DNA of 60,120 nt from Achromobacter insuavis (lineage in GTDB: Bacteria > Pseudomonadota > Gammaproteobacteria > Burkholderiales > Burkholderiaceae_B), in contig NZ_CADIJR010000040.1 of assembly GCF_902859645.1 (NCBI RefSeq), positions 1 to 60,120 of the forward strand, in the 5' to 3' direction. Shown here piece by piece: positions 1 to 60,120 of this stretch (positions are counted from its first letter, which is position 1; each line of letters opens with the position of its first letter). The notes under the pieces were generated by a model that was not told the origin of the DNA, ran no database searches, and saw only the letters and a list, made by a program, of their open reading frames with translations. The position numbers and the translations under genes were made by a program.

Positions 1-486
1 GGCAGCGGCGCTCGCGGTCACCGCCGCGCCCGCCCCGGCCGCGATGGAAGCGCCGGCCTTGGCCGCGCCCGATGCCAGCGTGGCGATCGCCGAGCCCAAC
101 AGCGCGGCGCTCACGACCGCGCTCAGCGCCCACACCAGAAAGCCGTGCGCGGTGTCGCGGAAATAGACCTCGTCGCCGTGCACGTCGGCCCATTTGGTGC
201 GCAGCCGGCCGGCGACATAACCGCCGACGCCATAGGCCACGATCTGCGTGAACAGCATCCAGACGATCAGGCCGATGCCTGCCGCGGGCGCGGAGACGCC
301 TTCCCCGCTCCAGGGCGAGACCGACAGGAAGCCCAGGCCGGAGCCGCCCGCGAACAGCGCCAGCGACAAGGCCGCGGCGATGACGGCGCCGGCGAACACC
401 GCCGCCCAGGACACGGCGGACACCGCCGATTCCCGCACCGGCGGCACGCCGTCGTAGGGCCGGTTGGCCGAGAGTGCATTTTCCAT
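1..486 (-). CDS. Membrane protein, partial (runs off the left edge)
   Basis: The open frame reads leftward from ATG 486 and is still open at base 1, giving 162 codons. The protein begins MENALSANRPYDGVPPV, then has a long hydrophobic segment (about residues 25-55), a second around 70-92, a short basic/acidic loop and a third around 112-140, ending in Ala/Gly-rich helix. It is therefore a multi-pass inner-membrane protein. A GAGGAAT-type ribosome site lies just upstream of the start. I do not recognise a functional family. The gene downstream on the same strand is outside the window; upstream lies a 24-residue membrane peptide on the same strand, so they may be co-transcribed. Confidence 0.7.
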   Translation of the reverse strand, partial: MENALSANRPYDGVPPVRESAVSAVSWAAVFAGAVIAAALSLALFAGGSGLGFLSVSPWSGEGVSAPAAGIGLIVWMLFTQIVAYGVGGYVAGRLRTKWADVHGDEVYFRDTAHGFLVWALSAVVSAALLGSAIATLASGAAKAGASIAAGAGAAVTASAAA

Positions 487-534
487 GGTGATTCCTCGTT
501 CACATTGCGCGCCGTGGCGCGGGACCGGACTGGC

Positions 535-609
535 TCAATGCCAGAACAGCGCCAGCAGGATGATGATGGGAATGGGTACCCCCAGCAGCCATAACAGGAT
601 CGAACGCAT
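535..609 (-). CDS. 24-residue membrane micropeptide
   Basis: This short ORF encodes 24 residues beginning MRSILLWLLGVPIPIIILLA and ending LFWH. It is almost entirely one hydrophobic helix with a Pro-Ile-Pro kink. A strong AGGAGG Shine-Dalgarno sequence sits about 5 bases before the ATG, which is the main reason to believe it is translated. It precedes the 486-1 membrane protein gene on the same strand by 48 bases, suggesting one transcript. The function is unknown. The alternative is that the ORF is chance, but a perfect ribosome site plus a clean transmembrane sequence makes that less likely. Confidence 0.6.
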   Translation of the reverse strand: MRSILLWLLGVPIPIIILLALFWH

Positions 610-647
610 GCAAGCCTCCTTGGGTGTGGGATGGGATTCGGTGGCGC

Positions 648-842
648 TCAGGCCAGGTCGATCGTGCCCGGCGCGCGCGGATCGGGCGGCGGCGGGACGA
701 CGTCGGGCTCGCCCGGATCATCGGGCGCATGGTTGGGATTGGGTCGCGGGTCGTCGGGCCGGGCCGGATGGCCGGGCAGCGGCGGATCATCGGGCGGCAC
801 GTCGTCGGGCGCGCCCGGCGGGCGGTGGTCGGATGGGAACAT
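648..842 (-). CDS. Small Pro/Asp-rich hypothetical protein
   Basis: This 64-residue ORF starts MFPSDHRPPGAPDDVPP and is made almost wholly of Pro, Asp, Gly and His with no hydrophobic core, so it is probably disordered. A GAGGAG ribosome site lies about 8 bases upstream of the ATG, which favours this start over the longer open frame that continues upstream. It sits on the same strand between the 24-residue peptide and the 95-residue hypothetical gene. I recognise no domain and infer no function. Confidence 0.5.
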   Translation of the reverse strand: MFPSDHRPPGAPDDVPPDDPPLPGHPARPDDPRPNPNHAPDDPGEPDVVPPPPDPRAPGTIDLA

Positions 843-927
843 GGCGGATCTCCTCGGCGCGTCTATCGCGCTGGTCCGCTGCCCAGCAACTGCCGTGCCC
901 GGCATGCCGACCGCCATCGGCCCGACG

Positions 928-952
928 CAAAAAAGCCCTCGGACGAGGGCTT
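928..952 (-). terminator. Rho-independent terminator
   Basis: On the minus strand a stem AAGCCCTCG/CGAGGGCTT with loop TC is followed by six T residues. It lies just downstream of the 973-1260 gene and would end its transcript. Confidence 0.75.
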
Positions 953-972
953 GCGGGCATGGCCGGCGCGGG

Positions 973-1260
973 TCAGGACTTGGACGGCTTGCCGTCCCTG
1001 GCGGGTTCCACCCCGTTCGGATCGCTGTTGCCCAGGAATTCCACCACGGCGGCCTTGCCGGCGGCGGAGGCCTCGTCCTGGCTGGCATAGCGCCGTTCGG
1101 AATAATTGGTGCTGCGCACATTGCCGGTGTCGGGGTCCAGCAAGGTGATGATCCAGGCGAATTCGCCCGGCAGCAGCTGCCTGACCTGCAGTGTGGCGCG
1201 CGTGCCCGGGCGGAGTCGTTGCGGCATTTCGCGATCTGGAGAGTGGGTGGACGCCGCCAT
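973..1260 (-). CDS. Hypothetical protein, 95 residues
   Basis: The ORF encodes a soluble protein, MAASTHSPDREMPQRL at the N-terminus. The middle (about residues 28-48) looks like a beta-strand-rich core (RQLLPGEFAWIITLLDP), followed by a helix containing YASQDEASAAGKAAVVEFLG. The C-terminus is charged. It is followed at once by a rho-independent terminator, which supports a real transcription unit. I do not recognise the family. Confidence 0.55.
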   Translation of the reverse strand: MAASTHSPDREMPQRLRPGTRATLQVRQLLPGEFAWIITLLDPDTGNVRSTNYSERRYASQDEASAAGKAAVVEFLGNSDPNGVEPARDGKPSKS

Positions 1261-1485
1261 CGTAGCGCAAAGCGCGGGCGCGGCGGGCCTCGAAAAATGC
1301 TGCGCCGCACACCGATTTCATGCTGCAAGGTGCGCGGCGAAAACGCCACAGCGCCCGCCAGAGCCAGGAAAACCCTAGCGCCACACCCTGCCATACAGGC
1401 GCACAATCAGACTAAACGTAGCGACGAAGTGACAGACCGCAGTAGCGGCGCCGCATCCCTTTAATCAGGCGAGGACGGAGACATC

Positions 1486-1677
1486 ATGACTTACGTAGCA
1501 GTGGTAATCAGCTGTTTGATGGTTGTGGGTATCGTCGCGTTGGTGGTTCAAACGATACAAAGCGCGGGGCCCGAGCCCTGGCTGAAGATATCGGCGGCCA
1601 TCGTCAGTTCCCTGTTCGCTTCCCTGTTGCTCATTCCGCTCGGCTACGCCGTGGCGCAGACCATCGCCCTGGATTGA
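1486..1677 (+). CDS. Small two-helix membrane protein
   Basis: This 63-residue protein has two hydrophobic helices (about residues 4-23 and 33-58) joined by a short polar turn containing SAGPEPW. A GGACGGAGA ribosome site precedes the ATG at a good distance. It stands alone, with a 225-base upstream gap that has no other convincing gene and with the YddG-like exporter converging from the other side. The function is unknown. Confidence 0.6.
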   Translation: MTYVAVVISCLMVVGIVALVVQTIQSAGPEPWLKISAAIVSSLFASLLLIPLGYAVAQTIALD

Positions 1678-1733
1678 GCTGACGGGTCCTCCCGGATCCC
1701 CGTCATCCGATGCGCCAGAAGGCCACCCAGGGG

Positions 1734-2642
1734 CTACCCGCCCCGGGCCGGCCTGCCGCGCGTCGCCGCCCAGCAGATCAGCGAACCGGCGGTGACCATC
1801 GCCACGCCTTGCCAGAATGTCATGGTCAAGCGCGTGGACAGCCATACGGCCGCAAAAAAAGTCGACAACACTGGCGTGAAGTAGGACGCCGTGGCCAGCA
1901 AGGTCAGATTGCCGTTGAGAATGCCCACGTTCCAGAGCGCGTAGCCCGCGGCCATGGCGCCGCCCGTCACGCACAGTTCGAGCACGGCGGGCCAGGCGAA
2001 CGGCAGCGCCGGCTCGGCGCTGAACCCGTATTTGATCCAGAGCACGGCCGCGGTCAGCATGAAGAACAGGGCCACGCCGTTCTTGCCATCGGCATAGCGT
2101 TTCGTGACGTTGCAATAGACGGCCCAGATGACGGCGCCGCTGAACGCCAGGCCGTAACTGAGGGGATTGCTGGAGACATTGGCCGCCACGCGCGCCCAGG
2201 AAACGCCGCCGTCGCCGCCGACCACCCAGACGATGCCGCACAGCGACAGCGCGATGCCGGGCACGACCCAGGCGCTGGCGCGCTGGCCGTTGATCAGGAT
2301 CGCCAGGATGACGGTGAAGCACGGCCACAGGTAGTTGACGATGCCCAGCTCGATCGCCTGGCCGCGATTGGCGGCGAATCCCAGCGACAGCGACAGGCAG
2401 ATTTCATAGGCCACGAACAGCAGGCTGCCGGAAACCAGGTAGGCGCGCGGGAATGAACGCACGCGGGGCCATCCGAGCAACAGGACGAGGAAACCCGAAC
2501 CGACCGTATAGATCAGGGCCGCGCCGCCGATCGGCCCGAAGCTCTCGCTGACGCTGCGAATCAGGCCGACGACGGTGCCCCACAGCACCACGGCCATCAA
2601 TCCCATGAAAGTCGCCGTGTTCCGGCTGGGAGCAGATTGCAT
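1734..2642 (-). CDS. yddG: DMT/EamA exporter, YddG-like aromatic amino acid exporter
   Basis: This 302-residue integral membrane protein has about ten hydrophobic segments and two tandem EamA-like halves (roughly residues 10-140 and 160-295). That is the drug/metabolite transporter fold of inner-membrane exporters. The sequence, including FMGLMAVVLWGTVVGLIRSV near the N-terminus and a central AYEICLSLSLGFA stretch, resembles YddG, which exports aromatic amino acids and paraquat in enteric bacteria. The substrate is therefore inferred by family resemblance only. The gene is monocistronic, with convergent and divergent small genes on either side. Confidence 0.75.
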   Translation of the reverse strand: MQSAPSRNTATFMGLMAVVLWGTVVGLIRSVSESFGPIGGAALIYTVGSGFLVLLLGWPRVRSFPRAYLVSGSLLFVAYEICLSLSLGFAANRGQAIELGIVNYLWPCFTVILAILINGQRASAWVVPGIALSLCGIVWVVGGDGGVSWARVAANVSSNPLSYGLAFSGAVIWAVYCNVTKRYADGKNGVALFFMLTAAVLWIKYGFSAEPALPFAWPAVLELCVTGGAMAAGYALWNVGILNGNLTLLATASYFTPVLSTFFAAVWLSTRLTMTFWQGVAMVTAGSLICWAATRGRPARGG

Positions 2643-2810
2643 TACTTTTTTCCGATTTCCCGATGTCCATCCAGGGCGCCGCGCCGGGGCGCGCGCCAGA
2701 ACGACGCAGTGTAGCGAAAACAGGGAAACCGCCGCGGCAGGGCCGGCACGGGAATTGCAGGCCGGCGCGGCGCGACCGACCGAAGATCAACAAGAAGGAG
2801 ATCTCGCCGC

Positions 2811-3053
2811 ATGACCATCTCTGTACGCAGGCTGAGCGACGTGCTCGCCACCACGGCATCCGGCCGGCTCTACCGGATCGAAGTGTTCTCGCACGCCGAC
2901 CGGCGCGCGGGGACGCCCATCACGACCGGCTACATTCTCAGGACCACGGAAGGGGAGCGCGTGATCGCGCTGGGCGAACGGCGCTACCGCCTGAAATCGG
3001 GCGAGGTGCTGACCGCCCTGCCGCCCGCCGCCGCGCCCCGCCACGACGCCTGA
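2811..3053 (+). CDS. Hypothetical protein, 80 residues
   Basis: The protein begins MTISVRRLSDVLATTASGR and appears to be a compact beta-rich domain (RLYRIEVFSHADRR, then TGYILRTTEGERVIALGERR), with an Ala/Pro-rich tail. A strong AGAAGGAGA ribosome site precedes the ATG. It is divergent from the exporter gene and converges on the diguanylate cyclase gene. No family is recognised. Confidence 0.6.
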   Translation: MTISVRRLSDVLATTASGRLYRIEVFSHADRRAGTPITTGYILRTTEGERVIALGERRYRLKSGEVLTALPPAAAPRHDA

Positions 3054-3072
3054 TGCGCCCGTCGCGGCCGCC

Positions 3073-4650
3073 TCAACGCTCGTCGGACGCCACCCGCCGC
3101 TTGCCCAGGCCCTTGGCCCGGTACAGGGCGACGTCGGCACGCTCCAGCAACTGCAGCATGGTGACGCCCGACTGCGGATAGACGGCAATGCCGACGCTGG
3201 CCGAGACCGCGACGCGGATCTTGGGGTACGGCAACGAGAGGCTCTCGACCAGGGACTCGGCCACCGCCTGCGCGTTTTCCTGGTTGGCGCCAAGCAGCAG
3301 CACGGCGAACTCGTCGCCCCCCAGCCGCGCCGCCACGTCCGAGACACGGATGGCGTGGGCCATGCGATCGGCGGCTTCCTTCAGAACGGTATCGCCGGCG
3401 GCATGCCCATGCAGGTCGTTGACCGCCTTGAAACCGTCCAGGTCGATCGCCAGGATGGCGAAGGTCTCGCCGCTGCGCTGCGCCACCGCCAGCTCGCGCA
3501 ACACCAGCTCGCCGAACAGCACCCGGTTGCACAACCCGGTCAGGGGATCGTAATGCGCCAGGTGCTGCGCGTGCGCCAGCATGCGTGAAGCCTGCAGCAG
3601 CGCCGTGCCGACCTCCTCGGCCTCCTTGACGCGCGTGCCGGGCAGTTCGACGGTGCGGCCTTCGCCCAGCGCCAGCGCCGGGCCGACCAGCCCCTGCACC
3701 GCCGACGTCAGGCGGTTGGCCAGCCGCAAGGCCAGCCACAGCCCCAGCCCGAACGCCGCCAGCGTGCCCAGCGCCAGCCAGGCGATGGAGCGGTACAGGT
3801 CGGTCGTCACCAGCGTCATCGGCGCGCCCGCCGCCACCGTCCAGCCGGTCAGGCCGGAACGGCTGAACGCGGTGTAGACCGGCGTGCCTTCCTTGGTGGT
3901 CGATTCCAGCGAGCCCTCGTTCTCCAGCTGCACCGCCCGCGCCAGCGTCGGCACGGCCTTCTGGCCAACGAATTTCTCGGTGTCGCGCGTACGGGCGATG
4001 ATGGTGCCGTTCTTGTCCAGCACCGCCGCCACCCAGCCGTCCGGCAGCCCGCGCCGTCCCAGCACGTTGCCGATGCGGTCGGGCGACAGGCCGACGTTGA
4101 GGCTGTAGATGACTTCGTCGCCGCGCACCACCGGCACTCCCAGCGCGATGGTCGGCACGCCGCTGAGCGCACCGGTGAACAGGCTGCTCAGGACCGGCTC
4201 GCGCGCGCGGAACACCCGGGCCAGCTCCTGCGACACCCCGGAAGGCGGCAGGGGCGTGCCGTAGGGCACCATGGTATTGACCACCTGGTGGCCTTCCTTG
4301 TCGGTCAGCACATAGCTGTCGACGATCTGGAATTTGATGGCTTCGCGGGCGCGCTGGTGGAACCCCGCCAGGTCGCCGCCCACCAGGTCCGGGGACGACG
4401 CCAGCATCTGCAAACCGGCTTCGACGCCGGTCATTTCCCGGTCGAGAATGGCGGTCAGATTGCGGGCCAGGAAAATCGTATCGCGGAATATCCGCTCTTT
4501 CTGGATCAGGTAGCTTTCGTAAACGGCGATCGAAGACACCACCAGCGCCGGTGTAATACAGGCGAACACCAGCACCAGCAATCCGGTTCGCATCGAATAC
4601 CGGAGCTTCGGGCGGACCCGCGCGGCGACCAGGCTTTCGCCGTCTGCCAT
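3073..4650 (-). CDS. Membrane diguanylate cyclase with periplasmic sensor domain
   Basis: The protein is about 525 residues from the ATG at 4650. That start has an AGGGA ribosome site; an in-frame ATG 90 bases upstream has none. An N-terminal membrane segment (about 20-45), a long Cache-like extracytoplasmic domain (about 50-270) and a second membrane segment (about 290-315) are followed by a C-terminal GGDEF domain. The active-site motif LGGDEFAV is intact (GGDEF at about 444-448). A product-inhibition I-site (RVSD) lies exactly five residues upstream. It should make cyclic di-GMP from two GTP at the inner membrane in response to an unknown ligand, with feedback control. It borders the tailocin island but looks like an ordinary chromosomal gene. 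Confidence 0.88.
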   Translation of the reverse strand: MADGESLVAARVRPKLRYSMRTGLLVLVFACITPALVVSSIAVYESYLIQKERIFRDTIFLARNLTAILDREMTGVEAGLQMLASSPDLVGGDLAGFHQRAREAIKFQIVDSYVLTDKEGHQVVNTMVPYGTPLPPSGVSQELARVFRAREPVLSSLFTGALSGVPTIALGVPVVRGDEVIYSLNVGLSPDRIGNVLGRRGLPDGWVAAVLDKNGTIIARTRDTEKFVGQKAVPTLARAVQLENEGSLESTTKEGTPVYTAFSRSGLTGWTVAAGAPMTLVTTDLYRSIAWLALGTLAAFGLGLWLALRLANRLTSAVQGLVGPALALGEGRTVELPGTRVKEAEEVGTALLQASRMLAHAQHLAHYDPLTGLCNRVLFGELVLRELAVAQRSGETFAILAIDLDGFKAVNDLHGHAAGDTVLKEAADRMAHAIRVSDVAARLGGDEFAVLLLGANQENAQAVAESLVESLSLPYPKIRVAVSASVGIAVYPQSGVTMLQLLERADVALYRAKGLGKRRVASDER

Positions 4651-4873
4651 ATTATTTTTCCCTGCCGCGCATTTGCACGGGGCAAAACGCTTGCCGACAC
4701 TGCACCCTCTGACCCATCGCGCCTCTCCTGGAACAGTCATCCGGGCCGGCGGCCCGAAGGGACGGAAAACCAGAAATTATTGCAGAACCAGACCGCAGCA
4801 AACCATCCATCGACCCGACGGCGCCGGCAAATAGGCGCGCCGACGGTGGAAAAAATCGCGTCCCCAATTTACC

Positions 4874-5092
4874 TCAAAAACAAAGCCGGGAAATCATTTC
4901 ATTATGCTCGAGCACCTGCCGGCGTATTGCCGCCGGCGTCGCGTCGACCTCGGCGGCGGAATTGAAATATACCGGCCGGGCATGGTCACAATATTCAATC
5001 CCGGTCCGCGGGGGGAGCGATCCGCACCCAGTCAGACTTGAGCCGATCAGCCACGGCATCGTCATCGCTGCGAGCCACTTTTTCCTGCACAT
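4874..5092 (-). CDS. Rz1-like o-spanin lipoprotein
   Basis: The frame overlaps the Rz-like gene in a different register. From ATG 5092 it reads MCRKKWLAAMTMPWLIGSS, then a lipobox LTGC followed by GSLPP, so the mature protein would be a small outer-membrane lipoprotein. Two further Cys residues follow. A 5' extension of the frame to 5143 exists but places extra residues before the signal peptide. The o-spanin links through the periplasm to the i-spanin and fuses the two membranes in the last step of lysis. It is the last gene of the tailocin lysis cassette and extends beyond the i-spanin stop, so the pair is overlapping rather than fully embedded. Confidence 0.8.
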   Translation of the reverse strand: MCRKKWLAAMTMPWLIGSSLTGCGSLPPRTGIEYCDHARPVYFNSAAEVDATPAAIRRQVLEHNEMISRLCF

Positions 5093-5267
5093 CCCTGGCC
5101 TCCTTGCGGGCCTGTCCCGCCCGCGCCTGGAGGCGGGCCTCACTGTCCGAGCGTTCCTGCGCCCGGCCCATGGCCCGCCCCCGCCAATACACCCCGGCGA
5201 CGGCGGCCAGGGCCGCCAGCACTGCCGCCATCAAGCCGAGGCCCCGCTTAATCCACTGTTGCAACAT
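4995..5267 (-). CDS. Rz-like i-spanin
   Basis: This 90-residue protein has one N-terminal transmembrane helix (about residues 8-28) and then a highly charged, Ala/Arg/Glu-rich helical periplasmic domain (RAMGRAQERSDSEARLQARA), the usual i-spanin architecture. The start overlaps the end of the endolysin gene by 20 bases, and the Rz1 frame lies within its 3' part. This is the classic Rz/Rz1 arrangement. It acts after holin and endolysin to disrupt the outer membrane. Confidence 0.8.
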   Translation of the reverse strand: MLQQWIKRGLGLMAAVLAALAAVAGVYWRGRAMGRAQERSDSEARLQARAGQARKEARDVQEKVARSDDDAVADRLKSDWVRIAPPADRD

Positions 5268-5778
5268 GCGCCATGCTCCTGTCGGTCCGCGTCCGGATGG
5301 CCGTCACGGCCTGCTGGTAAAGGCCGCCCCAGCTGTCCGGCTTGGGCTTGCCCGGCCGCCAGGTGCGCAGATACAGCGCCCAGGCCGCCTGCGTGTCGCC
5401 GACCGGCGGCAGCGCCTTCGGATCGGTCCAGAGCAGCAGCCGCGCGACGCCGGCGGCCAGCACGTCGTCGTACTCCAGCGCCGCATAGATCGCATCCGGA
5501 TCGCCCGCCACGCTGCGCGCCTTGCACAGCGTGGCCAGGTGATCCCTGCTGGCCGCGTGCAGGAACACGCCCCACACGCCGCCGCGGCTGGCGCGGGTGC
5601 CCTTCTCGAATTGCCAGAAACCGCGGGCGGGCCCGCCGATCTGGCGCCGATGCACGAAGCGGCTTTCCTGCAGGCCGATGGCCAGCAGCATGCAATCCGC
5701 CGCGGGCGTGTTCATGCGAGCGGGCAACAGCGCCATCGCCGGCCGCAGCGCGTCGTCCATGATCTGGTCAAGCATCAT
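5248..5778 (-). CDS. Phage-type endolysin / lytic transglycosylase-like protein
   Basis: The protein has 176 residues and no obvious signal peptide. Around residues 33-57 it carries AIGLQESRF and, after a gap, GFWQF. These match the catalytic Glu-Ser and the GxxxFQ-like motifs of SLT/lysozyme-fold lytic transglycosylases, making E38 the likely catalytic acid. The rest is helical. An AAGGAGG ribosome site precedes the double ATG, and the start overlaps the end of the holin-like gene. Position between the holin candidate and the spanins supports a role in peptidoglycan degradation. The enzyme class is inferred from two motifs and context. Confidence 0.65.
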   Translation of the reverse strand: MMLDQIMDDALRPAMALLPARMNTPAADCMLLAIGLQESRFVHRRQIGGPARGFWQFEKGTRASRGGVWGVFLHAASRDHLATLCKARSVAGDPDAIYAALEYDDVLAAGVARLLLWTDPKALPPVGDTQAAWALYLRTWRPGKPKPDSWGGLYQQAVTAIRTRTDRSMAHVATVD

Positions 5779-6229
5779 GCCTGCCCTCCTTGTCTGTCTG
5801 GGTTTCCATGCCCAGCGTCTTGCGGCGGATCTCGACCGCCCAATCCACCAGGTCCTGGTTCTGCAGCTTGGCGGTCAGGCGCAGGTAGGCGCCCAGCACC
5901 CACCAGGCCGGCAGCCCCGCCAGCAACATGCACGGGCCGAGCACATAGAACATGGCCAGCAGCCCGTCCTCGCCCAGGCCGGTGCGTTGCGCCATCCAGT
6001 AGGCCGAGGACATCAGGTCGGGCATCCAGGCGATCATGCCGATCGCCAGCAAAGGCCCGAACAGAAATGAGCTGACCACCGTGCAGGCGGTGCGCGCGAC
6101 GAATTCGCGCGGCGTGCGCGGCGGCATCAGCAACATGCCGATCAACGCCGCCATCGCGGCCGGCATGCCGAAAGCCAGCGCAATTTTCAGGGCGGCCCAA
6201 CCGCCCAATCCCGTAGATGCCGGTTCCAT
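5768..6229 (-). CDS. Holin-like membrane protein of the lysis cassette
   Basis: The start at ATG 6229 is chosen because an AGGAG site sits 10 bases upstream; the open frame extends 30 bases further without a site. The 153-residue product has three strongly hydrophobic stretches (about residues 9-33, 44-66 and 85-112) and a charged C-terminal tail, fitting a class I-like holin or a related phage membrane protein. It is the first gene of a four-gene lysis cassette with overlapping ends (this gene, endolysin, Rz, Rz1). The holin assignment rests on topology and position. Confidence 0.6.
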   Translation of the reverse strand: MEPASTGLGGWAALKIALAFGMPAAMAALIGMLLMPPRTPREFVARTACTVVSSFLFGPLLAIGMIAWMPDLMSSAYWMAQRTGLGEDGLLAMFYVLGPCMLLAGLPAWWVLGAYLRLTAKLQNQDLVDWAVEIRRKTLGMETQTDKEGRHDA

Positions 6230-6414
6230 GGTTACACCGCTCCTGTCGACGGTGCGCATTGCTGCCTCCCGTGAGCATCACGGGCGCCGCAGGGGCGCGC
6301 CGGATGAGAAAAATGAAATCCGGGCGACACTGTCGTCCGTTGGTTCCAGGCGCCGCCTGTATCCATCGTTACTATTGCGTTGTCTATTGGTCTTATCTCC
6401 CAGTCTGAATCGCC

Positions 6415-7437
6415 ATGAAACCCTGGACCCGCCGCCAGCCCCGCCGCAAAGCCGCCCCGACCCTCGCCGAAGCGCTCTCCCGCTACCTGGTCGAGGTTTC
6501 CGCCACCAAGAAGGGCCATGCCTCGGAACAGTCGATTGCCCGCATCTGGCGCGCCACGCGCCTGGCCATCCGCCCGGTCGATCGCATCCGCAGTTCCGAC
6601 CTGACGGAATTGCGCGACGAATGGCTCAAGGACCGGGCGCCGGCCACCGTGGTGCGACGCATGGCATTCCTGTCGCACGTCTACACGGTGATTCGCAAGG
6701 ATTGGGGCTTCGACCAATTGGCCAATCCCGTCCAGCTGGTGCGGCGGCCGGCGGTCGACGACGCGCGCGACCGCCGGCTGTTTGACCGCATCACCTTGCG
6801 CGGCGTGTCGGATGACGACTGTCCAAGCAAGGAGCTTGAATGGATCATCCGCGCCACCCGCTCGACGGAATTGCCGACCATCCTGACGGTGGCGAAGGAA
6901 ACCGGCATGCGCCGGTCTGAAGTGGTTGGCATCCAGCGCGAACACCTGGATCTGATGCACGGCGTGGTGCATTTGCCCCACACCAAGAACGGCCGCGCCC
7001 GCGACGTGCCGCTGACGCCTCGCGCTCGCGAGGCGCTGCGTCGCTGGGTCACCGGCAAACCAATGCGAGGCCGCATCTTCACCATGCAGCCCGGCTCGGT
7101 CACCCGCGCCTTCATCCGCGCGCGTCGCCGCGCGAGACTGGGGTACGAGCAGATGTGCCGGCGCTACGGCCGGCGACCCAACGCGGCCTACTTCCGCGAC
7201 TTGCGATTCCATGACCTGCGCCACGAAGGCACCTCGCAGCTCGCCACCGTGTTCCAGATCCACGAATTGGCCAAGGTCAACGGCAACGTCGACACGCGCA
7301 TGCTGCTGCGCTACTACCACCCGCATGGACGCGAATTGGCCCAGAAGCTGGCGCGCAGCCCGCTGGGCCGCCGCCAGCTTGAGGAAATGCGGCGCGAGCG
7401 CGAGGCCGGCCTGGAGGCGCTGCCCCTGGCCGCCTGA
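6415..7437 (+). CDS. Tyrosine recombinase, Rci/shufflon type
   Basis: This 340-residue tyrosine recombinase has an N-terminal SAM-like core-binding domain (about 15-110) and a C-terminal catalytic domain (about 130-310). Visible catalytic residues are R166 (TGMRRSE), K191 (HTKNG), H266-x-x-R269 (HDLR) and the nucleophile Y300 (MLLRY). The usual second His (GH) is Asn at about 291 (NGN), which is unusual. From memory, stretches such as KKGH near the N-terminus, NPVQLVR and HLPxTKNGxxRDVPL resemble plasmid R64 Rci. It lies between the lysis genes and the fibre cassettes, ending 3 bases from the convergent fibre chaperone gene. It is not at an island end, so its likely role is inverting fibre cassettes. 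Prophage integrase is the alternative. Confidence 0.85.
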   Translation: MKPWTRRQPRRKAAPTLAEALSRYLVEVSATKKGHASEQSIARIWRATRLAIRPVDRIRSSDLTELRDEWLKDRAPATVVRRMAFLSHVYTVIRKDWGFDQLANPVQLVRRPAVDDARDRRLFDRITLRGVSDDDCPSKELEWIIRATRSTELPTILTVAKETGMRRSEVVGIQREHLDLMHGVVHLPHTKNGRARDVPLTPRAREALRRWVTGKPMRGRIFTMQPGSVTRAFIRARRRARLGYEQMCRRYGRRPNAAYFRDLRFHDLRHEGTSQLATVFQIHELAKVNGNVDTRMLLRYYHPHGRELAQKLARSPLGRRQLEEMRREREAGLEALPLAA

Positions 7438-7440
7438 CGC

Positions 7441-7791
7441 CTACGTCGTCGCGGTCTGCTCGACCGGCGGCGGCTCCACCAACGTCAACCAGGCCGGCAA
7501 CGTGCCCCAGCCCGGATAGCTGACCTTGCCGTCGGCGCCGTCATGCTCGGCGCCGATCGAATACGGCAGTCCCGTAGCCACCACCCAGAGCGGCGTGGTG
7601 CGATGGTCGTCGACCATGGTCCAGATTTCTCCCTGACGCAGGGCCCATTTACCGACGGACGGCGCGGGCGGCGCATCTTCGTACGCGCCGTAAGGGATAT
7701 TGAACGTGCCGGGCGTGAGCGCCAACTCGTTGGCGACAGATTGATAGAGATACAGACCGTCGTTGTCGGTCTGGAATACGTCTTTTTGCAT
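7441..7791 (-). CDS. Tail-fibre assembly chaperone-like protein
   Basis: The 116-residue product begins MQKDVFQTDNDGLYLYQSVA and includes GEIWTMVDDHRTTPLWVV. It resembles the small fibre-assembly proteins encoded just after fibre genes in Mu- and P2-type phages. Start ATG 7791 follows an AAAGGAC ribosome site. The open frame runs on upstream through the inverted copy of a fibre cassette, but that part is antisense and not believed. Its promoter-proximal side is the outermost recombination site at 7819, so cassette inversions stop just short of this gene and leave it intact in every arrangement. Confidence 0.7.
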   Translation of the reverse strand: MQKDVFQTDNDGLYLYQSVANELALTPGTFNIPYGAYEDAPPAPSVGKWALRQGEIWTMVDDHRTTPLWVVATGLPYSIGAEHDGADGKVSYPGWGTLPAWLTLVEPPPVEQTATT

Positions 7792-7818
7792 ATTGCTTGT
7801 CCTTTTGAATGAAATTTG

Positions 7819-8078
7819 CACTGCAAATGCGCGGGTGATGGGTAGCCGGCAGGCCGACACGTTCCGGCGCCACTCCCATCGGTTCCAGACTTCCACGGTG
7901 ACGGGTGCCAGCAACGGCGAGGCCTTGGCGGTGCATCGCAGTGTGATGAGCGCAACAAACATCGTCTGGAACAACGCGGGTTCCACGATTGATGATGCTG
8001 GTGGCAACGAGACCCGCCCCGTGAACACTGCCTACCAACCGCGCATCCATTCCTGACGTCTGCCTCACTGCAAATGCG
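7819..8078 (+). repeat. 260-bp inverted repeat, left copy (cassette A)
   Basis: This copy matches the reverse complement of 8790-9049 base for base on visual comparison and stops matching at both ends. It contains a complete silent copy of the currently expressed fibre C-terminus (cassette A, stop at 8056) plus the following recombination site. Because A and E are identical, inversion between the outermost sites would change the order of B, C and D without changing the expressed tip. Confidence 0.9.
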
Positions 8079-8282
8079 CGGGTGATGGGTAGCCGGCAGG
8101 GGGCGGCGTATCAGCAACACAGTCATGGCATCTCCAATCGCATCAGCCCGAACCGTGTTGAGGCGGTCACAGGCACACAAGCCTGGGCCTTGCTCGACGG
8201 CTCTGGGATGACGACCGATGGCGCCGGTGGTGCGGAGACTCGCCCTGTCAACACCGCTTACCACCCGCGCGTCCATACCTGA
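8066..8282 (+). other. Silent fibre C-terminal cassette B
   Basis: From the shared site the frame reads ANARVMGSRQGAAYQQHSHG and ends TRPVNTAYHPRVHT before a stop at 8282. The first ten or so residues match cassettes A and E; the middle (about 45 residues) is different. No ribosome site or fibre N-terminus precedes it, so it should be silent until inverted onto the fibre gene. Confidence 0.8.
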
Positions 8283-8291
8283 TGCCCTTTT

Positions 8292-8547
8292 CACTGTTAA
8301 TGCGCGGGCACATGCCTCTCGCCAGGCAGACGCCTTGCAAGGGCATGGTCATGAGCTTTGGGATCCCTTCACCGGCACAACCTCCGGCAGTGGCTCTTTG
8401 TCCGTATCCCTATCCACCAACCCCGCATCCGGGATATCGATCAACTATGCCTCGGGCAGTCTTCGAGAAGCGGGGCAAGGAGCACCCCGTATCGCCAAGG
8501 AAACACGCCCATCGAATGTCGCTTTTCTGCCCCAGATTCATGCCTGA
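8292..8547 (+). other. Silent fibre C-terminal cassette C
   Basis: The site here is a variant (CACTGTTAATGCGCGGGC). The frame reads NARAHASRQADALQGHGHEL, then a Ser/Gly/Thr-rich stretch, and ends TRPSNVAFLPQIHA at 8547. It is the most divergent cassette in both site and sequence, yet keeps the Asn-Ala-Arg junction and the closing RPxNxAxxPxIH motif. Confidence 0.8.
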
Positions 8548-8549
8548 TT

Positions 8550-8802
8550 TCAAGCATGAATCCGCGGGTAATAGGCCGTGTTCATCGGCCGAACCCGGGC
8601 CACGTTACCGGAGGTGGGAACACCAGCGGTGCCCGGTGCGCTGCTGATCTTCATGCCGGACACCACCGTCGTGGGTTCAAGCCCCCAGAAGGCGGCACCG
8701 GTGGTCGAGTAGTCAGCAATCGACGACAGTCCGGTTGGACCGCCGTTCACTGCGATGGCGCTACCTGATTGTCGCGTACCGATAACTCTCGCATTTGCAG
8801 TG
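8550..8802 (-). other. Silent fibre C-terminal cassette D
   Basis: On the minus strand the site is CACTGCAAATGCGAGAG. The frame reads NARVIGTRQSGSAIAVNGGP and ends RPMNTAYYPRIHA at 8550, about 81 residues. It lies directly downstream of the expressed cassette E in the same orientation, so it needs two successive inversions (or a deletion) to be expressed. Confidence 0.8.
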
Positions 8803-9049
8803 AGGCAGACGTCAGGAATGGATGCGCGGTTGGTAGGCAGTGTTCACGGGGCGGGTCTCGTTGCCACCAGCATCATCAATCGTGGAACCCGCGTTGTTCC
8901 AGACGATGTTTGTTGCGCTCATCACACTGCGATGCACCGCCAAGGCCTCGCCGTTGCTGGCACCCGTCACCGTGGAAGTCTGGAACCGATGGGAGTGGCG
9001 CCGGAACGTGTCGGCCTGCCGGCTACCCATCACCCGCGCATTTGCAGTG
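8790..9049 (-). repeat. 260-bp inverted repeat, right copy (cassette E, expressed)
   Basis: This is the expressed C-terminal end of the fibre gene plus the next site, identical in inverted orientation to 7819-8078. The loop between the two copies is 711 bases and holds cassettes B, C and D. Confidence 0.9.
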
Positions 9050-9780
9050 TCAGCGTCAGTTCCCGTAAAACGCCGGAACATATCGCGCAGATCGGGCACC
9101 CGGAATTGCGTCGCCGAATAGTCCGAAAACCAGTGACTGCCGCGATTCGCCGACCACACAGCCTCGGTTTTCACCAGCCCCTGCTCCTGCGCATACCCCC
9201 ACAGGGCGGCGTAGTCGGTCTTCGACAGCAGGCCGCCGATGGCATCGACTTCGCTGGCCAGCGGCAGCGAGGTATGGCCGTCCAGGGGACGGCCGCACAA
9301 CGGCGAGCGGTAGCCGGTGAAATACTGCCCCGACACCCAGGTCCACACTTCCGCGCATTCCGAGACGATGATCGGCCCGACATCCTGCGTCGGCAACGCG
9401 GTAATCGAGTAGATCCTGGGGAAGTTGCCCGCGACGAACGCGGTGGTGGCCAGCCGGGTACTTTTGTCGCCCGCCGCCGGCGTGGGCGCGGTCGGCGTCC
9501 CGGTCAGCGCCGGCGACGCCGCCAGCGCGGCCACGAACTTGGCCTGCAGCGCCGCCAGGTCGCCGTTGTCCAGCACGTCCTGGCCGGCCTTGTCGGCGAT
9601 GTACTGGCCGATCATGGCGGCCACGAACGAGGCCTGGCGCCAGACGGTGTTGAGTTCCTTCGATTTGGCCGTGCCGGCCGAGAAGCCGCCCAGCCTGGCG
9701 GCCAGCGCCTGGTAGTCGGCGGGAGCGAGCACGTTGGCGCCGGAAACGGTGCCGAAGGGAAGAATTTGATTGATAGCCAC
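8812..9780 (-). CDS. Tail fibre with switchable C-terminus
   Basis: The expressed fibre has 322 residues. The N-terminus (MAINQILPFGTVSGANVLAP) would attach to the baseplate. An Ala-rich stretch, PALTGTPTAPTPAAGDKSTR, is followed by a phage-collar-like domain (FRVPDLRDMFRRFTG). The variable cassette starts at N247 and runs 76 residues to RPVNTAYQPRIHS. His-rich collar and RPxNxAxxP endings are typical of Mu/P2-type fibre tips that bind the target cell surface. The gene overlaps nothing and is followed by silent cassettes rather than directly by its chaperone. The C-terminal domain should set the bactericidal host range of the tailocin. Confidence 0.88.
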   Translation of the reverse strand: MAINQILPFGTVSGANVLAPADYQALAARLGGFSAGTAKSKELNTVWRQASFVAAMIGQYIADKAGQDVLDNGDLAALQAKFVAALAASPALTGTPTAPTPAAGDKSTRLATTAFVAGNFPRIYSITALPTQDVGPIIVSECAEVWTWVSGQYFTGYRSPLCGRPLDGHTSLPLASEVDAIGGLLSKTDYAALWGYAQEQGLVKTEAVWSANRGSHWFSDYSATQFRVPDLRDMFRRFTGTDADTANARVMGSRQADTFRRHSHRFQTSTVTGASNGEALAVHRSVMSATNIVWNNAGSTIDDAGGNETRPVNTAYQPRIHS

Positions 9781-9793
9781 GAAATGTCCTTAT

Positions 9794-10459
9794 TCAACCG
9801 GCAAAAAGCGAGCCCCAGAGTCCGCCGTCGAACCCGGAGATGTATTGGTTTTGAACGTCAAAACCGAACAAAGGCCCCTCAGCCGAGGGGATGACGTAGT
9901 AACTGACGCGCACGCCTTCCGGCTTGAGCGGGATGTACCCGCCGGTAAGTAGCGCCAGGAACAGCGCGGACGGCGGCGTACCGGCGACGCCGATATCCAC
10001 CGACATGTCGCCGTTGTCCTGGATGAACACATGCGTGCCGCCACCGAAAATGCGATCCAGGATCGCCGCCGATGCCTCCAGCGTGCCGTCCCAGTGGTTG
10101 GCCCCGATCTTGGCGCGCAACAACAGCCGATAGGTCTCGTCGTCCAGCTCGGTCAGGCCGCTGTCCGGATCGAACGGGCCCTGCCACACGCCCTGGTCGA
10201 AACCCAGGCCGTCGACGTCGTGCGAGAAGTAGATATTCGAAATGGGCGTCCGGACCTTCCGGTCCAGCCCTACCCAGCGCCCCACGGCGTCCAGCTGGAC
10301 GCCGACGGCCAGATCCAGATCGAAGGCCGCCGGCATGGCGCCGTACAGCTCTCGCAGTCCGGCCGCCGCCCCGCACAGCGCGGCGACGGTCGCATTGAAC
10401 TTGGGCTTGGAGCGGTAATAGGCCGACAGCCGCCCGAGATAATCGTCGGTATTGGCCAT
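9794..10459 (-). CDS. Baseplate protein, DUF2612-like (phage I-like)
   Basis: The product has 221 residues and begins MANTDDYLGRLSAYYRSKPK. It contains AVGVQLDAVGRWVGLDRKVR and LDDETYRLLLRAKIGANHWD, typical of the DUF2612 family found next to baseplate J proteins. It occupies the position of P2 gpI between the J-like protein and the fibre, suggesting a wedge part that anchors the fibre. It follows the J-like gene by one base. Confidence 0.72.
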   Translation of the reverse strand: MANTDDYLGRLSAYYRSKPKFNATVAALCGAAAGLRELYGAMPAAFDLDLAVGVQLDAVGRWVGLDRKVRTPISNIYFSHDVDGLGFDQGVWQGPFDPDSGLTELDDETYRLLLRAKIGANHWDGTLEASAAILDRIFGGGTHVFIQDNGDMSVDIGVAGTPPSALFLALLTGGYIPLKPEGVRVSYYVIPSAEGPLFGFDVQNQYISGFDGGLWGSLFAG

Positions 10460-10460
10460 A

Positions 10461-11642
10461 TCAGGTCACCGTGAGTTTGATGTCGTCCGGCGTCGCGGCG
10501 GCGGCCTCGTTGAAGGCCAGCGACACGTCAGGCGCGCCGCTGCCGGCGGGACCGCGCAGCGTCAGCCCGGAAATCTTGAACGTGCCATTGCCGGCCACGC
10601 CATTGGCCGCCGAAATGGCGTCGGCCCACTCCACCGACGCACTGGCGCCGCCGCCGATCGCGACACCATTGATGTAGTCCGCGACCGCCCGCTGCACCGC
10701 CACGCCGATGGCCGTGGTGTAGCCCGGCAAGGCCCGCAGCTGCACGTCGACCGCCACCGGCACGATCGTGGGCCGGAAGAACCGGATGCGATGCGCGATG
10801 CCGTAGATGTCCGTCACGACCACCGTGGTGGTCCCGTGCGTGCCGGTCCCCGGCGTCTTCTTGGCGGCAATGGCCTGCGCGATCAGCGCCGCGTCGCCGC
10901 CATCGACCACCAGCGCGATGCTGTGCGGCGGCAGGCCGTGGGCGTCCGCCACCGCGCCGTCGTTCTCGAAGGCGGCGTGGCGCAACACGCCAGGCACCGA
11001 CGCGACGGCCCCAATGGTGCCCTCCAGCACGCTGCGCGACGGCAGGGCCACCGAGACGGCCTGGCGCACCCGCAACGCGGCATCGCTCTCGACCGGCGCG
11101 CCTGGCGTTGCCGCCGCCGGGTTGACCACGGACTGCCAGCCCAGCGTCGGCGTGCCGATCTGGTTGATGCTGCCGGCCGCTGCGGTCACGGCGCCCAGCG
11201 CCTGGCTCTGGGCGGTGACGGTGATCTCGCCGCCAGGCGGAATCGTCACGCTGGCCGGCAGTTGCCAGCGGCCGCGGTTGGCATCCATCGCCACGCCATC
11301 GACGATGGTGACGCCGCCCTGCCCCACGATGCGCAGGTCCACCGACGAACGCGTCGCGGCGCCGCGGACCAGGCCGTTGATCTTGACGTTGCTCGACAGC
11401 GCCGCGTTGGCGGCGGTGGCCGGCGAGAACGCGTTGTAGACGCTGATCGCCGCCGAGTTGGCTTCATGGATGGCCAGGGCAAAAACGGCCAGCAACTGAC
11501 CGTCCTGGCTGTCCGCCTCCAGGTAGGTATCGGCGCCGTAGATGCCGCGGTACTGCTCCTTGAAATACTGCAGCACCTCGCCATAGCTCGGCGCACGGAT
11601 GCCCGCGGCGTCGATGACCGGGGCTGTGGAAAGAATCGTCAT
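10461..11642 (-). CDS. Baseplate J-like wedge protein
   Basis: The start is ATG 11642, preceded by AGGCGGC; the longer open frame overlaps the whole upstream gene and is not used. The 393-residue protein has the baseplate J-like features: an N-terminal region with YGEVLQYFKEQYRGIYG, a central beta domain and a C-terminal helical/beta part (SVEWADAISAANGVAG). It is a homologue of P2 gpJ / T4 gp6, which forms the wedge ring and triggers sheath contraction. The start overlaps the W-like gene's stop by four bases. Confidence 0.83.
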   Translation of the reverse strand: MTILSTAPVIDAAGIRAPSYGEVLQYFKEQYRGIYGADTYLEADSQDGQLLAVFALAIHEANSAAISVYNAFSPATAANAALSSNVKINGLVRGAATRSSVDLRIVGQGGVTIVDGVAMDANRGRWQLPASVTIPPGGEITVTAQSQALGAVTAAAGSINQIGTPTLGWQSVVNPAAATPGAPVESDAALRVRQAVSVALPSRSVLEGTIGAVASVPGVLRHAAFENDGAVADAHGLPPHSIALVVDGGDAALIAQAIAAKKTPGTGTHGTTTVVVTDIYGIAHRIRFFRPTIVPVAVDVQLRALPGYTTAIGVAVQRAVADYINGVAIGGGASASVEWADAISAANGVAGNGTFKISGLTLRGPAGSGAPDVSLAFNEAAAATPDDIKLTVT

Positions 11643-11992
11643 AATGCCGCCTGCACAGTGGCCGTGCCATAAAGGGTTGAAATGGATGCCGTCACGCTCA
11701 AGCCGCGGGTTTGCGGGTCGAGCCGGCTCGAATACTCGGCCAGGTCGGTTACGCCTGCCGTGCCCAGGATGCGCTGGCGGATGGCCCAGTCGTAGCTGGC
11801 GCGGGGCTGCTTGCCCAGCACTTCGCCGTTCCAGGGCGTGCCTTCGGTCACGTCCAGGAACCACTCTCCGCGCGCCAGCATCAGCCGGGTCTTGACGGCC
11901 TGGGCCACGGCCTGCGCCGTATCGCGGTGGAAATCGGCCCGCGCCGAGCCGAACGAATAGTCGCCATCGGCGTCCAGTTTTCGGTAACGCAT
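11639..11992 (-). CDS. Baseplate wedge protein W / gp25-like
   Basis: The 117-residue product contains VAQAVKTRLMLARGEWFLDV and TPWNGEVLG, a pattern usual for gp25/W-like wedge proteins, which nucleate the sheath at the baseplate. The gene lies between the spike and J-like genes, as in P2 (V-W-J). An ATGA-like overlap with the J-like gene suggests translational coupling. Confidence 0.75.
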   Translation of the reverse strand: MRYRKLDADGDYSFGSARADFHRDTAQAVAQAVKTRLMLARGEWFLDVTEGTPWNGEVLGKQPRASYDWAIRQRILGTAGVTDLAEYSSRLDPQTRGLSVTASISTLYGTATVQAAL

Positions 11993-12000
11993 AGGAATCC

Positions 12001-12744
12001 TCAGTTGGGTGGCGTGGTCACCGCATTGGCGCCCTGCGCGGTATGGGTATGGGTATCGTCGACCCGCTTGCCGTTGGCCAGGATCTGGCCGATCACGTTC
12101 AGCACGCCGGTGATCTGGGCGGTATTGCCCTGGCCGCCGCTGCCCACCAGCCCCGCCAGATAGCTGAGCAGGCCGTTCACCAGCACCTGTCCGGAAAACT
12201 CGGACACCGGCGCAACCACGTCGAAGCCGCCCGGCGCCACGATCTTCACCTTGCCGGCTGCCGGATCCAGTTCCAGGAAAGTCGAGCCATCGTCGCTGCG
12301 CAGCTGGGTCGCGCTGGTGCTGACCGCGGGCAGCACGCGGGGTTGCGAGCGCACGCCCACGTAGACGAAGCCGTCGGACAGGTCATGCATGCGCATCTCG
12401 GTCTGGTCCTGCACCTTGCCCGACTGCCACCAGGCGTCGATGCAGCGCGAGGCAAACACCACCAGGCACTCATCGCCCGCCTTGACCGGAAAGGTCAACG
12501 TGCAGTTGCCGCCCGAGGGGAAATACACCGGGCAATCCACCAGCAAGGGCAACTCCAGGCTGTGCTGCCGGCCCTCGGGCGTCTTGACCCGCGCCCGGAT
12601 GGCGGGCTGCGCCGTGCACGTCATCGCCACCGGATCGAAGGCGCCGATGATCGCCGGCATGGCGGTCCAGGTCTGCGCCAGCGCGCCATGCAGCGCCGCG
12701 CCGATCGCGGCTTGCGGATCGTTCAAAGTCTCAAGTCGGTTCAT
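12001..12744 (-). CDS. Baseplate spike / puncturing protein (Gp138 N-terminal-like)
   Basis: The protein is 247 residues long. The N-terminal half is an OB-fold-like domain (CTAQPAIRARVKTPEGRQ, then VDCPVYFPSGGNCTLTFPV). The middle is Gly/Val-rich beta and the C-terminus ends with DDTHTHTAQG. A His-x-His near the tip is typical of spike apexes that coordinate iron. It should form the membrane-piercing needle under the hub. Context between the hub and W-like genes fits. Confidence 0.75.
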   Translation of the reverse strand: MNRLETLNDPQAAIGAALHGALAQTWTAMPAIIGAFDPVAMTCTAQPAIRARVKTPEGRQHSLELPLLVDCPVYFPSGGNCTLTFPVKAGDECLVVFASRCIDAWWQSGKVQDQTEMRMHDLSDGFVYVGVRSQPRVLPAVSTSATQLRSDDGSTFLELDPAAGKVKIVAPGGFDVVAPVSEFSGQVLVNGLLSYLAGLVGSGGQGNTAQITGVLNVIGQILANGKRVDDTHTHTAQGANAVTTPPN

Positions 12745-12778
12745 GAATCTTCCTGCAGAGATAGGGCCGGACCGCGCG

Positions 12779-13807
12779 CTACTTGACGACGGCGGCGGGC
12801 TTGGCCGCGTCGCCCTCGGCGCCGGCCCGTCCCAGGTCGCCGGGAAACAGGGTGGCGTCGGTGGCCAGGCAAAGGACCTCCGTGTACCACTCGTCGTCGC
12901 GCGTATTGCCTCGGTGCTCGACTTCCATCACGTAGTAGTAGCCATCGCCGCTGATGCGGCGCTGCTCGGTGCGATCGATCTCGTTCGCGTCCTTGCCCTC
13001 GGAACGGGCCTGGAAGCCATACTCGGCGATCCGGCTGTTGTCCAGGTTGACCAGCCCTCCCACGCGGATGCTGGGATTGAGCAGCATCCGCAGCTTGATG
13101 CCCTTCTCGGTCTGCTCCGGCATGCCCACCAGGCCGCTGTCGTGGGACAGCACGGGCACCGAGCCCGGCACATAGGCGGTTTCGGGGACCACCACCACCT
13201 TGCCGTCCTGGATGCTCCACAGCGTGTTCGCGCTGCCGCAGACATCCTGCAGGTAGTCGCGCACCATGCCGGACATGACCGCCCCGCGGATCGACTTCTT
13301 GCCGCCCAGGTCGGGCACGTAACCCTGGCGCACGCCGTAGGGATTCATGGCCGAGCACAGCAGTTTCACCTTGTCGGCGCGGGAGCTGCCCTTGGGCACG
13401 GTGGCATTGACCACCGCGAAGTTGTAGGCCTTGTCGCCGTCGGCCGCGGTGATTTCCAGCACGGTCTCGGTGTCACCCGAACCGCCCCATTTGGCGCGCA
13501 CCACGTTGCCATGGAAGATCACGCCATAGTTGCCTTCATAGCCTGCCTGCAACACCACGCGGGTGAATTCGCGCTGCACCAGGCTGGCCGTTTCGCGGCT
13601 GGCGTTCATCACCTTGATGGTGGCGGTGTTGGGCGACTTGACGTCGTTGCGCTTGATGCCGAAGCTGAAGCTCAGCGCCGACAGATCCAGCGCTTCCTCG
13701 TCGCCGACGATCAGCGAGACCTTCCGGCCCCACTGGCGCACGCCCTCATCGTCATCGACCGGATCGCCGTATACGGCGATCGGCTCCATTGTGGTCGTCT
13801 CGGCCAT
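12779..13807 (-). CDS. Baseplate hub protein (gpD/gp27-like)
   Basis: The protein is 342 residues from ATG 13807, which overlaps the upstream stop in TGACATG and suggests coupled translation; an upstream in-frame ATG at 13840 is less likely. The sequence has the two-barrel look of phage hub proteins, with segments such as ALSFSFGIKRNDVKSPNTAT and TAADGDKAYNFAVVNATVP. It should join the tube to the spike. Confidence 0.7.
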   Translation of the reverse strand: MAETTTMEPIAVYGDPVDDDEGVRQWGRKVSLIVGDEEALDLSALSFSFGIKRNDVKSPNTATIKVMNASRETASLVQREFTRVVLQAGYEGNYGVIFHGNVVRAKWGGSGDTETVLEITAADGDKAYNFAVVNATVPKGSSRADKVKLLCSAMNPYGVRQGYVPDLGGKKSIRGAVMSGMVRDYLQDVCGSANTLWSIQDGKVVVVPETAYVPGSVPVLSHDSGLVGMPEQTEKGIKLRMLLNPSIRVGGLVNLDNSRIAEYGFQARSEGKDANEIDRTEQRRISGDGYYYVMEVEHRGNTRDDEWYTEVLCLATDATLFPGDLGRAGAEGDAAKPAAVVK

Positions 13808-13808
13808 G

Positions 13809-14108
13809 TCAGTCCGCCACCCAATAGAGCTTGGCGCCACGGCCCAGGTCGGTGGCCGTCGGCGCGTCGTCGGGCGACTCCGCCCCCGTCACGCGCAGGC
13901 CGCCGGCGAAGCCCAGGTGCCGGTACTGCCCCAGCAGGTTCAGGCCCGTCACCAGCGGAATGCCGGACACCAGCGGCTGGCCGAGGTCATCGGCCACGTC
14001 CAGTATCCAGCCGTCGCGATACTGCAACGTCAGCCGGTAATCGTCACCGCCCAGCGAGATGGCGAACACCTGCGGGATCGGCGACAGAGGTATCTCGAAG
14101 TAGTTCAT
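13809..14108 (-). CDS. Small tail/baseplate protein (phage 99-residue family)
   Basis: The product begins MNYFEIPLSPIPQVFAISLG and is a compact beta-rich domain (DDYRLTLQYRDGWILDV). Small proteins like this sit between the Dit-like and hub genes in phages with this tail type. The exact role is unknown; a structural or adaptor role is inferred from position. Confidence 0.65.
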   Translation of the reverse strand: MNYFEIPLSPIPQVFAISLGGDDYRLTLQYRDGWILDVADDLGQPLVSGIPLVTGLNLLGQYRHLGFAGGLRVTGAESPDDAPTATDLGRGAKLYWVAD

Positions 14109-14117
14109 GCGGATCTC

Positions 14118-14717
14118 CTAGTTCCAATGCAGCGAGCCGCCGTTGGGCGCGGCCGCGGGCCGGGACGCTTTCACGCCCAGGTTCTGCTTGTCCGCGGTCT
14201 TTTCCTTCTCTTTCTGGTGCGCGTAGGGCGGCAGCGACGTGCTGCGGGTCTGCGCCACGATCACTTCGCGCAGCGTCACGGTCGCGAACACGGCGCCGGA
14301 GGTCTCCCGGCTGTTCTCGACCGCGATTTTCTCGATCAGCATGCTGCTGTAGCGGCGCCGGCTGGTGATCACATCCACCGGCTCGCGCGACTCCTGCAGA
14401 CTGAGCAGCTGCGAATAGATCGCGGTGGCGTAATCGTCGGCGGCCGCCTTGCCATTGGCCACGTCCCTGGCCCGGGCGCCGCGCAACGCCTCGTACGAGG
14501 CGTTGCTCCAGGCGCACTTCATGGTCAGCGACAGCGGCAGCTTGAAGGCATGGTCGCTGATCGCCGAGCGGCCATAGGGGCCCGACTCCACCGGATGGCT
14601 GGTGATCTTCAGCGTATCTTCGTGCGACTCGGTGATGGTCGCCTGCACCACGATGTCGCCGATCTTCTTCGACAGCAGGCCCACCATGTCGGTGCCCGTG
14701 AAATTCGTGTCAGTCAT
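14118..14717 (-). CDS. Dit-like baseplate protein
   Basis: The 199-residue protein begins MTDTNFTGTDMVGLLSKKIG and includes ITSHPVESGPYGRSAISDHA, which resembles the N-terminal part of Dit-like phage tail proteins. The C-terminal 40 residues are charged and low-complexity. The start overlaps the tape-measure stop by eight bases. It probably links the tube to the baseplate hub. Confidence 0.65.
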   Translation of the reverse strand: MTDTNFTGTDMVGLLSKKIGDIVVQATITESHEDTLKITSHPVESGPYGRSAISDHAFKLPLSLTMKCAWSNASYEALRGARARDVANGKAAADDYATAIYSQLLSLQESREPVDVITSRRRYSSMLIEKIAVENSRETSGAVFATVTLREVIVAQTRSTSLPPYAHQKEKEKTADKQNLGVKASRPAAAPNGGSLHWN

Positions 14718-16386
14718 AGGACCCCTGCAGGTTGCGCGTCAGGTCGGCGTTGACCCGGCTCTGTTGATTGGCCACGGCCGCTCCGGTCGCGCCGGGATCG
14801 GCCGACCCGTTGACGTAGATGGTGGTGGTGGCATTGACCGACACCGGCGCGGCGGCGGCCGGCGGCGCCAGCGCGGCGCCCCCCGCTTCGCCAAGCGCGA
14901 AGCCGGAGTGGTAGTCCCGCCACGGCTCGATCCGGGCGCCGTCCATGGGAGGCGGTTGCCAACTGCCGCCGGCCCCGTTGAAGCCCGGCTCCGCTTGCCC
15001 GAGGCCGAAACGCCCGTCGCCTTGCAGCGACTTCAGCGTGCCGTCCCCAAGCGTGCTGGGATACAGGCCCAGTCCCACCCCCACCGCCACCGGCGATATC
15101 GCCACGCCGCGGGCCAGGCTCTTGGCGCCGTCGACGATGCGGCCGATCCACGAACTGGCGGAGGCCCACAGTGACTGCCCCCATTGCAACGCGGAGGCGC
15201 CGGCCGCCTTGACGCTGTCGACCACCAGCGCACCACCGCGCGCGGCCATATTGCCCATCCAGGACCAGACCGCGCCGGCCATGTTGCTCATCTGGGTGAC
15301 GGCCGTCCGCCCCATCGAGGTCATTCTGCCGAACACGCCGCCCACGAAATTGCTGGTCGCGGTCCAGGCCCGGCTCACGAAACCGCTGATTTGGCCAGGC
15401 AGCGCGGCCAGCCGAGTACCCAGTCCGCTGATGATCGAGCGCATGCCGCCCAGTCGCGAGACCAGGCCCATCAAGGCCCCCACCACGCCGCCGCCGCCCA
15501 GCATCAGGAAGCCGCCGACCAGCACCAGGAGCTGCGAACTCAAGCCCCCGGTCAGGTCGTCGAGCCAGGTGATCAGGCTGATCACCGGCCCCAGCAACGA
15601 CATGATCGACAACACGAAATTGCCGACCTCGCCCAGCCGCTTGCCGGCCGTCTGGCCGTTCTCCTTGAACCAGGCCGAAATGCCGTCGAGCGTCTCCTGC
15701 AGTTTCGGGCCCATCGTCAGGAGCGCCTGCGCGAACATCGCGTTGACGGAGCCGCTCAATTCACGGATGGTGCCCATCAGCTGGTGCGCGCGTTCACCGG
15801 CCGCCTCGACCGTGCTGTTCTCCTGGGCATCGCGCTGCACCGACAGGCGCTGCCCGAACTCGGGATCGCGCAGAGCCTCCATGACGCCCGGGTCCAGCCC
15901 CAGGCTCTCGCCCGTCGCCCGGGCCTGCGCCGGATCCATGCGCTTGAGCGCGTCGCTCAGCTCCAGCATCAGGTCGGCGCTGTTGCGCTGGGCGCCCGCG
16001 CCATCACTCGACGAGATGTGCAGCTGTTCCAGCAGCGCGGCGATCTTGGGATCGTCGCGCACGTTGCGGTGCAGCGCCTGGGTACTGCTGCGCATCGCTT
16101 CGACGGAAACGCCGAAGCCCTGCGCGACTGTCTCCAACGCCCGCATGTCCCGGCCCGAGGTGCCGCCCAGCTTGGCGGCGAAATAGCCTTGCTCGAACTG
16201 GGCGATCTTGTTCTCGGCGAAGTCGACGACGCTCTTCGCGCGGCCCGCGAACACCGCCAGCGCGTCGGCCAGGCTCTGCTTGCGCGAGTCGCCGATCGCC
16301 TGCTTGAGGTCCTTCAGGTCGTCCTTGTCGAGTTTGAATGGGCCCATCAACCCCGACAGGCTGATGGGCACGGTTGTATTAGCCAT
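14710..16386 (-). CDS. Tail tape-measure protein
   Basis: The 558-residue protein is mostly helical, with Ala/Gln/Lys-rich coiled-coil segments in the first 270 residues, hydrophobic segments around 255-335 (VLSIMSLLGPVISLITWL; a Gly-rich LMLGGGGVVGALMGLV), and a Gly/Pro/Ala-rich C-terminus. This is the usual tape-measure composition. The family rule of about 1.5 angstrom per residue predicts a tail near 80-85 nm. The start overlaps the stop of the frame-shifted chaperone extension. Confidence 0.85.
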   Translation of the reverse strand: MANTTVPISLSGLMGPFKLDKDDLKDLKQAIGDSRKQSLADALAVFAGRAKSVVDFAENKIAQFEQGYFAAKLGGTSGRDMRALETVAQGFGVSVEAMRSSTQALHRNVRDDPKIAALLEQLHISSSDGAGAQRNSADLMLELSDALKRMDPAQARATGESLGLDPGVMEALRDPEFGQRLSVQRDAQENSTVEAAGERAHQLMGTIRELSGSVNAMFAQALLTMGPKLQETLDGISAWFKENGQTAGKRLGEVGNFVLSIMSLLGPVISLITWLDDLTGGLSSQLLVLVGGFLMLGGGGVVGALMGLVSRLGGMRSIISGLGTRLAALPGQISGFVSRAWTATSNFVGGVFGRMTSMGRTAVTQMSNMAGAVWSWMGNMAARGGALVVDSVKAAGASALQWGQSLWASASSWIGRIVDGAKSLARGVAISPVAVGVGLGLYPSTLGDGTLKSLQGDGRFGLGQAEPGFNGAGGSWQPPPMDGARIEPWRDYHSGFALGEAGGAALAPPAAAAPVSVNATTTIYVNGSADPGATGAAVANQQSRVNADLTRNLQGSYD

Positions 16387-16573
16387 TTTTTTCTGCCATG
16401 TGGCGGCGGTACGCTTCCGCCTTGTTGTCTGCCCGGACCGACAGCGCGTCGTTCAGGAGCGCGATGTCGGCCAGGTCCAGGGTGCCGTCCTTGAGGGACT
16501 CGTATTGGCAGAGCCCCTCGAGGACCGGCGCCAGCAACCAGTCCTCGCCACCGGGCAGGCTCTTCAGCCAGCC
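16379..16573 (-). CDS. Likely frameshift extension of the tail chaperone
   Basis: Past the chaperone's stop (16564), the -1 frame is open and reads WLKSLPGGEDWLLAPVLEGL on to EAYRRHMAEKNG, stopping at 16379, seven bases inside the tape-measure start. No good start codon or ribosome site introduces it, and the -1 frame is already open well upstream within the chaperone gene. This matches the lambda G/GT arrangement, in which a -1 slip makes a longer tail chaperone. The exact slip site is not obvious. The 5' boundary given is where the readable homologous-looking protein begins, not a mapped start. Confidence 0.55.
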   Translation of the reverse strand, partial: GWLKSLPGGEDWLLAPVLEGLCQYESLKDGTLDLADIALLNDALSVRADNKAEAYRRHMAEKNG

Positions 16574-17013
16574 TGTGTCGCCTCGGGGCTGCCGGTCTGG
16601 CTGGTAAGCAGCCCTTGAATAAAAGGCCCGAGGCTTGCCACGATGACGCGCACCGCCAGCGGCAGCATCACCGACAGGTCGATGTCCTGGAACATCGGCA
16701 CGCGCTGGCTGGCCGACCAGATGGCGGTCCAGCCATGTTCCTGCTTGCGTTGGACCGCCTGCATGCAGGTGTCCAGCACATAGTCGGCGTCCTCGTCCTT
16801 CATCGCCGCCAGGCCGTCGGCCAGCGGTTGCAGGACATCGGCCATGCCGCCCGGATCCTCGGTGATCCCGCGCCCGCCCGCCGCGAGGCGGACGAACACG
16901 GGGATCAGCGTAGGAACGATCGGAGCGATGCGGCGCGACACGTGGAACTGTTGCTTGGCGCTCAGTTTCCCGATGGAGTACCGGTGGCCGTTCAGATCAA
17001 GTTCCTGTGACAT
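16564..17013 (-). CDS. Tail assembly chaperone
   Basis: The 149-residue protein begins MSQELDLNGHRYSIGKLSAK and includes KQQFHVSRRIAPIVPTLIPV. It is acidic and helical, located between the tube and tape-measure genes. That is the standard position of the G-type chaperone that coats the tape measure during tail assembly. Its C-terminus lies over an open -1 frame that continues to the tape measure. Confidence 0.7.
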   Translation of the reverse strand: MSQELDLNGHRYSIGKLSAKQQFHVSRRIAPIVPTLIPVFVRLAAGGRGITEDPGGMADVLQPLADGLAAMKDEDADYVLDTCMQAVQRKQEHGWTAIWSASQRVPMFQDIDLSVMLPLAVRVIVASLGPFIQGLLTSQTGSPEATQAG

Positions 17014-17016
17014 GGC

Positions 17017-17457
17017 TTAGTAGATCCCCAGGATCGTGTCGATCTTCGCGGCGTCGAACGTCCACTTCACCACGTCGCCGTCCTTCTTGTAGGTCAGATC
17101 GGGCTTCTTGCTGAAGGCGCAGGAACGGCACGCCGTCACGTCGCCCGTGGCCGGGTTGGTGATGGTGATCAGGTTCTTGCCCCACAGGCGGCTGTCCAGC
17201 GACTGGGCGTCGTACAGGGCCTGCAGCTGCGCGTTGACCGGCGAGGTCTTCAGGTAGCTCAGCGTGACGGTGCCGCTCTTGTCGGCGCGCAGCGTGTGCA
17301 TGACTTCGCCGTCGGCGCCCACCGTCATGGCGCTTTTCTCGGCCTTGGCGGCGATGGCGATGCCTTCATCGGCCACGCCCGAGCCGGAACCCAGCGAAAT
17401 CACCCCGCCCGGGCCCACGAGACTGGCGCTGATATCAGCGAACGAATAGGTAGACAT
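17017..17457 (-). CDS. Tail tube protein (DUF3277-like)
   Basis: The 146-residue protein begins MSTYSFADISASLVGPGGVI and contains KSGTVTLSYLKTSPVNAQLQ and the Cys pair CRSC. It resembles the DUF3277 family of tail tube proteins. It lies immediately downstream of the sheath, as expected for a contractile tail, and would stack into the inner tube. Confidence 0.8.
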   Translation of the reverse strand: MSTYSFADISASLVGPGGVISLGSGSGVADEGIAIAAKAEKSAMTVGADGEVMHTLRADKSGTVTLSYLKTSPVNAQLQALYDAQSLDSRLWGKNLITITNPATGDVTACRSCAFSKKPDLTYKKDGDVVKWTFDAAKIDTILGIY

Positions 17458-17470
17458 CTGCTACTCCTGT

Positions 17471-18946
17471 TTAGCGGTTGACCGTGACCAGAACGTCGAC
17501 GGTGTGGATGGCGCCGGCTTCCTTGGCGGCGACCTGGAACGGGACGGCCTTGCGCACTTCGCGGTCGGCCTGCGACTGGGTGGCGATCGCCGGCGCGTAG
17601 ACGTAGTAGCCCTTGGCCAGCGTGTCGCCCTGCTTGAGAGCGCCGAAGCCGGCCGAGTTCCACACGCCCGGGGCCAGGTAGCCGTTGTTGACGGCGGCCT
17701 CGCACGCAGCCTCGATCACCGAGGCGATCAGCTGGTTGCCGGCGTCGGTCTGCGGCACCTTGGTCGGGCTGGTGTACAGCAGGTTGTAGACGTCGGTCTG
17801 GACGCGGTTGCGGAACCAGATTGCGTTGTAGACCGAGTCGATGAAGATGCCGCTGGGCGTCACGCCGTACTGGATGATGGCCGTGTCGTTGTCGTAATTG
17901 ACGAACACGTTGCAGTTCTTGGCCGCCAGCGTGTCGGCCTGGCTGCTGCTCAGGGTCTCGGCGACGATGCCGGGCTCCTGCTTGTACATCAGCGTGATGG
18001 TGGTGTTGTTGGCGTTGAAGTTCACCGTCAGCATGCGGCCCAGCAGCGAGGCCACCGCGTACGGATTGGCGCTGGAGAACTGCACGATCGAGTACTTGTA
18101 CTTCAGCGCCTTCAACTGGCTGGCGATGTCGTCGTGGTTGGTCGGGTCCAGCACCTGCGGCGCCTGGGTCGACACGCCATACAGGTGGCGCTGGTCGGCC
18201 TCGATCAGGGCGGCCACGGCCAGGTGCTGCGCGCTGGTGATATCGGCGTCGGCGAAGGCCAGGCCCAGGAACTTGTTGGCGAAGCGGTCCAGGAACAGCG
18301 ACACGGCGTCCACCGGGGACTCGGCAACGACGCCGGCCACGGGCGCCGAGGCCTTGGCCGCGGTCAGGCCCAGCATCGACGAGATGTCGGTGCCGGCGCC
18401 GGCGGCCGAGGCGTAGCCCAGCGTCGACGTGGCGCCCGAGGTGTTCGAGGTCACGACGAACTGCGAGCCGTTCCACAGCACCGATGCCGAGGCCAGGGCC
18501 GTCGAGATGATCGTGGCGACGCCGTTCAGGTTGGTGGCGCCGGAGAAGTCCAGGCCATTGACCGTCTTGGCGGTGCCGTCGACGGTCAGCGTGAAGGCGC
18601 CCGCGGTCACCGCGGTCCAGGCCGACATCTGCTTCTCGGCGGCCGACAGCACGGCGCCGCGCAGCGTGGCCGAGGTCGCGCCCTTGGCCCAGCGGCCGAT
18701 GTACAGCTGCGAGGGCTGGGGCGTCTGCTGGAAGTACAGCAGGGCCGCGCGGTACTCGGGCGCGCTGGTGCCGAAGTCGGCGGCGACGGCGTCGATGCCG
18801 CCATAGGAGCGCATGCGCTCGCCGGTGTCGATGACCGCGGACGAGCCCAGCAGCAGCGCGGTGTTCAGGCTCGCGCCTTGCGCCGCGAGCGGCGACATGT
18901 TGATCGTGACGTTGATCAGGCGTGATACCGGCAATCCATTAGCCAT
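17471..18946 (-). CDS. Tail sheath protein (DUF3383-like)
   Basis: The start at ATG 18946 has an AAGGGAT site; the open frame 60 bases further upstream overlaps the preceding gene. The 491-residue protein begins [20 protein letters not shown] and contains [20 protein letters not shown], close to the DUF3383 sheath family. The C-terminal domain ([15 protein letters not shown], later [10 protein letters not shown]) is the usual sheath handshake end. This is the contractile component of the tail and the strongest marker that the island encodes a myovirus-type machine. Confidence 0.85.
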
Positions 18947-18956
18947 GGTAAATCCC

Positions 18957-19550
18957 TTAATCTTCAAGGTGGTTGATGTTGTCCGTCGGGGACAGCGACG
19001 CGGCATGCGTCGTGACTTGCGCCGACAGGAGATTCAGGACCGGATAGCTGCGCGTGACCCGCCGCGTGAAGTGCAGGGTCATGTCGAACTGCCGTATCCA
19101 CTGCTGATTCACCAGTTCATGCCTGGCCAGGATCGGCCCCGCGCCGCCGACCGCCATGCCTTGCGTCAGCAAGGGCTCGCGGTTCTGCGGCACGGCGGCG
19201 CCATCGCGCAGCAACGCCGCATGGCGCAGCGCGCGCGGTCCGTACATCGAGCAAAGCACCTCGATGTCTTCGTGCCGAACGTATGAATCAGATCCTTCCC
19301 CGGTCGGGTCGTGGGCAACGACCGGACCGGCGTCCGCGGTTTGCGACCGGATGTCCATCAGGCACCAGGTATCGGTTTGCGCGGGCGGTTCCACGCCGGC
19401 CGCGGGCCAGTGTGTGCGAACCATGTCTGCGGGCAGGCCGGACACGCCGGCGATGAACCCATGCAACAGCGCCTCGAGCTCGGCATCCTCCAGGGGCGGA
19501 GAAATGGCGATCGGCGCCAGGTAGCCGCCGGTGGCCGAACTATTCGCCAT
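18957..19550 (-). CDS. Tail terminator / completion-like protein
   Basis: The start is ATG 19550, with AAAGGAGC just upstream; the open frame continues 90 bases further without a site. The 197-residue product contains [20 protein letters not shown] and an HFTRRVTR stretch near the end. A protein like this sits just before the sheath in related myophage tails and probably caps the tail. It is the first gene of a long leftward tail operon running from 19550 to about 7441. Confidence 0.65.
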
Positions 19551-19821
19551 GCGTCGCTCCTTTGTCGTGTTGAGATGCCCGAGGGCGGGTTTGGGGGAAT
19601 CCAGAGGCCTGGAGGCGGAACGCCGACTTTGCTGCGCCATCGGCGCGGTGCCGCGTTGCGTAATGCGTGCGGCCGGGTTGCGGCGGATTCCGGCTGTCGC
19701 CCACCGGGCTGCCGCCTCAAGCCATTCCAGGTCACCGCGGGCGGGAGAAAGGCCCGGTCATGGAAGGAACGGCGAGGCGGCAGGCCGCTGGGCCCCGCCT
19801 TGCGGGCGGCGCCAAGCAAAA

Positions 19822-19882
19822 CGCCCCGCGCTCTCGAAGAGAACGCGGGGCGCGCAAATGAAAAAGGCCCGCCTGTGGCGAG
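19822..19882 (-). terminator. Two tandem terminators upstream of the tail operon
   Basis: On the minus strand one stem (GGCTCGCC/GGCGGGCC with TTTTT, about 19862-19882) is followed by a second long stem (CGCCCCGCG...CGCGGGGCG with TTTT, about 19822-19852). They would block leftward transcripts from the regulator side from entering the tail genes. Confidence 0.65.
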
Positions 19883-20032
19883 CCTGTCTCGGGGAACTGC
19901 AAAGAACGCGAGGGACGCGTATCCGGCGATTCATCCGCCTTCCGGCGGTGGCCGGGCACACGTACCCTCTCATAAATAAGGCCCGCTGTCGGCGGGCCTG
20001 GTTTGCTTGCTGCTTGTTTGTTGCTTGTTGCT

Positions 20033-20116
20033 GCTTGCTTGTTGCAGCTTGCTTGTTGCAGCTTGCTTGTTGCAGCTTGCTTGTTGCTGCTTGCTTGTTG
20101 CTGCTTGCTTGTTGCT
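20033..20116. repeat. 14-base tandem repeat array, six units
   Basis: Six consecutive units of GCTTGCTTGTTGCA or ...GCT, with degenerate partial units on both sides. There are no unique spacers and no dyad symmetry, so it is not CRISPR. The unit length is not a multiple of three. Copy number could vary by slippage. Confidence 0.9.
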
Positions 20117-20268
20117 TGTTGCGGGCTTGCTGCCAACCGGAAAGTCCGTCGGCGTGAACCGCGACGCCATGAACGAATTGTGGCGCAACACCTGCCGCCC
20201 AAGCAATCCCGGCATGTCGCACCGCGTTGCACCGTTATCCGGCGGGTGTTTCGCGTGAGCCTGGCTTG

Positions 20269-20332
20269 TGCCAGATGTGCCTGGCGTCTGCCAGATGTCT
20301 GCCTGGTATGTGCCTGGTGTCTGCCTGGCTCG
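20269..20332. repeat. 11-base tandem repeat array, six units
   Basis: Six units of the type TGCCTGGTGTC / TGCCAGATGTC (the first is 9 bases), spaced about one helical turn apart. Such spacing would put each unit on the same DNA face, consistent with a regulator-binding array; this is inference. Confidence 0.75.
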
Positions 20333-20387
20333 GCCCCGCGTCACGCCGCGTCATGAATGGCGCCTTCGCACGAACGTACCCTCTCAT

Positions 20388-20417
20388 AAAAAAGGCCCGC
20401 GGTGGGCGGGCCTTTTT
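20388..20417. terminator. Bidirectional terminator
   Basis: The stem GGCCCGC/GCGGGCC has an A-run on the left and a T-run on the right, so it can act in both directions. It follows the small regulator gene (20497-20754, minus). Confidence 0.75.
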
Positions 20418-20496
20418 CTTCAGCGTTCCAGCGCATCGGCGCCTGGACGGATCGTCGGCGGGTGGCGCGACGACATGGATGCATTCTGCCGCCCCA

Positions 20497-20754
20497 TCAG
20501 GCGTGCAGGCAATCCCCCTCGCGTCGCACTTCGCCCCAGACGTAGGTCAGCGAGTTGCGCGCATGCTCGATGCGGGCCACCTGGCCGCCCTCGTGCAGGG
20601 TTTCGAGCACGCGCAGGATCGCCTGTCGCATTGCGTTGCGTTCGCGCCGCGTCAGTTCGCGGGCGCCGGACGCGCCGCGCACCAGTTCCGCCATGCGCCA
20701 CGGACGCCCCGGCGCCGCCGCCATGAGGTCCAGCACTTCGGTTGCATATTTCAT
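20497..20754 (-). CDS. Small winged-helix-like regulator of the tailocin island
   Basis: The 85-residue product begins MKYATEVLDLMAAAPGRPWR. A helix-turn-helix-like region (MAELVRGASGARELTRRERN) is followed by a second helix (AMRQAILRVLETLHEGGQVA) and a short beta wing. A GGGGAGG site precedes the ATG. It is divergent from the S24-type repressor across an operator array. In pseudomonad R-pyocins a repressor (PrtR) controls a small activator (PrtN) that turns on the tail genes; this gene is in the position of the activator. That role is inferred from layout only. Confidence 0.6.
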   Translation of the reverse strand: MKYATEVLDLMAAAPGRPWRMAELVRGASGARELTRRERNAMRQAILRVLETLHEGGQVARIEHARNSLTYVWGEVRREGDCLHA

Positions 20755-21080
20755 CGGGATGCCTCCCCGCCAAGACGCTTGTTCATGCTTTTTTTTCCTT
20801 GATGCAAGCTTGCCGTTCGTCGTATTCCCGGGAACGTCGGCGGCGCAGGAATCGCTACCAGGGCAGCGATTGGCGGGTCACATTTGCCGGTCACCCCCAA
20901 ATCGCCACGGCCGCGGCGGCGAGCCCCGCCGGATCCGTACAAGCCGCAAGCCGCCTGGACAGGGGCTTGCGGTCGGCCCGACTATCTCCGGGATGAAAGT
21001 CATGGTAGCGAGTCGCTACCAAAAAATCAACAGCGAATCGCTACTGTACTTTGCGGTAGCGGGTTGCTACTATCGCTACC
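20755..21080. promoter_or_regulatory. Divergent control region with repressor operators
   Basis: Between the two divergent regulator genes lie a perfect 17-base palindrome GGTAGCGAGTCGCTACC (21004-21020), a shorter one AGCGAATCGCT (21032-21042), an imperfect one GTAGCGGGTTGCTAC (21056-21070) and a half site TCGCTACC ending at the base before the repressor ATG. The centres are about 25 bases apart. Two further half sites in opposite orientation lie at 20850-20871. The pattern is typical of an autoregulating phage-type repressor controlling both promoters. Confidence 0.8.
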
Positions 21081-21842
21081 ATGGACATCCGCTCGATACG
21101 ACTGAACAACCTCAAGTACGCCGTGCACGAAGCGGGGGGCGTCGACCGCCTGGCCGAACGCGCCGGCGTCAGTCGCAAATACCTCGACCAGATCCTTCAA
21201 GGGTTCCAGGGCAGGCGCGACAAGAACCCACGCCGGGTCGGCGACGCGCTGGCCGCCAAGCTGGCCGCCGGCCTGGGCCAGCCCGCCCACTGGATGGACC
21301 TGCCCCACCCCGACCTGTGGCGCGAACTCTCGCCCGACGTCATGGCCGACGAACCCGCGGGCCGGCTCGTCTCCTTCCACCCCGCGCGGCTGGGCAGGCC
21401 GGATCACGGCAACGTCCTCATCGCCCAGTTCGACACCGGCGGCGCAATGGGCAATGGCCTGGAACTGCGCGACCAGCCCGGCGTCATCCAGAGCTGGAAC
21501 GTCAGCCCGGAGTGGCTGCAGAAGAACGTGCGGGGTTTCTCCGCCTCGAAGAACCTGTGCATCGTCACGGGGTTCGGCGATTCCATGCGCCCCATGTTCA
21601 ACCCCGGCGATCCCCTGATCGTCGACCGCGGCGTGCAGGCCGTCGAATACGACGCCATCTACTTCTTCCGCGTCGGCAGCGAAGGCTTCATCAAGCGGCT
21701 GCAACGCATTCCCACCGCCACTGGCCTGGTGGTCAGGGCCAAATCCGAGAACACCAAGTACGACGCCTGGGACATCACCGAAGGCATGGATTTCGAGGTC
21801 TTCGGCCGCGTGCTGAAGGTCTGGCGCAGCGAGGACTTCTAA
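21081..21842 (+). CDS. SOS-type phage repressor (HTH + S24 peptidase)
   Basis: The 253-residue protein has an N-terminal helix-turn-helix (about 18-45: DRLAERAGVSRKYLDQIL) and a C-terminal LexA/CI-type S24 peptidase domain. The catalytic Ser is S168 in GFGDSMRP and the Lys is K205 in GFIKRL. An Ala-Gly at 93-94 is a candidate self-cleavage site in the linker. DNA damage should activate RecA-assisted autocleavage and derepress the island. The ATG follows directly on an operator half site. It is the right-hand end of the recognisable island; the next gene starts 5 bases after the stop but looks chromosomal. Confidence 0.88.
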   Translation: MDIRSIRLNNLKYAVHEAGGVDRLAERAGVSRKYLDQILQGFQGRRDKNPRRVGDALAAKLAAGLGQPAHWMDLPHPDLWRELSPDVMADEPAGRLVSFHPARLGRPDHGNVLIAQFDTGGAMGNGLELRDQPGVIQSWNVSPEWLQKNVRGFSASKNLCIVTGFGDSMRPMFNPGDPLIVDRGVQAVEYDAIYFFRVGSEGFIKRLQRIPTATGLVVRAKSENTKYDAWDITEGMDFEVFGRVLKVWRSEDF

Positions 21843-21847
21843 CCCCC

Positions 21848-23665
21848 ATGGCAACCCCTTCCCGCCTGTCGGCCCCCGAAAAAACCATCCTGGTCTATGG
21901 CGCGCTCGGCGCGCTGCTGGCCTTGGCGCTGCATGCCGCGCTGCTGAACCGCGTGTGGCCATGGCACAACCTGTTCGCCACCCTGTTCGCGATCCAGTGG
22001 ATCTGGCTGGTGCCGCTGGCCGGCGCCATGCTGGCCGGCATGCGCGCGGGCAGGCGCTGGCTGCTGGCGCTGGCGGCCTACGGCCTGGCGCTGCCCGCGC
22101 TGCACGCGTACGGGCTGGTCGCGCTGCTGGGCTCGCAGCCCCTGCCCTATACCGACAGCGGCTCCCGGTCCCTGGCGACGCTGATCACCGCCGCCAGCGG
22201 CTTCATGCTGCTGCCGCTGATCCAGGCGCTCGACCCGTCCCGGCCCGGCTGGGACTATCCCGCCGTGTTCCGCGCGGCCTGGCGCAACACCGTCAAGCTG
22301 GCGCTGGCCGGCGGCCTCGCCCTGGCGGTCTGGCTGCTGTTCTGGGCCGCCAGCGCCATGTTCGGCATGATCGGCATCACCGCGGTCGGCCGGGTCGTCA
22401 AATCCACCCGTTTCGTGCTCGGCGTCATGCCGCTGGTGCTGGCGGTCTGCCTGGTGGGCGTGCACCGCCGCCCGCAGCTGGCGGACACGCTGCAACGCTC
22501 GTGGCTCACGCTCACCGCGTGGCTGCTGCCGCTGGTCGCGCTGGTCGGCATCGCTTTCGCACTGGCGCTGGCGGCCCGGTTGACGCTGGACCTGCAGGCC
22601 GGCGCCCTGTCCGCCGGGGCGCTGATCGCCTTCAGCGCGCTATGGATCAAGCTCATCAACTCCGCCTGGCAGGACAGCCCGCAGGCCCCGCCCTTCGGCC
22701 CGCGCCTGCGCACGGTGCTGCGCGTGGCGGCGATCGGCCTGCTGCCGCTGGCGCTGGTGGCGTTGTACGGGCTGGTGGTGCGCATCGAGCAGTACGGCTG
22801 GACCATTCCGCGCATCTGGGGCCTGTACGCCGCGATCCTGCTGACGCTCTACGCGCTGGGCTATGCCTGGGCGGCGTTGGCGGCGCGGCGCTTTCACACG
22901 ATCCTGGGCGGCACCAACATCGCCGCGGCGTTCTGCGCGTTGGTCGTGCTGGCCCTGGTGAGCACGCCAGTCCTGAGCCCCGAGCGCATCGAGATCAACA
23001 GCCAGGTGCAACGCCTGATCGACGGTCACGTTCCTCCCGAGGACTTCAGCTATCTCTCGGCCGCGAAGGATCGCGGTGAATACGGCCGGCAGGCGATGCA
23101 CAAGCTGGCCGCCGGCGCCGCCCAGGCGCAATCGCCCCGGATCGCGGTCGCCGCCGCCGATGCGCTGAAGGGCCAGTATTACGACTGGGGCCCGCGCAAG
23201 TCCGGCCTGGCCGCCTCGCTGGTCAAGCCGGACAGCCTGCAGGTCTATCCCGCGGGCAGTCCGGCGCCGGACGCGTGGTGGCGCTATGCCGCGGCGCAAA
23301 GCCCGTTCGAACTGGATCGATGCGTGAACGCCGAACAGGCCGCGGCCGCCTCCCCCGCCGATCCCGCCTTGAACGGCGCGCGTTGCTGGCTGATCCATGC
23401 GGACATCACCGGCCCCGGTGCGGATGACCTGGTCCTGTACGTGCCGCCGCGCGCGAACGCCAGCACGGAAGGCTACCAGACGTTCCTGAGCTATCAGCGG
23501 CTGGATGAAAACACCTGGCGCGTGCTCGCCTCCAAGACCCATCGCAGGGCGGAAGGCGATCCTGACGTCGATATCGGCGGCGCGCTGGCGCAAGGCCAGG
23601 TGCATACCGAGCCGCGCCAGGACCGCGACCTGATCGTGGGCGGGCGGCGCCTGCCGCTACGCTGA
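21848..23665 (+). CDS. DUF4153-like multi-pass membrane protein
   Basis: Start ATG 21848 follows the repressor stop by five bases. A same-frame open stretch extending far upstream crosses the repressor gene on the same strand and is rejected. The 605-residue product has about ten to twelve hydrophobic helices in residues 15-380 and a soluble C-terminal domain of about 200 residues beginning near SPERIEINSQVQRL. This resembles the DUF4153 family of unknown function. The C-terminal part has a YDWGPRKSG segment and ends with RDLIVGGRRLPLR. Confidence 0.75.
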   Translation: MATPSRLSAPEKTILVYGALGALLALALHAALLNRVWPWHNLFATLFAIQWIWLVPLAGAMLAGMRAGRRWLLALAAYGLALPALHAYGLVALLGSQPLPYTDSGSRSLATLITAASGFMLLPLIQALDPSRPGWDYPAVFRAAWRNTVKLALAGGLALAVWLLFWAASAMFGMIGITAVGRVVKSTRFVLGVMPLVLAVCLVGVHRRPQLADTLQRSWLTLTAWLLPLVALVGIAFALALAARLTLDLQAGALSAGALIAFSALWIKLINSAWQDSPQAPPFGPRLRTVLRVAAIGLLPLALVALYGLVVRIEQYGWTIPRIWGLYAAILLTLYALGYAWAALAARRFHTILGGTNIAAAFCALVVLALVSTPVLSPERIEINSQVQRLIDGHVPPEDFSYLSAAKDRGEYGRQAMHKLAAGAAQAQSPRIAVAAADALKGQYYDWGPRKSGLAASLVKPDSLQVYPAGSPAPDAWWRYAAAQSPFELDRCVNAEQAAAASPADPALNGARCWLIHADITGPGADDLVLYVPPRANASTEGYQTFLSYQRLDENTWRVLASKTHRRAEGDPDVDIGGALAQGQVHTEPRQDRDLIVGGRRLPLR

Positions 23666-23733
23666 ACGGCGCGGCGCGGGCATGCTCCAGGGGCAGCCCG
23701 CGCGCGTCGCGCCGGCCGCCGCTGGCATGACGG

Positions 23734-23958
23734 TTACGGCTTTTCTTCCAGGTCCGGCGTGCCGGCGAACTGGCTCTTGAGCAGGGTCAGCGCGCCCTTT
23801 TCCGCCAGCGCCTCGTTCGGGAACACGTGCTTGGTGTCTTCCAGCACGGGAAAGCCGAAGACGCGGACTCGGGCGTGGTAGCCCTCGGGGGTTTCGGCCA
23901 GTTCGATGTCGAAGTTGCGTTCTTCGATCCAGCCCGACTTGTGCAGTTTCCAGTCCAT
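23734..23958 (-). CDS. Hypothetical protein, 74 residues
   Basis: The product begins MDWKLHKSGWIEERNFDIEL and is a compact beta-sheet-like domain with no membrane segment. An in-frame open stretch extends further upstream to 24063, but this start has a GGAG element and a more protein-like beginning. It lies between the DUF4153 and AI-2E-family genes. The function is unknown. Confidence 0.6.
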   Translation of the reverse strand: MDWKLHKSGWIEERNFDIELAETPEGYHARVRVFGFPVLEDTKHVFPNEALAEKGALTLLKSQFAGTPDLEEKP

Positions 23959-24108
23959 ATCCGACGTGCTCCAGGTAAGAGAGGGAAAGGCGCGCTGCCG
24001 GCGTGCGGCCGGCAGCGCCATTGACGCGTGGCGCCGGCCCGCGAAGACCGACGCCATCACCACCTTACACCGGCCGCGCTGACGGCGGCTTGACCGGATG
24101 CAACGCCT

Positions 24109-25209
24109 TCAATCCGCCTTCTCGGGCGAGGACGGAGGCGGCGGCTCGGCCGGCTCGGCGGCGGCCTCGGCGGGGGGCGAGAACAGGTCCCAGCAGGCCA
24201 TGAACAGCGCGGCGATCAGCGGCCCGATGACGAAGCCGTTCAGGCCGAACAGCGCCATGCCGCCCAGCGTCGAGATCAGCACCACGTAGTCGGGCATCTT
24301 GGTGTCCTTGCCCACCAGGATCGGCCGCAGCACGTTGTCGACCATGCCGATCACCAGCACGCCGAAGGCGATCAGCACCGCGCCCTTGATGGTCGCGCCC
24401 GTCAACAGGAAATAGATCGCCACCGGCGCCCAGATCAGCCCCGCCCCCACCGCCGGCAACAGCGACAGGAAGCCCATGATGACGCCCCACAGCAGCGCGC
24501 CCTGGATGCCCAGGATGGAGAAGATGATGCCCCCCAGCGCGCCCTGCGATGCCGCCACCGCGATATTGCCCTTGACCGTGGCGCGCACCACCGTCGTGAA
24601 CTTGCGGAACAGGTGATGCTTGTGCGTGTCGCTGAGCGGCATGGCGCGCTTGATGCGCAGGCCCAATTGCGGGCCGTCGCGCAGCAGGAAGAACAGCAGG
24701 TACAGCATGATGCCGAAGCTGATCACGAACTGGAACGTGTCCTGCCCGATGCTGAGCGCCTGGGTCGCCAGGAACTGGCTTACCTGCATCGCGCCCGCGC
24801 TGAGCTTTTCCTGCAGGCTGGGAATGTCGGCCAGGTCGAACCGCGCCAGCAGGTCGTGCACCGAAGGCGGCAGCGCCTCCATGGCCTGCTGGAAGTAGGC
24901 GCCGAAGTTGATCTGCCCGGACTTGATGCTCTGGTAGAGGTTCGCGCCCTCGCTCACCAACGACCCGCTGATGACCACCAGCGGCAGGATCACCAGCAGC
25001 AGCACCAGCGCCAGCGTGATCAGGGCCGCCAGATTGCGCCGTCCGCCGATGCGCGGCACCAGGCGCCGCTGCAGCGGCGCGAACAGGATGGCCAGGATGG
25101 CGCCCCAGAACACCGCGCCGTAGAACGGCCACAGCAACCAGCCGAACGCGATGGAGACCACCACCAGGAGGAGCAGGAAAGTCCGGTAATGCAAGCTTGA
25201 GGATTGGCT
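24109..25209 (-). CDS. AI-2E family transporter
   Basis: The start at ATG 25209 (MSQSSSLHYRTFLLLLVVVS) is preferred over an upstream ATG because the transmembrane segment then begins normally. The 366-residue product has about eight membrane helices and the family's features, including the loop RLVPRIGGRRNLAALI and the C-terminal helices with GLNGFVIGPLIAALFM. The family includes TqsA/YdiK-type proteins; actual substrates are uncertain and often not AI-2. Confidence 0.8.
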   Translation of the reverse strand, partial: SQSSSLHYRTFLLLLVVVSIAFGWLLWPFYGAVFWGAILAILFAPLQRRLVPRIGGRRNLAALITLALVLLLVILPLVVISGSLVSEGANLYQSIKSGQINFGAYFQQAMEALPPSVHDLLARFDLADIPSLQEKLSAGAMQVSQFLATQALSIGQDTFQFVISFGIMLYLLFFLLRDGPQLGLRIKRAMPLSDTHKHHLFRKFTTVVRATVKGNIAVAASQGALGGIIFSILGIQGALLWGVIMGFLSLLPAVGAGLIWAPVAIYFLLTGATIKGAVLIAFGVLVIGMVDNVLRPILVGKDTKMPDYVVLISTLGGMALFGLNGFVIGPLIAALFMACWDLFSPPAEAAAEPAEPPPPSSPEKAD

Positions 25210-25280
25210 CATGTTCCGTCCAAGGCGCGGCATGCGCCGCGAGACCCGCATTGTACTAAGGGCTTGTCGATGGGCCTGTG

Positions 25281-25976
25281 CTACGGAGCTTGTCGCGCCA
25301 CCACGGCGCGGGCCTGCTCCAACGCTCCGGCCTGCGCATTCAGCGCCTCCAACCGCTGGTTCAGTTGCTGCTGCAGCGACGGCGTGGCGACCTTGGCCTG
25401 ACCGTCCTCCAAAGCGATATCGCCGGCATGGGCAGCCACGAAGTCGGCCACGCCCAGGGCGTCGCGCGCCACCGTGTCCATCTTGCCCGCGGCATCCATC
25501 AACTCGGCCACCGGCGCCGTGACGGCCTCGTCGTACACGCCGTCATAGACCGGCGCGAGATCCGGCGCCAGTTCCATCGCACCGCGCGCCTTGTCGGCGC
25601 GGGCCTGCGCGGACTGCAACCGGCGGGCGCTCTCAGCCAACGTCGCGCGTGCGTCGACCAGGGCCTGGCGTCGCCGCACGATGTCATCAACAGACTGGAT
25701 GCGCTCGGCCGCCAGCACCGGACGCAGCGGCGCCGCGGCCTTGGCCAGGGCGTCCTGGAAATCCGTGATGACCGCATAGGCGTCGCGATAACGGCCAATG
25801 GCGTCCGACTCGGCCTCGCTCAGCGCGCCGATCGGCGCCAGCGCGCCCGCCGCGATACGTTGCTGCAGCAGGCCGATGAAGGCCGCCCGCTCCTGCGGCT
25901 CGCGATTGCCGCACGCCGCCAGCGCCAGCACCGTGGCCGCCGCCAGGGTGGCCAGGCAGATCCGCAGCATTGCCAT
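25281..25976 (-). CDS. DUF3053-like lipoprotein
   Basis: From ATG 25976 (AGGAGGAAGGG just upstream) the signal peptide MAMLRICLATLAAATVLALA is followed by the lipobox Cys in LAACGN. The mature part is a long, charged helical protein of about 210 residues with heptad-like Ala/Leu/Gln patterns, resembling the DUF3053 (YiaF) lipoproteins. Cellular role unknown; it is probably attached to a membrane and periplasmic. Confidence 0.7.
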   Translation of the reverse strand: MAMLRICLATLAAATVLALAACGNREPQERAAFIGLLQQRIAAGALAPIGALSEAESDAIGRYRDAYAVITDFQDALAKAAAPLRPVLAAERIQSVDDIVRRRQALVDARATLAESARRLQSAQARADKARGAMELAPDLAPVYDGVYDEAVTAPVAELMDAAGKMDTVARDALGVADFVAAHAGDIALEDGQAKVATPSLQQQLNQRLEALNAQAGALEQARAVVARQAP

Positions 25977-26130
25977 GCCCTTCCTCCTTGCGTAGTCCGT
26001 TGCGGCGCGGCAACCGGCCCGCCATGCAGCCGGCGCCCCCGGCCAGATTATCCCGAAGCGTCCGCCGCGTGCCGCCGGCGGGCGGATTTTGTTGCCGTCG
26101 AAGCGATATGACACAGGCCGGTCGTCGCGC

Positions 26131-26643
26131 TCAGACCGACCACGCGAGACGCATCGCGCAGCGGCGGGCGGGATCGAATCCCCCTGCCGCCTCCTCCCGC
26201 AGCCGCGCGCGCAATGCCGGCGTCAATTGCCCCGCTGGCACTTCGACAAAGCCGTGCCGCTGGTAGAACGGGCCATTCCAGGGCAGCTCCCGGTCGGTCG
26301 TCAGGACGACCGCGTCGTAGACCGCCGCCTCCCGCGCCTGCGCGACCAGCGCGCGCAGCAGGCCGCCGCCCAGGCCGCGGCCCTGCCACGGGCTGGCGAC
26401 CGACATCTCCGCCAGAAAGAGGTCGCCCTCCATCGGCTGCGCCAACGCGAACCCCACGGGCCGGTCGCCGTCGTCCACCGCGACCCACAGCAGTCCGGCC
26501 TGCGCCGCATGTGCCAGCGCCGCTGGCGGCAGGGTCTCGCCGGTGGCGGCCCAGGCCATGGGCGTGCCAAGAAAGCGCTGGGCGGCGGAGCGCTCGATAT
26601 CGGGCAGGAAGGCCAGGTCGGCGGATTGGGCGTGTCGAATCAT
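26131..26643 (-). CDS. GNAT-family acetyltransferase
   Basis: The 170-residue product begins MIRHAQSADLAFLPDIERSA. The acetyl-CoA-binding motif QGRGLGGGLLRALV lies near residues 89-102, preceded by the beta strand of MSVASPWQ. FYQRHGF near residue 127 is the usual GNAT alpha4 end. An in-frame ATG six codons earlier is also possible. Substrate unknown. Confidence 0.82.
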   Translation of the reverse strand: MIRHAQSADLAFLPDIERSAAQRFLGTPMAWAATGETLPPAALAHAAQAGLLWVAVDDGDRPVGFALAQPMEGDLFLAEMSVASPWQGRGLGGGLLRALVAQAREAAVYDAVVLTTDRELPWNGPFYQRHGFVEVPAGQLTPALRARLREEAAGGFDPARRCAMRLAWSV

Positions 26644-26749
26644 GGGGCGCCAAGTATGCACCAGCCGGACGGCATCCCCCGCCGTTACCCCCTAGAATGT
26701 CGGTTTACCGGCCCGCCCGGGCCGCCCACCCTCCCAGCCATCCCACGGA

Positions 26750-27112
26750 ATGACTCAAGACGTTTCCCCCGACACCTGGGGCTTTGCCCAGCCCGACTGC
26801 CGCGGCGCCGCCGCGCTGCTGTATTTCATGAGCGACCTGGCGCGCGTGGCCAACCAGTACCTGCGCCCCGGCCACCTGAACCAGGAGGCGCTGGCCGACG
26901 CGCAGAAAGCCGTGGACGCGCTGCTCGAACGCTATGTCGAGATCGAAGCCGCCCCCGAAGCCTTCGATGACGAACGCGTCGAACTGGCCCTGGAGACCGA
27001 CACCCGCCCGGACGGCTCGACCGCCGCCCAGGTCGCCTTGCGGATGTCGCCGCGCCTGGAAGGCCTGATCATCGAGGCCCAGCGCCAGGCGGCCGGCCCC
27101 ACCAGCCACTGA
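26750..27112 (+). CDS. Hypothetical protein, 120 residues
   Basis: The protein begins MTQDVSPDTWGFAQPDCRGA and is helical and acidic. It contains LNQEALADAQKAVDALLERY and a beta-rich part near DTRPDGSTAAQVALRMSPRL. It has no membrane segment. Family and function are not recognised. Confidence 0.6.
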   Translation: MTQDVSPDTWGFAQPDCRGAAALLYFMSDLARVANQYLRPGHLNQEALADAQKAVDALLERYVEIEAAPEAFDDERVELALETDTRPDGSTAAQVALRMSPRLEGLIIEAQRQAAGPTSH

Positions 27113-27771
27113 CGGGCATCCGGAGGCCTGCCGGCGCACGCCTCCCCCTGCCCCGTCCCGGCGCGACACGCCCCTGCACCAAAAAAACTCTTGCAAAATC
27201 ACGGCACTAGCTATATCATTAGCAGTTGAGCCGGTAAATGGCTCATGTTTTTGCCCATCTGGCCCACTTGCCAGACGCTTGCAAAATACCCTTCCTGGGT
27301 CCGGTTTCACCCGATGGGCGTCACCCGGTTCTGCGACAGACAACCCTAACAACGCAGACCTGATTGATGCCATCATGATGGATGGCAAGGCCATCCCCCA
27401 CCCAGGGTTCGTCTTACGACACACACTGCCGTTTTCTGATCTTTCCGCCCAGTCCGGCCTGATCGGGAAACCTTCATCCGCAGCCCGATAGCCGCGGTAG
27501 CCCCAAGCCGCGGTAACCCCGCAGCACCCCATTCGCGGCGGCGACCCAACGCCACCGCCCGCCTGGACCGCCGTCCGTCCCTGACCGACGCGGCCCGGCA
27601 GCAAGCCGCAGGCGCATGCCCGCGGTCAGTACCTCCGCCACCGGCGCGGCGCGCAAGCAAACCATGAGAATGCGCAAAATGCCGGTAACGGAGATGCGTT
27701 AGTGTCATGCACGTTAGTGTCATGCACTACACGGCAATTCCCATAACAAGAACTTGAAAGAGAACAACACC
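27113..27771 (+). other. Intergenic region with a possible promoter and a tandem repeat
   Basis: About 660 bases without a convincing gene. A promoter-like TTGCAA - 17 bases - TATCAT lies near 27190-27220. Close to the next gene, GTTAGTGTCATGCAC occurs twice in tandem (27698-27712 and 27713-27727). The long open frames in this region look like low-complexity Pro/Arg shadows. Confidence 0.45.
27698..27727. repeat. 15-base tandem direct repeat upstream of the 27772 gene
   Basis: Two perfect copies of GTTAGTGTCATGCAC lie head to tail 45 bases before the ATG at 27772. Each contains a partial dyad (GTG...CAC), so they may be operator half sites. Confidence 0.7.
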
Positions 27772-28053
27772 ATGAATACTCGTTTCACGACCTCGGACCT
27801 GATCCGACGTCCGGCGCATACCAAGCTGGACAACATGCCGATCCACATCGGCGACATCGTTTATCTGCAACCGGCCCACGGCCCGGCCATCCGTGCCGCC
27901 GTGATCTTCAACGCGCCGATCGACGGCACGACCACGTACACCACCGAAGTCGTGCCGTGCGGAGCAGCCGCGCAAAAGGCGCCCGGCCAGCGCATCCGCT
28001 TCCGTCACGAGCACGTGCACCGCATCGAACCGGTGCGTCGCGCCGCTCGCTGA
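27772..28053 (+). CDS. Hypothetical protein, 93 residues
   Basis: The product begins MNTRFTTSDLIRRPAHTKLD and reads as a small beta-barrel-like domain (IHIGDIVYLQPAHGPAIRAA, then TTTYTTEVVPCG), ending with a basic HEHVHRIEPVRRAAR tail. An AAAGAGA ribosome site precedes this ATG. A tandem 15-base repeat lies just upstream and could regulate it. No family is recognised. Confidence 0.6.
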   Translation: MNTRFTTSDLIRRPAHTKLDNMPIHIGDIVYLQPAHGPAIRAAVIFNAPIDGTTTYTTEVVPCGAAAQKAPGQRIRFRHEHVHRIEPVRRAAR

Positions 28054-28140
28054 CACAGCGCAAACCCGCCGCGGCCGTGCCGCGGCGGCGTCATTTGTGC
28101 GTGATACAGTCGCAGGCAACGCAGTCAACGCGCGACCATC

Positions 28141-28833
28141 ATGCAAAACAACCGGCTTGCCATCCGCATCTGGGACCTCCCCACCCGCCTCTTCCACTGG
28201 GCGCTCGTCGTCTGTATCGTCGGCGCCTTCGTCAGCGTCAAGCTGGGCGGGCTGTACATGGACTGGCACGTGCGCTTCGGCTGTACCGCGCTGGGCCTGA
28301 TCATCTTCCGCCTGCTGTGGGGCTTTGTCGGCCCCCGCTATGCGCGCTTCGCGCAATTCGTGCGCGGTCCGCGCGCGGTAGCCAAGTATCTCAAGGGCGC
28401 GGCCGCGCCCGCCGGCCACAACCCGCTGGGCGCGCTGTCGGTGCTGGCGCTGCTGCTGGTGATCGGTTTCCAGGCAGTCAGCGGCCTGTTCACCACCGAC
28501 GACATCATGACGCAGGGCCCGCTGTTCGGCCACGTCAGCGAGTCCACCGCCAGCCTGCTCACCTCGTGGCACAAGCTCAATGAATGGGTCATCATCGGCC
28601 TGATCGCTCTGCACCTGTTGGCCGTGGCCTGGTATGCGCTGGTGCGGCGCAAGCGGCTGGTGCGCGCCATCATCACCGGCAACGTCGATCCGAAAGACGT
28701 CCCGGCCGGCACGCCGCCGACCCAGGACGGGTTCGCGATCTGGCTGCGCGCCCTGATCCTGGGGGCGTGCGTCACCGGCCTGGTGCTGTGGATCCGCTCG
28801 CTGGAGATCGCCGCGGACATGTCGTTCTCGTAG
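28141..28833 (+). CDS. Cytochrome b561 / b-type cytochrome
   Basis: The 230-residue protein has four or five transmembrane helices. An N-terminal RIWDLPTRLFHWALVVCIVG motif and the His residues in helices 1, 2 and 4 (HW, DWHVRF, SWHKLNEW, LIALHLLAVAWY) are the expected haem b ligands of the cytochrome b561 / Ni-Fe hydrogenase b family. The convergent neighbour encodes cytochrome c', so the pair may serve electron transfer across the membrane. Confidence 0.85.
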   Translation: MQNNRLAIRIWDLPTRLFHWALVVCIVGAFVSVKLGGLYMDWHVRFGCTALGLIIFRLLWGFVGPRYARFAQFVRGPRAVAKYLKGAAAPAGHNPLGALSVLALLLVIGFQAVSGLFTTDDIMTQGPLFGHVSESTASLLTSWHKLNEWVIIGLIALHLLAVAWYALVRRKRLVRAIITGNVDPKDVPAGTPPTQDGFAIWLRALILGACVTGLVLWIRSLEIAADMSFS

Positions 28834-28894
28834 CCTTCCCGCGCGCGCATCGCGCCGACCGGCGCGCAAAGCGCGATATCCGAACGGCGCGCCA

Positions 28895-28925
28895 AAAGAA
28901 AAGCCCCTCGACCGAGGGGCTTTTT
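28895..28925. terminator. Bidirectional terminator
   Basis: The stem AGCCCCTCG/CGAGGGGCT with A-run on the left and T-run on the right separates the convergent cytochrome b561 and cytochrome c' genes. Confidence 0.85.
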
Positions 28926-28956
28926 GCATGCGGCGCCGCGGGGGCGCGCGAGCGGC

Positions 28957-29415
28957 TTATTTCTTCTTGCGGTAGGCGTCGTGGCAGGCCTTGCAGCTGG
29001 CGCCCACGTCGCCAAAGGCGGCGCGCAGCTTGTCGAGGTCGCCGGCGTCGGCGGCGGCCGACAGCTTGACGATGTTGTCCTGGAACGCCTGCTGCTTCTG
29101 CTTGAAGCCGGCCGCGTCGCTCCAGATTTCCGGACGGGCGTCGCCGCCTTCCGTACCCGCGCCGAAAGCCGTCCACGGCAGGGCCGACAGCGTCTTGAGC
29201 ACTTCGACGTTGGCCTTGATCTGGGCCGCGTCGTAAGGCGCCTGGCCCTTGATCACCGGCGTCATGCGGCCAAAGTGCGAGGCCATCAGCGTCAGCGCCG
29301 ACTGGCGGTACTTGACGGCATCTTCCGGCTTGGCGAACTGCGCCTGGGCCGAGGTCGCCAGCAGCGACCCGACAGTCATACAGGCCAGCGCGGCGAGCGT
29401 GGACAACTTCTTCAT
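28957..29415 (-). CDS. Cytochrome c' (periplasmic)
   Basis: From ATG 29415 (GGGAG site) the signal peptide MKKLSTLAALACMTVGSLLA precedes a cleavage-like Ala-Gln-Ala. The 152-residue product is a four-helix-bundle cytochrome with a single C-terminal haem site CKACH (residues 141-145). The Met-Ala-Ser-His segment near 44-47 lies in the first helix. Cytochrome c' binds NO and is often linked to nitrosative stress resistance. Confidence 0.88.
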   Translation of the reverse strand: MKKLSTLAALACMTVGSLLATSAQAQFAKPEDAVKYRQSALTLMASHFGRMTPVIKGQAPYDAAQIKANVEVLKTLSALPWTAFGAGTEGGDARPEIWSDAAGFKQKQQAFQDNIVKLSAAADAGDLDKLRAAFGDVGASCKACHDAYRKKK

Positions 29416-29471
29416 TGCAATCTCCCGTAAATACAACAAGGATGCCGCGCGCCCGGCGCGCGGCAAGGCGA

Positions 29472-30959
<1,488 letters not shown>

Positions 30960-31009
30960 TCATGCGGCCTGCTATACTTCGGCCGCTTTCCGACTCCGCT
31001 TGTGAATCC

Positions 31010-31621
31010 ATGAAACTGATCGGCTCGCTTACCAGTCCATACGTGCGCAAGGTGCGTATCGTCATGGCCGAGAAAAAGCTGGATTATCGGCTTGAACTCG
31101 AAAACGTCTGGTCCGCCGACACGCAGATCCAAACGTACAACCCGCTGGGCAAGGTGCCCTGCCTGGTCATGGAAGATGGCGGCGCCCTGTTCGACTCGCG
31201 CGTCATCGTCGAGTACCTGGACACCTTGTCGCCCGTCGCCCGCCTGATTCCGCAGCCGGGCCGTGATCGCGCGGCCGTCAAATGCTGGGAAGCCATCGCC
31301 GATGGCCTGCTGGACGCCTGCGTCACCATCGTCAAGGAAAAGCAGCGCCCCGAGGCGCAGCGCAGCCCGGAATGGATCGAGCGCCAATACGGCAAGATCC
31401 ACGCCAGCCTGGACGCCATGGACAAGAGCCTGGGCGACAACGCCCACTGCATGGGCATCAACTACAGCCTGGCCGATATCGCCGTGGGCTGTGGCCTGGG
31501 CTACCTGGACCTGCGCTTTGCCGAACTGGACTGGCGCGCCAACCACCCCAACCTGGCGCGCCTGTACGACAAGCTGTCGCAGCGCCAGTCGTTCGTGGAT
31601 ACCATCCCCAAGACGGCCTGA
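31010..31621 (+). CDS. Glutathione S-transferase-like protein
   Basis: Start ATG 31010 gives a 203-residue protein beginning MKLIGSLTSPYVRKVRIVMA, the thioredoxin-fold N-terminal domain of bacterial GSTs (YibF/GstB type) with Ser9/Pro10 near the glutathione site. The VPCLVMEDG segment is the conserved cis-Pro strand, and a helical C-terminal domain follows. Substrate unknown. Confidence 0.88.
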   Translation: MKLIGSLTSPYVRKVRIVMAEKKLDYRLELENVWSADTQIQTYNPLGKVPCLVMEDGGALFDSRVIVEYLDTLSPVARLIPQPGRDRAAVKCWEAIADGLLDACVTIVKEKQRPEAQRSPEWIERQYGKIHASLDAMDKSLGDNAHCMGINYSLADIAVGCGLGYLDLRFAELDWRANHPNLARLYDKLSQRQSFVDTIPKTA

Positions 31622-31683
31622 CGCCCCCTCGGCGCCAACCCGACCTGTTCCGGCCGCCTCGCGCGGCCGGTTTCACGTCCAGC

Positions 31684-32502
31684 TCAGGCCCAGAATGCCT
31701 GGCCGGCCTTGAACAGCATGTAGGCCGCCAGCGCGAACAGCAGGCAGGCGAACACCCGCTTCAGGGTCTGCACCGGCAGGCGGTGCGCCATGCGCGCGCC
31801 CAGCGGCGCCGTCAGCACGCTCACGCACACCAGCACCAGCAGCGCCGGCCAATAGATGTAGCCCAGCATGCCGGGCCGGGTCGCGCCTTCGTTCAAGCCC
31901 GACACCACGTAGCCGATGCTGTTGGCCAGCGCGATGGGAAAGCCCAGCGCCGCCGAGGTCGAGACCGCGTTGTGCAGCGCCACGTTGCACCAGACCATGA
32001 ACGGCACCGACAGGAAGCCGCCGCCCGCCCCCACCAGCCCCGACAGGAAGCCGATGCCGGCGCCGGCCGCGCTGGTGCCGACCACGCCCGGCATCTGGCG
32101 GCTGGGCTTGGGCTTCTTGTTGCGCAGCATGTTCCAGCCGGAATAGCCCACGAACAGCGCGAAGAACAGCGACAGCCACAGGGTGCTGAGCGCCGCGAAC
32201 ACCGCGCCGCCCGACAGCAGGCCACCCAGGATGATGCCCGGCGCCATGGCCCAGACGATCGGCCACTTGATGGTGCCCTTCTGCTGGTGCGCGCGCACGC
32301 TGGAGATCGAGGTGAACAGGATCGAGGTCATCGAGGTGGCGATGGCGGCATGCACCACCAGGTCGGCCGGCATGCCCTTCCAGGCGAACAGCATCGTCAG
32401 GAACGGCACCAGCAGCATGCCGCCGCCGATGCCCAGCAGACCCGCCGCGAAACCCGCCACCGCGCCCAGCGCCAGCAGGCAAATCACCATCGTTACATCC
32501 AC
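31684..32502 (-). CDS. TauE/SafE-family sulfite exporter-like membrane protein
   Basis: A GTG at 32502 preceded by AGGAGAGG is the likely start; an in-frame ATG lies 12 bases later. The 272-residue protein has about eight transmembrane helices, with internal repeats containing GFAAGLLGIGGGMLLVPFL and GFLSGLVGAGGGFLSVPFM, diagnostic of the TauE/SafE family. The substrate may be sulfite, sulfoacetate or another organosulfur anion; it is not clear here. Confidence 0.85.
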   Translation of the reverse strand: MDVTMVICLLALGAVAGFAAGLLGIGGGMLLVPFLTMLFAWKGMPADLVVHAAIATSMTSILFTSISSVRAHQQKGTIKWPIVWAMAPGIILGGLLSGGAVFAALSTLWLSLFFALFVGYSGWNMLRNKKPKPSRQMPGVVGTSAAGAGIGFLSGLVGAGGGFLSVPFMVWCNVALHNAVSTSAALGFPIALANSIGYVVSGLNEGATRPGMLGYIYWPALLVLVCVSVLTAPLGARMAHRLPVQTLKRVFACLLFALAAYMLFKAGQAFWA

Positions 32503-32626
32503 ATCCCTCTCCTCTCGTTGTCGGCGTGCGCCGTTTTTCATGAGCCAGGCCCCGCGAACGCGACGCCCGCGGGGCCTGGCTGGAACTGCTATCGGTATTG
32601 CGACGGCCTGTCGCGGGCCGGCGCGC

Positions 32627-33745
32627 CTAGACGATGATGCCGCCGCCCAGGCAGATATCGCCATCGTAAAGCACCGCCGATTGCCCGGGCGTGACCGCCC
32701 ATTGCGGTTCGCTGAAGTCGAGCGTGAAGCCCGCGCTGGTCGCGTCCCCCAGGCGGCAGGCGGCATCGGCCTGGCGGTAGCGCGTCTTGGCGCCGTATTC
32801 CCCCGCGGCGGGCGCGTGCCCGGCGACCCAGCTGACGTCCTGCGCCCGCAGCGAGCCGGACAGCAGCCAGGGGTGGTCATGCCCCTGCACCACGTAGAGC
32901 ACGTTGCGCTCGAGGTCCTTGCGCGCCACGTACCAGGCCTCGGCCGTGCCGTCTTCGCGCTGGCGGCCCTTCACGCCGCCCACGCCCAGGCCCTTGCGCT
33001 GGCCCAGCGTGTAGAACGACAGGCCCTCGTGGCGCCCGACCTTCTGCCCCTCGGGCGTCAGGATCGGGCCCGGCTCGGTCGGCAGGTAGCGGTTGAGGAA
33101 CTCGCGGAACGGCCGCTCGCCGATGAAGCAGATGCCGGTGGAGTCCTTCTTGGCCGCGTTGTGCAGGCCGATCTCGTGCGCGATGCGGCGCACTTCGGTC
33201 TTGTGGATCTCGCCCAGCGGGAACAGGGTGCGCGACAGCTGCGCCTGGTTCAGGCGGTGCAGGAAATAGCTCTGGTCCTTGGAACCGTCCAGCGCCTTGA
33301 GCAGCTCGAAGCGCGAGCCGCCGCCCTCGGCCGCCACTTCGCGCACGCGGGCGTAGTGGCCGGTGGCGATATGTTCGGCGCCGAGCGCCATGGCGTGGTC
33401 GAGGAAGGCCTTGAACTTGATCTCGGCGTTGCACAGCACGTCCGGATTGGGCGTGCGGCCGGCCGAGTATTCGCGCAGGAATTCGGCGAACACCCGGTCC
33501 TTGTATTCGGCGGCGAAATTGACGTATTCGAATTCCACGCCCACCAGGTCGGCCACGCTGGCCGCGTCCAGCAGGTCCTGGCGGGTGGAGCAGTATTCGG
33601 AATCGTCGTCGTCTTCCCAGTTCTTCATGAACAGGCCGACGACCTCGTAGCCTTGCTGCTTGAGCAGCCAGGCGGTGACCGAAGAATCGACCCCGCCGGA
33701 CATGCCGACGACAACGCGGCCTTTCTTGGTGGATATTTGACTCAT
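32627..33745 (-). CDS. mnmA: tRNA-specific 2-thiouridylase
   Basis: The 372-residue enzyme has the PP-loop [18 protein letters not shown] near the N-terminus and the catalytic-Cys contexts [11 protein letters not shown] and [13 protein letters not shown]. It thiolates the wobble uridine of tRNAs for Lys, Glu and Gln, using sulfur passed through the Tus system. It follows the LysR gene by 12 bases on the same strand. Confidence 0.95.
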
Positions 33746-33757
33746 GATGGCGCCATT

Positions 33758-34678
33758 TTACCGTGGGCTGGCCGCGTCCTGCGGCTGCGGCTCGGCCGCC
33801 CGCGAAACCTCCATCAGCCAGGTCCGGAACGCCTGCAGCGTCGGCAGGTTGGCCTTCTGGTCGGGGTAGCACAGGTAGTAGCCCATGCGCGCGCGGATCG
33901 GCAGCTGGATCGCCACCGCCAGCTTGCCGTCGCGCAGTTCGTCCTCGATCAGGCAGCGCGGGATCAGCGCCACGCCGAAACCGGCGGCGGCGGCCTGCGA
34001 CAGCAGCGCGTACTGGTCGAAACGCGCCCCTTCCAGGCTGCGCCGGCTGTCGCAGCCGGCCTGCTCGAACCAGTCGCGCCAGCCTTCGAGGGCCGAGGTG
34101 TGGTGCAGCAGGGGATAGGCCAGCAGGTCCGCCGGCACGCTACAGCCGCCCGGAATCAGGCGCGGGCTGCAGACCGGCAGGATCTCGCGGCCGACGATGT
34201 AGTCGGCGCCGCTGCCCGGCCAGATGCCTTCGCCGAAACGCACGGCGGCGTCCAGTTCGGGCGAGGAAAAGTCATAGCCCTGGCGGTGCGGCAGGAATTC
34301 CACGTGGATGTCGGGCCGCAGCCGCATGAAGGCCGTCAGGCGCGGGATCAGCCAGCGCGCGCCGAAGGTCGGCATACAGGTCAGGTTGAGCGTGCCGCCC
34401 TGCCCCTGGTGCGCGATCAGTTCGACGGTGGCGGCCTCGATCTGGCCCAGCCCCGCCTGCACCTTGGTCAGATAGCTGCGGCCGGCCTCGGTCAGGACCA
34501 GGCCTTGCCTGATGCGCAGGAATAGTTCGACGCCGACGAACTCCTCCAGGTGTTTCACTTGCTTACTGACCGCGCCCTGCGTGACGCACAGTTCCTGGGC
34601 GGCGCGGGTAAAGCTGCTGTGCCTGGCGGCGACTTCGAACGCCTGCAGGTCGGTGAGCGAGGGACAGAACCGTCTCAT
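33758..34678 (-). CDS. LysR-family regulator (GcvA-like)
   Basis: The 306-residue protein has an N-terminal winged helix-turn-helix (LTDLQAFEVAARHSSFTRAA, then KQVKHLEEFVGVELFLR) and a C-terminal periplasmic-binding-like effector domain. The sequence resembles the GcvA branch. It is divergent from the downstream Bug receptor gene, so that gene is a candidate target. Confidence 0.85.
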   Translation of the reverse strand: MRRFCPSLTDLQAFEVAARHSSFTRAAQELCVTQGAVSKQVKHLEEFVGVELFLRIRQGLVLTEAGRSYLTKVQAGLGQIEAATVELIAHQGQGGTLNLTCMPTFGARWLIPRLTAFMRLRPDIHVEFLPHRQGYDFSSPELDAAVRFGEGIWPGSGADYIVGREILPVCSPRLIPGGCSVPADLLAYPLLHHTSALEGWRDWFEQAGCDSRRSLEGARFDQYALLSQAAAAGFGVALIPRCLIEDELRDGKLAVAIQLPIRARMGYYLCYPDQKANLPTLQAFRTWLMEVSRAAEPQPQDAASPR

Positions 34679-34868
34679 GGGATAGCGCCTCGATACCGGG
34701 GTTTCCGGAGCGCGAAGTTACAAAAAGAAACCCCGCCGCAAAAGAGGCATGAAAAAAAGTCATAGCTTAAGGAGAAACTTTCGTTTGTGCAAACCGGCCT
34801 TGCACGAAAGAATCTTCCTGTTTGCGTCTGCCTTTTGCGCATCCGCGTTCCAATTCATAGGGGAATTC

Positions 34869-35858
34869 ATGCAACGCCGTAATGTAGTCCTAGGCCTCTG
34901 TGTCGCCGCCGCGACCCTGGCCACGCCGCTGACCTCGAGCATCGCCCATGCCGAAGACGCCTACCCGAGCAAGCCGATCCGCCTGATCGTGCCGTTCCCG
35001 CCCGGCGGCACCACCGACATCGTCGGCCGCCTGTTCGCCGACAAGCTCGGCAAGGAACTGAACCAGACCGTCGTGGTGGAAAACCGCGGCGGCGCCGGCG
35101 GCTCGATCGGCAGCGCCTTCGTCGCCAGCAGCGCGCCGGACGGCTACACCCTGGGCATCGCCACCGTCAGCACGCACGGCATCAACCCGGCCATCTACCC
35201 GAACCTGCCGTTCGATGGCGAGAAGGACTTCACGCCGGTCTCGAACCTGGCCGCCGTCCCGAACATCATGACCATCAACCCGAAGGTGCAGGCCAAGGAC
35301 ATGGCCGAGTTCATCAAGCTGGCCAAGAGCCAGCCGGGCAAGCTGACGTATGCCTCGGCCGGCAACGGCTCGGTCTCGCACATGATGGGCGAACTGTTCA
35401 AGATGGCCTCGGGCACCGACCTGATGCACGTGCCCTACCGTGGCGTGGGCCCGGCGCTGAACGACGCGCTGGCCGGCCAGGTCGACGTCATGTACGACAA
35501 CCTGCCCTCCACCCTGCCGCACGTCCAGTCCGGCCGCCTGATCGCCATGGCCGTCGCCTCGCCCAAGCGCGTCGCCAGCCTGCCGAATGTGCCCACCTTC
35601 GCCGAAGTCGGCCTGCCCGCCGTCAACGACGCCTCGTGGTTCGGCCTGGTCGCCCCGGCCAAGCTGCCGGCCCCGATCCTGGCCAAGCTGAACGCCGCCG
35701 TGCAGAAGGTCAGCGCCGAAGCCGACGTCAAGTCGCGCCTGGAAGCGCTGGGCGCCGAGCCGGCCGCCAACAGCCCCGAAGCCTTCGCCAAGCAGATCGC
35801 CGCTGAAATCGCCAAGAACAAGCGCATCGCCAAAGAAGCCAACGTGAAGATCGACTGA
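34869..35858 (+). CDS. Bug/TctC-family periplasmic substrate-binding protein
   Basis: The start ATG 34869 follows AGGGGAATTC; the open frame begins earlier but the signal peptide (MQRRNVVLGLCVAAATLATP, cleavage after SIAHA) starts here. The 329-residue protein shows the Bug motif SKPIRLIVPFPPGGTTDIVG and the ATP-independent TTT-receptor fold. Bordetella-type genomes carry very many Bug genes. The ligand is unknown; a downstream N-formylglutamate amidohydrolase gene suggests an amino-acid-related substrate, which is inference. Confidence 0.9.
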   Translation: MQRRNVVLGLCVAAATLATPLTSSIAHAEDAYPSKPIRLIVPFPPGGTTDIVGRLFADKLGKELNQTVVVENRGGAGGSIGSAFVASSAPDGYTLGIATVSTHGINPAIYPNLPFDGEKDFTPVSNLAAVPNIMTINPKVQAKDMAEFIKLAKSQPGKLTYASAGNGSVSHMMGELFKMASGTDLMHVPYRGVGPALNDALAGQVDVMYDNLPSTLPHVQSGRLIAMAVASPKRVASLPNVPTFAEVGLPAVNDASWFGLVAPAKLPAPILAKLNAAVQKVSAEADVKSRLEALGAEPAANSPEAFAKQIAAEIAKNKRIAKEANVKID

Positions 35859-35928
35859 GCGATCTTCGGCCCCCGCCGCGCCCGCGCGGCGCGCGGGGGT
35901 CTCCGATTCACGAACGCACGACCCCTAT

Positions 35929-36804
35929 ATGCGAATTACCCAACCCCTGTCCTATCGGCTCGACCTTCCGCAGCAATATCCGAACTCGGCGCCCTCGGCC
36001 CCCCTCGTGCTGGACTCTCCGCACAGCGGCACCGCCTACCCGCCCGACTTCGCGCCCGCCGTGGATTTCGGCGCCCTGCGCACCGCCGAGGACACCTGGG
36101 TTGACGATCTGTGGGGCGACGCCATCGACATGGGCGTGCCCATGATCGCCGCGAGCTTTCCGCGCGCCTACATCGATGCCAATCGCGCCCCCGACGAAAT
36201 CGACGAACTGCTGCTGGAGCAGGCCTGGCCCGGCGCGGTCAACGCCTCGCCCAAGGTCAAGCTGGGCAAGGGCCTGATCTGGCGCATGCTGGACGACGGC
36301 ACGCCGCTGTACGACCGCAAGCTGAGCGTCGAGGAAGTGACGCACCGCATCGAGGCCTGCTGGAAGCCGTACCACGCCGCGCTCGGCCAGGTGCTCGACA
36401 GCGCCCACCAGAAGTTCGGCAAGGTCTGGCACATCAACTGCCACTCCATGCCCAGCGTCGCCGGCGCCTACGCCACCGACCGCCCCGGCCTGGTCCACCC
36501 CGACTTCGTGCTGGGCGACCGCGACGGCAGCACCAGCGACCCGGCCTTCCGCGAATTCATCGCGGCGTGGCTGCGCGAGCGCGGCTACAACGTGACCGTG
36601 AACGATCCCTACAAGGGCGTCGAACTGGTGCGCGCCTTCGGCCGTCCCGACGAAGGCCGCCACAGCCTGCAGATCGAAATCAACCGCAAGCTCTACATGG
36701 ACGAAGTCAGCCTGCGTCCGTCGGCCAACTACGGCCGCCTCAAGGCCGACCTGCGCGACCTGACCGCCGCGCTGATCGACTGGACTCGCGCGCAGACGGC
36801 CTGA
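35929..36804 (+). CDS. N-formylglutamate amidohydrolase-like enzyme
   Basis: The 291-residue protein contains LVLDSPHSGTAYPPDF, a conserved CHSMPSVAG with metal-binding His, and DANRAPDEID. These match the N-formylglutamate amidohydrolase family, which in histidine breakdown releases formate and glutamate. It lies 70 bases after the Bug receptor gene on the same strand, suggesting co-transcription. No other hut genes are nearby, so the physiological substrate may differ. Confidence 0.85.
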   Translation: MRITQPLSYRLDLPQQYPNSAPSAPLVLDSPHSGTAYPPDFAPAVDFGALRTAEDTWVDDLWGDAIDMGVPMIAASFPRAYIDANRAPDEIDELLLEQAWPGAVNASPKVKLGKGLIWRMLDDGTPLYDRKLSVEEVTHRIEACWKPYHAALGQVLDSAHQKFGKVWHINCHSMPSVAGAYATDRPGLVHPDFVLGDRDGSTSDPAFREFIAAWLRERGYNVTVNDPYKGVELVRAFGRPDEGRHSLQIEINRKLYMDEVSLRPSANYGRLKADLRDLTAALIDWTRAQTA

Positions 36805-36826
36805 CGCCGGACGCCTGCGCGCCGGT

Positions 36827-36854
36827 GCCCCATGGTTAACCCCATGGGGCTTTT
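36827..36854 (+). terminator. Rho-independent terminator
   Basis: The stem GCCCCATGG/CCATGGGGC with a TTAACC loop is followed by TTTT, downstream of the amidohydrolase gene. Confidence 0.75.
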
Positions 36855-36932
36855 CATTTGGGCGGCCCGAACCCTCGTCCCCCGGGCGTATATCCGTTAT
36901 AACTACGGCGAACCTTCTGAGGAGAGGCGTCG

Positions 36933-38051
36933 ATGCACATCGGGATACCAAGGGAAACCCGAGACGGGGAAACCCGTGTCGCAGCAACACCGGAGACCGT
37001 CAAGAAGTACGTAGGCGGCAAACACACCGTTGTCGTGGAGCGTGGCGCAGGCAATGCGGCGCGCTATCTGGATGAAGCCTACGAGGCCGCCGGCGCGACG
37101 CTCGGCAGCGCCCAGGAGGCCCTGGGGGCGGAGCTGGTCATGAAGGTTCGCGCCCCGTCCGCGGCCGAACTGCCGCAGATGAAAGCCGGCGCCGTGGTCA
37201 TCGGCATGCTCGATCCATTCGACGCCGAGGGCCTCGCGCAGATGGCCGGCGCCGGCCTGACCGGCTTCGCGCTGGAAGCCGCGCCCCGCATCACCCGCGC
37301 GCAAAGCCTGGACGTGCTGTCGTCGCAGGCCAACCTGGCCGGCTACAAGGCCGTGCTGCTGGCGGCCCACCACTACGGCCGCCTGATCCCCATGATGATG
37401 ACCGCCGCCGGCACGCTCAAGGCCGCGCGCGCCGTGGTGCTGGGCACCGGCGTCGCCGGCCTGCAGGCCATCGCCACGGCCAAGCGCCTGGGCGCGGTGG
37501 TCGAGGCCTCCGACGTGCGGCCCGCCGCGCGCGAGCAGGTCGAATCGCTCGGCGCCAAGTTCATCGACGTGCCGTTCGAGACCGACGAGGAACGCGAGAT
37601 CGCGCAGGGCGTGGGCGGCTACGCCCGCCCCATGCCGCCGGCCTGGATGGCGCGGCAGGCGGCGCTGGTGTCGGAACGCTGCAAGCAGGCCGACATCGTC
37701 ATCACCACCGCGCTCATCCCGGGCCGGCCGGCGCCGACGCTGGTGTCGGCCGAGACCGTCGCGGCCATGAAGCCCGGCTCGGTGCTGGTGGACCTGGCGG
37801 TCGAGCGCGGCGGCAACTGCCCGCTATCCGAGAAGGGCAAGGTGGTCGAGAAGCACGGCGTGACCCTGATCGGGCTGACCAACCTGCCCGGCCTGGTGGC
37901 GACCGATGCGTCGGCGCTCTACGCCCGCAACATCCTCGACTTCCTGAAACTCATCATCAATGCGGACGGCGCGCTGGCGATCCAGCGCGACGATGAAATC
38001 GTGGCGGCCTGCCTGGTGTGCGAAGGCGGCAATGTGACGCGCAGGAGCTGA
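36933..38051 (+). CDS. pntAA: NAD(P) transhydrogenase subunit alpha 1
   Basis: The 372-residue protein begins MHIGIPRETRDGETRVAATP. It has the NAD-binding fold (VLGTGVAGLQAIATAKRLGA) and no membrane helices, i.e. the soluble domain I. The gene is the first of three overlapping transhydrogenase genes (pntAA, pntAB, pntB), as in the split-alpha type. The complex uses the proton gradient to reduce NADP with NADH. Confidence 0.94.
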   Translation: MHIGIPRETRDGETRVAATPETVKKYVGGKHTVVVERGAGNAARYLDEAYEAAGATLGSAQEALGAELVMKVRAPSAAELPQMKAGAVVIGMLDPFDAEGLAQMAGAGLTGFALEAAPRITRAQSLDVLSSQANLAGYKAVLLAAHHYGRLIPMMMTAAGTLKAARAVVLGTGVAGLQAIATAKRLGAVVEASDVRPAAREQVESLGAKFIDVPFETDEEREIAQGVGGYARPMPPAWMARQAALVSERCKQADIVITTALIPGRPAPTLVSAETVAAMKPGSVLVDLAVERGGNCPLSEKGKVVEKHGVTLIGLTNLPGLVATDASALYARNILDFLKLIINADGALAIQRDDEIVAACLVCEGGNVTRRS

Positions 38052-38055
38052 CAGC

Positions 38056-38373
38056 ATGGAAGCGATCAACCCCACCCTGATGAATCTCATCATCTTCGTG
38101 CTGGCCATCTACGTCGGCTACCACGTGGTCTGGAACGTCACCCCCGCGCTGCACACCCCGCTGATGGCGGTGACCAACGCGATCTCGGCCATCATCATCG
38201 TCGGCGCCATGCTGGCGGCGGCGCTGACCGAAGGTGGACTGGCGCGCGGCATGGGCGTGTTCGCCGTGGCGCTGGCCGCGGTCAACGTGTTCGGCGGCTT
38301 CCTGGTCACGCGGCGCATGCTGGAGATGTTCAAGAAAAAGGACAAGAAGCCCGCCAAGGAGGAAGCGAAATGA
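38056..38373 (+). CDS. pntAB: NAD(P) transhydrogenase subunit alpha 2
   Basis: The 105-residue product is a small membrane protein with three helices (LMNLIIFVLAIYVGYHVVW, then ISAIIIVGAMLAAAL and FAVALAAVNVFGGFLVTRRM), the split membrane part of the alpha subunit. It starts five bases after pntAA and overlaps pntB by four bases. Confidence 0.92.
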   Translation: MEAINPTLMNLIIFVLAIYVGYHVVWNVTPALHTPLMAVTNAISAIIIVGAMLAAALTEGGLARGMGVFAVALAAVNVFGGFLVTRRMLEMFKKKDKKPAKEEAK

Positions 38374-39809
38374 TCTCGCTGAACCTCGTCACGCTGCTCT
38401 ACCTGGTTGCGTCGGTCTGCTTCATCCAGGCGCTCAAGGGCCTGTCGCATCCCACCACCTCGCGCCTGGGCAATGCCTTCGGCATGGCCGGCATGGCGAT
38501 CGCGGTGCTGACCACCGGCGCGCTCATCGTCGGCCTGGCGCGCTCGGGCACCGCCGGCATCGGGCTGGGCTGGGTGCTGCTGGGCCTCCTGGTCGGCGGC
38601 TCGATCGGCACGCTGATGGCCAAGCGCGTCGAAATGACCAAGATGCCCGAGCTGGTCGCCTTCATGCACAGCATGATCGGCCTGGCGGCGGTCGCCATCG
38701 CCGTGGCCGTGGTGGCCGAGCCGCACGCCTTTGGCATCGTCGCCGCCGGCACGCTGATCCCCACCGGCAACCGCTTCGAGCTGTTCATCGGCACCTTCGT
38801 CGGCGCCATCACCTTCTCGGGCTCGGTGATCGCCTTCGGCAAGCTGTCGGGCAAGTACAAGTTCCGGCTGTTCCAGGGGGCGCCGGTGGTGTTCGCCGGC
38901 CAGCACATGCTGAACCTGGCGCTGGCGTTGCTGATGCTGGCGATGGGCGTGTGGTTCATGCTGACGCAGGCCTGGACGCCGTTCATCATCATGACGCTGA
39001 TCGCCTTCGTGCTGGGCGTGCTGATCATCATCCCGATCGGCGGCGCCGACATGCCGGTGGTGGTGTCGATGCTGAACAGCTATTCGGGCTGGGCGGCGGC
39101 GGGCATCGGCTTCTCGCTGAACAACCCGATGCTGATCATCGCCGGCTCGCTGGTGGGCTCGTCCGGCGCCATCCTCTCGTACATCATGTGCAAGGCGATG
39201 AACCGCTCGTTCTTCAACGTGATCCTGGGCGGCTTCGGCGGCCAGGCCGGCGAGGCCGCGGCGGCGGGCGGCGGCCAGCAGCGCAGCGTCAAGTCGGGCA
39301 GCCCCGACGACGCGGCCTTCCTGATGACCAACGCCGAAAGCGTCACCATCGTGCCGGGCTACGGCCTGGCGGTGGCGCGCGCCCAGCACGCGCTCAAGGA
39401 ACTGGCCGAAAAGCTCACCGAGCGCGGCGTGACGGTCAAGTACGCCATCCACCCGGTGGCGGGCCGCATGCCGGGCCACATGAACGTGCTGCTGGCCGAG
39501 GCCGAGGTGCCCTACGACCAGGTCTTCGAAATGGAAGACATCAACAGCGAGTTCGGCCAGACCGACGTGGTGCTGGTGCTGGGCGCCAACGACGTGGTCA
39601 ATCCGGCGGCCAAGAACGATCCCAAGTCGCCGATCGCCGGCATGCCGATCCTGGAAGCCTACAAGGCCCGCACCGTGATCGTGAACAAGCGCTCGATGGC
39701 CTCCGGCTACGCCGGCCTGGACAACGAACTGTTCTACATGGACCGCACCATGATGGTCTTCGGCGACGCCAAGAAGGTGCTGGAAGACATGGTCAAGGCC
39801 GTGGAGTGA
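38370..39809 (+). CDS. pntB: NAD(P) transhydrogenase subunit beta
   Basis: The 479-residue protein has eight or nine N-terminal membrane helices and a C-terminal NADP-binding domain (VPGYGLAVARAQHALKELA, then MNVLLAEAEVPYDQVFEMED). The ATG overlaps the pntAB stop by four bases. A weak hairpin with a T-rich tail at about 39819-39848 may end the operon. Confidence 0.94.
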   Translation: MISLNLVTLLYLVASVCFIQALKGLSHPTTSRLGNAFGMAGMAIAVLTTGALIVGLARSGTAGIGLGWVLLGLLVGGSIGTLMAKRVEMTKMPELVAFMHSMIGLAAVAIAVAVVAEPHAFGIVAAGTLIPTGNRFELFIGTFVGAITFSGSVIAFGKLSGKYKFRLFQGAPVVFAGQHMLNLALALLMLAMGVWFMLTQAWTPFIIMTLIAFVLGVLIIIPIGGADMPVVVSMLNSYSGWAAAGIGFSLNNPMLIIAGSLVGSSGAILSYIMCKAMNRSFFNVILGGFGGQAGEAAAAGGGQQRSVKSGSPDDAAFLMTNAESVTIVPGYGLAVARAQHALKELAEKLTERGVTVKYAIHPVAGRMPGHMNVLLAEAEVPYDQVFEMEDINSEFGQTDVVLVLGANDVVNPAAKNDPKSPIAGMPILEAYKARTVIVNKRSMASGYAGLDNELFYMDRTMMVFGDAKKVLEDMVKAVE

Positions 39810-39896
39810 TGCGCCGGCGCCGCGATGCACGCGCATCGCGGCGTCTTTCCCCGACGCGCTCCGGAGGATTCGATTCCCGCGACGCCGCGGCCCGCC

Positions 39897-41126
39897 CTAG
39901 GCGCGGGCCAGCTGCTCGTCCACCACTTCGATCCAGTGCCGCACCGGCGTGCCGGTGCCGCTCTGCAAGTGGCCGATACAACCGATGTTGGCCGACAGGA
40001 TCACATCCGGCGCGGCCGGCGCGATGGCGCCCAGCTTGCGGTCGCGCAGCGCCAGCGCAATCTCCGGATTGAGCACCGAATAGGCGCCGGCCGAGCCGCA
40101 GCACAGGTGCTGTTCGGCGAACGGCCGCAGCTCGAAGCCCAGATCGGCCAGCAACCGCTCCGACAAGGGCCGCAAGCCCTGCCAGTGCTGCAGCGTGCAG
40201 GGCGGATGGAACGCCGCCCGCACCCGCTTGTCCGCCAGCCGCTGGCGCAGTTCCCCAGCCTGCGGCGCGACGATTTCCGCCACGTCCTTGACCAGCGCCA
40301 CGATGTCCGCGGCACGCTGCGCGTAGGCCGGATCGTGACGCAGGTGATGGGCGTATTCCTTGACCATGGCGCCACAGCCCGACGCGTTCATGACGATGGC
40401 CTCGACCGCGCCATCGCGCACCAGCGGCCACCACGCGTCGACGTTGGCGCGCATCTGGTCCAGCGCGGCCGCCTGCGCATCCAGGTGAAAACTGGCCGCG
40501 CCGCAGCAACCCGCGCCGGGCGCGATGCGCGCGCCGATGCCGATGGCGTTGAGCACGCGGATGGTGGCGGCGTCGATCGACGGCATCATCGACGGCTGCA
40601 CGCAACCGGCCAGCATCAGCACCTGGCGCGTGTGGCCTTCCACCTGCGGCAACGCGCCGGCCGGACGGCGCTCGGGCACCTTGCGCCTGAGCGATTCCGG
40701 CAAGACGCCGCGCACCGCCTGCCCCAGGCGCATGGCCGGCCCGAACAGCGGCGACAGCATGGCCCGGCGCAGCATCTTGCGCTTGGCCTTCTCGGCCCAC
40801 GGCCGCGGCACCCGCTCCTCGACGATCTGGCGGCCAATGTCCACCAGATGCCCATATTCCACGCCCGACGGGCAGGTGGTCTCGCAATTGCGGCAGGTCA
40901 GGCAGCGGTCCAGATGCTGCTGGGTCGACTGGGTCGGCTCGGCGCCCTCCAGCACCTGCTTGATCAGGTAGATGCGGCCGCGTGGACTGTCGAGTTCATC
41001 GCCCAGCACCTGATAGGTGGGACAGGTGGCCGTGCAGAAGCCGCAATGCACGCAGCGCCGCAGGATCGCATCGGCCTCTTTGCCCAGATCGGTATCGCGG
41101 GCCCAGGCTGCCAGATTGGTTTGCAT
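39897..41126 (-). CDS. glcF: Glycolate oxidase iron-sulfur subunit
   Basis: The 409-residue protein starts MQTNLAAWARDTDLGKEADA. Two ferredoxin-like cysteine clusters (CVHCGFCTATCP and CLTCRNCETTCP) and two CCG domains (GCCGAASFH and CCGSAGAYS) are present, as in GlcF. It forms a membrane-associated complex with GlcD and GlcE that oxidises glycolate to glyoxylate. It is the third gene of glcDEF, starting just after the glcE stop. Confidence 0.92.
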   Translation of the reverse strand: MQTNLAAWARDTDLGKEADAILRRCVHCGFCTATCPTYQVLGDELDSPRGRIYLIKQVLEGAEPTQSTQQHLDRCLTCRNCETTCPSGVEYGHLVDIGRQIVEERVPRPWAEKAKRKMLRRAMLSPLFGPAMRLGQAVRGVLPESLRRKVPERRPAGALPQVEGHTRQVLMLAGCVQPSMMPSIDAATIRVLNAIGIGARIAPGAGCCGAASFHLDAQAAALDQMRANVDAWWPLVRDGAVEAIVMNASGCGAMVKEYAHHLRHDPAYAQRAADIVALVKDVAEIVAPQAGELRQRLADKRVRAAFHPPCTLQHWQGLRPLSERLLADLGFELRPFAEQHLCCGSAGAYSVLNPEIALALRDRKLGAIAPAAPDVILSANIGCIGHLQSGTGTPVRHWIEVVDEQLARA

Positions 41127-41131
41127 GATGC

Positions 41132-42235
41132 CTATAGCTCCAGGACCAGCCGGCCGGGATTGAACAACCCCGCCGGATCGAGTTCTTGCTTGAGGCGGCG
41201 CGTGATCAACGCCACGCCCGGCGACAGCGGATGGAACACGCCATCGGCCGGCGGCCGCGTGCCGGCCGGACGGAACAGCGTGGCATGGCCGCCCAGCCGC
41301 TGCGCCAACTCGCGCAACTCGGCGGCGTCCTGCGCCCCCGACAGCCAGCGCTGGCCGCCGCCCCACTCCACCAGCGCCTGCCCGCTGCCGAGCGCGGCCG
41401 CGGTGGGCGGCAACGCCAGGCGCCACAACGGCCGGCCCGGCGCGAAGAAGGCATGGGTCTGTTCGCGCAGCCCGGTCCACCAGGCCTGCGCCGCCTCCGG
41501 CGCCAGCGGATCGCCGCCGATCACCTGGCGCGCGCTGGCGATGGCCGGCGGCGCGCCCGACAGGCGCACGTGCATCTGGCCCTCTTCGTCAGCGGCCCCG
41601 GCCCAGCTGGTGGCCGAGATCGGCAGCGGCTTGCCGCGCCACAGCGCGAAGCTGGCCAGCGCCTGGGCCTGCGTCGCCGGCAGCGCCAGCGTCAGTTCTT
41701 CCATCGGCCTGGGCACGACCTTGAGCGAAACCTCGAGAATCGCGCCGAAGATGCCATGCGATCCGGCCAGCAGGCGTGAGACATCGTAGCCGGCCACGTT
41801 CTTCATGACCTCGCCGCCGAACGACAGCACCCGGCCATCCGAATCCAGCAGTTGCGCCCCCAGCACGAAGTCGCGCAAGGCGCCCGCGCTCATGCGGCGC
41901 GGCCCCGACAGGCCCGCGGCCACGCAGCCGCCGACGGTGGCGGCGGGCGAGAAATGCGGCGGCTCGAAGGCCAGCATCTGGCCATGCTCGGCCAGCGCCG
42001 CCTCCAGCTCGGCCAGCGGCGTGCCGGCCCTGACCGTCACCACCAGTTCGGACGGGTGATAGCTGACGATGCCGCGATACGGGGTCATGTCCAGCAGGCA
42101 ATGGCCATCCTGCGGCGTCACCGGCCGGTAGTTGCCATAGAACGCCTTGCTGCCGCCGCCCATGACGAACAGCGGCTTGTGACCGGCGCGAGCCGTCATG
42201 ACCTGGTCGCACAATTCCGACAGGACGAAATCCAT
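41132..42235 (-). CDS. glcE: Glycolate oxidase FAD-binding subunit
   Basis: The 367-residue protein begins MDFVLSELCDQVMTARAGHK and has the FAD-binding PCMH domain (LFVMGGGSKAFYGNY, then HFSPAATVGGCVAAGLSGPR). It lacks the catalytic Cys found in GlcD, which is usual. It lies between glcD and glcF with very short gaps, consistent with one operon. Confidence 0.92.
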   Translation of the reverse strand: MDFVLSELCDQVMTARAGHKPLFVMGGGSKAFYGNYRPVTPQDGHCLLDMTPYRGIVSYHPSELVVTVRAGTPLAELEAALAEHGQMLAFEPPHFSPAATVGGCVAAGLSGPRRMSAGALRDFVLGAQLLDSDGRVLSFGGEVMKNVAGYDVSRLLAGSHGIFGAILEVSLKVVPRPMEELTLALPATQAQALASFALWRGKPLPISATSWAGAADEEGQMHVRLSGAPPAIASARQVIGGDPLAPEAAQAWWTGLREQTHAFFAPGRPLWRLALPPTAAALGSGQALVEWGGGQRWLSGAQDAAELRELAQRLGGHATLFRPAGTRPPADGVFHPLSPGVALITRRLKQELDPAGLFNPGRLVLEL

Positions 42236-42247
42236 GAGAGGGACGTC

Positions 42248-43747
42248 CTAGAAGCGTGCGAGATCCGGGAAGCGCAGCTCGCCCGCGTGTACGTGCATCT
42301 TGCCGTATTCAGCGCAGCGGGCCAGCGTAGGTATGACCTTTTCGGGATTGAGCAGGCATGGCGGATCGAATGCCCGCTTGACCGCCAGGAACGCGTCGAG
42401 TTCTTCGCGAGAGAATTGCACGCACATTTGATTTATTTTCTCCATTCCCACACCGTGCTCTCCAGTCACGGTTCCTCCTACCTGCACGCACAGTTCGAGT
42501 ATGGCCGCGCCGAATTTCTCGGCGCGTTCCACTTCGTCCGGTTTATTCGAATCGAACAGGATCAACGGATGCAGGTTGCCATCGCCCGCATGGAACACGT
42601 TGGCGCAACGCAGGCCGAACTCGTCTTCCATTTGCTCGATGGCGCCCAGCACCCGGGCGAGATGACGGCGCGGAATCGTGCCGTCCATGCAGTAGTAATC
42701 GGGCGACACGCGCCCGGCGGCGGGAAACGCGTTCTTGCGTCCCGCCCAGAATTTGAGCCGCTCGGCCTCCGACGCCGACACCTGGCAGCGGGTGGAGCCG
42801 GCCGCGCGGAAGATGGCTTCCATGCGCGCGATCTCGTGCGCCACTTCCTCGGGCGTGCCATCCGACTCGCACAGCAGGATGGCCTGCGCGTCCATGTCGT
42901 AGCCGGCGCGCACGAAGGGTTCGACCATGTGCGTCGCGCGCCGGTCCATCATCTCCAGCCCGGCGGGAATGATGCCGTCGGCGATCACCTGCGTCACCGC
43001 GTTGCCGGCGGCTTCGACGCTGGCGAAGCTGGCCATCACCACCTGGGCGCAGGCCGGCTTCGGGATCAGCTTGACGGTGACTTCGGTCACCACGCCCAGC
43101 ATGCCTTCCGACCCGACGAACACCGACAGCAGATCCAGCCCCGGCGCATCCGGCGCCTCGGAGCCGAGCTCGACCACGTCGCCGTCGATCGTGACCATGC
43201 GCACCCGCAGCACGTTGTGCACCGTCAGTCCGTACTTCAGGCAATGCACGCCGCCCGAATTCTCGGCGACGTTGCCGCCGATCGAACAGGCGATCTGGCT
43301 GGAGGGATCCGGCGCGTAGTACAGCCCGTAGGGCGAGGCGGCTTCGGAAATCGCCAGGTTGCGCACGCCCGGCTCGACCACCGCGGTCGCGCTGGCCAGG
43401 TCGATGTGCTTGATGCGATTGAATTTGGACAGGCCCAGCAGCACGCCCTGGCTGTGCGGCATGGCGCCGCCCGACAGGCCGGTGCCCGCGCCGCGCGCCA
43501 CCAGCGGCGCATTCAGGCGCTTGCAGATGCGCATCACCGCCTGCACCTGTTCCTCGGTCTCCGGCAACGCCACCACCGCCGGCAATGCCCGGTACAAGGA
43601 CAAGCCGTCGCACTCATAGGGCCGCGTGTCCTCTTCGCGGAACAACACGCAATGCGACGGCAGCGCGGCCGACAACGCCTCGACGAGTTGCTGCAACGAA
43701 TAAGGCGCCTGCGCTTGAGCCAGGCCGGTTTCGACCAGTGAATTCAT
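42248..43747 (-). CDS. glcD: Glycolate oxidase subunit GlcD
   Basis: The start ATG 43747 gives a 499-residue protein. The FAD motif PLVARGAGTGLSGGAMPHSQ and the C-terminal catalytic region (CVQVGGTVTGEHGVGMEK) identify the FAD-linked oxidase subunit. Earlier in-frame ATGs give an unlikely Arg-rich extension. First gene of the glcDEF operon; the second-paralogue gene at 44015 is separate and has its own terminator. Confidence 0.93.
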   Translation of the reverse strand: MNSLVETGLAQAQAPYSLQQLVEALSAALPSHCVLFREEDTRPYECDGLSLYRALPAVVALPETEEQVQAVMRICKRLNAPLVARGAGTGLSGGAMPHSQGVLLGLSKFNRIKHIDLASATAVVEPGVRNLAISEAASPYGLYYAPDPSSQIACSIGGNVAENSGGVHCLKYGLTVHNVLRVRMVTIDGDVVELGSEAPDAPGLDLLSVFVGSEGMLGVVTEVTVKLIPKPACAQVVMASFASVEAAGNAVTQVIADGIIPAGLEMMDRRATHMVEPFVRAGYDMDAQAILLCESDGTPEEVAHEIARMEAIFRAAGSTRCQVSASEAERLKFWAGRKNAFPAAGRVSPDYYCMDGTIPRRHLARVLGAIEQMEDEFGLRCANVFHAGDGNLHPLILFDSNKPDEVERAEKFGAAILELCVQVGGTVTGEHGVGMEKINQMCVQFSREELDAFLAVKRAFDPPCLLNPEKVIPTLARCAEYGKMHVHAGELRFPDLARF

Positions 43748-43958
43748 GAGCGCAACAATAGCGCGACCGCTGGTTGGACGCAGGCCGGGATTTACCCGCA
43801 TCCTGCGTACATCCAACGGCCGCGCGGCGCCGCAGACGTAACCAGCCGTAAAGCCCCTTCACGCGGCGTGGACAAGCGCGCGGCGGGTCGCGCCCCGGCT
43901 CATTCCCAAGAGATGGGAATGCTTGTCAGCCGCGCCGGCCGGCCTGTTCCTGGTGCCG

Positions 43959-43990
43959 AAAAAAAAGCCGGCGGGTCGCCCCGCCGGCCT
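43959..43990 (-). terminator. Rho-independent terminator
   Basis: On the minus strand GGCCGGCGGG/CCCGCCGGC is followed by at least seven T residues, ending the transcript of the 44015-45424 gene before glcD. Confidence 0.85.
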
Positions 43991-44014
43991 TGTCATTGCG
44001 CCCCTGCGGACGGC

Positions 44015-45424
44015 TTACCAGGACACGATCTTGCCCGGGTTGAGGATGTTGTTCGGATCGAACGCGTGCTTGAGGCTGCGCATCAGGTCCAGCGCGTCAT
44101 CGCCATGCTCTTCGGCCATGAACTGCATCTTGTGCAGGCCGACGCCGTGCTCGCCGGTGCAGGTGCCGTCGGCGGCGATGGCGCGGCGCACCAGGTTGTG
44201 GTTGATGGTCTCGGACTCCTGCCATTCGCGCTCGCTGTCGGCGTCCAGCAGCATCAGCACATGGAAGTTGCCATCGCCGACGTGGCCGACGATGGTGTAC
44301 GGGAAGCTGGCGCGGTCCAGTTCCTCGACCGTGTCGCGCACGCAATCGGCCAGGCGCGAGATCGGCACGCAGACGTCCGTGGTGCTGGCGCGGCAGCCCG
44401 GGCGCAGCTGCAGGCCGGCGAAGTAGGCGTTGTGACGCGCGGTCCACAGGCGGCTGCGGTCCTCGGGGCGCTCGGCCCATTCGAAGTCCATGCCGCCGTG
44501 TTCGGCGGTGATGGCCTGCACGGTCTCGGCCTGTTCCTGCACGCCCGCCGGGCTGCCGTGGAATTCAAACACCAGCAGCGGCGTCTCGCGCAGCGTCAGC
44601 TTGCTGTGCAGGTTGACGGCGCGCACGCTGGCCGCGTCCATGAACTCGACGCGCGCCACCGGCACGCCCATCTGGATGATCTCGATCACGCTCTGCACCG
44701 CGGCGTCGAGCGTGGGGAAGTTGCAGACCGCGGCCGACACGGCCTCCGGCTGCGGGTACAGGCGCACGGTGACTTCGGTGATGATGCCCAGCGTGCCTTC
44801 GCTGCCCACGAAGATGCGGGTCAGGTCGTAGCCGGCCGACGACTTGCGGGCGCGGCCGGCGGTGCGCACGATGCGGCCGTCGGCGGTGACCACGGTCAGC
44901 GACATGACGTTCTCGCGCATGGTGCCGTAGCGCACGGCATTGGTGCCGGAGGCCCGCGTGGCGGCCATGCCGCCCAGGCTGGCGTCGGCGCCCGGATCGA
45001 TCGGGAAGAACAGGCCGGTGCTGCGGATCTCTTCGTTGAGCTGCTTGCGCAGCACGCCGGCCTGCACCGTGGCGGTCAGGTCTTCGGCGTTGACGGCCAG
45101 CACCTTGTTCATCTGCGACAGGTCCAGGCTGATGCCGCCCTGGATCGCCAGGATGTGGCCTTCCAGCGACGAACCCGCGCCGTAGGGAATCAGCGGCACG
45201 CGGTGTTCGTTGCACAGCTTGGCGACCTCGGCGACTTCCTCGGTGCTCTGGGCGAAGACCACGGCATCGGGCAGCATCGCCGGATACGGCGACTCATCGC
45301 GGCCGTGGTGTTCGCGCACCGCGGCGGATTCGGAGAAACGGTCGCCGAAGCGGGCGCGCAGGGCCTCGAGACAGGCGGCCGGCACCGCGCGGCGCAATGA
45401 TTCAGCGTGCAAGGGAGCGTTCAT
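44015..45424 (-). CDS. FAD-linked oxidase, D-lactate dehydrogenase-like
   Basis: The 469-residue protein has the PCMH FAD-binding region (VPLIPYGAGSSLEGHILAIQ, then PGADASLGGMAATRASGTNA) and the C-terminal catalytic motif TCTGEHGVGLHKMQFMAEE. It belongs to the GlcD/DLD family and most likely oxidises D-lactate or a related 2-hydroxy acid. It lies beside glcDEF but with its own terminator. Confidence 0.85.
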   Translation of the reverse strand: MNAPLHAESLRRAVPAACLEALRARFGDRFSESAAVREHHGRDESPYPAMLPDAVVFAQSTEEVAEVAKLCNEHRVPLIPYGAGSSLEGHILAIQGGISLDLSQMNKVLAVNAEDLTATVQAGVLRKQLNEEIRSTGLFFPIDPGADASLGGMAATRASGTNAVRYGTMRENVMSLTVVTADGRIVRTAGRARKSSAGYDLTRIFVGSEGTLGIITEVTVRLYPQPEAVSAAVCNFPTLDAAVQSVIEIIQMGVPVARVEFMDAASVRAVNLHSKLTLRETPLLVFEFHGSPAGVQEQAETVQAITAEHGGMDFEWAERPEDRSRLWTARHNAYFAGLQLRPGCRASTTDVCVPISRLADCVRDTVEELDRASFPYTIVGHVGDGNFHVLMLLDADSEREWQESETINHNLVRRAIAADGTCTGEHGVGLHKMQFMAEEHGDDALDLMRSLKHAFDPNNILNPGKIVSW

Positions 45425-45522
45425 GATCAGCGGGTTCTCGGATGGGGGAATCCAACTATTCTACGCCGCCCGCCTTGCTGCGCCGCAAACCGCCCGGACG
45501 GACGGCTTGCGGCAATCGCGGC

Positions 45523-46596
45523 TTACTTGCCGGAGGTCAGCGCGACCCGGCGGCGTTCACGCACGGCGTGCGCCAGGCGCTCGAGCACGGCAACCGAGGC
45601 ATCCCAGTCGATGCAGCCGTCGGTGATGCTCTGGCCGTAGACCAGCGGCTCGCCCGGCACCATGTCCTGGCGGCCGCCCAGCAGATGGCTTTCGACCATC
45701 ACGCCGACCAGGCGCGCGTCGCCGGCTTCCATCTGGCGCGCCACGTCCTCGATCACCAGCGGCTGGTTCTCGGGCTTCTTGCTGCTGTTGGCGTGGCTGG
45801 CGTCGATCATGATGCGTTGCGCCAGGCCGGCCTTGGACATGTCCTGGCAGGCCGCGTCGACGCTGACGGCGTCGTAGTTCGGCGTCTTGCCGCCGCGCAG
45901 GATGACGTGACAGTCTTCATTGCCCGCGGTCGAGACGATGGCCGAATGCCCGCCCTTGGTCACCGACAGGAAATGGTGCGGCTGCGACGCCGCCTTGATC
46001 GCGTCCACGGCGATCTTCACGTTGCCGTCCGTGCCATTCTTGAAACCCACCGGACACGACAGGCCGGATGCCAGCTCGCGATGCACCTGGCTTTCCGTCG
46101 TGCGCGCGCCGATCGCCCCCCAGGAGACCAGGTCCGCGATGTATTGCGGCGTAATCATGTCCAGGAATTCGCACCCCGCCGGCAATCCCAGGCTGTTGAT
46201 GTCCAGCAGCAGCTCGCGCGCCACGCGCACGCCCTTGTTGATGTCGAAGCTGCCGTCCAGGTCCGGATCGTTGATCAGCCCCTTCCAGCCGACCGTGGTG
46301 CGGGGCTTCTCGAAATACACGCGCATCACGATTTCCAGGTCCGCGCTGAGGCGGTCGCGCACCGGCTTCAGGCGCTTGGCGTATTCGATCGCGGCGCGGG
46401 TGTCGTGGATCGAACACGGGCCGATCACGACGATCATGCGGTCGTCCATGCCATGCAGGATGCGATGCATCGACTGGCGGGCGGCGAACACGGTGTCGGA
46501 AGCTTCCTTGGTGCACGCGAACTCACGCATGACGTGCGCGGGCGGATTCAGCTCTTTGATTTCTCGGATGCGAAGGTCGTCGGTATTGTGTGACAC
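45523..46596 (-). CDS. aroG: 3-deoxy-7-phosphoheptulonate (DAHP) synthase, type I
   Basis: A GTG start at 46596 is preceded by CCAGGAGC at a good distance; no in-frame ATG has one. The 357-residue enzyme begins VSHNTDDLRIREIKELNPPA and has VVIGPCSIHDTRAAIEYAK, ARVYFEKPRTTVGWKG-like substrate residues and the C-terminal QSITDGCIDW, all typical of AroF/G/H. It commits phosphoenolpyruvate and erythrose 4-phosphate to aromatic amino acid synthesis. A Phe/Tyr-rich leader and attenuator lie upstream, so expression should respond to charged tRNA. Confidence 0.95.
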   Translation of the reverse strand: MSHNTDDLRIREIKELNPPAHVMREFACTKEASDTVFAARQSMHRILHGMDDRMIVVIGPCSIHDTRAAIEYAKRLKPVRDRLSADLEIVMRVYFEKPRTTVGWKGLINDPDLDGSFDINKGVRVARELLLDINSLGLPAGCEFLDMITPQYIADLVSWGAIGARTTESQVHRELASGLSCPVGFKNGTDGNVKIAVDAIKAASQPHHFLSVTKGGHSAIVSTAGNEDCHVILRGGKTPNYDAVSVDAACQDMSKAGLAQRIMIDASHANSSKKPENQPLVIEDVARQMEAGDARLVGVMVESHLLGGRQDMVPGEPLVYGQSITDGCIDWDASVAVLERLAHAVRERRRVALTSGK

Positions 46597-46660
46597 GGTA
46601 CTGCTCCTGGGTTTCCCGCCACCGGGATCCATCCCGGGGTGTTCCTCAAGCTGACGGCAC

Positions 46661-46693
46661 AAAAAAAGCCGCCAGTTCGCTGGCGGCTTTTTT
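46661..46693 (-). terminator. Attenuator terminator upstream of aroG
   Basis: On the minus strand GCCGCCAG-CGAA-CTGGCGGC is an eight-base-pair stem with a four-base loop, followed by seven T residues, 65 bases before the aroG start. This is the 3:4 terminator of the attenuator and also carries an A-run on the other side. Confidence 0.85.
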
Positions 46694-46714
46694 GGGGGGG
46701 ATTCTTTCCAAACT

Positions 46715-46798
46715 TCAGATTGAGCGCTTCCCTTCCTCCGCCAGCGGCTTCAGAAAACCAAAAAAATAAAAATAAAAGGCGGGGGAAGCGAATTTCAT
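46715..46798 (-). CDS. Phe/Tyr-rich leader peptide of aroG
   Basis: The 27-residue ORF begins MKFASPAFYFYFFGF, with six Phe and two Tyr among its first fifteen residues, then a charged tail ending KRSI and a TGA at 46715. It lies directly before the attenuator terminator. No clear Shine-Dalgarno is visible before the ATG; a possible promoter (GTGACG - 17 - TAGAGT) would start transcription very near the ATG, so the leader may be leaderless or the promoter may lie elsewhere. High Phe codon density with a following attenuator is the hallmark of pheL-type peptides. Confidence 0.75.
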   Translation of the reverse strand: MKFASPAFYFYFFGFLKPLAEEGKRSI

Positions 46799-46884
46799 GG
46801 GAAAAGACTCTAGCACAATTTTTTCGGGCCGTCACGCCAGCTTGCAACCCGGCGTGGCGGCCCTGCCGGCCGCCTGGCGCCCGG

Positions 46885-48345
46885 TCAGGCCGTCCCGCCG
46901 ACGGTCAGGCCTTCCATGCGAACGGTGGGCATGCCCACGCCCACCGGCACGCTCTGGCCGTCCTTGCCGCAGGTGCCCACGCCCGAATCCAGCTTCAGGT
47001 CGTCGCCGATCATGCTGACGCGGGTCATGGCGTCGGGACCGTTGCCGATCAGCGTGGCGCCCTTGACCGGGTACGTGATCTTGCCGTCCTCGATCATGTA
47101 GGCCTCGGAGGCCGAGAACACGAACTTGCCGTTGGTGATGTCGACCTGGCCGCCGCCGAAATTGGCCGCATACAAGCCGCGCTTGACGGACGAGATGATT
47201 TCCTCGGGCGCCTTGTCGCCGGCCAGCATGTAGGTATTGGTCATGCGCGGCATCGGCAGGTGCGCGAACGATTCGCGGCGGCCATTGCCGGTGGCGGCGG
47301 TCTTCATCAGGCGCGCGTTCAGCGTGTCCTGCATGTAGCCGCGCAGGATGCCGTCTTCGATCAGCACGTTGCGCTGGGTGGCGTTGCCTTCGTCGTCGAT
47401 ATTGAGCGAGCCGCGGCGATCGGGAATGGTGCCATCGTCGACCACGGTCACGCCCTTGGACGCGACGCGTTCGCCGATGCGGCCCGAGAACACGCTGGAG
47501 CCCTTGCGGTTGAAATCGCCTTCCAGGCCATGGCCGACGGCTTCGTGCAGCAGGATGCCGGGCCAGCCCGAACCCAGCACCACCGTCATTTCGCCGGCGG
47601 GCGCCGGACGCGCCTCCAGGTTGACCATGGCTTCGTGCACGGCGCGCTCGACATAGCCTTGCAGCATTTCATCCGTGAAATACGCCAGCCCCAGGCGGCC
47701 GCCGCCGCCGGCATGGCCCATTTCGCGGCGTCCATTGCGCTCGGCGATGACGGTCAGCGACAGGCGCACCAGCGGGCGCACGTCGGCGGCCAGGCGACCA
47801 TCGCTGCCGGCCACCAGCACCACGTCATACTCGGCGCCCAGGCCGGCCATGACCTGGATCACGTGCGGATCGCGGGCCCGCGCCATGCGTTCGACGCGTT
47901 CGAGCAGCGCGACTTTCTCGGGGGCGCTCAGGGTCGCCACCGGATCGATGTCGGCATACAGGCTGCGGCCCATTTCGGCTTCGACCTGCGCCGCCACCTT
48001 GACCTTGCCGGCGCCGCGGCGGGCAATGCCGCGCACCGCGTGGGCCGACGACAGCAAGGCGTCGGCCGAAAGCGAATCGGAATAGGCGAACGCGGTTTTC
48101 TCGCCGCTGACGGCGCGCACGCCGACCCCCTGGCTGATCGAGAAACTGCCGGTCTTGACGATGCCCTCTTCCAGGCTCCAGCCCTCGCTGCGGGTGTACT
48201 GGAAATACAGATCGGCGTAGTCGACCTTGTGCGTGAAGATTTCGCCCAGGGCGCGCGCCATGTCGGCCTCGGTCAACCCCCACGGGTCGAGCAGGAGCGA
48301 TTTGGCGGTGGCCAGGGATGCAATAGCGGGATCGATGATTTTCAT
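46885..48345 (-). CDS. tldD: Metalloprotease TldD
   Basis: The 486-residue protein has the HExxxH zinc motif ([15 protein letters not shown]) and the family's Gly-rich C-terminus. TldD works with PmbA/TldE in peptide processing. It precedes the aroG attenuator region on the same strand but downstream of it, so not in the same transcript. A 770-base gap lies upstream. Confidence 0.92.
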
Positions 48346-49114
48346 AGGACTCTGTTCGGGGGCGCCGGCGCGACGGACGCGGCAGCCATGACGCTCAAGG
48401 CTCTATCGTACCGCCGACACGGGGGCGGCGTCGCGGCCGCCGAATATTGTCTATCAAGTTAACCAATTGGGGACCGGTCCCAAACTGCGGCGGCGCCTCT
48501 TGCAAAATAACCTTTGCCCGGGCGCCGAGCCGATTGCTCGCCGGCCGGAGCGGCCGGCACGCTTGCCAGACCAATGTGTCGAACTTGTCATACAACTCGA
48601 CAACAAAATGGAAATGGCACAAAAATGTCCCGCGCAAATGGGCGCGCATACCGTTCTCGATGGATGGGAATGAAAATCCGCATACCCCTGGAAACCCCGC
48701 GCCATGCGGGTTGGAGCCAGTCGTCCTACCACCTGTTGAAACTCGCGCATTAGCAACGGGAACATTCCGTCATACCAAAAAGCCGAGCTTACTAAGCCCT
48801 GAAAAGAGGTCAACTTCTGCGCATCCGCTCGCTTCATGAAACAAAACCGTGCATTTTCCAACACGGGATGTTGCATTCGTCCGCCCCATGAACCAAAGGG
48901 GCCTTTGTTTCATTTAGTCCCAAATTTGAGAATATCATTCCCAATACTTGTTCATAGCGCAAACCCGCTAGCCTAAAGACTTTCCGGCCGTTTTGATACA
49001 AAATAATTAGGCCAGGACAGCGGCAGAGGGGCGTCAACTTCTGTATTATGCGAAGCACAACAAATAAACATAACTCCGCCGGCGATTAAAGCAGTTCCAT
49101 AATCAGGAATAAAC
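48346..49114. other. Long intergenic region upstream of the H-NS-like gene
   Basis: About 770 bases, noticeably less GC-rich toward the right, with no convincing gene; the open frames in it are Cys/Trp/Arg-rich and start poorly. It includes CAAAGGGGCCTTTG (about 48893), a short dyad, and repeated GTCAACTTCTG near 48808 and 49031. It probably holds an extended promoter/regulatory region for the H-NS-like gene. Confidence 0.45.
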
Positions 49115-49501
49115 ATGGCCCGAGAAACCTACGCAGCTCTGCAAGCAAAGATCGAAAAGGAAATCAACAAGCTCCAAAAGAAGGCTGAAGTCCTCCAAAC
49201 CAAGCGCCGCAAACCGGTCATCGCCTCGATCATCACGTCGATGCGCGAGTACGACATCACCCCCGAAGAAATCGCCGCCGCCTTTGGCGCCGGCAAACCC
49301 GTCCGCGCCACCACGCCCAGCGGCCGCCGCAAGACTGGCGCCGCTGTCCGCCCGGCCAACGCCGCCAAACGCGCCGTTGCCCCCAAATACCGTCATCCCC
49401 AAACCGGGGAGACCTGGAGTGGTCGTGGCAAGGCCCCCCGCTGGCTCGCCGCCGAAGAAGCATCCGGCGCCACGCGCGACAGTTTTCTTATCAAAGAATA
49501 A
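49115..49501 (+). CDS. H-NS-like nucleoid protein (BpH3-type)
   Basis: The 128-residue protein begins MARETYAALQAKIEKEINKL, a coiled-coil oligomerisation region (about 1-60), then a linker with TPSGRRKTG, and ends with the DNA-binding motif YRHPQTGETWSGRGKAPRWL. This arrangement is that of H-NS homologues in Bordetella/Burkholderia (BpH3). It should bind AT-rich DNA and silence acquired genes, and could control the tailocin island; that link is inference. A long non-coding region lies upstream and a strong terminator follows. Confidence 0.9.
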   Translation: MARETYAALQAKIEKEINKLQKKAEVLQTKRRKPVIASIITSMREYDITPEEIAAAFGAGKPVRATTPSGRRKTGAAVRPANAAKRAVAPKYRHPQTGETWSGRGKAPRWLAAEEASGATRDSFLIKE

Positions 49502-49524
49502 AACCTATTATTCAGTAAGAAAAA

Positions 49525-49560
49525 ATAAAAGGCGCACCATTTTGGTGCGCCTTTTTATTT
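49525..49560. terminator. Bidirectional terminator
   Basis: The stem AAAAGGCGCACCA/TGGTGCGCCTTTT with A-run before and T-run after ends the H-NS-like transcript and can also stop the convergent lipoprotein gene. Confidence 0.88.
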
Positions 49561-49587
49561 TACGACTGTCTTTTGTCGTGGCAAAAA

Positions 49588-50226
49588 CTACTGGACCGGA
49601 AATTGGATTTCGCGCTCGGCGCCATTATTTCCCGGGAATCCGTCAAATATTGCACGCACCAGATACGGCATCATCCTCACGAAGTTGTCCCGTTCGCTGA
49701 GTATGAAGGCGCTGGAACGGTAGACCTCGGCCCCGCCGCGCTGGCTGTCGTGGATCTGCAGCGAGAGCGTGTTGCGCTGGACCACCATGGGCACGTCGAC
49801 CCAGTCCGGCCCCCAATAGCCGTAATAGCCGCCCCACGGCCGCGGACCGTAGAAACCGCCATAGCCGTAGCCGCCGTTGAAATACGGGTCATACGGACGC
49901 CGCACCATGACCTGCGTCTGGCTCGTGCCATAACGGAACGAGACATCGAAGCGGGCCTTGGCGCCCGGCTGGGCTTCCACCAGACCGGTGGCGCCGATGC
50001 CGGCGCGCACCATGTCCTGGTATGACTGGTATTCGAGATTATTGGCTTGCGCCGGTTCGGCCGGCACGAATTGGTAAGTCTGGCCTTCGACGCCTGTCGG
50101 CCACTGCTGGAACGAGGTGACGCGCGCCGACACGGTGGGGGAGGCGCATCCGCTCAGCACCAGCGCCCCCAATACAGCCAGGATGGCGGCCCAGCGGCCG
50201 GTATTGAACGGGGAAGAACGGAACAT
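49588..50226 (-). CDS. DUF4136-like lipoprotein
   Basis: The ATG at 50226 follows GAGGAG and starts MFRSSPFNTGRWAAILAVLG; the signal peptide ends in a lipobox LSGCAS (Cys near residue 27). The 212-residue mature part is beta-rich with a Gly/Tyr-rich insertion (about residues 115-140, YFNGGYGYGGFYG) and resembles the DUF4136 envelope lipoproteins. It is probably anchored in the outer membrane; the function is unknown. Confidence 0.78.
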   Translation of the reverse strand: MFRSSPFNTGRWAAILAVLGALVLSGCASPTVSARVTSFQQWPTGVEGQTYQFVPAEPAQANNLEYQSYQDMVRAGIGATGLVEAQPGAKARFDVSFRYGTSQTQVMVRRPYDPYFNGGYGYGGFYGPRPWGGYYGYWGPDWVDVPMVVQRNTLSLQIHDSQRGGAEVYRSSAFILSERDNFVRMMPYLVRAIFDGFPGNNGAEREIQFPVQ

Positions 50227-50378
50227 TTGCAACTCCTCATTGCGCGACGGCGCCCATCATACTGAGCTTTGACCGCGCGGGCCCCGGAAAGTTTACGCCG
50301 GGGCCGGCACGCACGGTCCCTGCGTCCGCCGGGCCTGACACTACAATAGGACTCTCGTTCATACAGGACTGCAATCCC

Positions 50379-53084
50379 ATGCGCACAGACACGCCCGTTA
50401 CCGTATACCGCAAGGATTACCAGCCCTACCCCTACGACATCCCGCAGGTCTCCCTGGCCTTCGACCTGGCGCCCGACAGCACCGAGGTGCGCTGCGTCAT
50501 GCAGGTCCGCCGCAAGGCCGACGCCAGCGCCGACGCCGCGCTGGTGCTGGACGGCGAAGAGCTGGAACTCGTCTCGGTAGGGGTGGATGGCCAGGCGCTG
50601 CCGGCCGACCGTTTCCACCTGTCCGAACACAGCCTGGCGCTGTATGGCCTGCCCGCCGAAGCCACCGTCGAGATCGTCAGCCGCTGCAAGCCCTCGGCCA
50701 ACTCGACGTTGATGGGCCTTTATGTCTCGGGCGGCAATTTCTTCACGCAGTGCGAGGCCGAGGGCTTTCGCCGCATCACCTGGTTCGCCGACCGCCCCGA
50801 CGTCATGTCGCGCTACCGCGTCACCCTGCGCGCCGCGCCGGTCTACCCGGTGCTGCTGTCCAACGGCAACCTGGTCGCCTCGCGCCAGCTGCCCGACGGC
50901 CGCAACGAGGTCGAATGGGAAGACCCGTTCCCCAAGCCCTGCTATCTGTTCGCCCTGGTGGGCGGCAACCTGACCCACCGCGAAACCACGGTCAAGACCG
51001 CCAGCGGCCGCGACGTGCTGTTGCAGGTCTATAGCGACCCGGGCGCCGAGACCAAGACCGAATGGGCGCTGGATTCCCTGGTGCGCGCGCTGCGCTGGGA
51101 CGAAACCCGTTTCGGCCTGGAACTGGACCTGGACCGTTTCATGGTCGTGGCCGTCCATGATTTCAATATGGGCGCGATGGAGAACAAGGGCCTGAACATT
51201 TTCAATGCCGCCTACGTACTGGCCGACGCGGATACCGCCACGGACGCCAATTACGAGGGCATCGAATCGGTCATCGGCCACGAGTATTTCCACAACTGGA
51301 CCGGCAACCGCGTCACCTGCCGCGACTGGTTCCAGCTGAGCCTGAAGGAAGGCCTGACGGTATTCCGCGACCAGGAGTTCAGCGCCGACATGATGGCGCA
51401 GGACATGGACGAGGCCGCCGCCGCCAGCGCCCGCGCGGTCAAGCGCATCGACGACGTGGTCACGCTGCGCGCGGCGCAGTTCCCCGAGGACGCGGGCCCG
51501 ATGGCCCACCCGATCCGCCCCGACAGCTACCAGGAAATCGGCAATTTCTATACCGCCACGGTGTACGAGAAAGGCGCCGAGGTCATCCGCATGCAGCACA
51601 CGCTGCTGGGCGAGACCGGTTTCCGCGCCGGCATGGACGAGTATTTCCGCCGCCATGACGGCCAGGCCGTGACCTGCGACGACTTCGTCGCCGCCATGGA
51701 ATCGGTCTACACGCGTCAGCACCCGGGCCGCGATCTTTCGGTGTTCCGCAACTGGTACCGCCAGGCCGGCACGCCGCGCGTGACCGTCAAGCTGACGCAC
51801 GACGCCACCGCGCGCCGCTGCACCGTGACGCTGTCGCAGGAATGCCAGCCGGTCGGCGTCGAGAAAAAGGCCCCCGCCGGTTTCGTCAAGGCGCCGTACC
51901 ACATCCCCTTCGCCATCGGCCTGCTGGACCGCGATGGCCGCGCCCTGCCCCTGCGCCTGGACGGCGCGGAACACGACACGGCGCTGCTGGAACTGACCAC
52001 GCAGACCCAGCAATGGCATTTCGACGGCATCGACGCGATGCCGGTGCCGTCGCTGCTGCGCGATTTTTCCGCGCCCGTGATTGTCGATTACGACTGGACC
52101 GACGAGGAACTGGCGCTGCTGTCGGCCCACGACACCAACCCCTTCGCACGCTGGGAAGCCGGCCAGGAACTGGCCACCCGCCAGATCCTGGCGCTGGCCG
52201 AGGCGCGCCAGGCCGGCCGCACGCTGCACGCCGACCCGGCCTTCATCGCCGCCTGGCGCGCGCTGCTGACCGACCCGGCGCTGGATGCCGCCTACCGCGC
52301 CCGCGCCCTGGCGCTGCCGTCGGAAAAGACCCTGGCCGAGCGCATGCAGGCCGTCGACCCGCCGGCGCTGGCCGTGGCGCGCGACTTCCTGCGCGCCGAG
52401 CTGGGCCGGCAACTGGCGGCGGAATTCCGCCAGGCCTTCGACGCCAACCAGACGCCGGGCGAGTACAGCCCCGCGCCGGTCCCGGCAGGCAAGCGCGCCC
52501 TGAAGAATCTGGCGCTCAGCCACCTGATGGCCGCCGGCGAGCACGAAGCGCAGCGCCTGGCCGAGCAGCAATACGAACACGCCGGCAACATGACCGACAG
52601 CATGGCGGCGCTGTCGGCCCTGATCAACTACGGCCAGGGCGAGTTCCCGCAACAGGCGCTGGCCGCGTTCTACGACAAGTGGCGCGACAACGCGCTGGTG
52701 GTGGACAAGTGGTTCGCGCTGCAGGCGGCGGCGCGCTACACCACGGTGCAGACCGCGCGCGACCTGATGACGCACCCGGCATTCACGCTGCGCACCCCGA
52801 ACCGGGCGCGCGCGCTGATTTTCCAGTTCTGCCTGAACAACGCCCGCGGCATGCATCACCCGGATGGCTCGGGCTACGCCTTCTGGGCCGACCAGGTGCT
52901 GGCGCTGGACGCCCTCAACCCCGAGATCGCCGCGCGCCTGGCGCGCGCGCTGGACAACTGGTCGCGCTACGTGCCCGCCCTGCGCGGCCCCATGCAGGAA
53001 GCCCTGCAACGGGTGCGCGCCCACGAAGGGCTGTCGCGCAACGTGCAGGAAATCGTATCCAAGGCTTTAGAATTCGCAGCATAG
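50379..53084 (+). CDS. pepN: Aminopeptidase N
   Basis: The 901-residue protein has the M1-family GAMEN exopeptidase motif (about 265-269) and the zinc motif HEYFH (His at about 301). Size and order match gamma/betaproteobacterial PepN, a cytoplasmic broad-specificity aminopeptidase. It is followed ten bases later by fbp, suggesting co-transcription. Confidence 0.95.
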
Positions 53085-53094
53085 GGAGAACCTC

Positions 53095-54114
53095 TTGAAA
53101 CGTAAAACACTTACCCAATACCTGGTGGAGCAGCAACGCTCCGCGCAGGCCCTGGCCCCCGAAGTGCGGCTGCTCATCGAAGTCGTGGCGCGCGCCTGCA
53201 AGGCGATCAGCCACGCGGTCAGCAAGGGCGCGCTCGGCGGCGTCCTTGGCAGCCTCGAAAGCGAGAACGTGCAGGGCGAAGTGCAGAAGAAGCTGGACGT
53301 GCTGTCCAACGAAATCCTGCTCGAAGCCAACGAATGGGGCGGCCATCTGGCGGCCATGGCCTCGGAAGAGATGGAGACCATCCACCTGATTCCGAACCGC
53401 TACCCCAAGGGCGAATACCTGCTGCTGTTCGATCCCCTGGACGGCTCGTCGAACATCGACGTGAACGTGTCGATCGGCACCATCTTCTCGGTGCTGCATG
53501 CCCCCCACAACGTGTCGGGCGCGCCGGTCTGTGAAGCCGACTTCCTGCAGCCGGGCAACAAGCAGGTGGTGGCCGGCTATGCCGTCTACGGCCCGCAGAC
53601 CATGCTGGTGCTGACCATCGGCAACGGCGTGGTGGGCTTCACGCTGGACCGCGAAATGGGTTCATGGGTGCTGACCCACGAGAACATCCGCGTGCCGGAA
53701 GACACCAAGGAATTCGCCATCAACATGTCGAACATGCGCCACTGGGCTCCCCCGGTCAAGCGCTACATCGACGATTGCCTGGCCGGCTCCACCGGCCCCC
53801 TGGGCAAGGACTACAACATGCGCTGGATCGCCTCGATGGTGGCGGACGTGCATCGCATCCTGACCCGCGGCGGCATCTTCATGTATCCCTGGGACGCGCG
53901 CGAGCCGGGCAAGGCCGGCAAGCTGCGCCTGATGTACGAAGCCAATCCGATGAGCTTCCTCATCGAGCAGGCCGGCGGCGCCTCGATCAACGGCACCGAG
54001 CGCATCCTGGACATCCAGCCCGACAAGCTGCACCAGCGCGTCAGCGTGATCCTGGGCTCGAAGAACGAAGTCGAGCGCGTGGGCCGCTACCACGCCGAGG
54101 ACGCGGGCAAGTAA
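53095..54114 (+). CDS. fbp: Fructose-1,6-bisphosphatase, class I
   Basis: The start is TTG at 53095, with AGGGAGAA just upstream; the next in-frame ATG is too far downstream for the family. The 339-residue enzyme has the metal/phosphate site [20 protein letters not shown] and the C-terminal residues [20 protein letters not shown] of class I FBPases. It removes the 1-phosphate in gluconeogenesis. Confidence 0.95.
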
Positions 54115-54129
54115 GCCGCGCCGCCAACG

Positions 54130-54160
54130 AAAAGCCCCGGCCGAGGCCGGGGCTTTTTTT
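54130..54160. terminator. Bidirectional terminator
   Basis: The stem AGCCCCGGCC/GGCCGGGGCT with A-run and a seven-base T-run separates the convergent fbp and small lipoprotein genes. Confidence 0.88.
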
Positions 54161-54181
54161 CGTCAACAGCTTGGCGAAGGG

Positions 54182-54403
54182 TTACTTGACCTCTTCGATG
54201 GACTTCACATCGTCCTTGTTGATCTGGACCTTCTTGCCGTCCTTGTCGTACTCGTACATGCCGGACTTCTTGTCGTAGGTCGGCGCGTCGGGCGTCACGG
54301 TCGAGGTCCCGTCCCGTTGCTGAATGACCGAGGGCGACGAGCATCCGGCCAGCACCCCAACTCCGGTCACCACCAGGGCCAACGTCATGGTCTTCAGGTT
54401 CAT
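54182..54403 (-). CDS. YgdI/YgdR-like small lipoprotein
   Basis: The 73-residue protein has a lipoprotein signal (MNLKTMTLALVVTGVGVLAG then Cys-Ser) and a mature domain with TPDAPTYDKKSGMYEYDKDG, the DUF903 (YgdI/YgdR) pattern. It is probably an outer-membrane lipoprotein; its role is unknown. Confidence 0.85.
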   Translation of the reverse strand: MNLKTMTLALVVTGVGVLAGCSSPSVIQQRDGTSTVTPDAPTYDKKSGMYEYDKDGKKVQINKDDVKSIEEVK

Positions 54404-54495
54404 GGGCGTGTTCTCCGAGTGTGAATGGTGGATTCACTGTATCGGATGCGCGCCGGGAAAAAGTGACGGCATGTGGCCAAAATGCGTGTGAAAGT

Positions 54496-54530
54496 AAAAA
54501 ACCCCTCGCGGCTCACACCGCGAGGGGTTG
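54496..54530 (-). terminator. Rho-independent terminator
   Basis: On the minus strand AACCCCTCGCGG/CCGCGAGGGGTT is followed by TTTTTT, closing the hom-thrC transcript. Confidence 0.85.
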
Positions 54531-54556
54531 CAACCCCATACAACCGCAAGCTGCCT

Positions 54557-55966
54557 TTACACCTTGGCGTGGGCCTCGATGTAGCGGCGCACGGCGGCGG
54601 CATCGCAGTCCATGACTTCGACGCGCTGCGGCAAGGATTCCAGGTTGGCCAGGTTGCCCGGCGGCGTGGCCGGACGGCCCAGCGCGGCCTCGATGGTTTC
54701 CGAGAACTTGGCCGGCAAGGCGGTTTCCAGCACCAGCATCGGCACGCCGGGCTCGACGTGCTCGCGCGCGACCTTGACGCCGTCGGCGGTGTGAGGATCG
54801 ACCAGCACGCCGGTCTCGTCGTAGAGCGAACGGATCGTGGCCAGGCGATCTTCGTGCGAGCTGGCGCCCGAGACGAAGCCGTACTGCGCCTCGAATTGCG
54901 GCTTGAGCGCCGACAGGTCGAAGAAGCCGTCGCGCGCCATGTCCGCCCACAGCGCCTTGACGCGGTCGGCGTCGCGGCCGACCAGGTCGAAGATGAAGCG
55001 CTCGAAGTTCGAGGCGCGCGAGATGTCCATCGACGGGCTGGAGGTAGCGTAGGTCTGCTCGGCCGGACGCGGACGGTAGACGCCGGTGCGGAAGAACTCT
55101 TCCAGCACGTTGTTCTCGTTGGTGGCGAGCACCAGGCGGCGCACCGGCAGGCCCATGCCGCGGGCGATGTGGCCCGACAGGATGTTGCCGAAGTTGCCCG
55201 AGGGCACCGTGAACGAAACCTGCTGGCCCGGCTTGTCGGTGGCGCGCAGCCAGCCGTGGAAGTAGTACACCACCTGGGCGGCGATGCGCGCCCAGTTGAT
55301 CGAGTTGACCGCGCCCAGGCGGTACTTGGCCTTGAAGGCCAGGTCGCCGGCCAGCGCCTTGACGATGTCCTGGGCTTCGTCGAACACGCCGCGCACGGCG
55401 ATGTTGTGGATGTTCTCGTCCTGCAGCGAGTACATCTGGGCGCGCTGGAACGCGCTCATGCGGCCGTGCGGCGACAGCATGAACACGGCCACGCCGTGCT
55501 TGCCGCGCAGCGCGTATTCGGCCGCCGAACCGGTGTCGCCCGAGGTGGCGCCAACGATGTTGAGCGTGGTGCCGCGTTGGGTCAGCACGTACTCGAACAC
55601 CTGGCCCAGGAACTGCATGGCCATGTCCTTGAAGGCCAGCGTCGGGCCCTCGGACAGGCCCAGCAGCGACAGGCCGTCGTTCAGCGGGCGCAGCGGGACG
55701 ATGTCTTCGCTGTTGAAGATCTGCGGGGTGTAGGCGGCGTGGGTCAGGCGGCGCAGGTCCTCGGCCGGGATGTCGGTGGCAAAGCGCGACAGCACTTCGA
55801 ACGCCAGGTCGGCGTACGGCAGGCCGCGCCACGATTCCAGCGTCTCGGCCGAGATCTGCGGCAGCTGCTCCGGCACGGCCAGGCCGCCGTCCGGCGCCAG
55901 CCCTTCGAGCAGGATGTCGGAGAACGGCTGGGGCGCCATGCCCCCGCGGGTTGAGATGTATTTCAT
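54557..55966 (-). CDS. thrC: Threonine synthase
   Basis: The 469-residue protein begins MKYISTRGGMAPQPFSDILL. The PLP Lys lies in GPTLAFKDMAMQFLG and the phosphate loop in VGATSGDTGSAAEYALRG. It converts O-phosphohomoserine to threonine. The ATG overlaps the hom stop in ATGA, so the two are translationally coupled. A longer open frame upstream is the hom gene in another register. Confidence 0.95.
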   Translation of the reverse strand: MKYISTRGGMAPQPFSDILLEGLAPDGGLAVPEQLPQISAETLESWRGLPYADLAFEVLSRFATDIPAEDLRRLTHAAYTPQIFNSEDIVPLRPLNDGLSLLGLSEGPTLAFKDMAMQFLGQVFEYVLTQRGTTLNIVGATSGDTGSAAEYALRGKHGVAVFMLSPHGRMSAFQRAQMYSLQDENIHNIAVRGVFDEAQDIVKALAGDLAFKAKYRLGAVNSINWARIAAQVVYYFHGWLRATDKPGQQVSFTVPSGNFGNILSGHIARGMGLPVRRLVLATNENNVLEEFFRTGVYRPRPAEQTYATSSPSMDISRASNFERFIFDLVGRDADRVKALWADMARDGFFDLSALKPQFEAQYGFVSGASSHEDRLATIRSLYDETGVLVDPHTADGVKVAREHVEPGVPMLVLETALPAKFSETIEAALGRPATPPGNLANLESLPQRVEVMDCDAAAVRRYIEAHAKV

Positions 55967-57306
55967 ATCAGGTGCTCCACGCGCAGGCGCGTGACCTTGG
56001 ACCGTACGAACGGCAAGGCCTCGATGCGCTCGATGGCCTGGTTGACGTTGCCTTCCACCGCTTCGTGCGTCAGGAAGATGATGTCCGCGCCGCCGATGTG
56101 CGAGGGCTGCTGGATCATCGAGCCGATCGAGATCGAGCGGTCGGCCAAGAGGCGCGCGATGTCGGCCAGCACGCCCGGCTGGTCGTCCACGCGCAGGCGC
56201 AGGTAGTACGACGTGCTGACCTGCTCGATCGGCAGGATCGGCGTGTCGGCCATGGCGTCCGGCTGGAACGCCAGGTGCGGCACGCGGTTGCCCGGATCGG
56301 CGGTATGCAGGCGGGTCACGTCGACCAGGTCGGCCACCACCGCCGAGGCGGTCGGCTCTTCGCCAGCGCCCTGGCCGTAGTACAGCGTCGGGCCGACGGC
56401 GTCGCCCTTGACCAGCACCGCGTTCATGGCGCCTTCGACGTTGGCCAGCAGGCGCTCGGCCGGCACCAGCGCCGGGTGCACGCGCAGCTCGATGCCGTCG
56501 GCGCGGCGCTTGGTGATGCCCAGCAGCTTGATGCGGTAGCCCAGGCGCTCGGCGTGCTCGATGTCCTCGGCGGCCAGCTGCGAGATGCCTTCGATGTAGG
56601 CGCGGTCGAACTGCACCGGCACGCCGAAGGCCAGCGAGGCCAGCAGCGTCAGCTTGTGCGCGGCGTCGACGCCTTCCACGTCGAACGTGGGATCGGCTTC
56701 GGCGTAGCCCAGGCGCTGGGCTTCGGCCAGCACGTCGGCGAACGGCAGGCCGCGCGAGCGCATTTCCGACAGGATGAAATTGGTGGTGCCGTTGATGATG
56801 CCGGCGACCCACTGGATGCGGTTGGCGGTCAGGCCTTCGCGGATGGCCTTGATGATGGGGATGCCGCCGGCGACGGCGGCTTCGAAGGCCACCATCACGC
56901 CACGCTCGGAAGCCGCGGCGAAGATCTCGTTGCCATGCTTGGCCAGCAGCGCCTTGTTGGCGGTGACCACGTGCTTGCCGTTGGCGATGGCTTCCAGCAC
57001 CAGCTCGCGCGCCAGGGTGTCGCCGCCGATCAGCTCGACCACGATGTCGATCTCGGGATCGCGCACCAGCGCGTGCACGTCGGTATCCACGGGCAGCGTG
57101 TCGCCGACGCGGGCGCGCGCCTTGGGCACGTCGCGCACGGCGGCGCGGGTCACTTCAATGCGGCGACCGGCGCGGCGCGCGATCTCTTCCGCATTGCGCG
57201 ACAGCACCGTCCAGGTGCCGCCGCCGACCACGCCCAGGCCCAGCAGGCCCACTTTCATGGGATTCATCGCGGCGCCCTCGGCGGGCGGGCGTTGAGGGGA
57301 ATTCAT
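55963..57306 (-). CDS. hom: Homoserine dehydrogenase
   Basis: The start at ATG 57306 (GGAG at 8 bases) gives 447 residues. The NAD(P) motif VGLLGLGVVGGGTW, the catalytic-domain segment AGIINGTTNFILSEM and a C-terminal ACT domain (residues about 365-440) are present, so it should be feedback-inhibited by threonine. It is the first gene of hom-thrC; alaC precedes it on the same strand. Confidence 0.95.
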   Translation of the reverse strand: MNSPQRPPAEGAAMNPMKVGLLGLGVVGGGTWTVLSRNAEEIARRAGRRIEVTRAAVRDVPKARARVGDTLPVDTDVHALVRDPEIDIVVELIGGDTLARELVLEAIANGKHVVTANKALLAKHGNEIFAAASERGVMVAFEAAVAGGIPIIKAIREGLTANRIQWVAGIINGTTNFILSEMRSRGLPFADVLAEAQRLGYAEADPTFDVEGVDAAHKLTLLASLAFGVPVQFDRAYIEGISQLAAEDIEHAERLGYRIKLLGITKRRADGIELRVHPALVPAERLLANVEGAMNAVLVKGDAVGPTLYYGQGAGEEPTASAVVADLVDVTRLHTADPGNRVPHLAFQPDAMADTPILPIEQVSTSYYLRLRVDDQPGVLADIARLLADRSISIGSMIQQPSHIGGADIIFLTHEAVEGNVNQAIERIEALPFVRSKVTRLRVEHLI

Positions 57307-57404
57307 TTCAGTTCTCCATAATGCGGGCGCTACGCCACGCAAGCCACGCAAAAAACGGCTGCCCCCGGTATCGGGATGCCGCGGATCCGGCTCCGCCGGT
57401 CCGC

Positions 57405-57450
57405 AGGCATGCCCCCTCGAGGGGGAAGCGCCGCAGGCGCTTCGGGGGTG
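57405..57450. repeat. Palindromic repeat element
   Basis: Two nested inverted repeats, CCCCCTCGAGGGGG and GAAGCGCC-GCAG-GGCGCTTC, lie between hom and alaC. There is no T-run, so it is not a simple terminator. Elements of this form recur in Bordetella-type genomes as I recall, and it may be a REP-like element; this is unconfirmed. Confidence 0.5.
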
Positions 57451-57453
57451 GAC

Positions 57454-58638
57454 CTACAGCAAGCCGTCCTTGCGGAACATATCCTTGATGCCGCGCACCG
57501 CCTGGCGGGTGCGCTGCTCGTTTTCGATAAGAGCGAAGCGCACGTATTCGTCGCCATACTCGCCGAAGCCGATCCCGGGGGAAACGGCCACCTTCGCATC
57601 CGACAGGACGCGCTTGGCAAATTCCAAAGAGCCCATTGCCCGGTAGGGTTCGGGGATCTGCGCCCAGATGTACATGGACGCCTTGGGAATTTCCACATTC
57701 CAACCTGCTTCGTGCAGACCGCGCGCGAGCACGTCGCGGCGGCTTTGGTACTGCGCCACGATCTCGTTCACGCAGTCCTGCGGGCCGTCCAGGGCGGCGA
57801 TCGAGGCCACCTGGATCGGCGTGAACGTGCCGTAGTCGTGATAGCTCTTGATGCGCGCCAGCGCGCCGACCAGCTCGCGGTTGCCGACCATGTAGCCGAT
57901 GCGCCAGCCCGCCATGTTGTAGCTCTTGCTCATGGTGAAGAACTCGACCGCGACATCGCGCGCGCCGGGCACCTGCATGATCGAGGGGGCGACATAGCCG
58001 TCGAACGTGATGTCGGCGTAGGCCAGGTCGTGCACCACCAGGATGTCGTGTTCCTTGGCCAGGGCCACCACGCGCTCGAAGAACGACAGGTCGACGCACT
58101 GGGCGGTCGGGTTGCTGGGGAAGCCCAGCACCATCATCTTGGGCTTGGGAATCGACTCGCGCACGGCGCGCTCGAGTTCCTCGAAGAAGTCCACGCCCGG
58201 CGTCATGCGCACGGAACGGATATTGGCGCCGGCGATGACCGCGCCATAGATGTGGATCGGGTAGCTGGGGTTGGGCACCAGCACGGTGTCGCCGCGGTCC
58301 AGGGTGGCCAGCATCAGGTGCGCCAGGCCTTCCTTGGAGCCGATGGTGACGATGGCTTCGGAATCGGGGTCGAGCTCGACCGCGTAGCGGCGCTGGTACC
58401 AGTCACAGATGGCCTTGCGCAGGCGCGGGATGCCCTTGGACACCGAGTAGCCGTGGGTGGTCGGGCGGATGGTGGCCTCGACCATCTTGTCGACGATGTG
58501 CTTGGGGGTGGCGCCGTCCGGATTGCCCATCGACATGTCGATGATGTCCTCGCCGCGCCGACGGGCCGCCATCTTGAGCTCGCCGGTAATGTTGAAAACG
58601 TACGGGGGCAAACGCTCAATGCGAGAGAACTTCCTCAT
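57454..58638 (-). CDS. alaC: Aminotransferase, AlaC/alanine-type
   Basis: The start ATG 58638 follows AAGGATTC and gives 394 residues beginning [20 protein letters not shown]. The PLP Lys lies in [15 protein letters not shown] and the phosphate/Arg contact in the C-terminal [16 protein letters not shown]. It is class I/II aminotransferase, most like AlaC, which makes alanine from pyruvate and glutamate. It precedes hom-thrC on the same strand, with the palindromic element in the gap. Confidence 0.88.
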
Positions 58639-58873
58639 GATGGGAATCCTTAGGGGGCGAAGGGGCAAAAATCCAGGGCGCGAGGGCGCGAAGGGGAAAC
58701 GGGCTCAAAAGCCGCGCCAGCACACGTTTGCGGCGCAGCAAAACCCTGTAATCTAGCGCAAGGACGCCTGGGCGGCAAATTGGGCGAAAAAGCCCCCAAT
58801 TTCGCAGTGGAAACCATGCAACATATGGCCATCCTGATGCGCTATTATCGGAGCCATAAAGCCGGAGTATTTA

Positions 58874-59335
58874 TTGAAGCTGCATACCGATCCTGCGACG
58901 GCCGCTCTGAATACCGTCACCGCCTACGGTGACGGTTATATCGAGGTCAACCAGGTACGTTTTTCCTCCTCGGTCGCGTTTGGCCCCGAAGGCGAAGTTA
59001 CCCATTGGCCCGTTGAGTCGCCGGCCGACATCACCCCCACCCTCTTGCGTCAGGCGGCCGGATTGTCCGAGCCCGTCCGCGACCCGTTGGCGTTCCTGGA
59101 CGAACCCGAAGCCACCCCCAGCCGCCCGGCCAATGCGCCGGAAGTGCTGCTGGTGGGCACGGGCGGCCGGCAACAGTTCCTGCGCCCCGAAGTGCTGCGT
59201 CCCTTGTTGGCGGCGGGTATCGGCGTGGAAATCATGGACACCCACGCCGCCTCGCGCACCTACAACATCCTGATGGCGGAGGGCCGGCGCGTCGTCGTGG
59301 CCCTCATCCCCCCCAACGGAGAATCCCAGACATGA
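58874..59335 (+). CDS. DUF498/Mth938-domain protein
   Basis: A TTG start at 58874 with GGAG seven bases upstream gives 153 residues, beginning MKLHTDPATAALNTVTAYGD. The sequence RLRPEVLRPLLAAGIGVEI-like segment and the EIMDTHAASRTYNILMAEGR region match the Mth938/DUF498 fold (similar to the NDUFAF3/C15orf40 group). The role is unknown; the ATGATG at the 3' end overlaps the bcp start. Confidence 0.78.
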   Translation: MKLHTDPATAALNTVTAYGDGYIEVNQVRFSSSVAFGPEGEVTHWPVESPADITPTLLRQAAGLSEPVRDPLAFLDEPEATPSRPANAPEVLLVGTGGRQQFLRPEVLRPLLAAGIGVEIMDTHAASRTYNILMAEGRRVVVALIPPNGESQT

Positions 59336-59799
59336 TGATGCCCATCATCGGCAAGCCCGCCCCGCTGTTCACCGCTGAAAGCACCATCGGGCCGATCAGC
59401 CTGGAGCAGTGCCAGGGCCGCGCCGTGATCCTGTACTTCTATCCCAAGGACAACACCCCTGGCTGCACCACCGAGAGCCAGGATTTCCGCGACCTGCACG
59501 CCGACTTCCTGTCGGCCAGCGCCGTGGTGGTCGGAATCTCGCGCGATTCGCTGAAGTCGCACGAGAACTTCAAGGCCAAGTACGAGCTTCCTTTCCCTCT
59601 CATCTCCGACGCCGACGAAACCGTGTGCAATCTGTACGGCGTCATCAAGCAGAAGAACATGTACGGCAAGCAGGTGCGCGGCATCGAGCGCAGCACCTTT
59701 CTGATCGACGCTTACGGCGTGCTGGTGCAGGAGTGGCGCGGGGTGAAGGTCCCGAACCACGCCAAGGAAGTCCTGCAGGCCGCCAAGAGCATCGGTTAA
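59332..59799 (+). CDS. bcp: Bcp/PrxQ-type peroxiredoxin
   Basis: The 155-residue protein has the peroxidatic motif TPGCTTES with Cys45 and the thioredoxin-fold FYPKDNTPG. The usual resolving Cys five residues on is Gln50, but other Cys residues are at 27 and 99 (TVCNLYGV). It reduces peroxides using thioredoxin. Its ATG overlaps the end of the DUF498 gene. Confidence 0.92.
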   Translation: MMMPIIGKPAPLFTAESTIGPISLEQCQGRAVILYFYPKDNTPGCTTESQDFRDLHADFLSASAVVVGISRDSLKSHENFKAKYELPFPLISDADETVCNLYGVIKQKNMYGKQVRGIERSTFLIDAYGVLVQEWRGVKVPNHAKEVLQAAKSIG

Positions 59800-59858
59800 G
59801 CCGTGCACAGGAATACCCGTCAGGTGCCATAGCCGGCCCATACTGGAGAGTGACGCAT

Positions 59859-60120
59859 ATGCCGCTTCCGAAGTTGCCCACCCGCCCCGCAGCCATCCTG
59901 ACCTTCCCCTCGGGCGATAACGCCCGGGCGCAGGCCCGCAGCACCAAGACCGCCGCTGCGCGGTCGAACACCCAGGCCGTCCTGGCCGACGACGACGAGG
60001 ACGAGCTGCTGGTCCAGCCCGAACTCGACGGCATCGGCGCGCCGGCCCACAAGGCGCAGATCCCGGCCCGCCAGGTTCCGCCCCCGCCGCCGGCCGCGCC
60101 GGCGACGCGCGCGCCGGCCC
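59859..60120 (+). CDS. Unidentified protein, N-terminal part (runs off the right edge)
   Basis: An ATG at 59859 with GGAGAG upstream opens a frame of at least 87 codons beginning MPLPKLPTRPAAILTFPSGD. The segment is Ala/Pro/Arg-rich with an acidic patch (LADDDEDELLVQPE), probably disordered. In related genomes I recall a PhoH-type ATPase gene after bcp, but nothing in this fragment proves it. Confidence 0.6.
   Translation, partial: MPLPKLPTRPAAILTFPSGDNARAQARSTKTAAARSNTQAVLADDDEDELLVQPELDGIGAPAHKAQIPARQVPPPPPAAPATRAPA

What the first reader, a model, noticed from the sequence alone, without database searches (positions are those of the whole stretch)
7819..9780. A tail-fibre shufflon in a tailocin: five interchangeable C-terminal cassettes around one constant fibre
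Seen: five cassettes (A 7819-8056, B 8066-8282, C 8292-8547 on plus; D 8802-8550, E 9049-8812 on minus) each begin with a shared short site in the same frame and end with RPxNxAxxPxxH. Only E is joined to the fibre N-terminus. The sites are inverted between the two halves, so inversion would swap tips. Known: plasmid R64 uses a similar arrangement for pilV, and carotovoricin-type tailocins invert fibre segments using serine invertases. Inference: this tailocin can change its target range through a multi-cassette, tyrosine-recombinase shufflon, which I do not know to be described for tailocins.
Basis: partly seen in the sequence, partly recalled or inferred. Interest (0 to 1): 0.93.

Follow-up and report, generated by a model that had tools for sequence, protein, structure and literature searches.

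The report
Tailocin tip-switching shufflon in Achromobacter
A bacterial gene cluster for a headless phage tail (probably a weapon against other bacteria) carries a built-in DNA switch that can swap the tip of the tail fibre among several stored versions, and relatives of this switch are caught in different positions in otherwise identical DNA.

Summary
In detail: five in-frame tail-fibre tip cassettes, each starting at a CACTGCAAATGCG-type site, three on plus and two on minus, one joined to the fibre. Corrections: A and E are identical (238 of 238 bases; exact repeat of 260), so there are four distinct tips; the site of C differs at two core bases and may be inactive. The neighbouring gene is a tyrosine recombinase distantly related to plasmid Rci; a search found no serine recombinase in the genome. 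The cluster is tail plus lysis and sits at one chromosomal place in 10 of 43 Achromobacter genomes: a tailocin by gene content. The same module, with a nearly invariant 9-base core, occurs across the family. Inversion is visible in relatives: two metagenome contigs with identical flanks differ by an exact 474-base inversion between two cores, changing the expressed tip; one genome's contigs hold alternative junctions; many contigs stop at the core. Core variants match within loci, and one tracks a recombinase clade. Not shown: inversion in this strain's own culture, or that tips change the target. Precedents: R64/Rci, Rin of bifidophages, carotovoricin. A tailocin with a tyrosine-recombinase tip shufflon was not found in my paper searches.

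The parts
6415..7437 (+). tyrosine recombinase (invertase of the shufflon), 340 aa
   Evidence: PF00589 E 8.8e-18; R, K, HxxR, Y catalytic residues present, Asn at the usual His/Trp position; 31% identical to an Rci-type plasmid recombinase
7441..7791 (-). tail fibre assembly protein, 116 aa
   Evidence: phrog_105 tail fiber assembly 7e-7
7819..7831 (+). core site A, CACTGCAAATGCG
7819..8056 (+). silent cassette A (identical to E)
8066..8282 (+). silent cassette B with core 8066-8078
8292..8547 (+). silent cassette C; core 8292-8304 is CACTGTTAATGCG (two mismatches), predicted poor substrate
8550..8802 (-). silent cassette D with core 8802-8790, tail to tail with C
8812..9049 (-). expressed cassette E, joined to the constant fibre at core 9049-9037
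9050..9780 (-). constant N-terminal part of the tail fibre (residues 1-243)
   Evidence: phrog_11303 tail fiber 1.8e-34; conserved in 6 relatives while tips vary
9794..10459 (-). DUF2612 baseplate-type protein
   Evidence: PF11041 2.9e-56
10461..11600 (-). baseplate J-like protein (start codon not decided; longest ORF to 11864)
   Evidence: PF04865 2.7e-11, phrog_6
12779..13840 (-). baseplate hub (E217 gp41-like)
   Evidence: PF22759 2.8e-11
14710..16386 (-). tail tape measure protein
   Evidence: phrog_2276 1.4e-22
17017..17457 (-). tail tube-type structural protein (KPP10 ORF10 family; tube role by position)
   Evidence: PF11681 2.1e-56
17471..19006 (-). contractile tail sheath
   Evidence: phrog_205 5.2e-126; DUF3383 7.8e-153
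18957..19640 (-). neck/tail terminator
   Evidence: PF23961 1.3e-26
21081..21842 (+). S24-type (LexA/CI-like) repressor, probable SOS control of the tailocin
   Evidence: PF00717 8.9e-15; role inferred
4995..5267 (-). Rz-like spanin (lysis)
   Evidence: phrog_1026 4.4e-15
5248..6259 (-). two further small genes in the lysis position (endolysin and holin by position and look, not by a named family)
   Evidence: phrog_3108 and phrog_1024, both of unknown function

Best explanation
This is an invertible tip-switch ('shufflon') built into a contractile tailocin of an Achromobacter. The tyrosine recombinase at 6415-7437 recombines pairs of oppositely oriented cores (CTGCAAATG within CACTGCAAATGCG). 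Each inversion that uses the core inside the fibre gene replaces the last 71-84 residues of the fibre by another stored tip, in frame; inversions elsewhere reorder the silent stock. Tips probably set which cells the tailocin binds. Shown in relatives: exact inversion between cores with exchange of the expressed tip, alternative junctions in the contigs of one genome, matching of cores within a locus. Shown here: anatomy, site uniqueness, recombinase type. Inferred: activity in this strain, that this recombinase does it, tip equals receptor binding, SOS control, killing.
For: Five cores, unique in the genome, 3 plus and 2 minus, all in frame. PF00589 recombinase next door; no PF00239 match in the genome, the control finding the family in 10 of 14 named genomes. 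L146 against L227: 0 mismatches in 3354 flanking bases, while exactly the 474 bases between two opposed cores are inverted, so tip t147 is expressed in one and t146 in the other; L189 agrees with L227 over the 4182 bases they share. IMG genome number 2855751197: contigs L139 and L222 carry t134|t79 and constant|t79 junctions of one 100% identical cassette, with contig-end overlaps of about 127 bases. Of 77 viral contigs with the constant-end/core pattern, 24 end within 300 bases on the cassette side, 8 within 8 bases and 6 one or two bases after CAAATG; 0 of 77 end within 1000 bases on the constant side. Window-type tailocins of A. deleyi (G006, both contigs) and A. pulmonis (G018, one of two) also stop at the core. 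9-mer core identical in 270 of 279 distinct cassette DNAs; variant cores are shared by the sites of a locus in L073 and L149 (CTGCTAATG, 2 of 2 each) and L082 and L083 (CTGCGAAT, 4 of 4 each), and the L073 and L149 recombinases are sisters, 100/100. Nine tip clusters are expressed in one locus and silent in another.
Against: The window contig runs unbroken through the region, so its assembly gives no sign of alternative junctions apart from the A/E duplicate. The directly observed inversion is in relatives whose fibre aligns best only from residue 89 (L146) and which are not shown to be tailocins. Site C departs from the core. Contig ends in a viral collection are biased (a contig must hold phage genes, here on the constant side), and a long duplicate like A/E could itself break some assemblies. 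The L139/L222 reading rests on assembler output, not on reads. Five of 11 draft loci in the genus are not split. Six of 118 loci with two or more sites are not core-coherent, the window among them. Two of the ten same-place tailocins (G009, G020) have no recombinase in the stretch read. No structure model could be made.
Confidence: 0.87

Rival explanations
1. A silent-cassette archive whose tips are exchanged only by slow homologous recombination or gene conversion between strains, with the recombinase being a phage integrase relic.
For: The shared 35-base stretch of A, B and E exceeds the core, and the identical stretch at the breakpoints of L146/L227 is 24 bases; tips are shared between loci with different flanks; in Pectobacterium, tail-fibre loci are exchanged by homologous recombination (PMC13195805, passages).
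Against: Inversion at the core between otherwise identical DNA; contigs ending at the core; core variants matched within loci and one tracking a recombinase clade; the recombinase mostly has cores beside it across the family (none recognised near L084 or L065).
Confidence: 0.05
2. The particle is not a tailocin but a tail-only remnant of a decaying prophage, so switching has no killing role here.
For: No particle or killing data. A related tail module belongs to a phage isolate (Burkholderia phage Magia, 74% over 25%).
Against: The tail module (sheath at least 90% identical) is in 10 of 43 genus genomes; on one contig between the same two host genes in 8, split by contig ends in 2; the two genes are about 17-21 kb apart. 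In 18 other genomes of the 43 they are 0.4-0.7 kb apart, in 14 they are 2.1-3.6 kb apart (not examined), and one genome could not be judged. Repressor and a spanin are present.
Confidence: 0.15
3. The system once worked but is locked in this strain (A equals E, C core mutated), leaving B and D as the only real alternatives or none.
For: A = E; C core unique among 279; unbroken contig.
Against: Recombinase frame intact; B and D cores perfect; even with C inert 12 arrangements and tips A/E, B and D remain reachable in a simple model.
Confidence: 0.2
4. Cassette A is an assembly artefact: the true locus has four cassettes and the assembler wrote one mobile cassette twice.
For: Zero mismatches in 260 bases with ends exactly at cores; the same pattern, one copy expressed, in Bordetella LUAb4 (t8); misassembled IncI2 shufflons are reported (PMC5430464, passages).
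Against: The contig passes through with distinct outer flanks on both copies; real duplication by excision and re-insertion is also possible.
Confidence: 0.4

Closest known systems
Rin shufflon of Bifidobacterium and Eggerthella prophages (PMC6109161, PMC8778435; abstracts and passages seen)
   Same: Tyrosine recombinase beside a constant receptor-binding-protein gene and several C-terminal cassettes with a short asymmetric repeat at each; rearranged variants between prophages.
   Different: Actinobacterial prophages, other repeats (TTCCCTAACCC, ttccgtat); homology of Rin to this recombinase not tested.
R64-type plasmid shufflon, Rci and pilV (PMC5430464 and PMC3414803, passages)
   Same: Multi-segment inversion by a related tyrosine recombinase (31% over 87%) exchanging C-termini of a surface adhesin; some segments hold two partial genes.
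   Different: Target is a conjugative pilus tip; the repeat is another sequence (recalled); the recombinases fall in a different supported clade.
Carotovoricin, ein invertase (PMC12090994, PMC13195805, passages; original paper not held)
   Same: A tailocin whose fibre locus inverts and so changes killing spectrum.
   Different: Here several stored tips with cores.
Serine-invertase tail-fibre shufflons (Min of p15B; gin of the Enterobacter phage FR-phi; PMC6109161, PMC13418256, passages)
   Same: Several stored fibre C-termini are shuffled; in FR-phi only one of three tips served the tested host.
   Different: Recombinase family (for gin recalled from its name); phages, not tailocins.
Burkholderia phage Magia tail module (MT701587)
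   Same: Homologous contractile tail genes, 74% DNA identity over 25% of the query.
   Different: A phage isolate with a 44,942-base genome; I did not look for cores in it.

Membership tests
Tyrosine-recombinase shufflon (multi-inversion, R64/Rin kind) | tyrosine recombinase gene adjacent to the segments | tested here: met
   PF00589 8.8e-18 at 6415-7437, catalytic residues aligned
Tyrosine-recombinase shufflon (multi-inversion, R64/Rin kind) | three or more copies of one short asymmetric site in both orientations at segment ends | tested here: met
   five sites, 3 plus, 2 minus, unique in the genome
Tyrosine-recombinase shufflon (multi-inversion, R64/Rin kind) | one constant gene and several alternative in-frame 3' ends | tested here: met
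Tyrosine-recombinase shufflon (multi-inversion, R64/Rin kind) | inversion between sites observed | tested here: inconclusive
   observed in relatives L146/L227 and, as alternative junctions, L139/L222; not in this strain
R64 Rci/pilV shufflon | recombinase belongs to the Rci clade | tested here: not met
   homologous (31%, E 2e-26) but outside the clade that groups the two Rci-type plasmid rows and two others at 99/99
R64 Rci/pilV shufflon | target is pilV of a conjugative plasmid | tested here: not met
   target is a tail fibre
Rin phage shufflon | recombinase is a Rin orthologue | not tested
   no Rin sequence was fetched
Serine-invertase fibre switch (Gin/Min/Ein) | serine recombinase of the PF00239 family | tested here: not met
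   0 matches in the genome, control positive in 10 of 14
Contractile (R-type) tailocin | sheath, tube, tape measure, baseplate, fibre and lysis genes | tested here: met
   of the lysis set only the spanin has a named hit
Contractile (R-type) tailocin | no capsid, portal or terminase genes in the cluster | tested here: met
   ORFs chosen to tile 4995-24063 were scanned, not every ORF against every library; three families that PHROGs files under head and packaging (phrog_349, phrog_280, phrog_587) are structural proteins in tail positions. Same-place clusters of relatives span about 17-21 kb; their content was not scanned
Contractile (R-type) tailocin | fixed chromosomal place shared by related species | tested here: met
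   10 of 43 genus genomes, 8 of them on one contig
Contractile (R-type) tailocin | headless particle that kills other bacteria | not testable with these tools
   needs a culture

The most novel reading that the evidence does not exclude
The core makes tips into free-standing cassettes: the recombinase not only inverts but excises and inserts them, integron-like, so tailocins and prophages of Achromobacter, Bordetella and relatives draw on one shared pool of targeting tips. The exact site-to-site duplicates (A = E here, t8 in Bordetella LUAb4) would be captured copies. Supporting: 234 tip clusters in 84 loci; 44 pairs of loci share a cassette at 90% or more DNA identity, and in 18 both 100-base flanks are below 65% (some pairs overlap or come from one genome, and plain inversion plus homologous exchange would also change flanks).
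Probability: 0.3. Interest if true: 0.82.

Novelty: new variant of a known kind. Interest (0 to 1): 0.64.

Why it matters
Tailocins are released by lysis of the producing cell (recalled), so a clone that holds several tips and shuffles them would release a mixed arsenal: target breadth without mutation. Unlike a two-state switch this one stores several tips, and the same module is found in at least three named genera, in this tailocin and beside other phage tail types. Because a draft genome shows one arrangement, killing spectra predicted from assemblies may be wrong. The prediction can be tested with sequencing reads.

Tried and rejected
Serine invertase: rejected, no PF00239 match in the genome. 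Recombinase as the element's integrase: the best phage relatives are about 35% identical (70 records, all below 60%; of the 30 listed most are annotated as integrase or recombinase), and the cluster has a fixed place; kept only as part of a rival. Chance repeats: rejected by the genome-wide count. The 17-base junction pattern is absent from 398 of 399 genomes drawn across the order, the own genome being the one hit; 12 of the 398 are of the same family, so the pattern is not universal in the family either. Decayed second recombinase at G000:C2 (L270): no core within one mismatch there. No solved structure matches either protein by sequence. The nearest plasmid recombinase (Paraburkholderia, 45%) has no annotated adhesin beside it; I did not scan it for cores. 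In the tree the row called XerC is not usable (wrong frame, 516 aa), XerD has a very long branch, and the window family as a whole has mixed support (81/99). The variants listed for L150 and L170 are probably false cassettes. In one search the second match of L252 was dropped (78 matches, 77 contigs). In one search a partial recombinase (G020:C16, residues 1-102, 90%) was left out of my count.
Full report
WHAT WAS CLAIMED AND CHECKED. The region 7819-9049 holds five cassettes of 217-256 bases. Each opens with the site CACTGCAAATGCG (C: CACTGTTAATGCG), is read in the frame T-A-N-A-R (C: T-V-N-A-R), and ends with RPxNxAxxPxxH, one more residue and a stop. Three are on plus, two on minus; only E is fused to the fibre gene 9780-8812. 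The site occurs five times in the 6.82 Mb genome, all here (the reversed pattern once). So there are four distinct tips.

WHERE IT IS. The fibre belongs to a contractile tail cluster: sheath, tube-type protein, chaperone, tape measure, hub, baseplate proteins, terminator, fibre assembly and a spanin, with an S24-type repressor at 21081-21842 preceded by GTAGCGA/TCGCTAC-type palindromes. No capsid, portal, terminase or further integrase was seen in the ORFs scanned; these were chosen to tile the cluster, not every ORF was scanned against every library. A sheath at least 90% identical occurs in 10 of 43 genus genomes, own included. In 8 of these the cluster lies on one contig between the same diguanylate-cyclase-like gene and AI-2E-type transporter gene, about 17-21 kb apart; in G006 and G018 the two genes lie on two contigs that end in the shufflon. 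In 18 of the other 33 genomes the two genes are 0.4-0.7 kb apart, in 14 they are 2.1-3.6 kb apart (content not examined), and in one (G033) no clear counterpart of the first gene was found. That is the picture of an inherited tailocin rather than a roaming prophage. Two of the ten, G009 and G020, carry this tailocin with a fibre matching only residues 2-195 and no recombinase in the stretch read.

THE RECOMBINASE. The gene at 6415-7437 is a tyrosine recombinase. Arg, Lys, HxxR and Tyr are in place; the usual His/Trp is Asn in 7 of the 8 rows of the window's supported subclade, G093 having His, and is Asn also in L139 and L146, whose loci show rearrangement. In the plasmid collection 2272 records match, 1455 of them Escherichia, mostly conjugative, about 31% identity in most of the 40 rows listed; the one I opened with its neighbours is annotated as shufflon-specific and sits beside pilV. 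In a tree of 28 rows two Rci-type plasmid rows and two others form a clade at 99/99, apart from the window family; the latter's overall support is mixed, 81/99. Among phage isolates 70 records match, all below 60% identity. The genome has no PF00239 serine recombinase by search, with the control positive in 10 of 14 genomes.

THE MODULE IS WIDESPREAD. Recombinases at least 89% identical over full length appear at 16 loci including the window (one with an internal stop), in 14 genus genomes and one of another genus, among 268 family genomes searched. Named carriers of the recombinase include A. kerstersii, pulmonis, ruhlandii, piechaudii, deleyi, dolens, Bordetella pseudohinzii, Bordetella sp. 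LUAb4 and Herbaspirillum sp. 3R11. The constant fibre end followed by the core (CGCTGACACTGCAAATG) is found in 77 contigs of the viral collection but in only 1 of 399 genomes drawn across the order, the own one. My script collected 474 cassettes (with redundancy), in 234 clusters at 80% protein identity, over 84 loci non-redundant by cassette DNA; the largest locus, L078, has ten. Nine clusters are expressed in one locus and silent in another; two more of the eleven counted are the within-locus duplicates of the window and of L070.

THE SITE. Over 279 distinct cassette DNAs, 270 have the 9-mer CTGCAAATG. Silent sites show little conservation upstream, and a weak right arm that also encodes the protein. 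In L078 the two bases left of the 9-mer follow the upstream context, not the cassette, which places the exchange inside or right of the 9-mer's left edge (my reading). Variants are shared within a locus: both sites of L073 and both of L149 have CTGCTAATG, and their recombinases are sisters at 100/100. L082 has CTGCGAAT in all four cassette-like frames, L083 in four; these two genomes share a genus, their recombinases were not in the tree. Of 118 loci with two or more sites 112 are coherent; the six others are the window (its C), L136 and L170 each counted twice through overlapping loci (L233, L225), and L150 (redundant loci). Tyrosine recombinases generally need matching sequence between the crossing strands (established knowledge), so I predict that C is a poor substrate. 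With C active a simple inversion model reaches 48 arrangements and all tips; with C inert 12 arrangements and tips A/E, B and D.

INVERSION SEEN. (a) L146, L189 and L227 come from three IMG/VR entries (metagenomes by their numbers, recalled). L146 against L227: no mismatch in 3354 flanking bases, while the 474 bases between two opposed cores are exactly inverted. BLAST gives 99.97% over 2876 bases and 99.8% over 533, each with one mismatch, because those alignments run a little into the inverted segment. The identical stretch at each breakpoint is 24 bases beginning with the core. The expressed tip differs. L189 agrees with L227 over their 4182 shared bases; it stops just after the segment, so it shows one flank only. 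(b) Contigs L139 and L222 carry the same IMG genome number, 2855751197 (an isolate by its number, recalled). In L222 cassette t79 follows the constant fibre; in L139 it follows the neighbour t134; both contigs end with t135 joined to the t134 side, in overlaps of about 127 bases. Both orientations of the segment are therefore in that assembly. (c) Contig ends: 24 of 77 within 300 bases into the cassettes, 8 of 77 within 8 bases, 6 of 77 within 2; none of 77 within 1000 on the other side. The collection favours phage genes on the constant side, so the one-sidedness is partly expected, but the pile-up at the core is not. (d) Of 11 shufflon loci in draft genus genomes (more than three contigs) with recombinases at 82% or more, 6 are split between contigs (G006, G009, G012, G017, the G018 tailocin, G020) and 5 are not (G000, the second locus of G018, G029, G030, G031). 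In A. piechaudii both contigs stop at CACTGCAAATGC; in A. deleyi both stop at the core; in A. pulmonis, kerstersii and ruhlandii one of two stops at the core or within 5 bases of it; the remaining ends lie inside a cassette. Assembly failure in shufflons because of mixed arrangements in one clone is documented for IncI2 plasmids (PMC5430464, abstract and passages).

MECHANISM. Best reading: opposed cores recombine, the fused core carries the reading frame across, and the fibre receives another C-terminus. Inference only: activity here, receptor binding by tips, benefit of mixed lysates. I could not model the fibre.

COMPARED WITH THE KNOWN. It works like R64/Rci and like Rin of bifidophages, which is the nearest precedent: a tyrosine recombinase, a constant part and several variable RBP ends (PMC6109161, abstract and passages; also in Eggerthella prophages, PMC8778435, abstract and passages). 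Carotovoricin is the precedent for inversion in a tailocin (PMC12090994 and PMC13195805, passages; the original paper was not held). Xenorhabdus tailocins also invert, with no invertase in the locus (PMC13280938, passages). A 2012 survey placed nine predicted prophages of beta-proteobacteria in the recombinase family of R64 and reported no shufflon beside them (PMC3414803, passages). No paper in the library held tailocin, tyrosine recombinase and tail fiber together; of the seven with tailocin, DNA inversion and tail fiber I opened passages of three; a search of shufflon with three host genera, any two terms, listed 15 of 729 papers and none of the 15 held shufflon. Most subscription papers are not in that library, so absence there is weak evidence.

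VERDICT. Observation confirmed with amendments; interpretation supported; a new variant of a known kind: a tyrosine-recombinase multi-tip shufflon in a tailocin, belonging to a family-wide module also found beside other phage tails. The bold reading, an integron-like tip pool, is open. On checking, the confidence went from 0.88 to 0.87, because only one core variant, not two, was shown to track a recombinase clade.

Noticed in passing
G000:C2:39064-40057 (locus L270): A decayed second copy of the recombinase (83% identical, in pieces with stops) lies several kb from another phage-like tail region; no cores remain near it.
   Followed up: partly
window 20003-20130: A tandem run of TTGCTTGTTGCTGC-like units lies between the S24 repressor side and the tail operon.
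   Followed up: no
window 7279-7320 (recombinase motif NGNVDTRMLLRYYH): The usual His/Trp catalytic residue is Asn in 7 of 8 rows of the window's recombinase subclade, also at loci that show rearrangement, while other family members have His or Trp.
   Followed up: partly
L252 1843-2305: Two constant-fibre/core junctions face each other about 450 bases apart, as if two fibre genes shared one shufflon.
   Followed up: no
L078, L076, L249: Shufflons with nine or ten cassettes; in L078 and L076 some pairs of sites lie head to head about 13 bases apart.
   Followed up: no
L115 11779 and 12888 (Bordetella sp. LUAb4): Exact duplicate cassette, one copy expressed and one silent, like A/E in the window.
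   Followed up: partly
window 20980-21080: GTAGCGA/TCGCTAC palindromic repeats just before the S24 repressor gene look like its operators.
   Followed up: no
14 Achromobacter genomes such as G030:C34:115616-119209: The place where the tailocin sits in ten genomes holds 2.1-3.6 kb of other DNA in 14 genomes; its content was not looked at.
   Followed up: no
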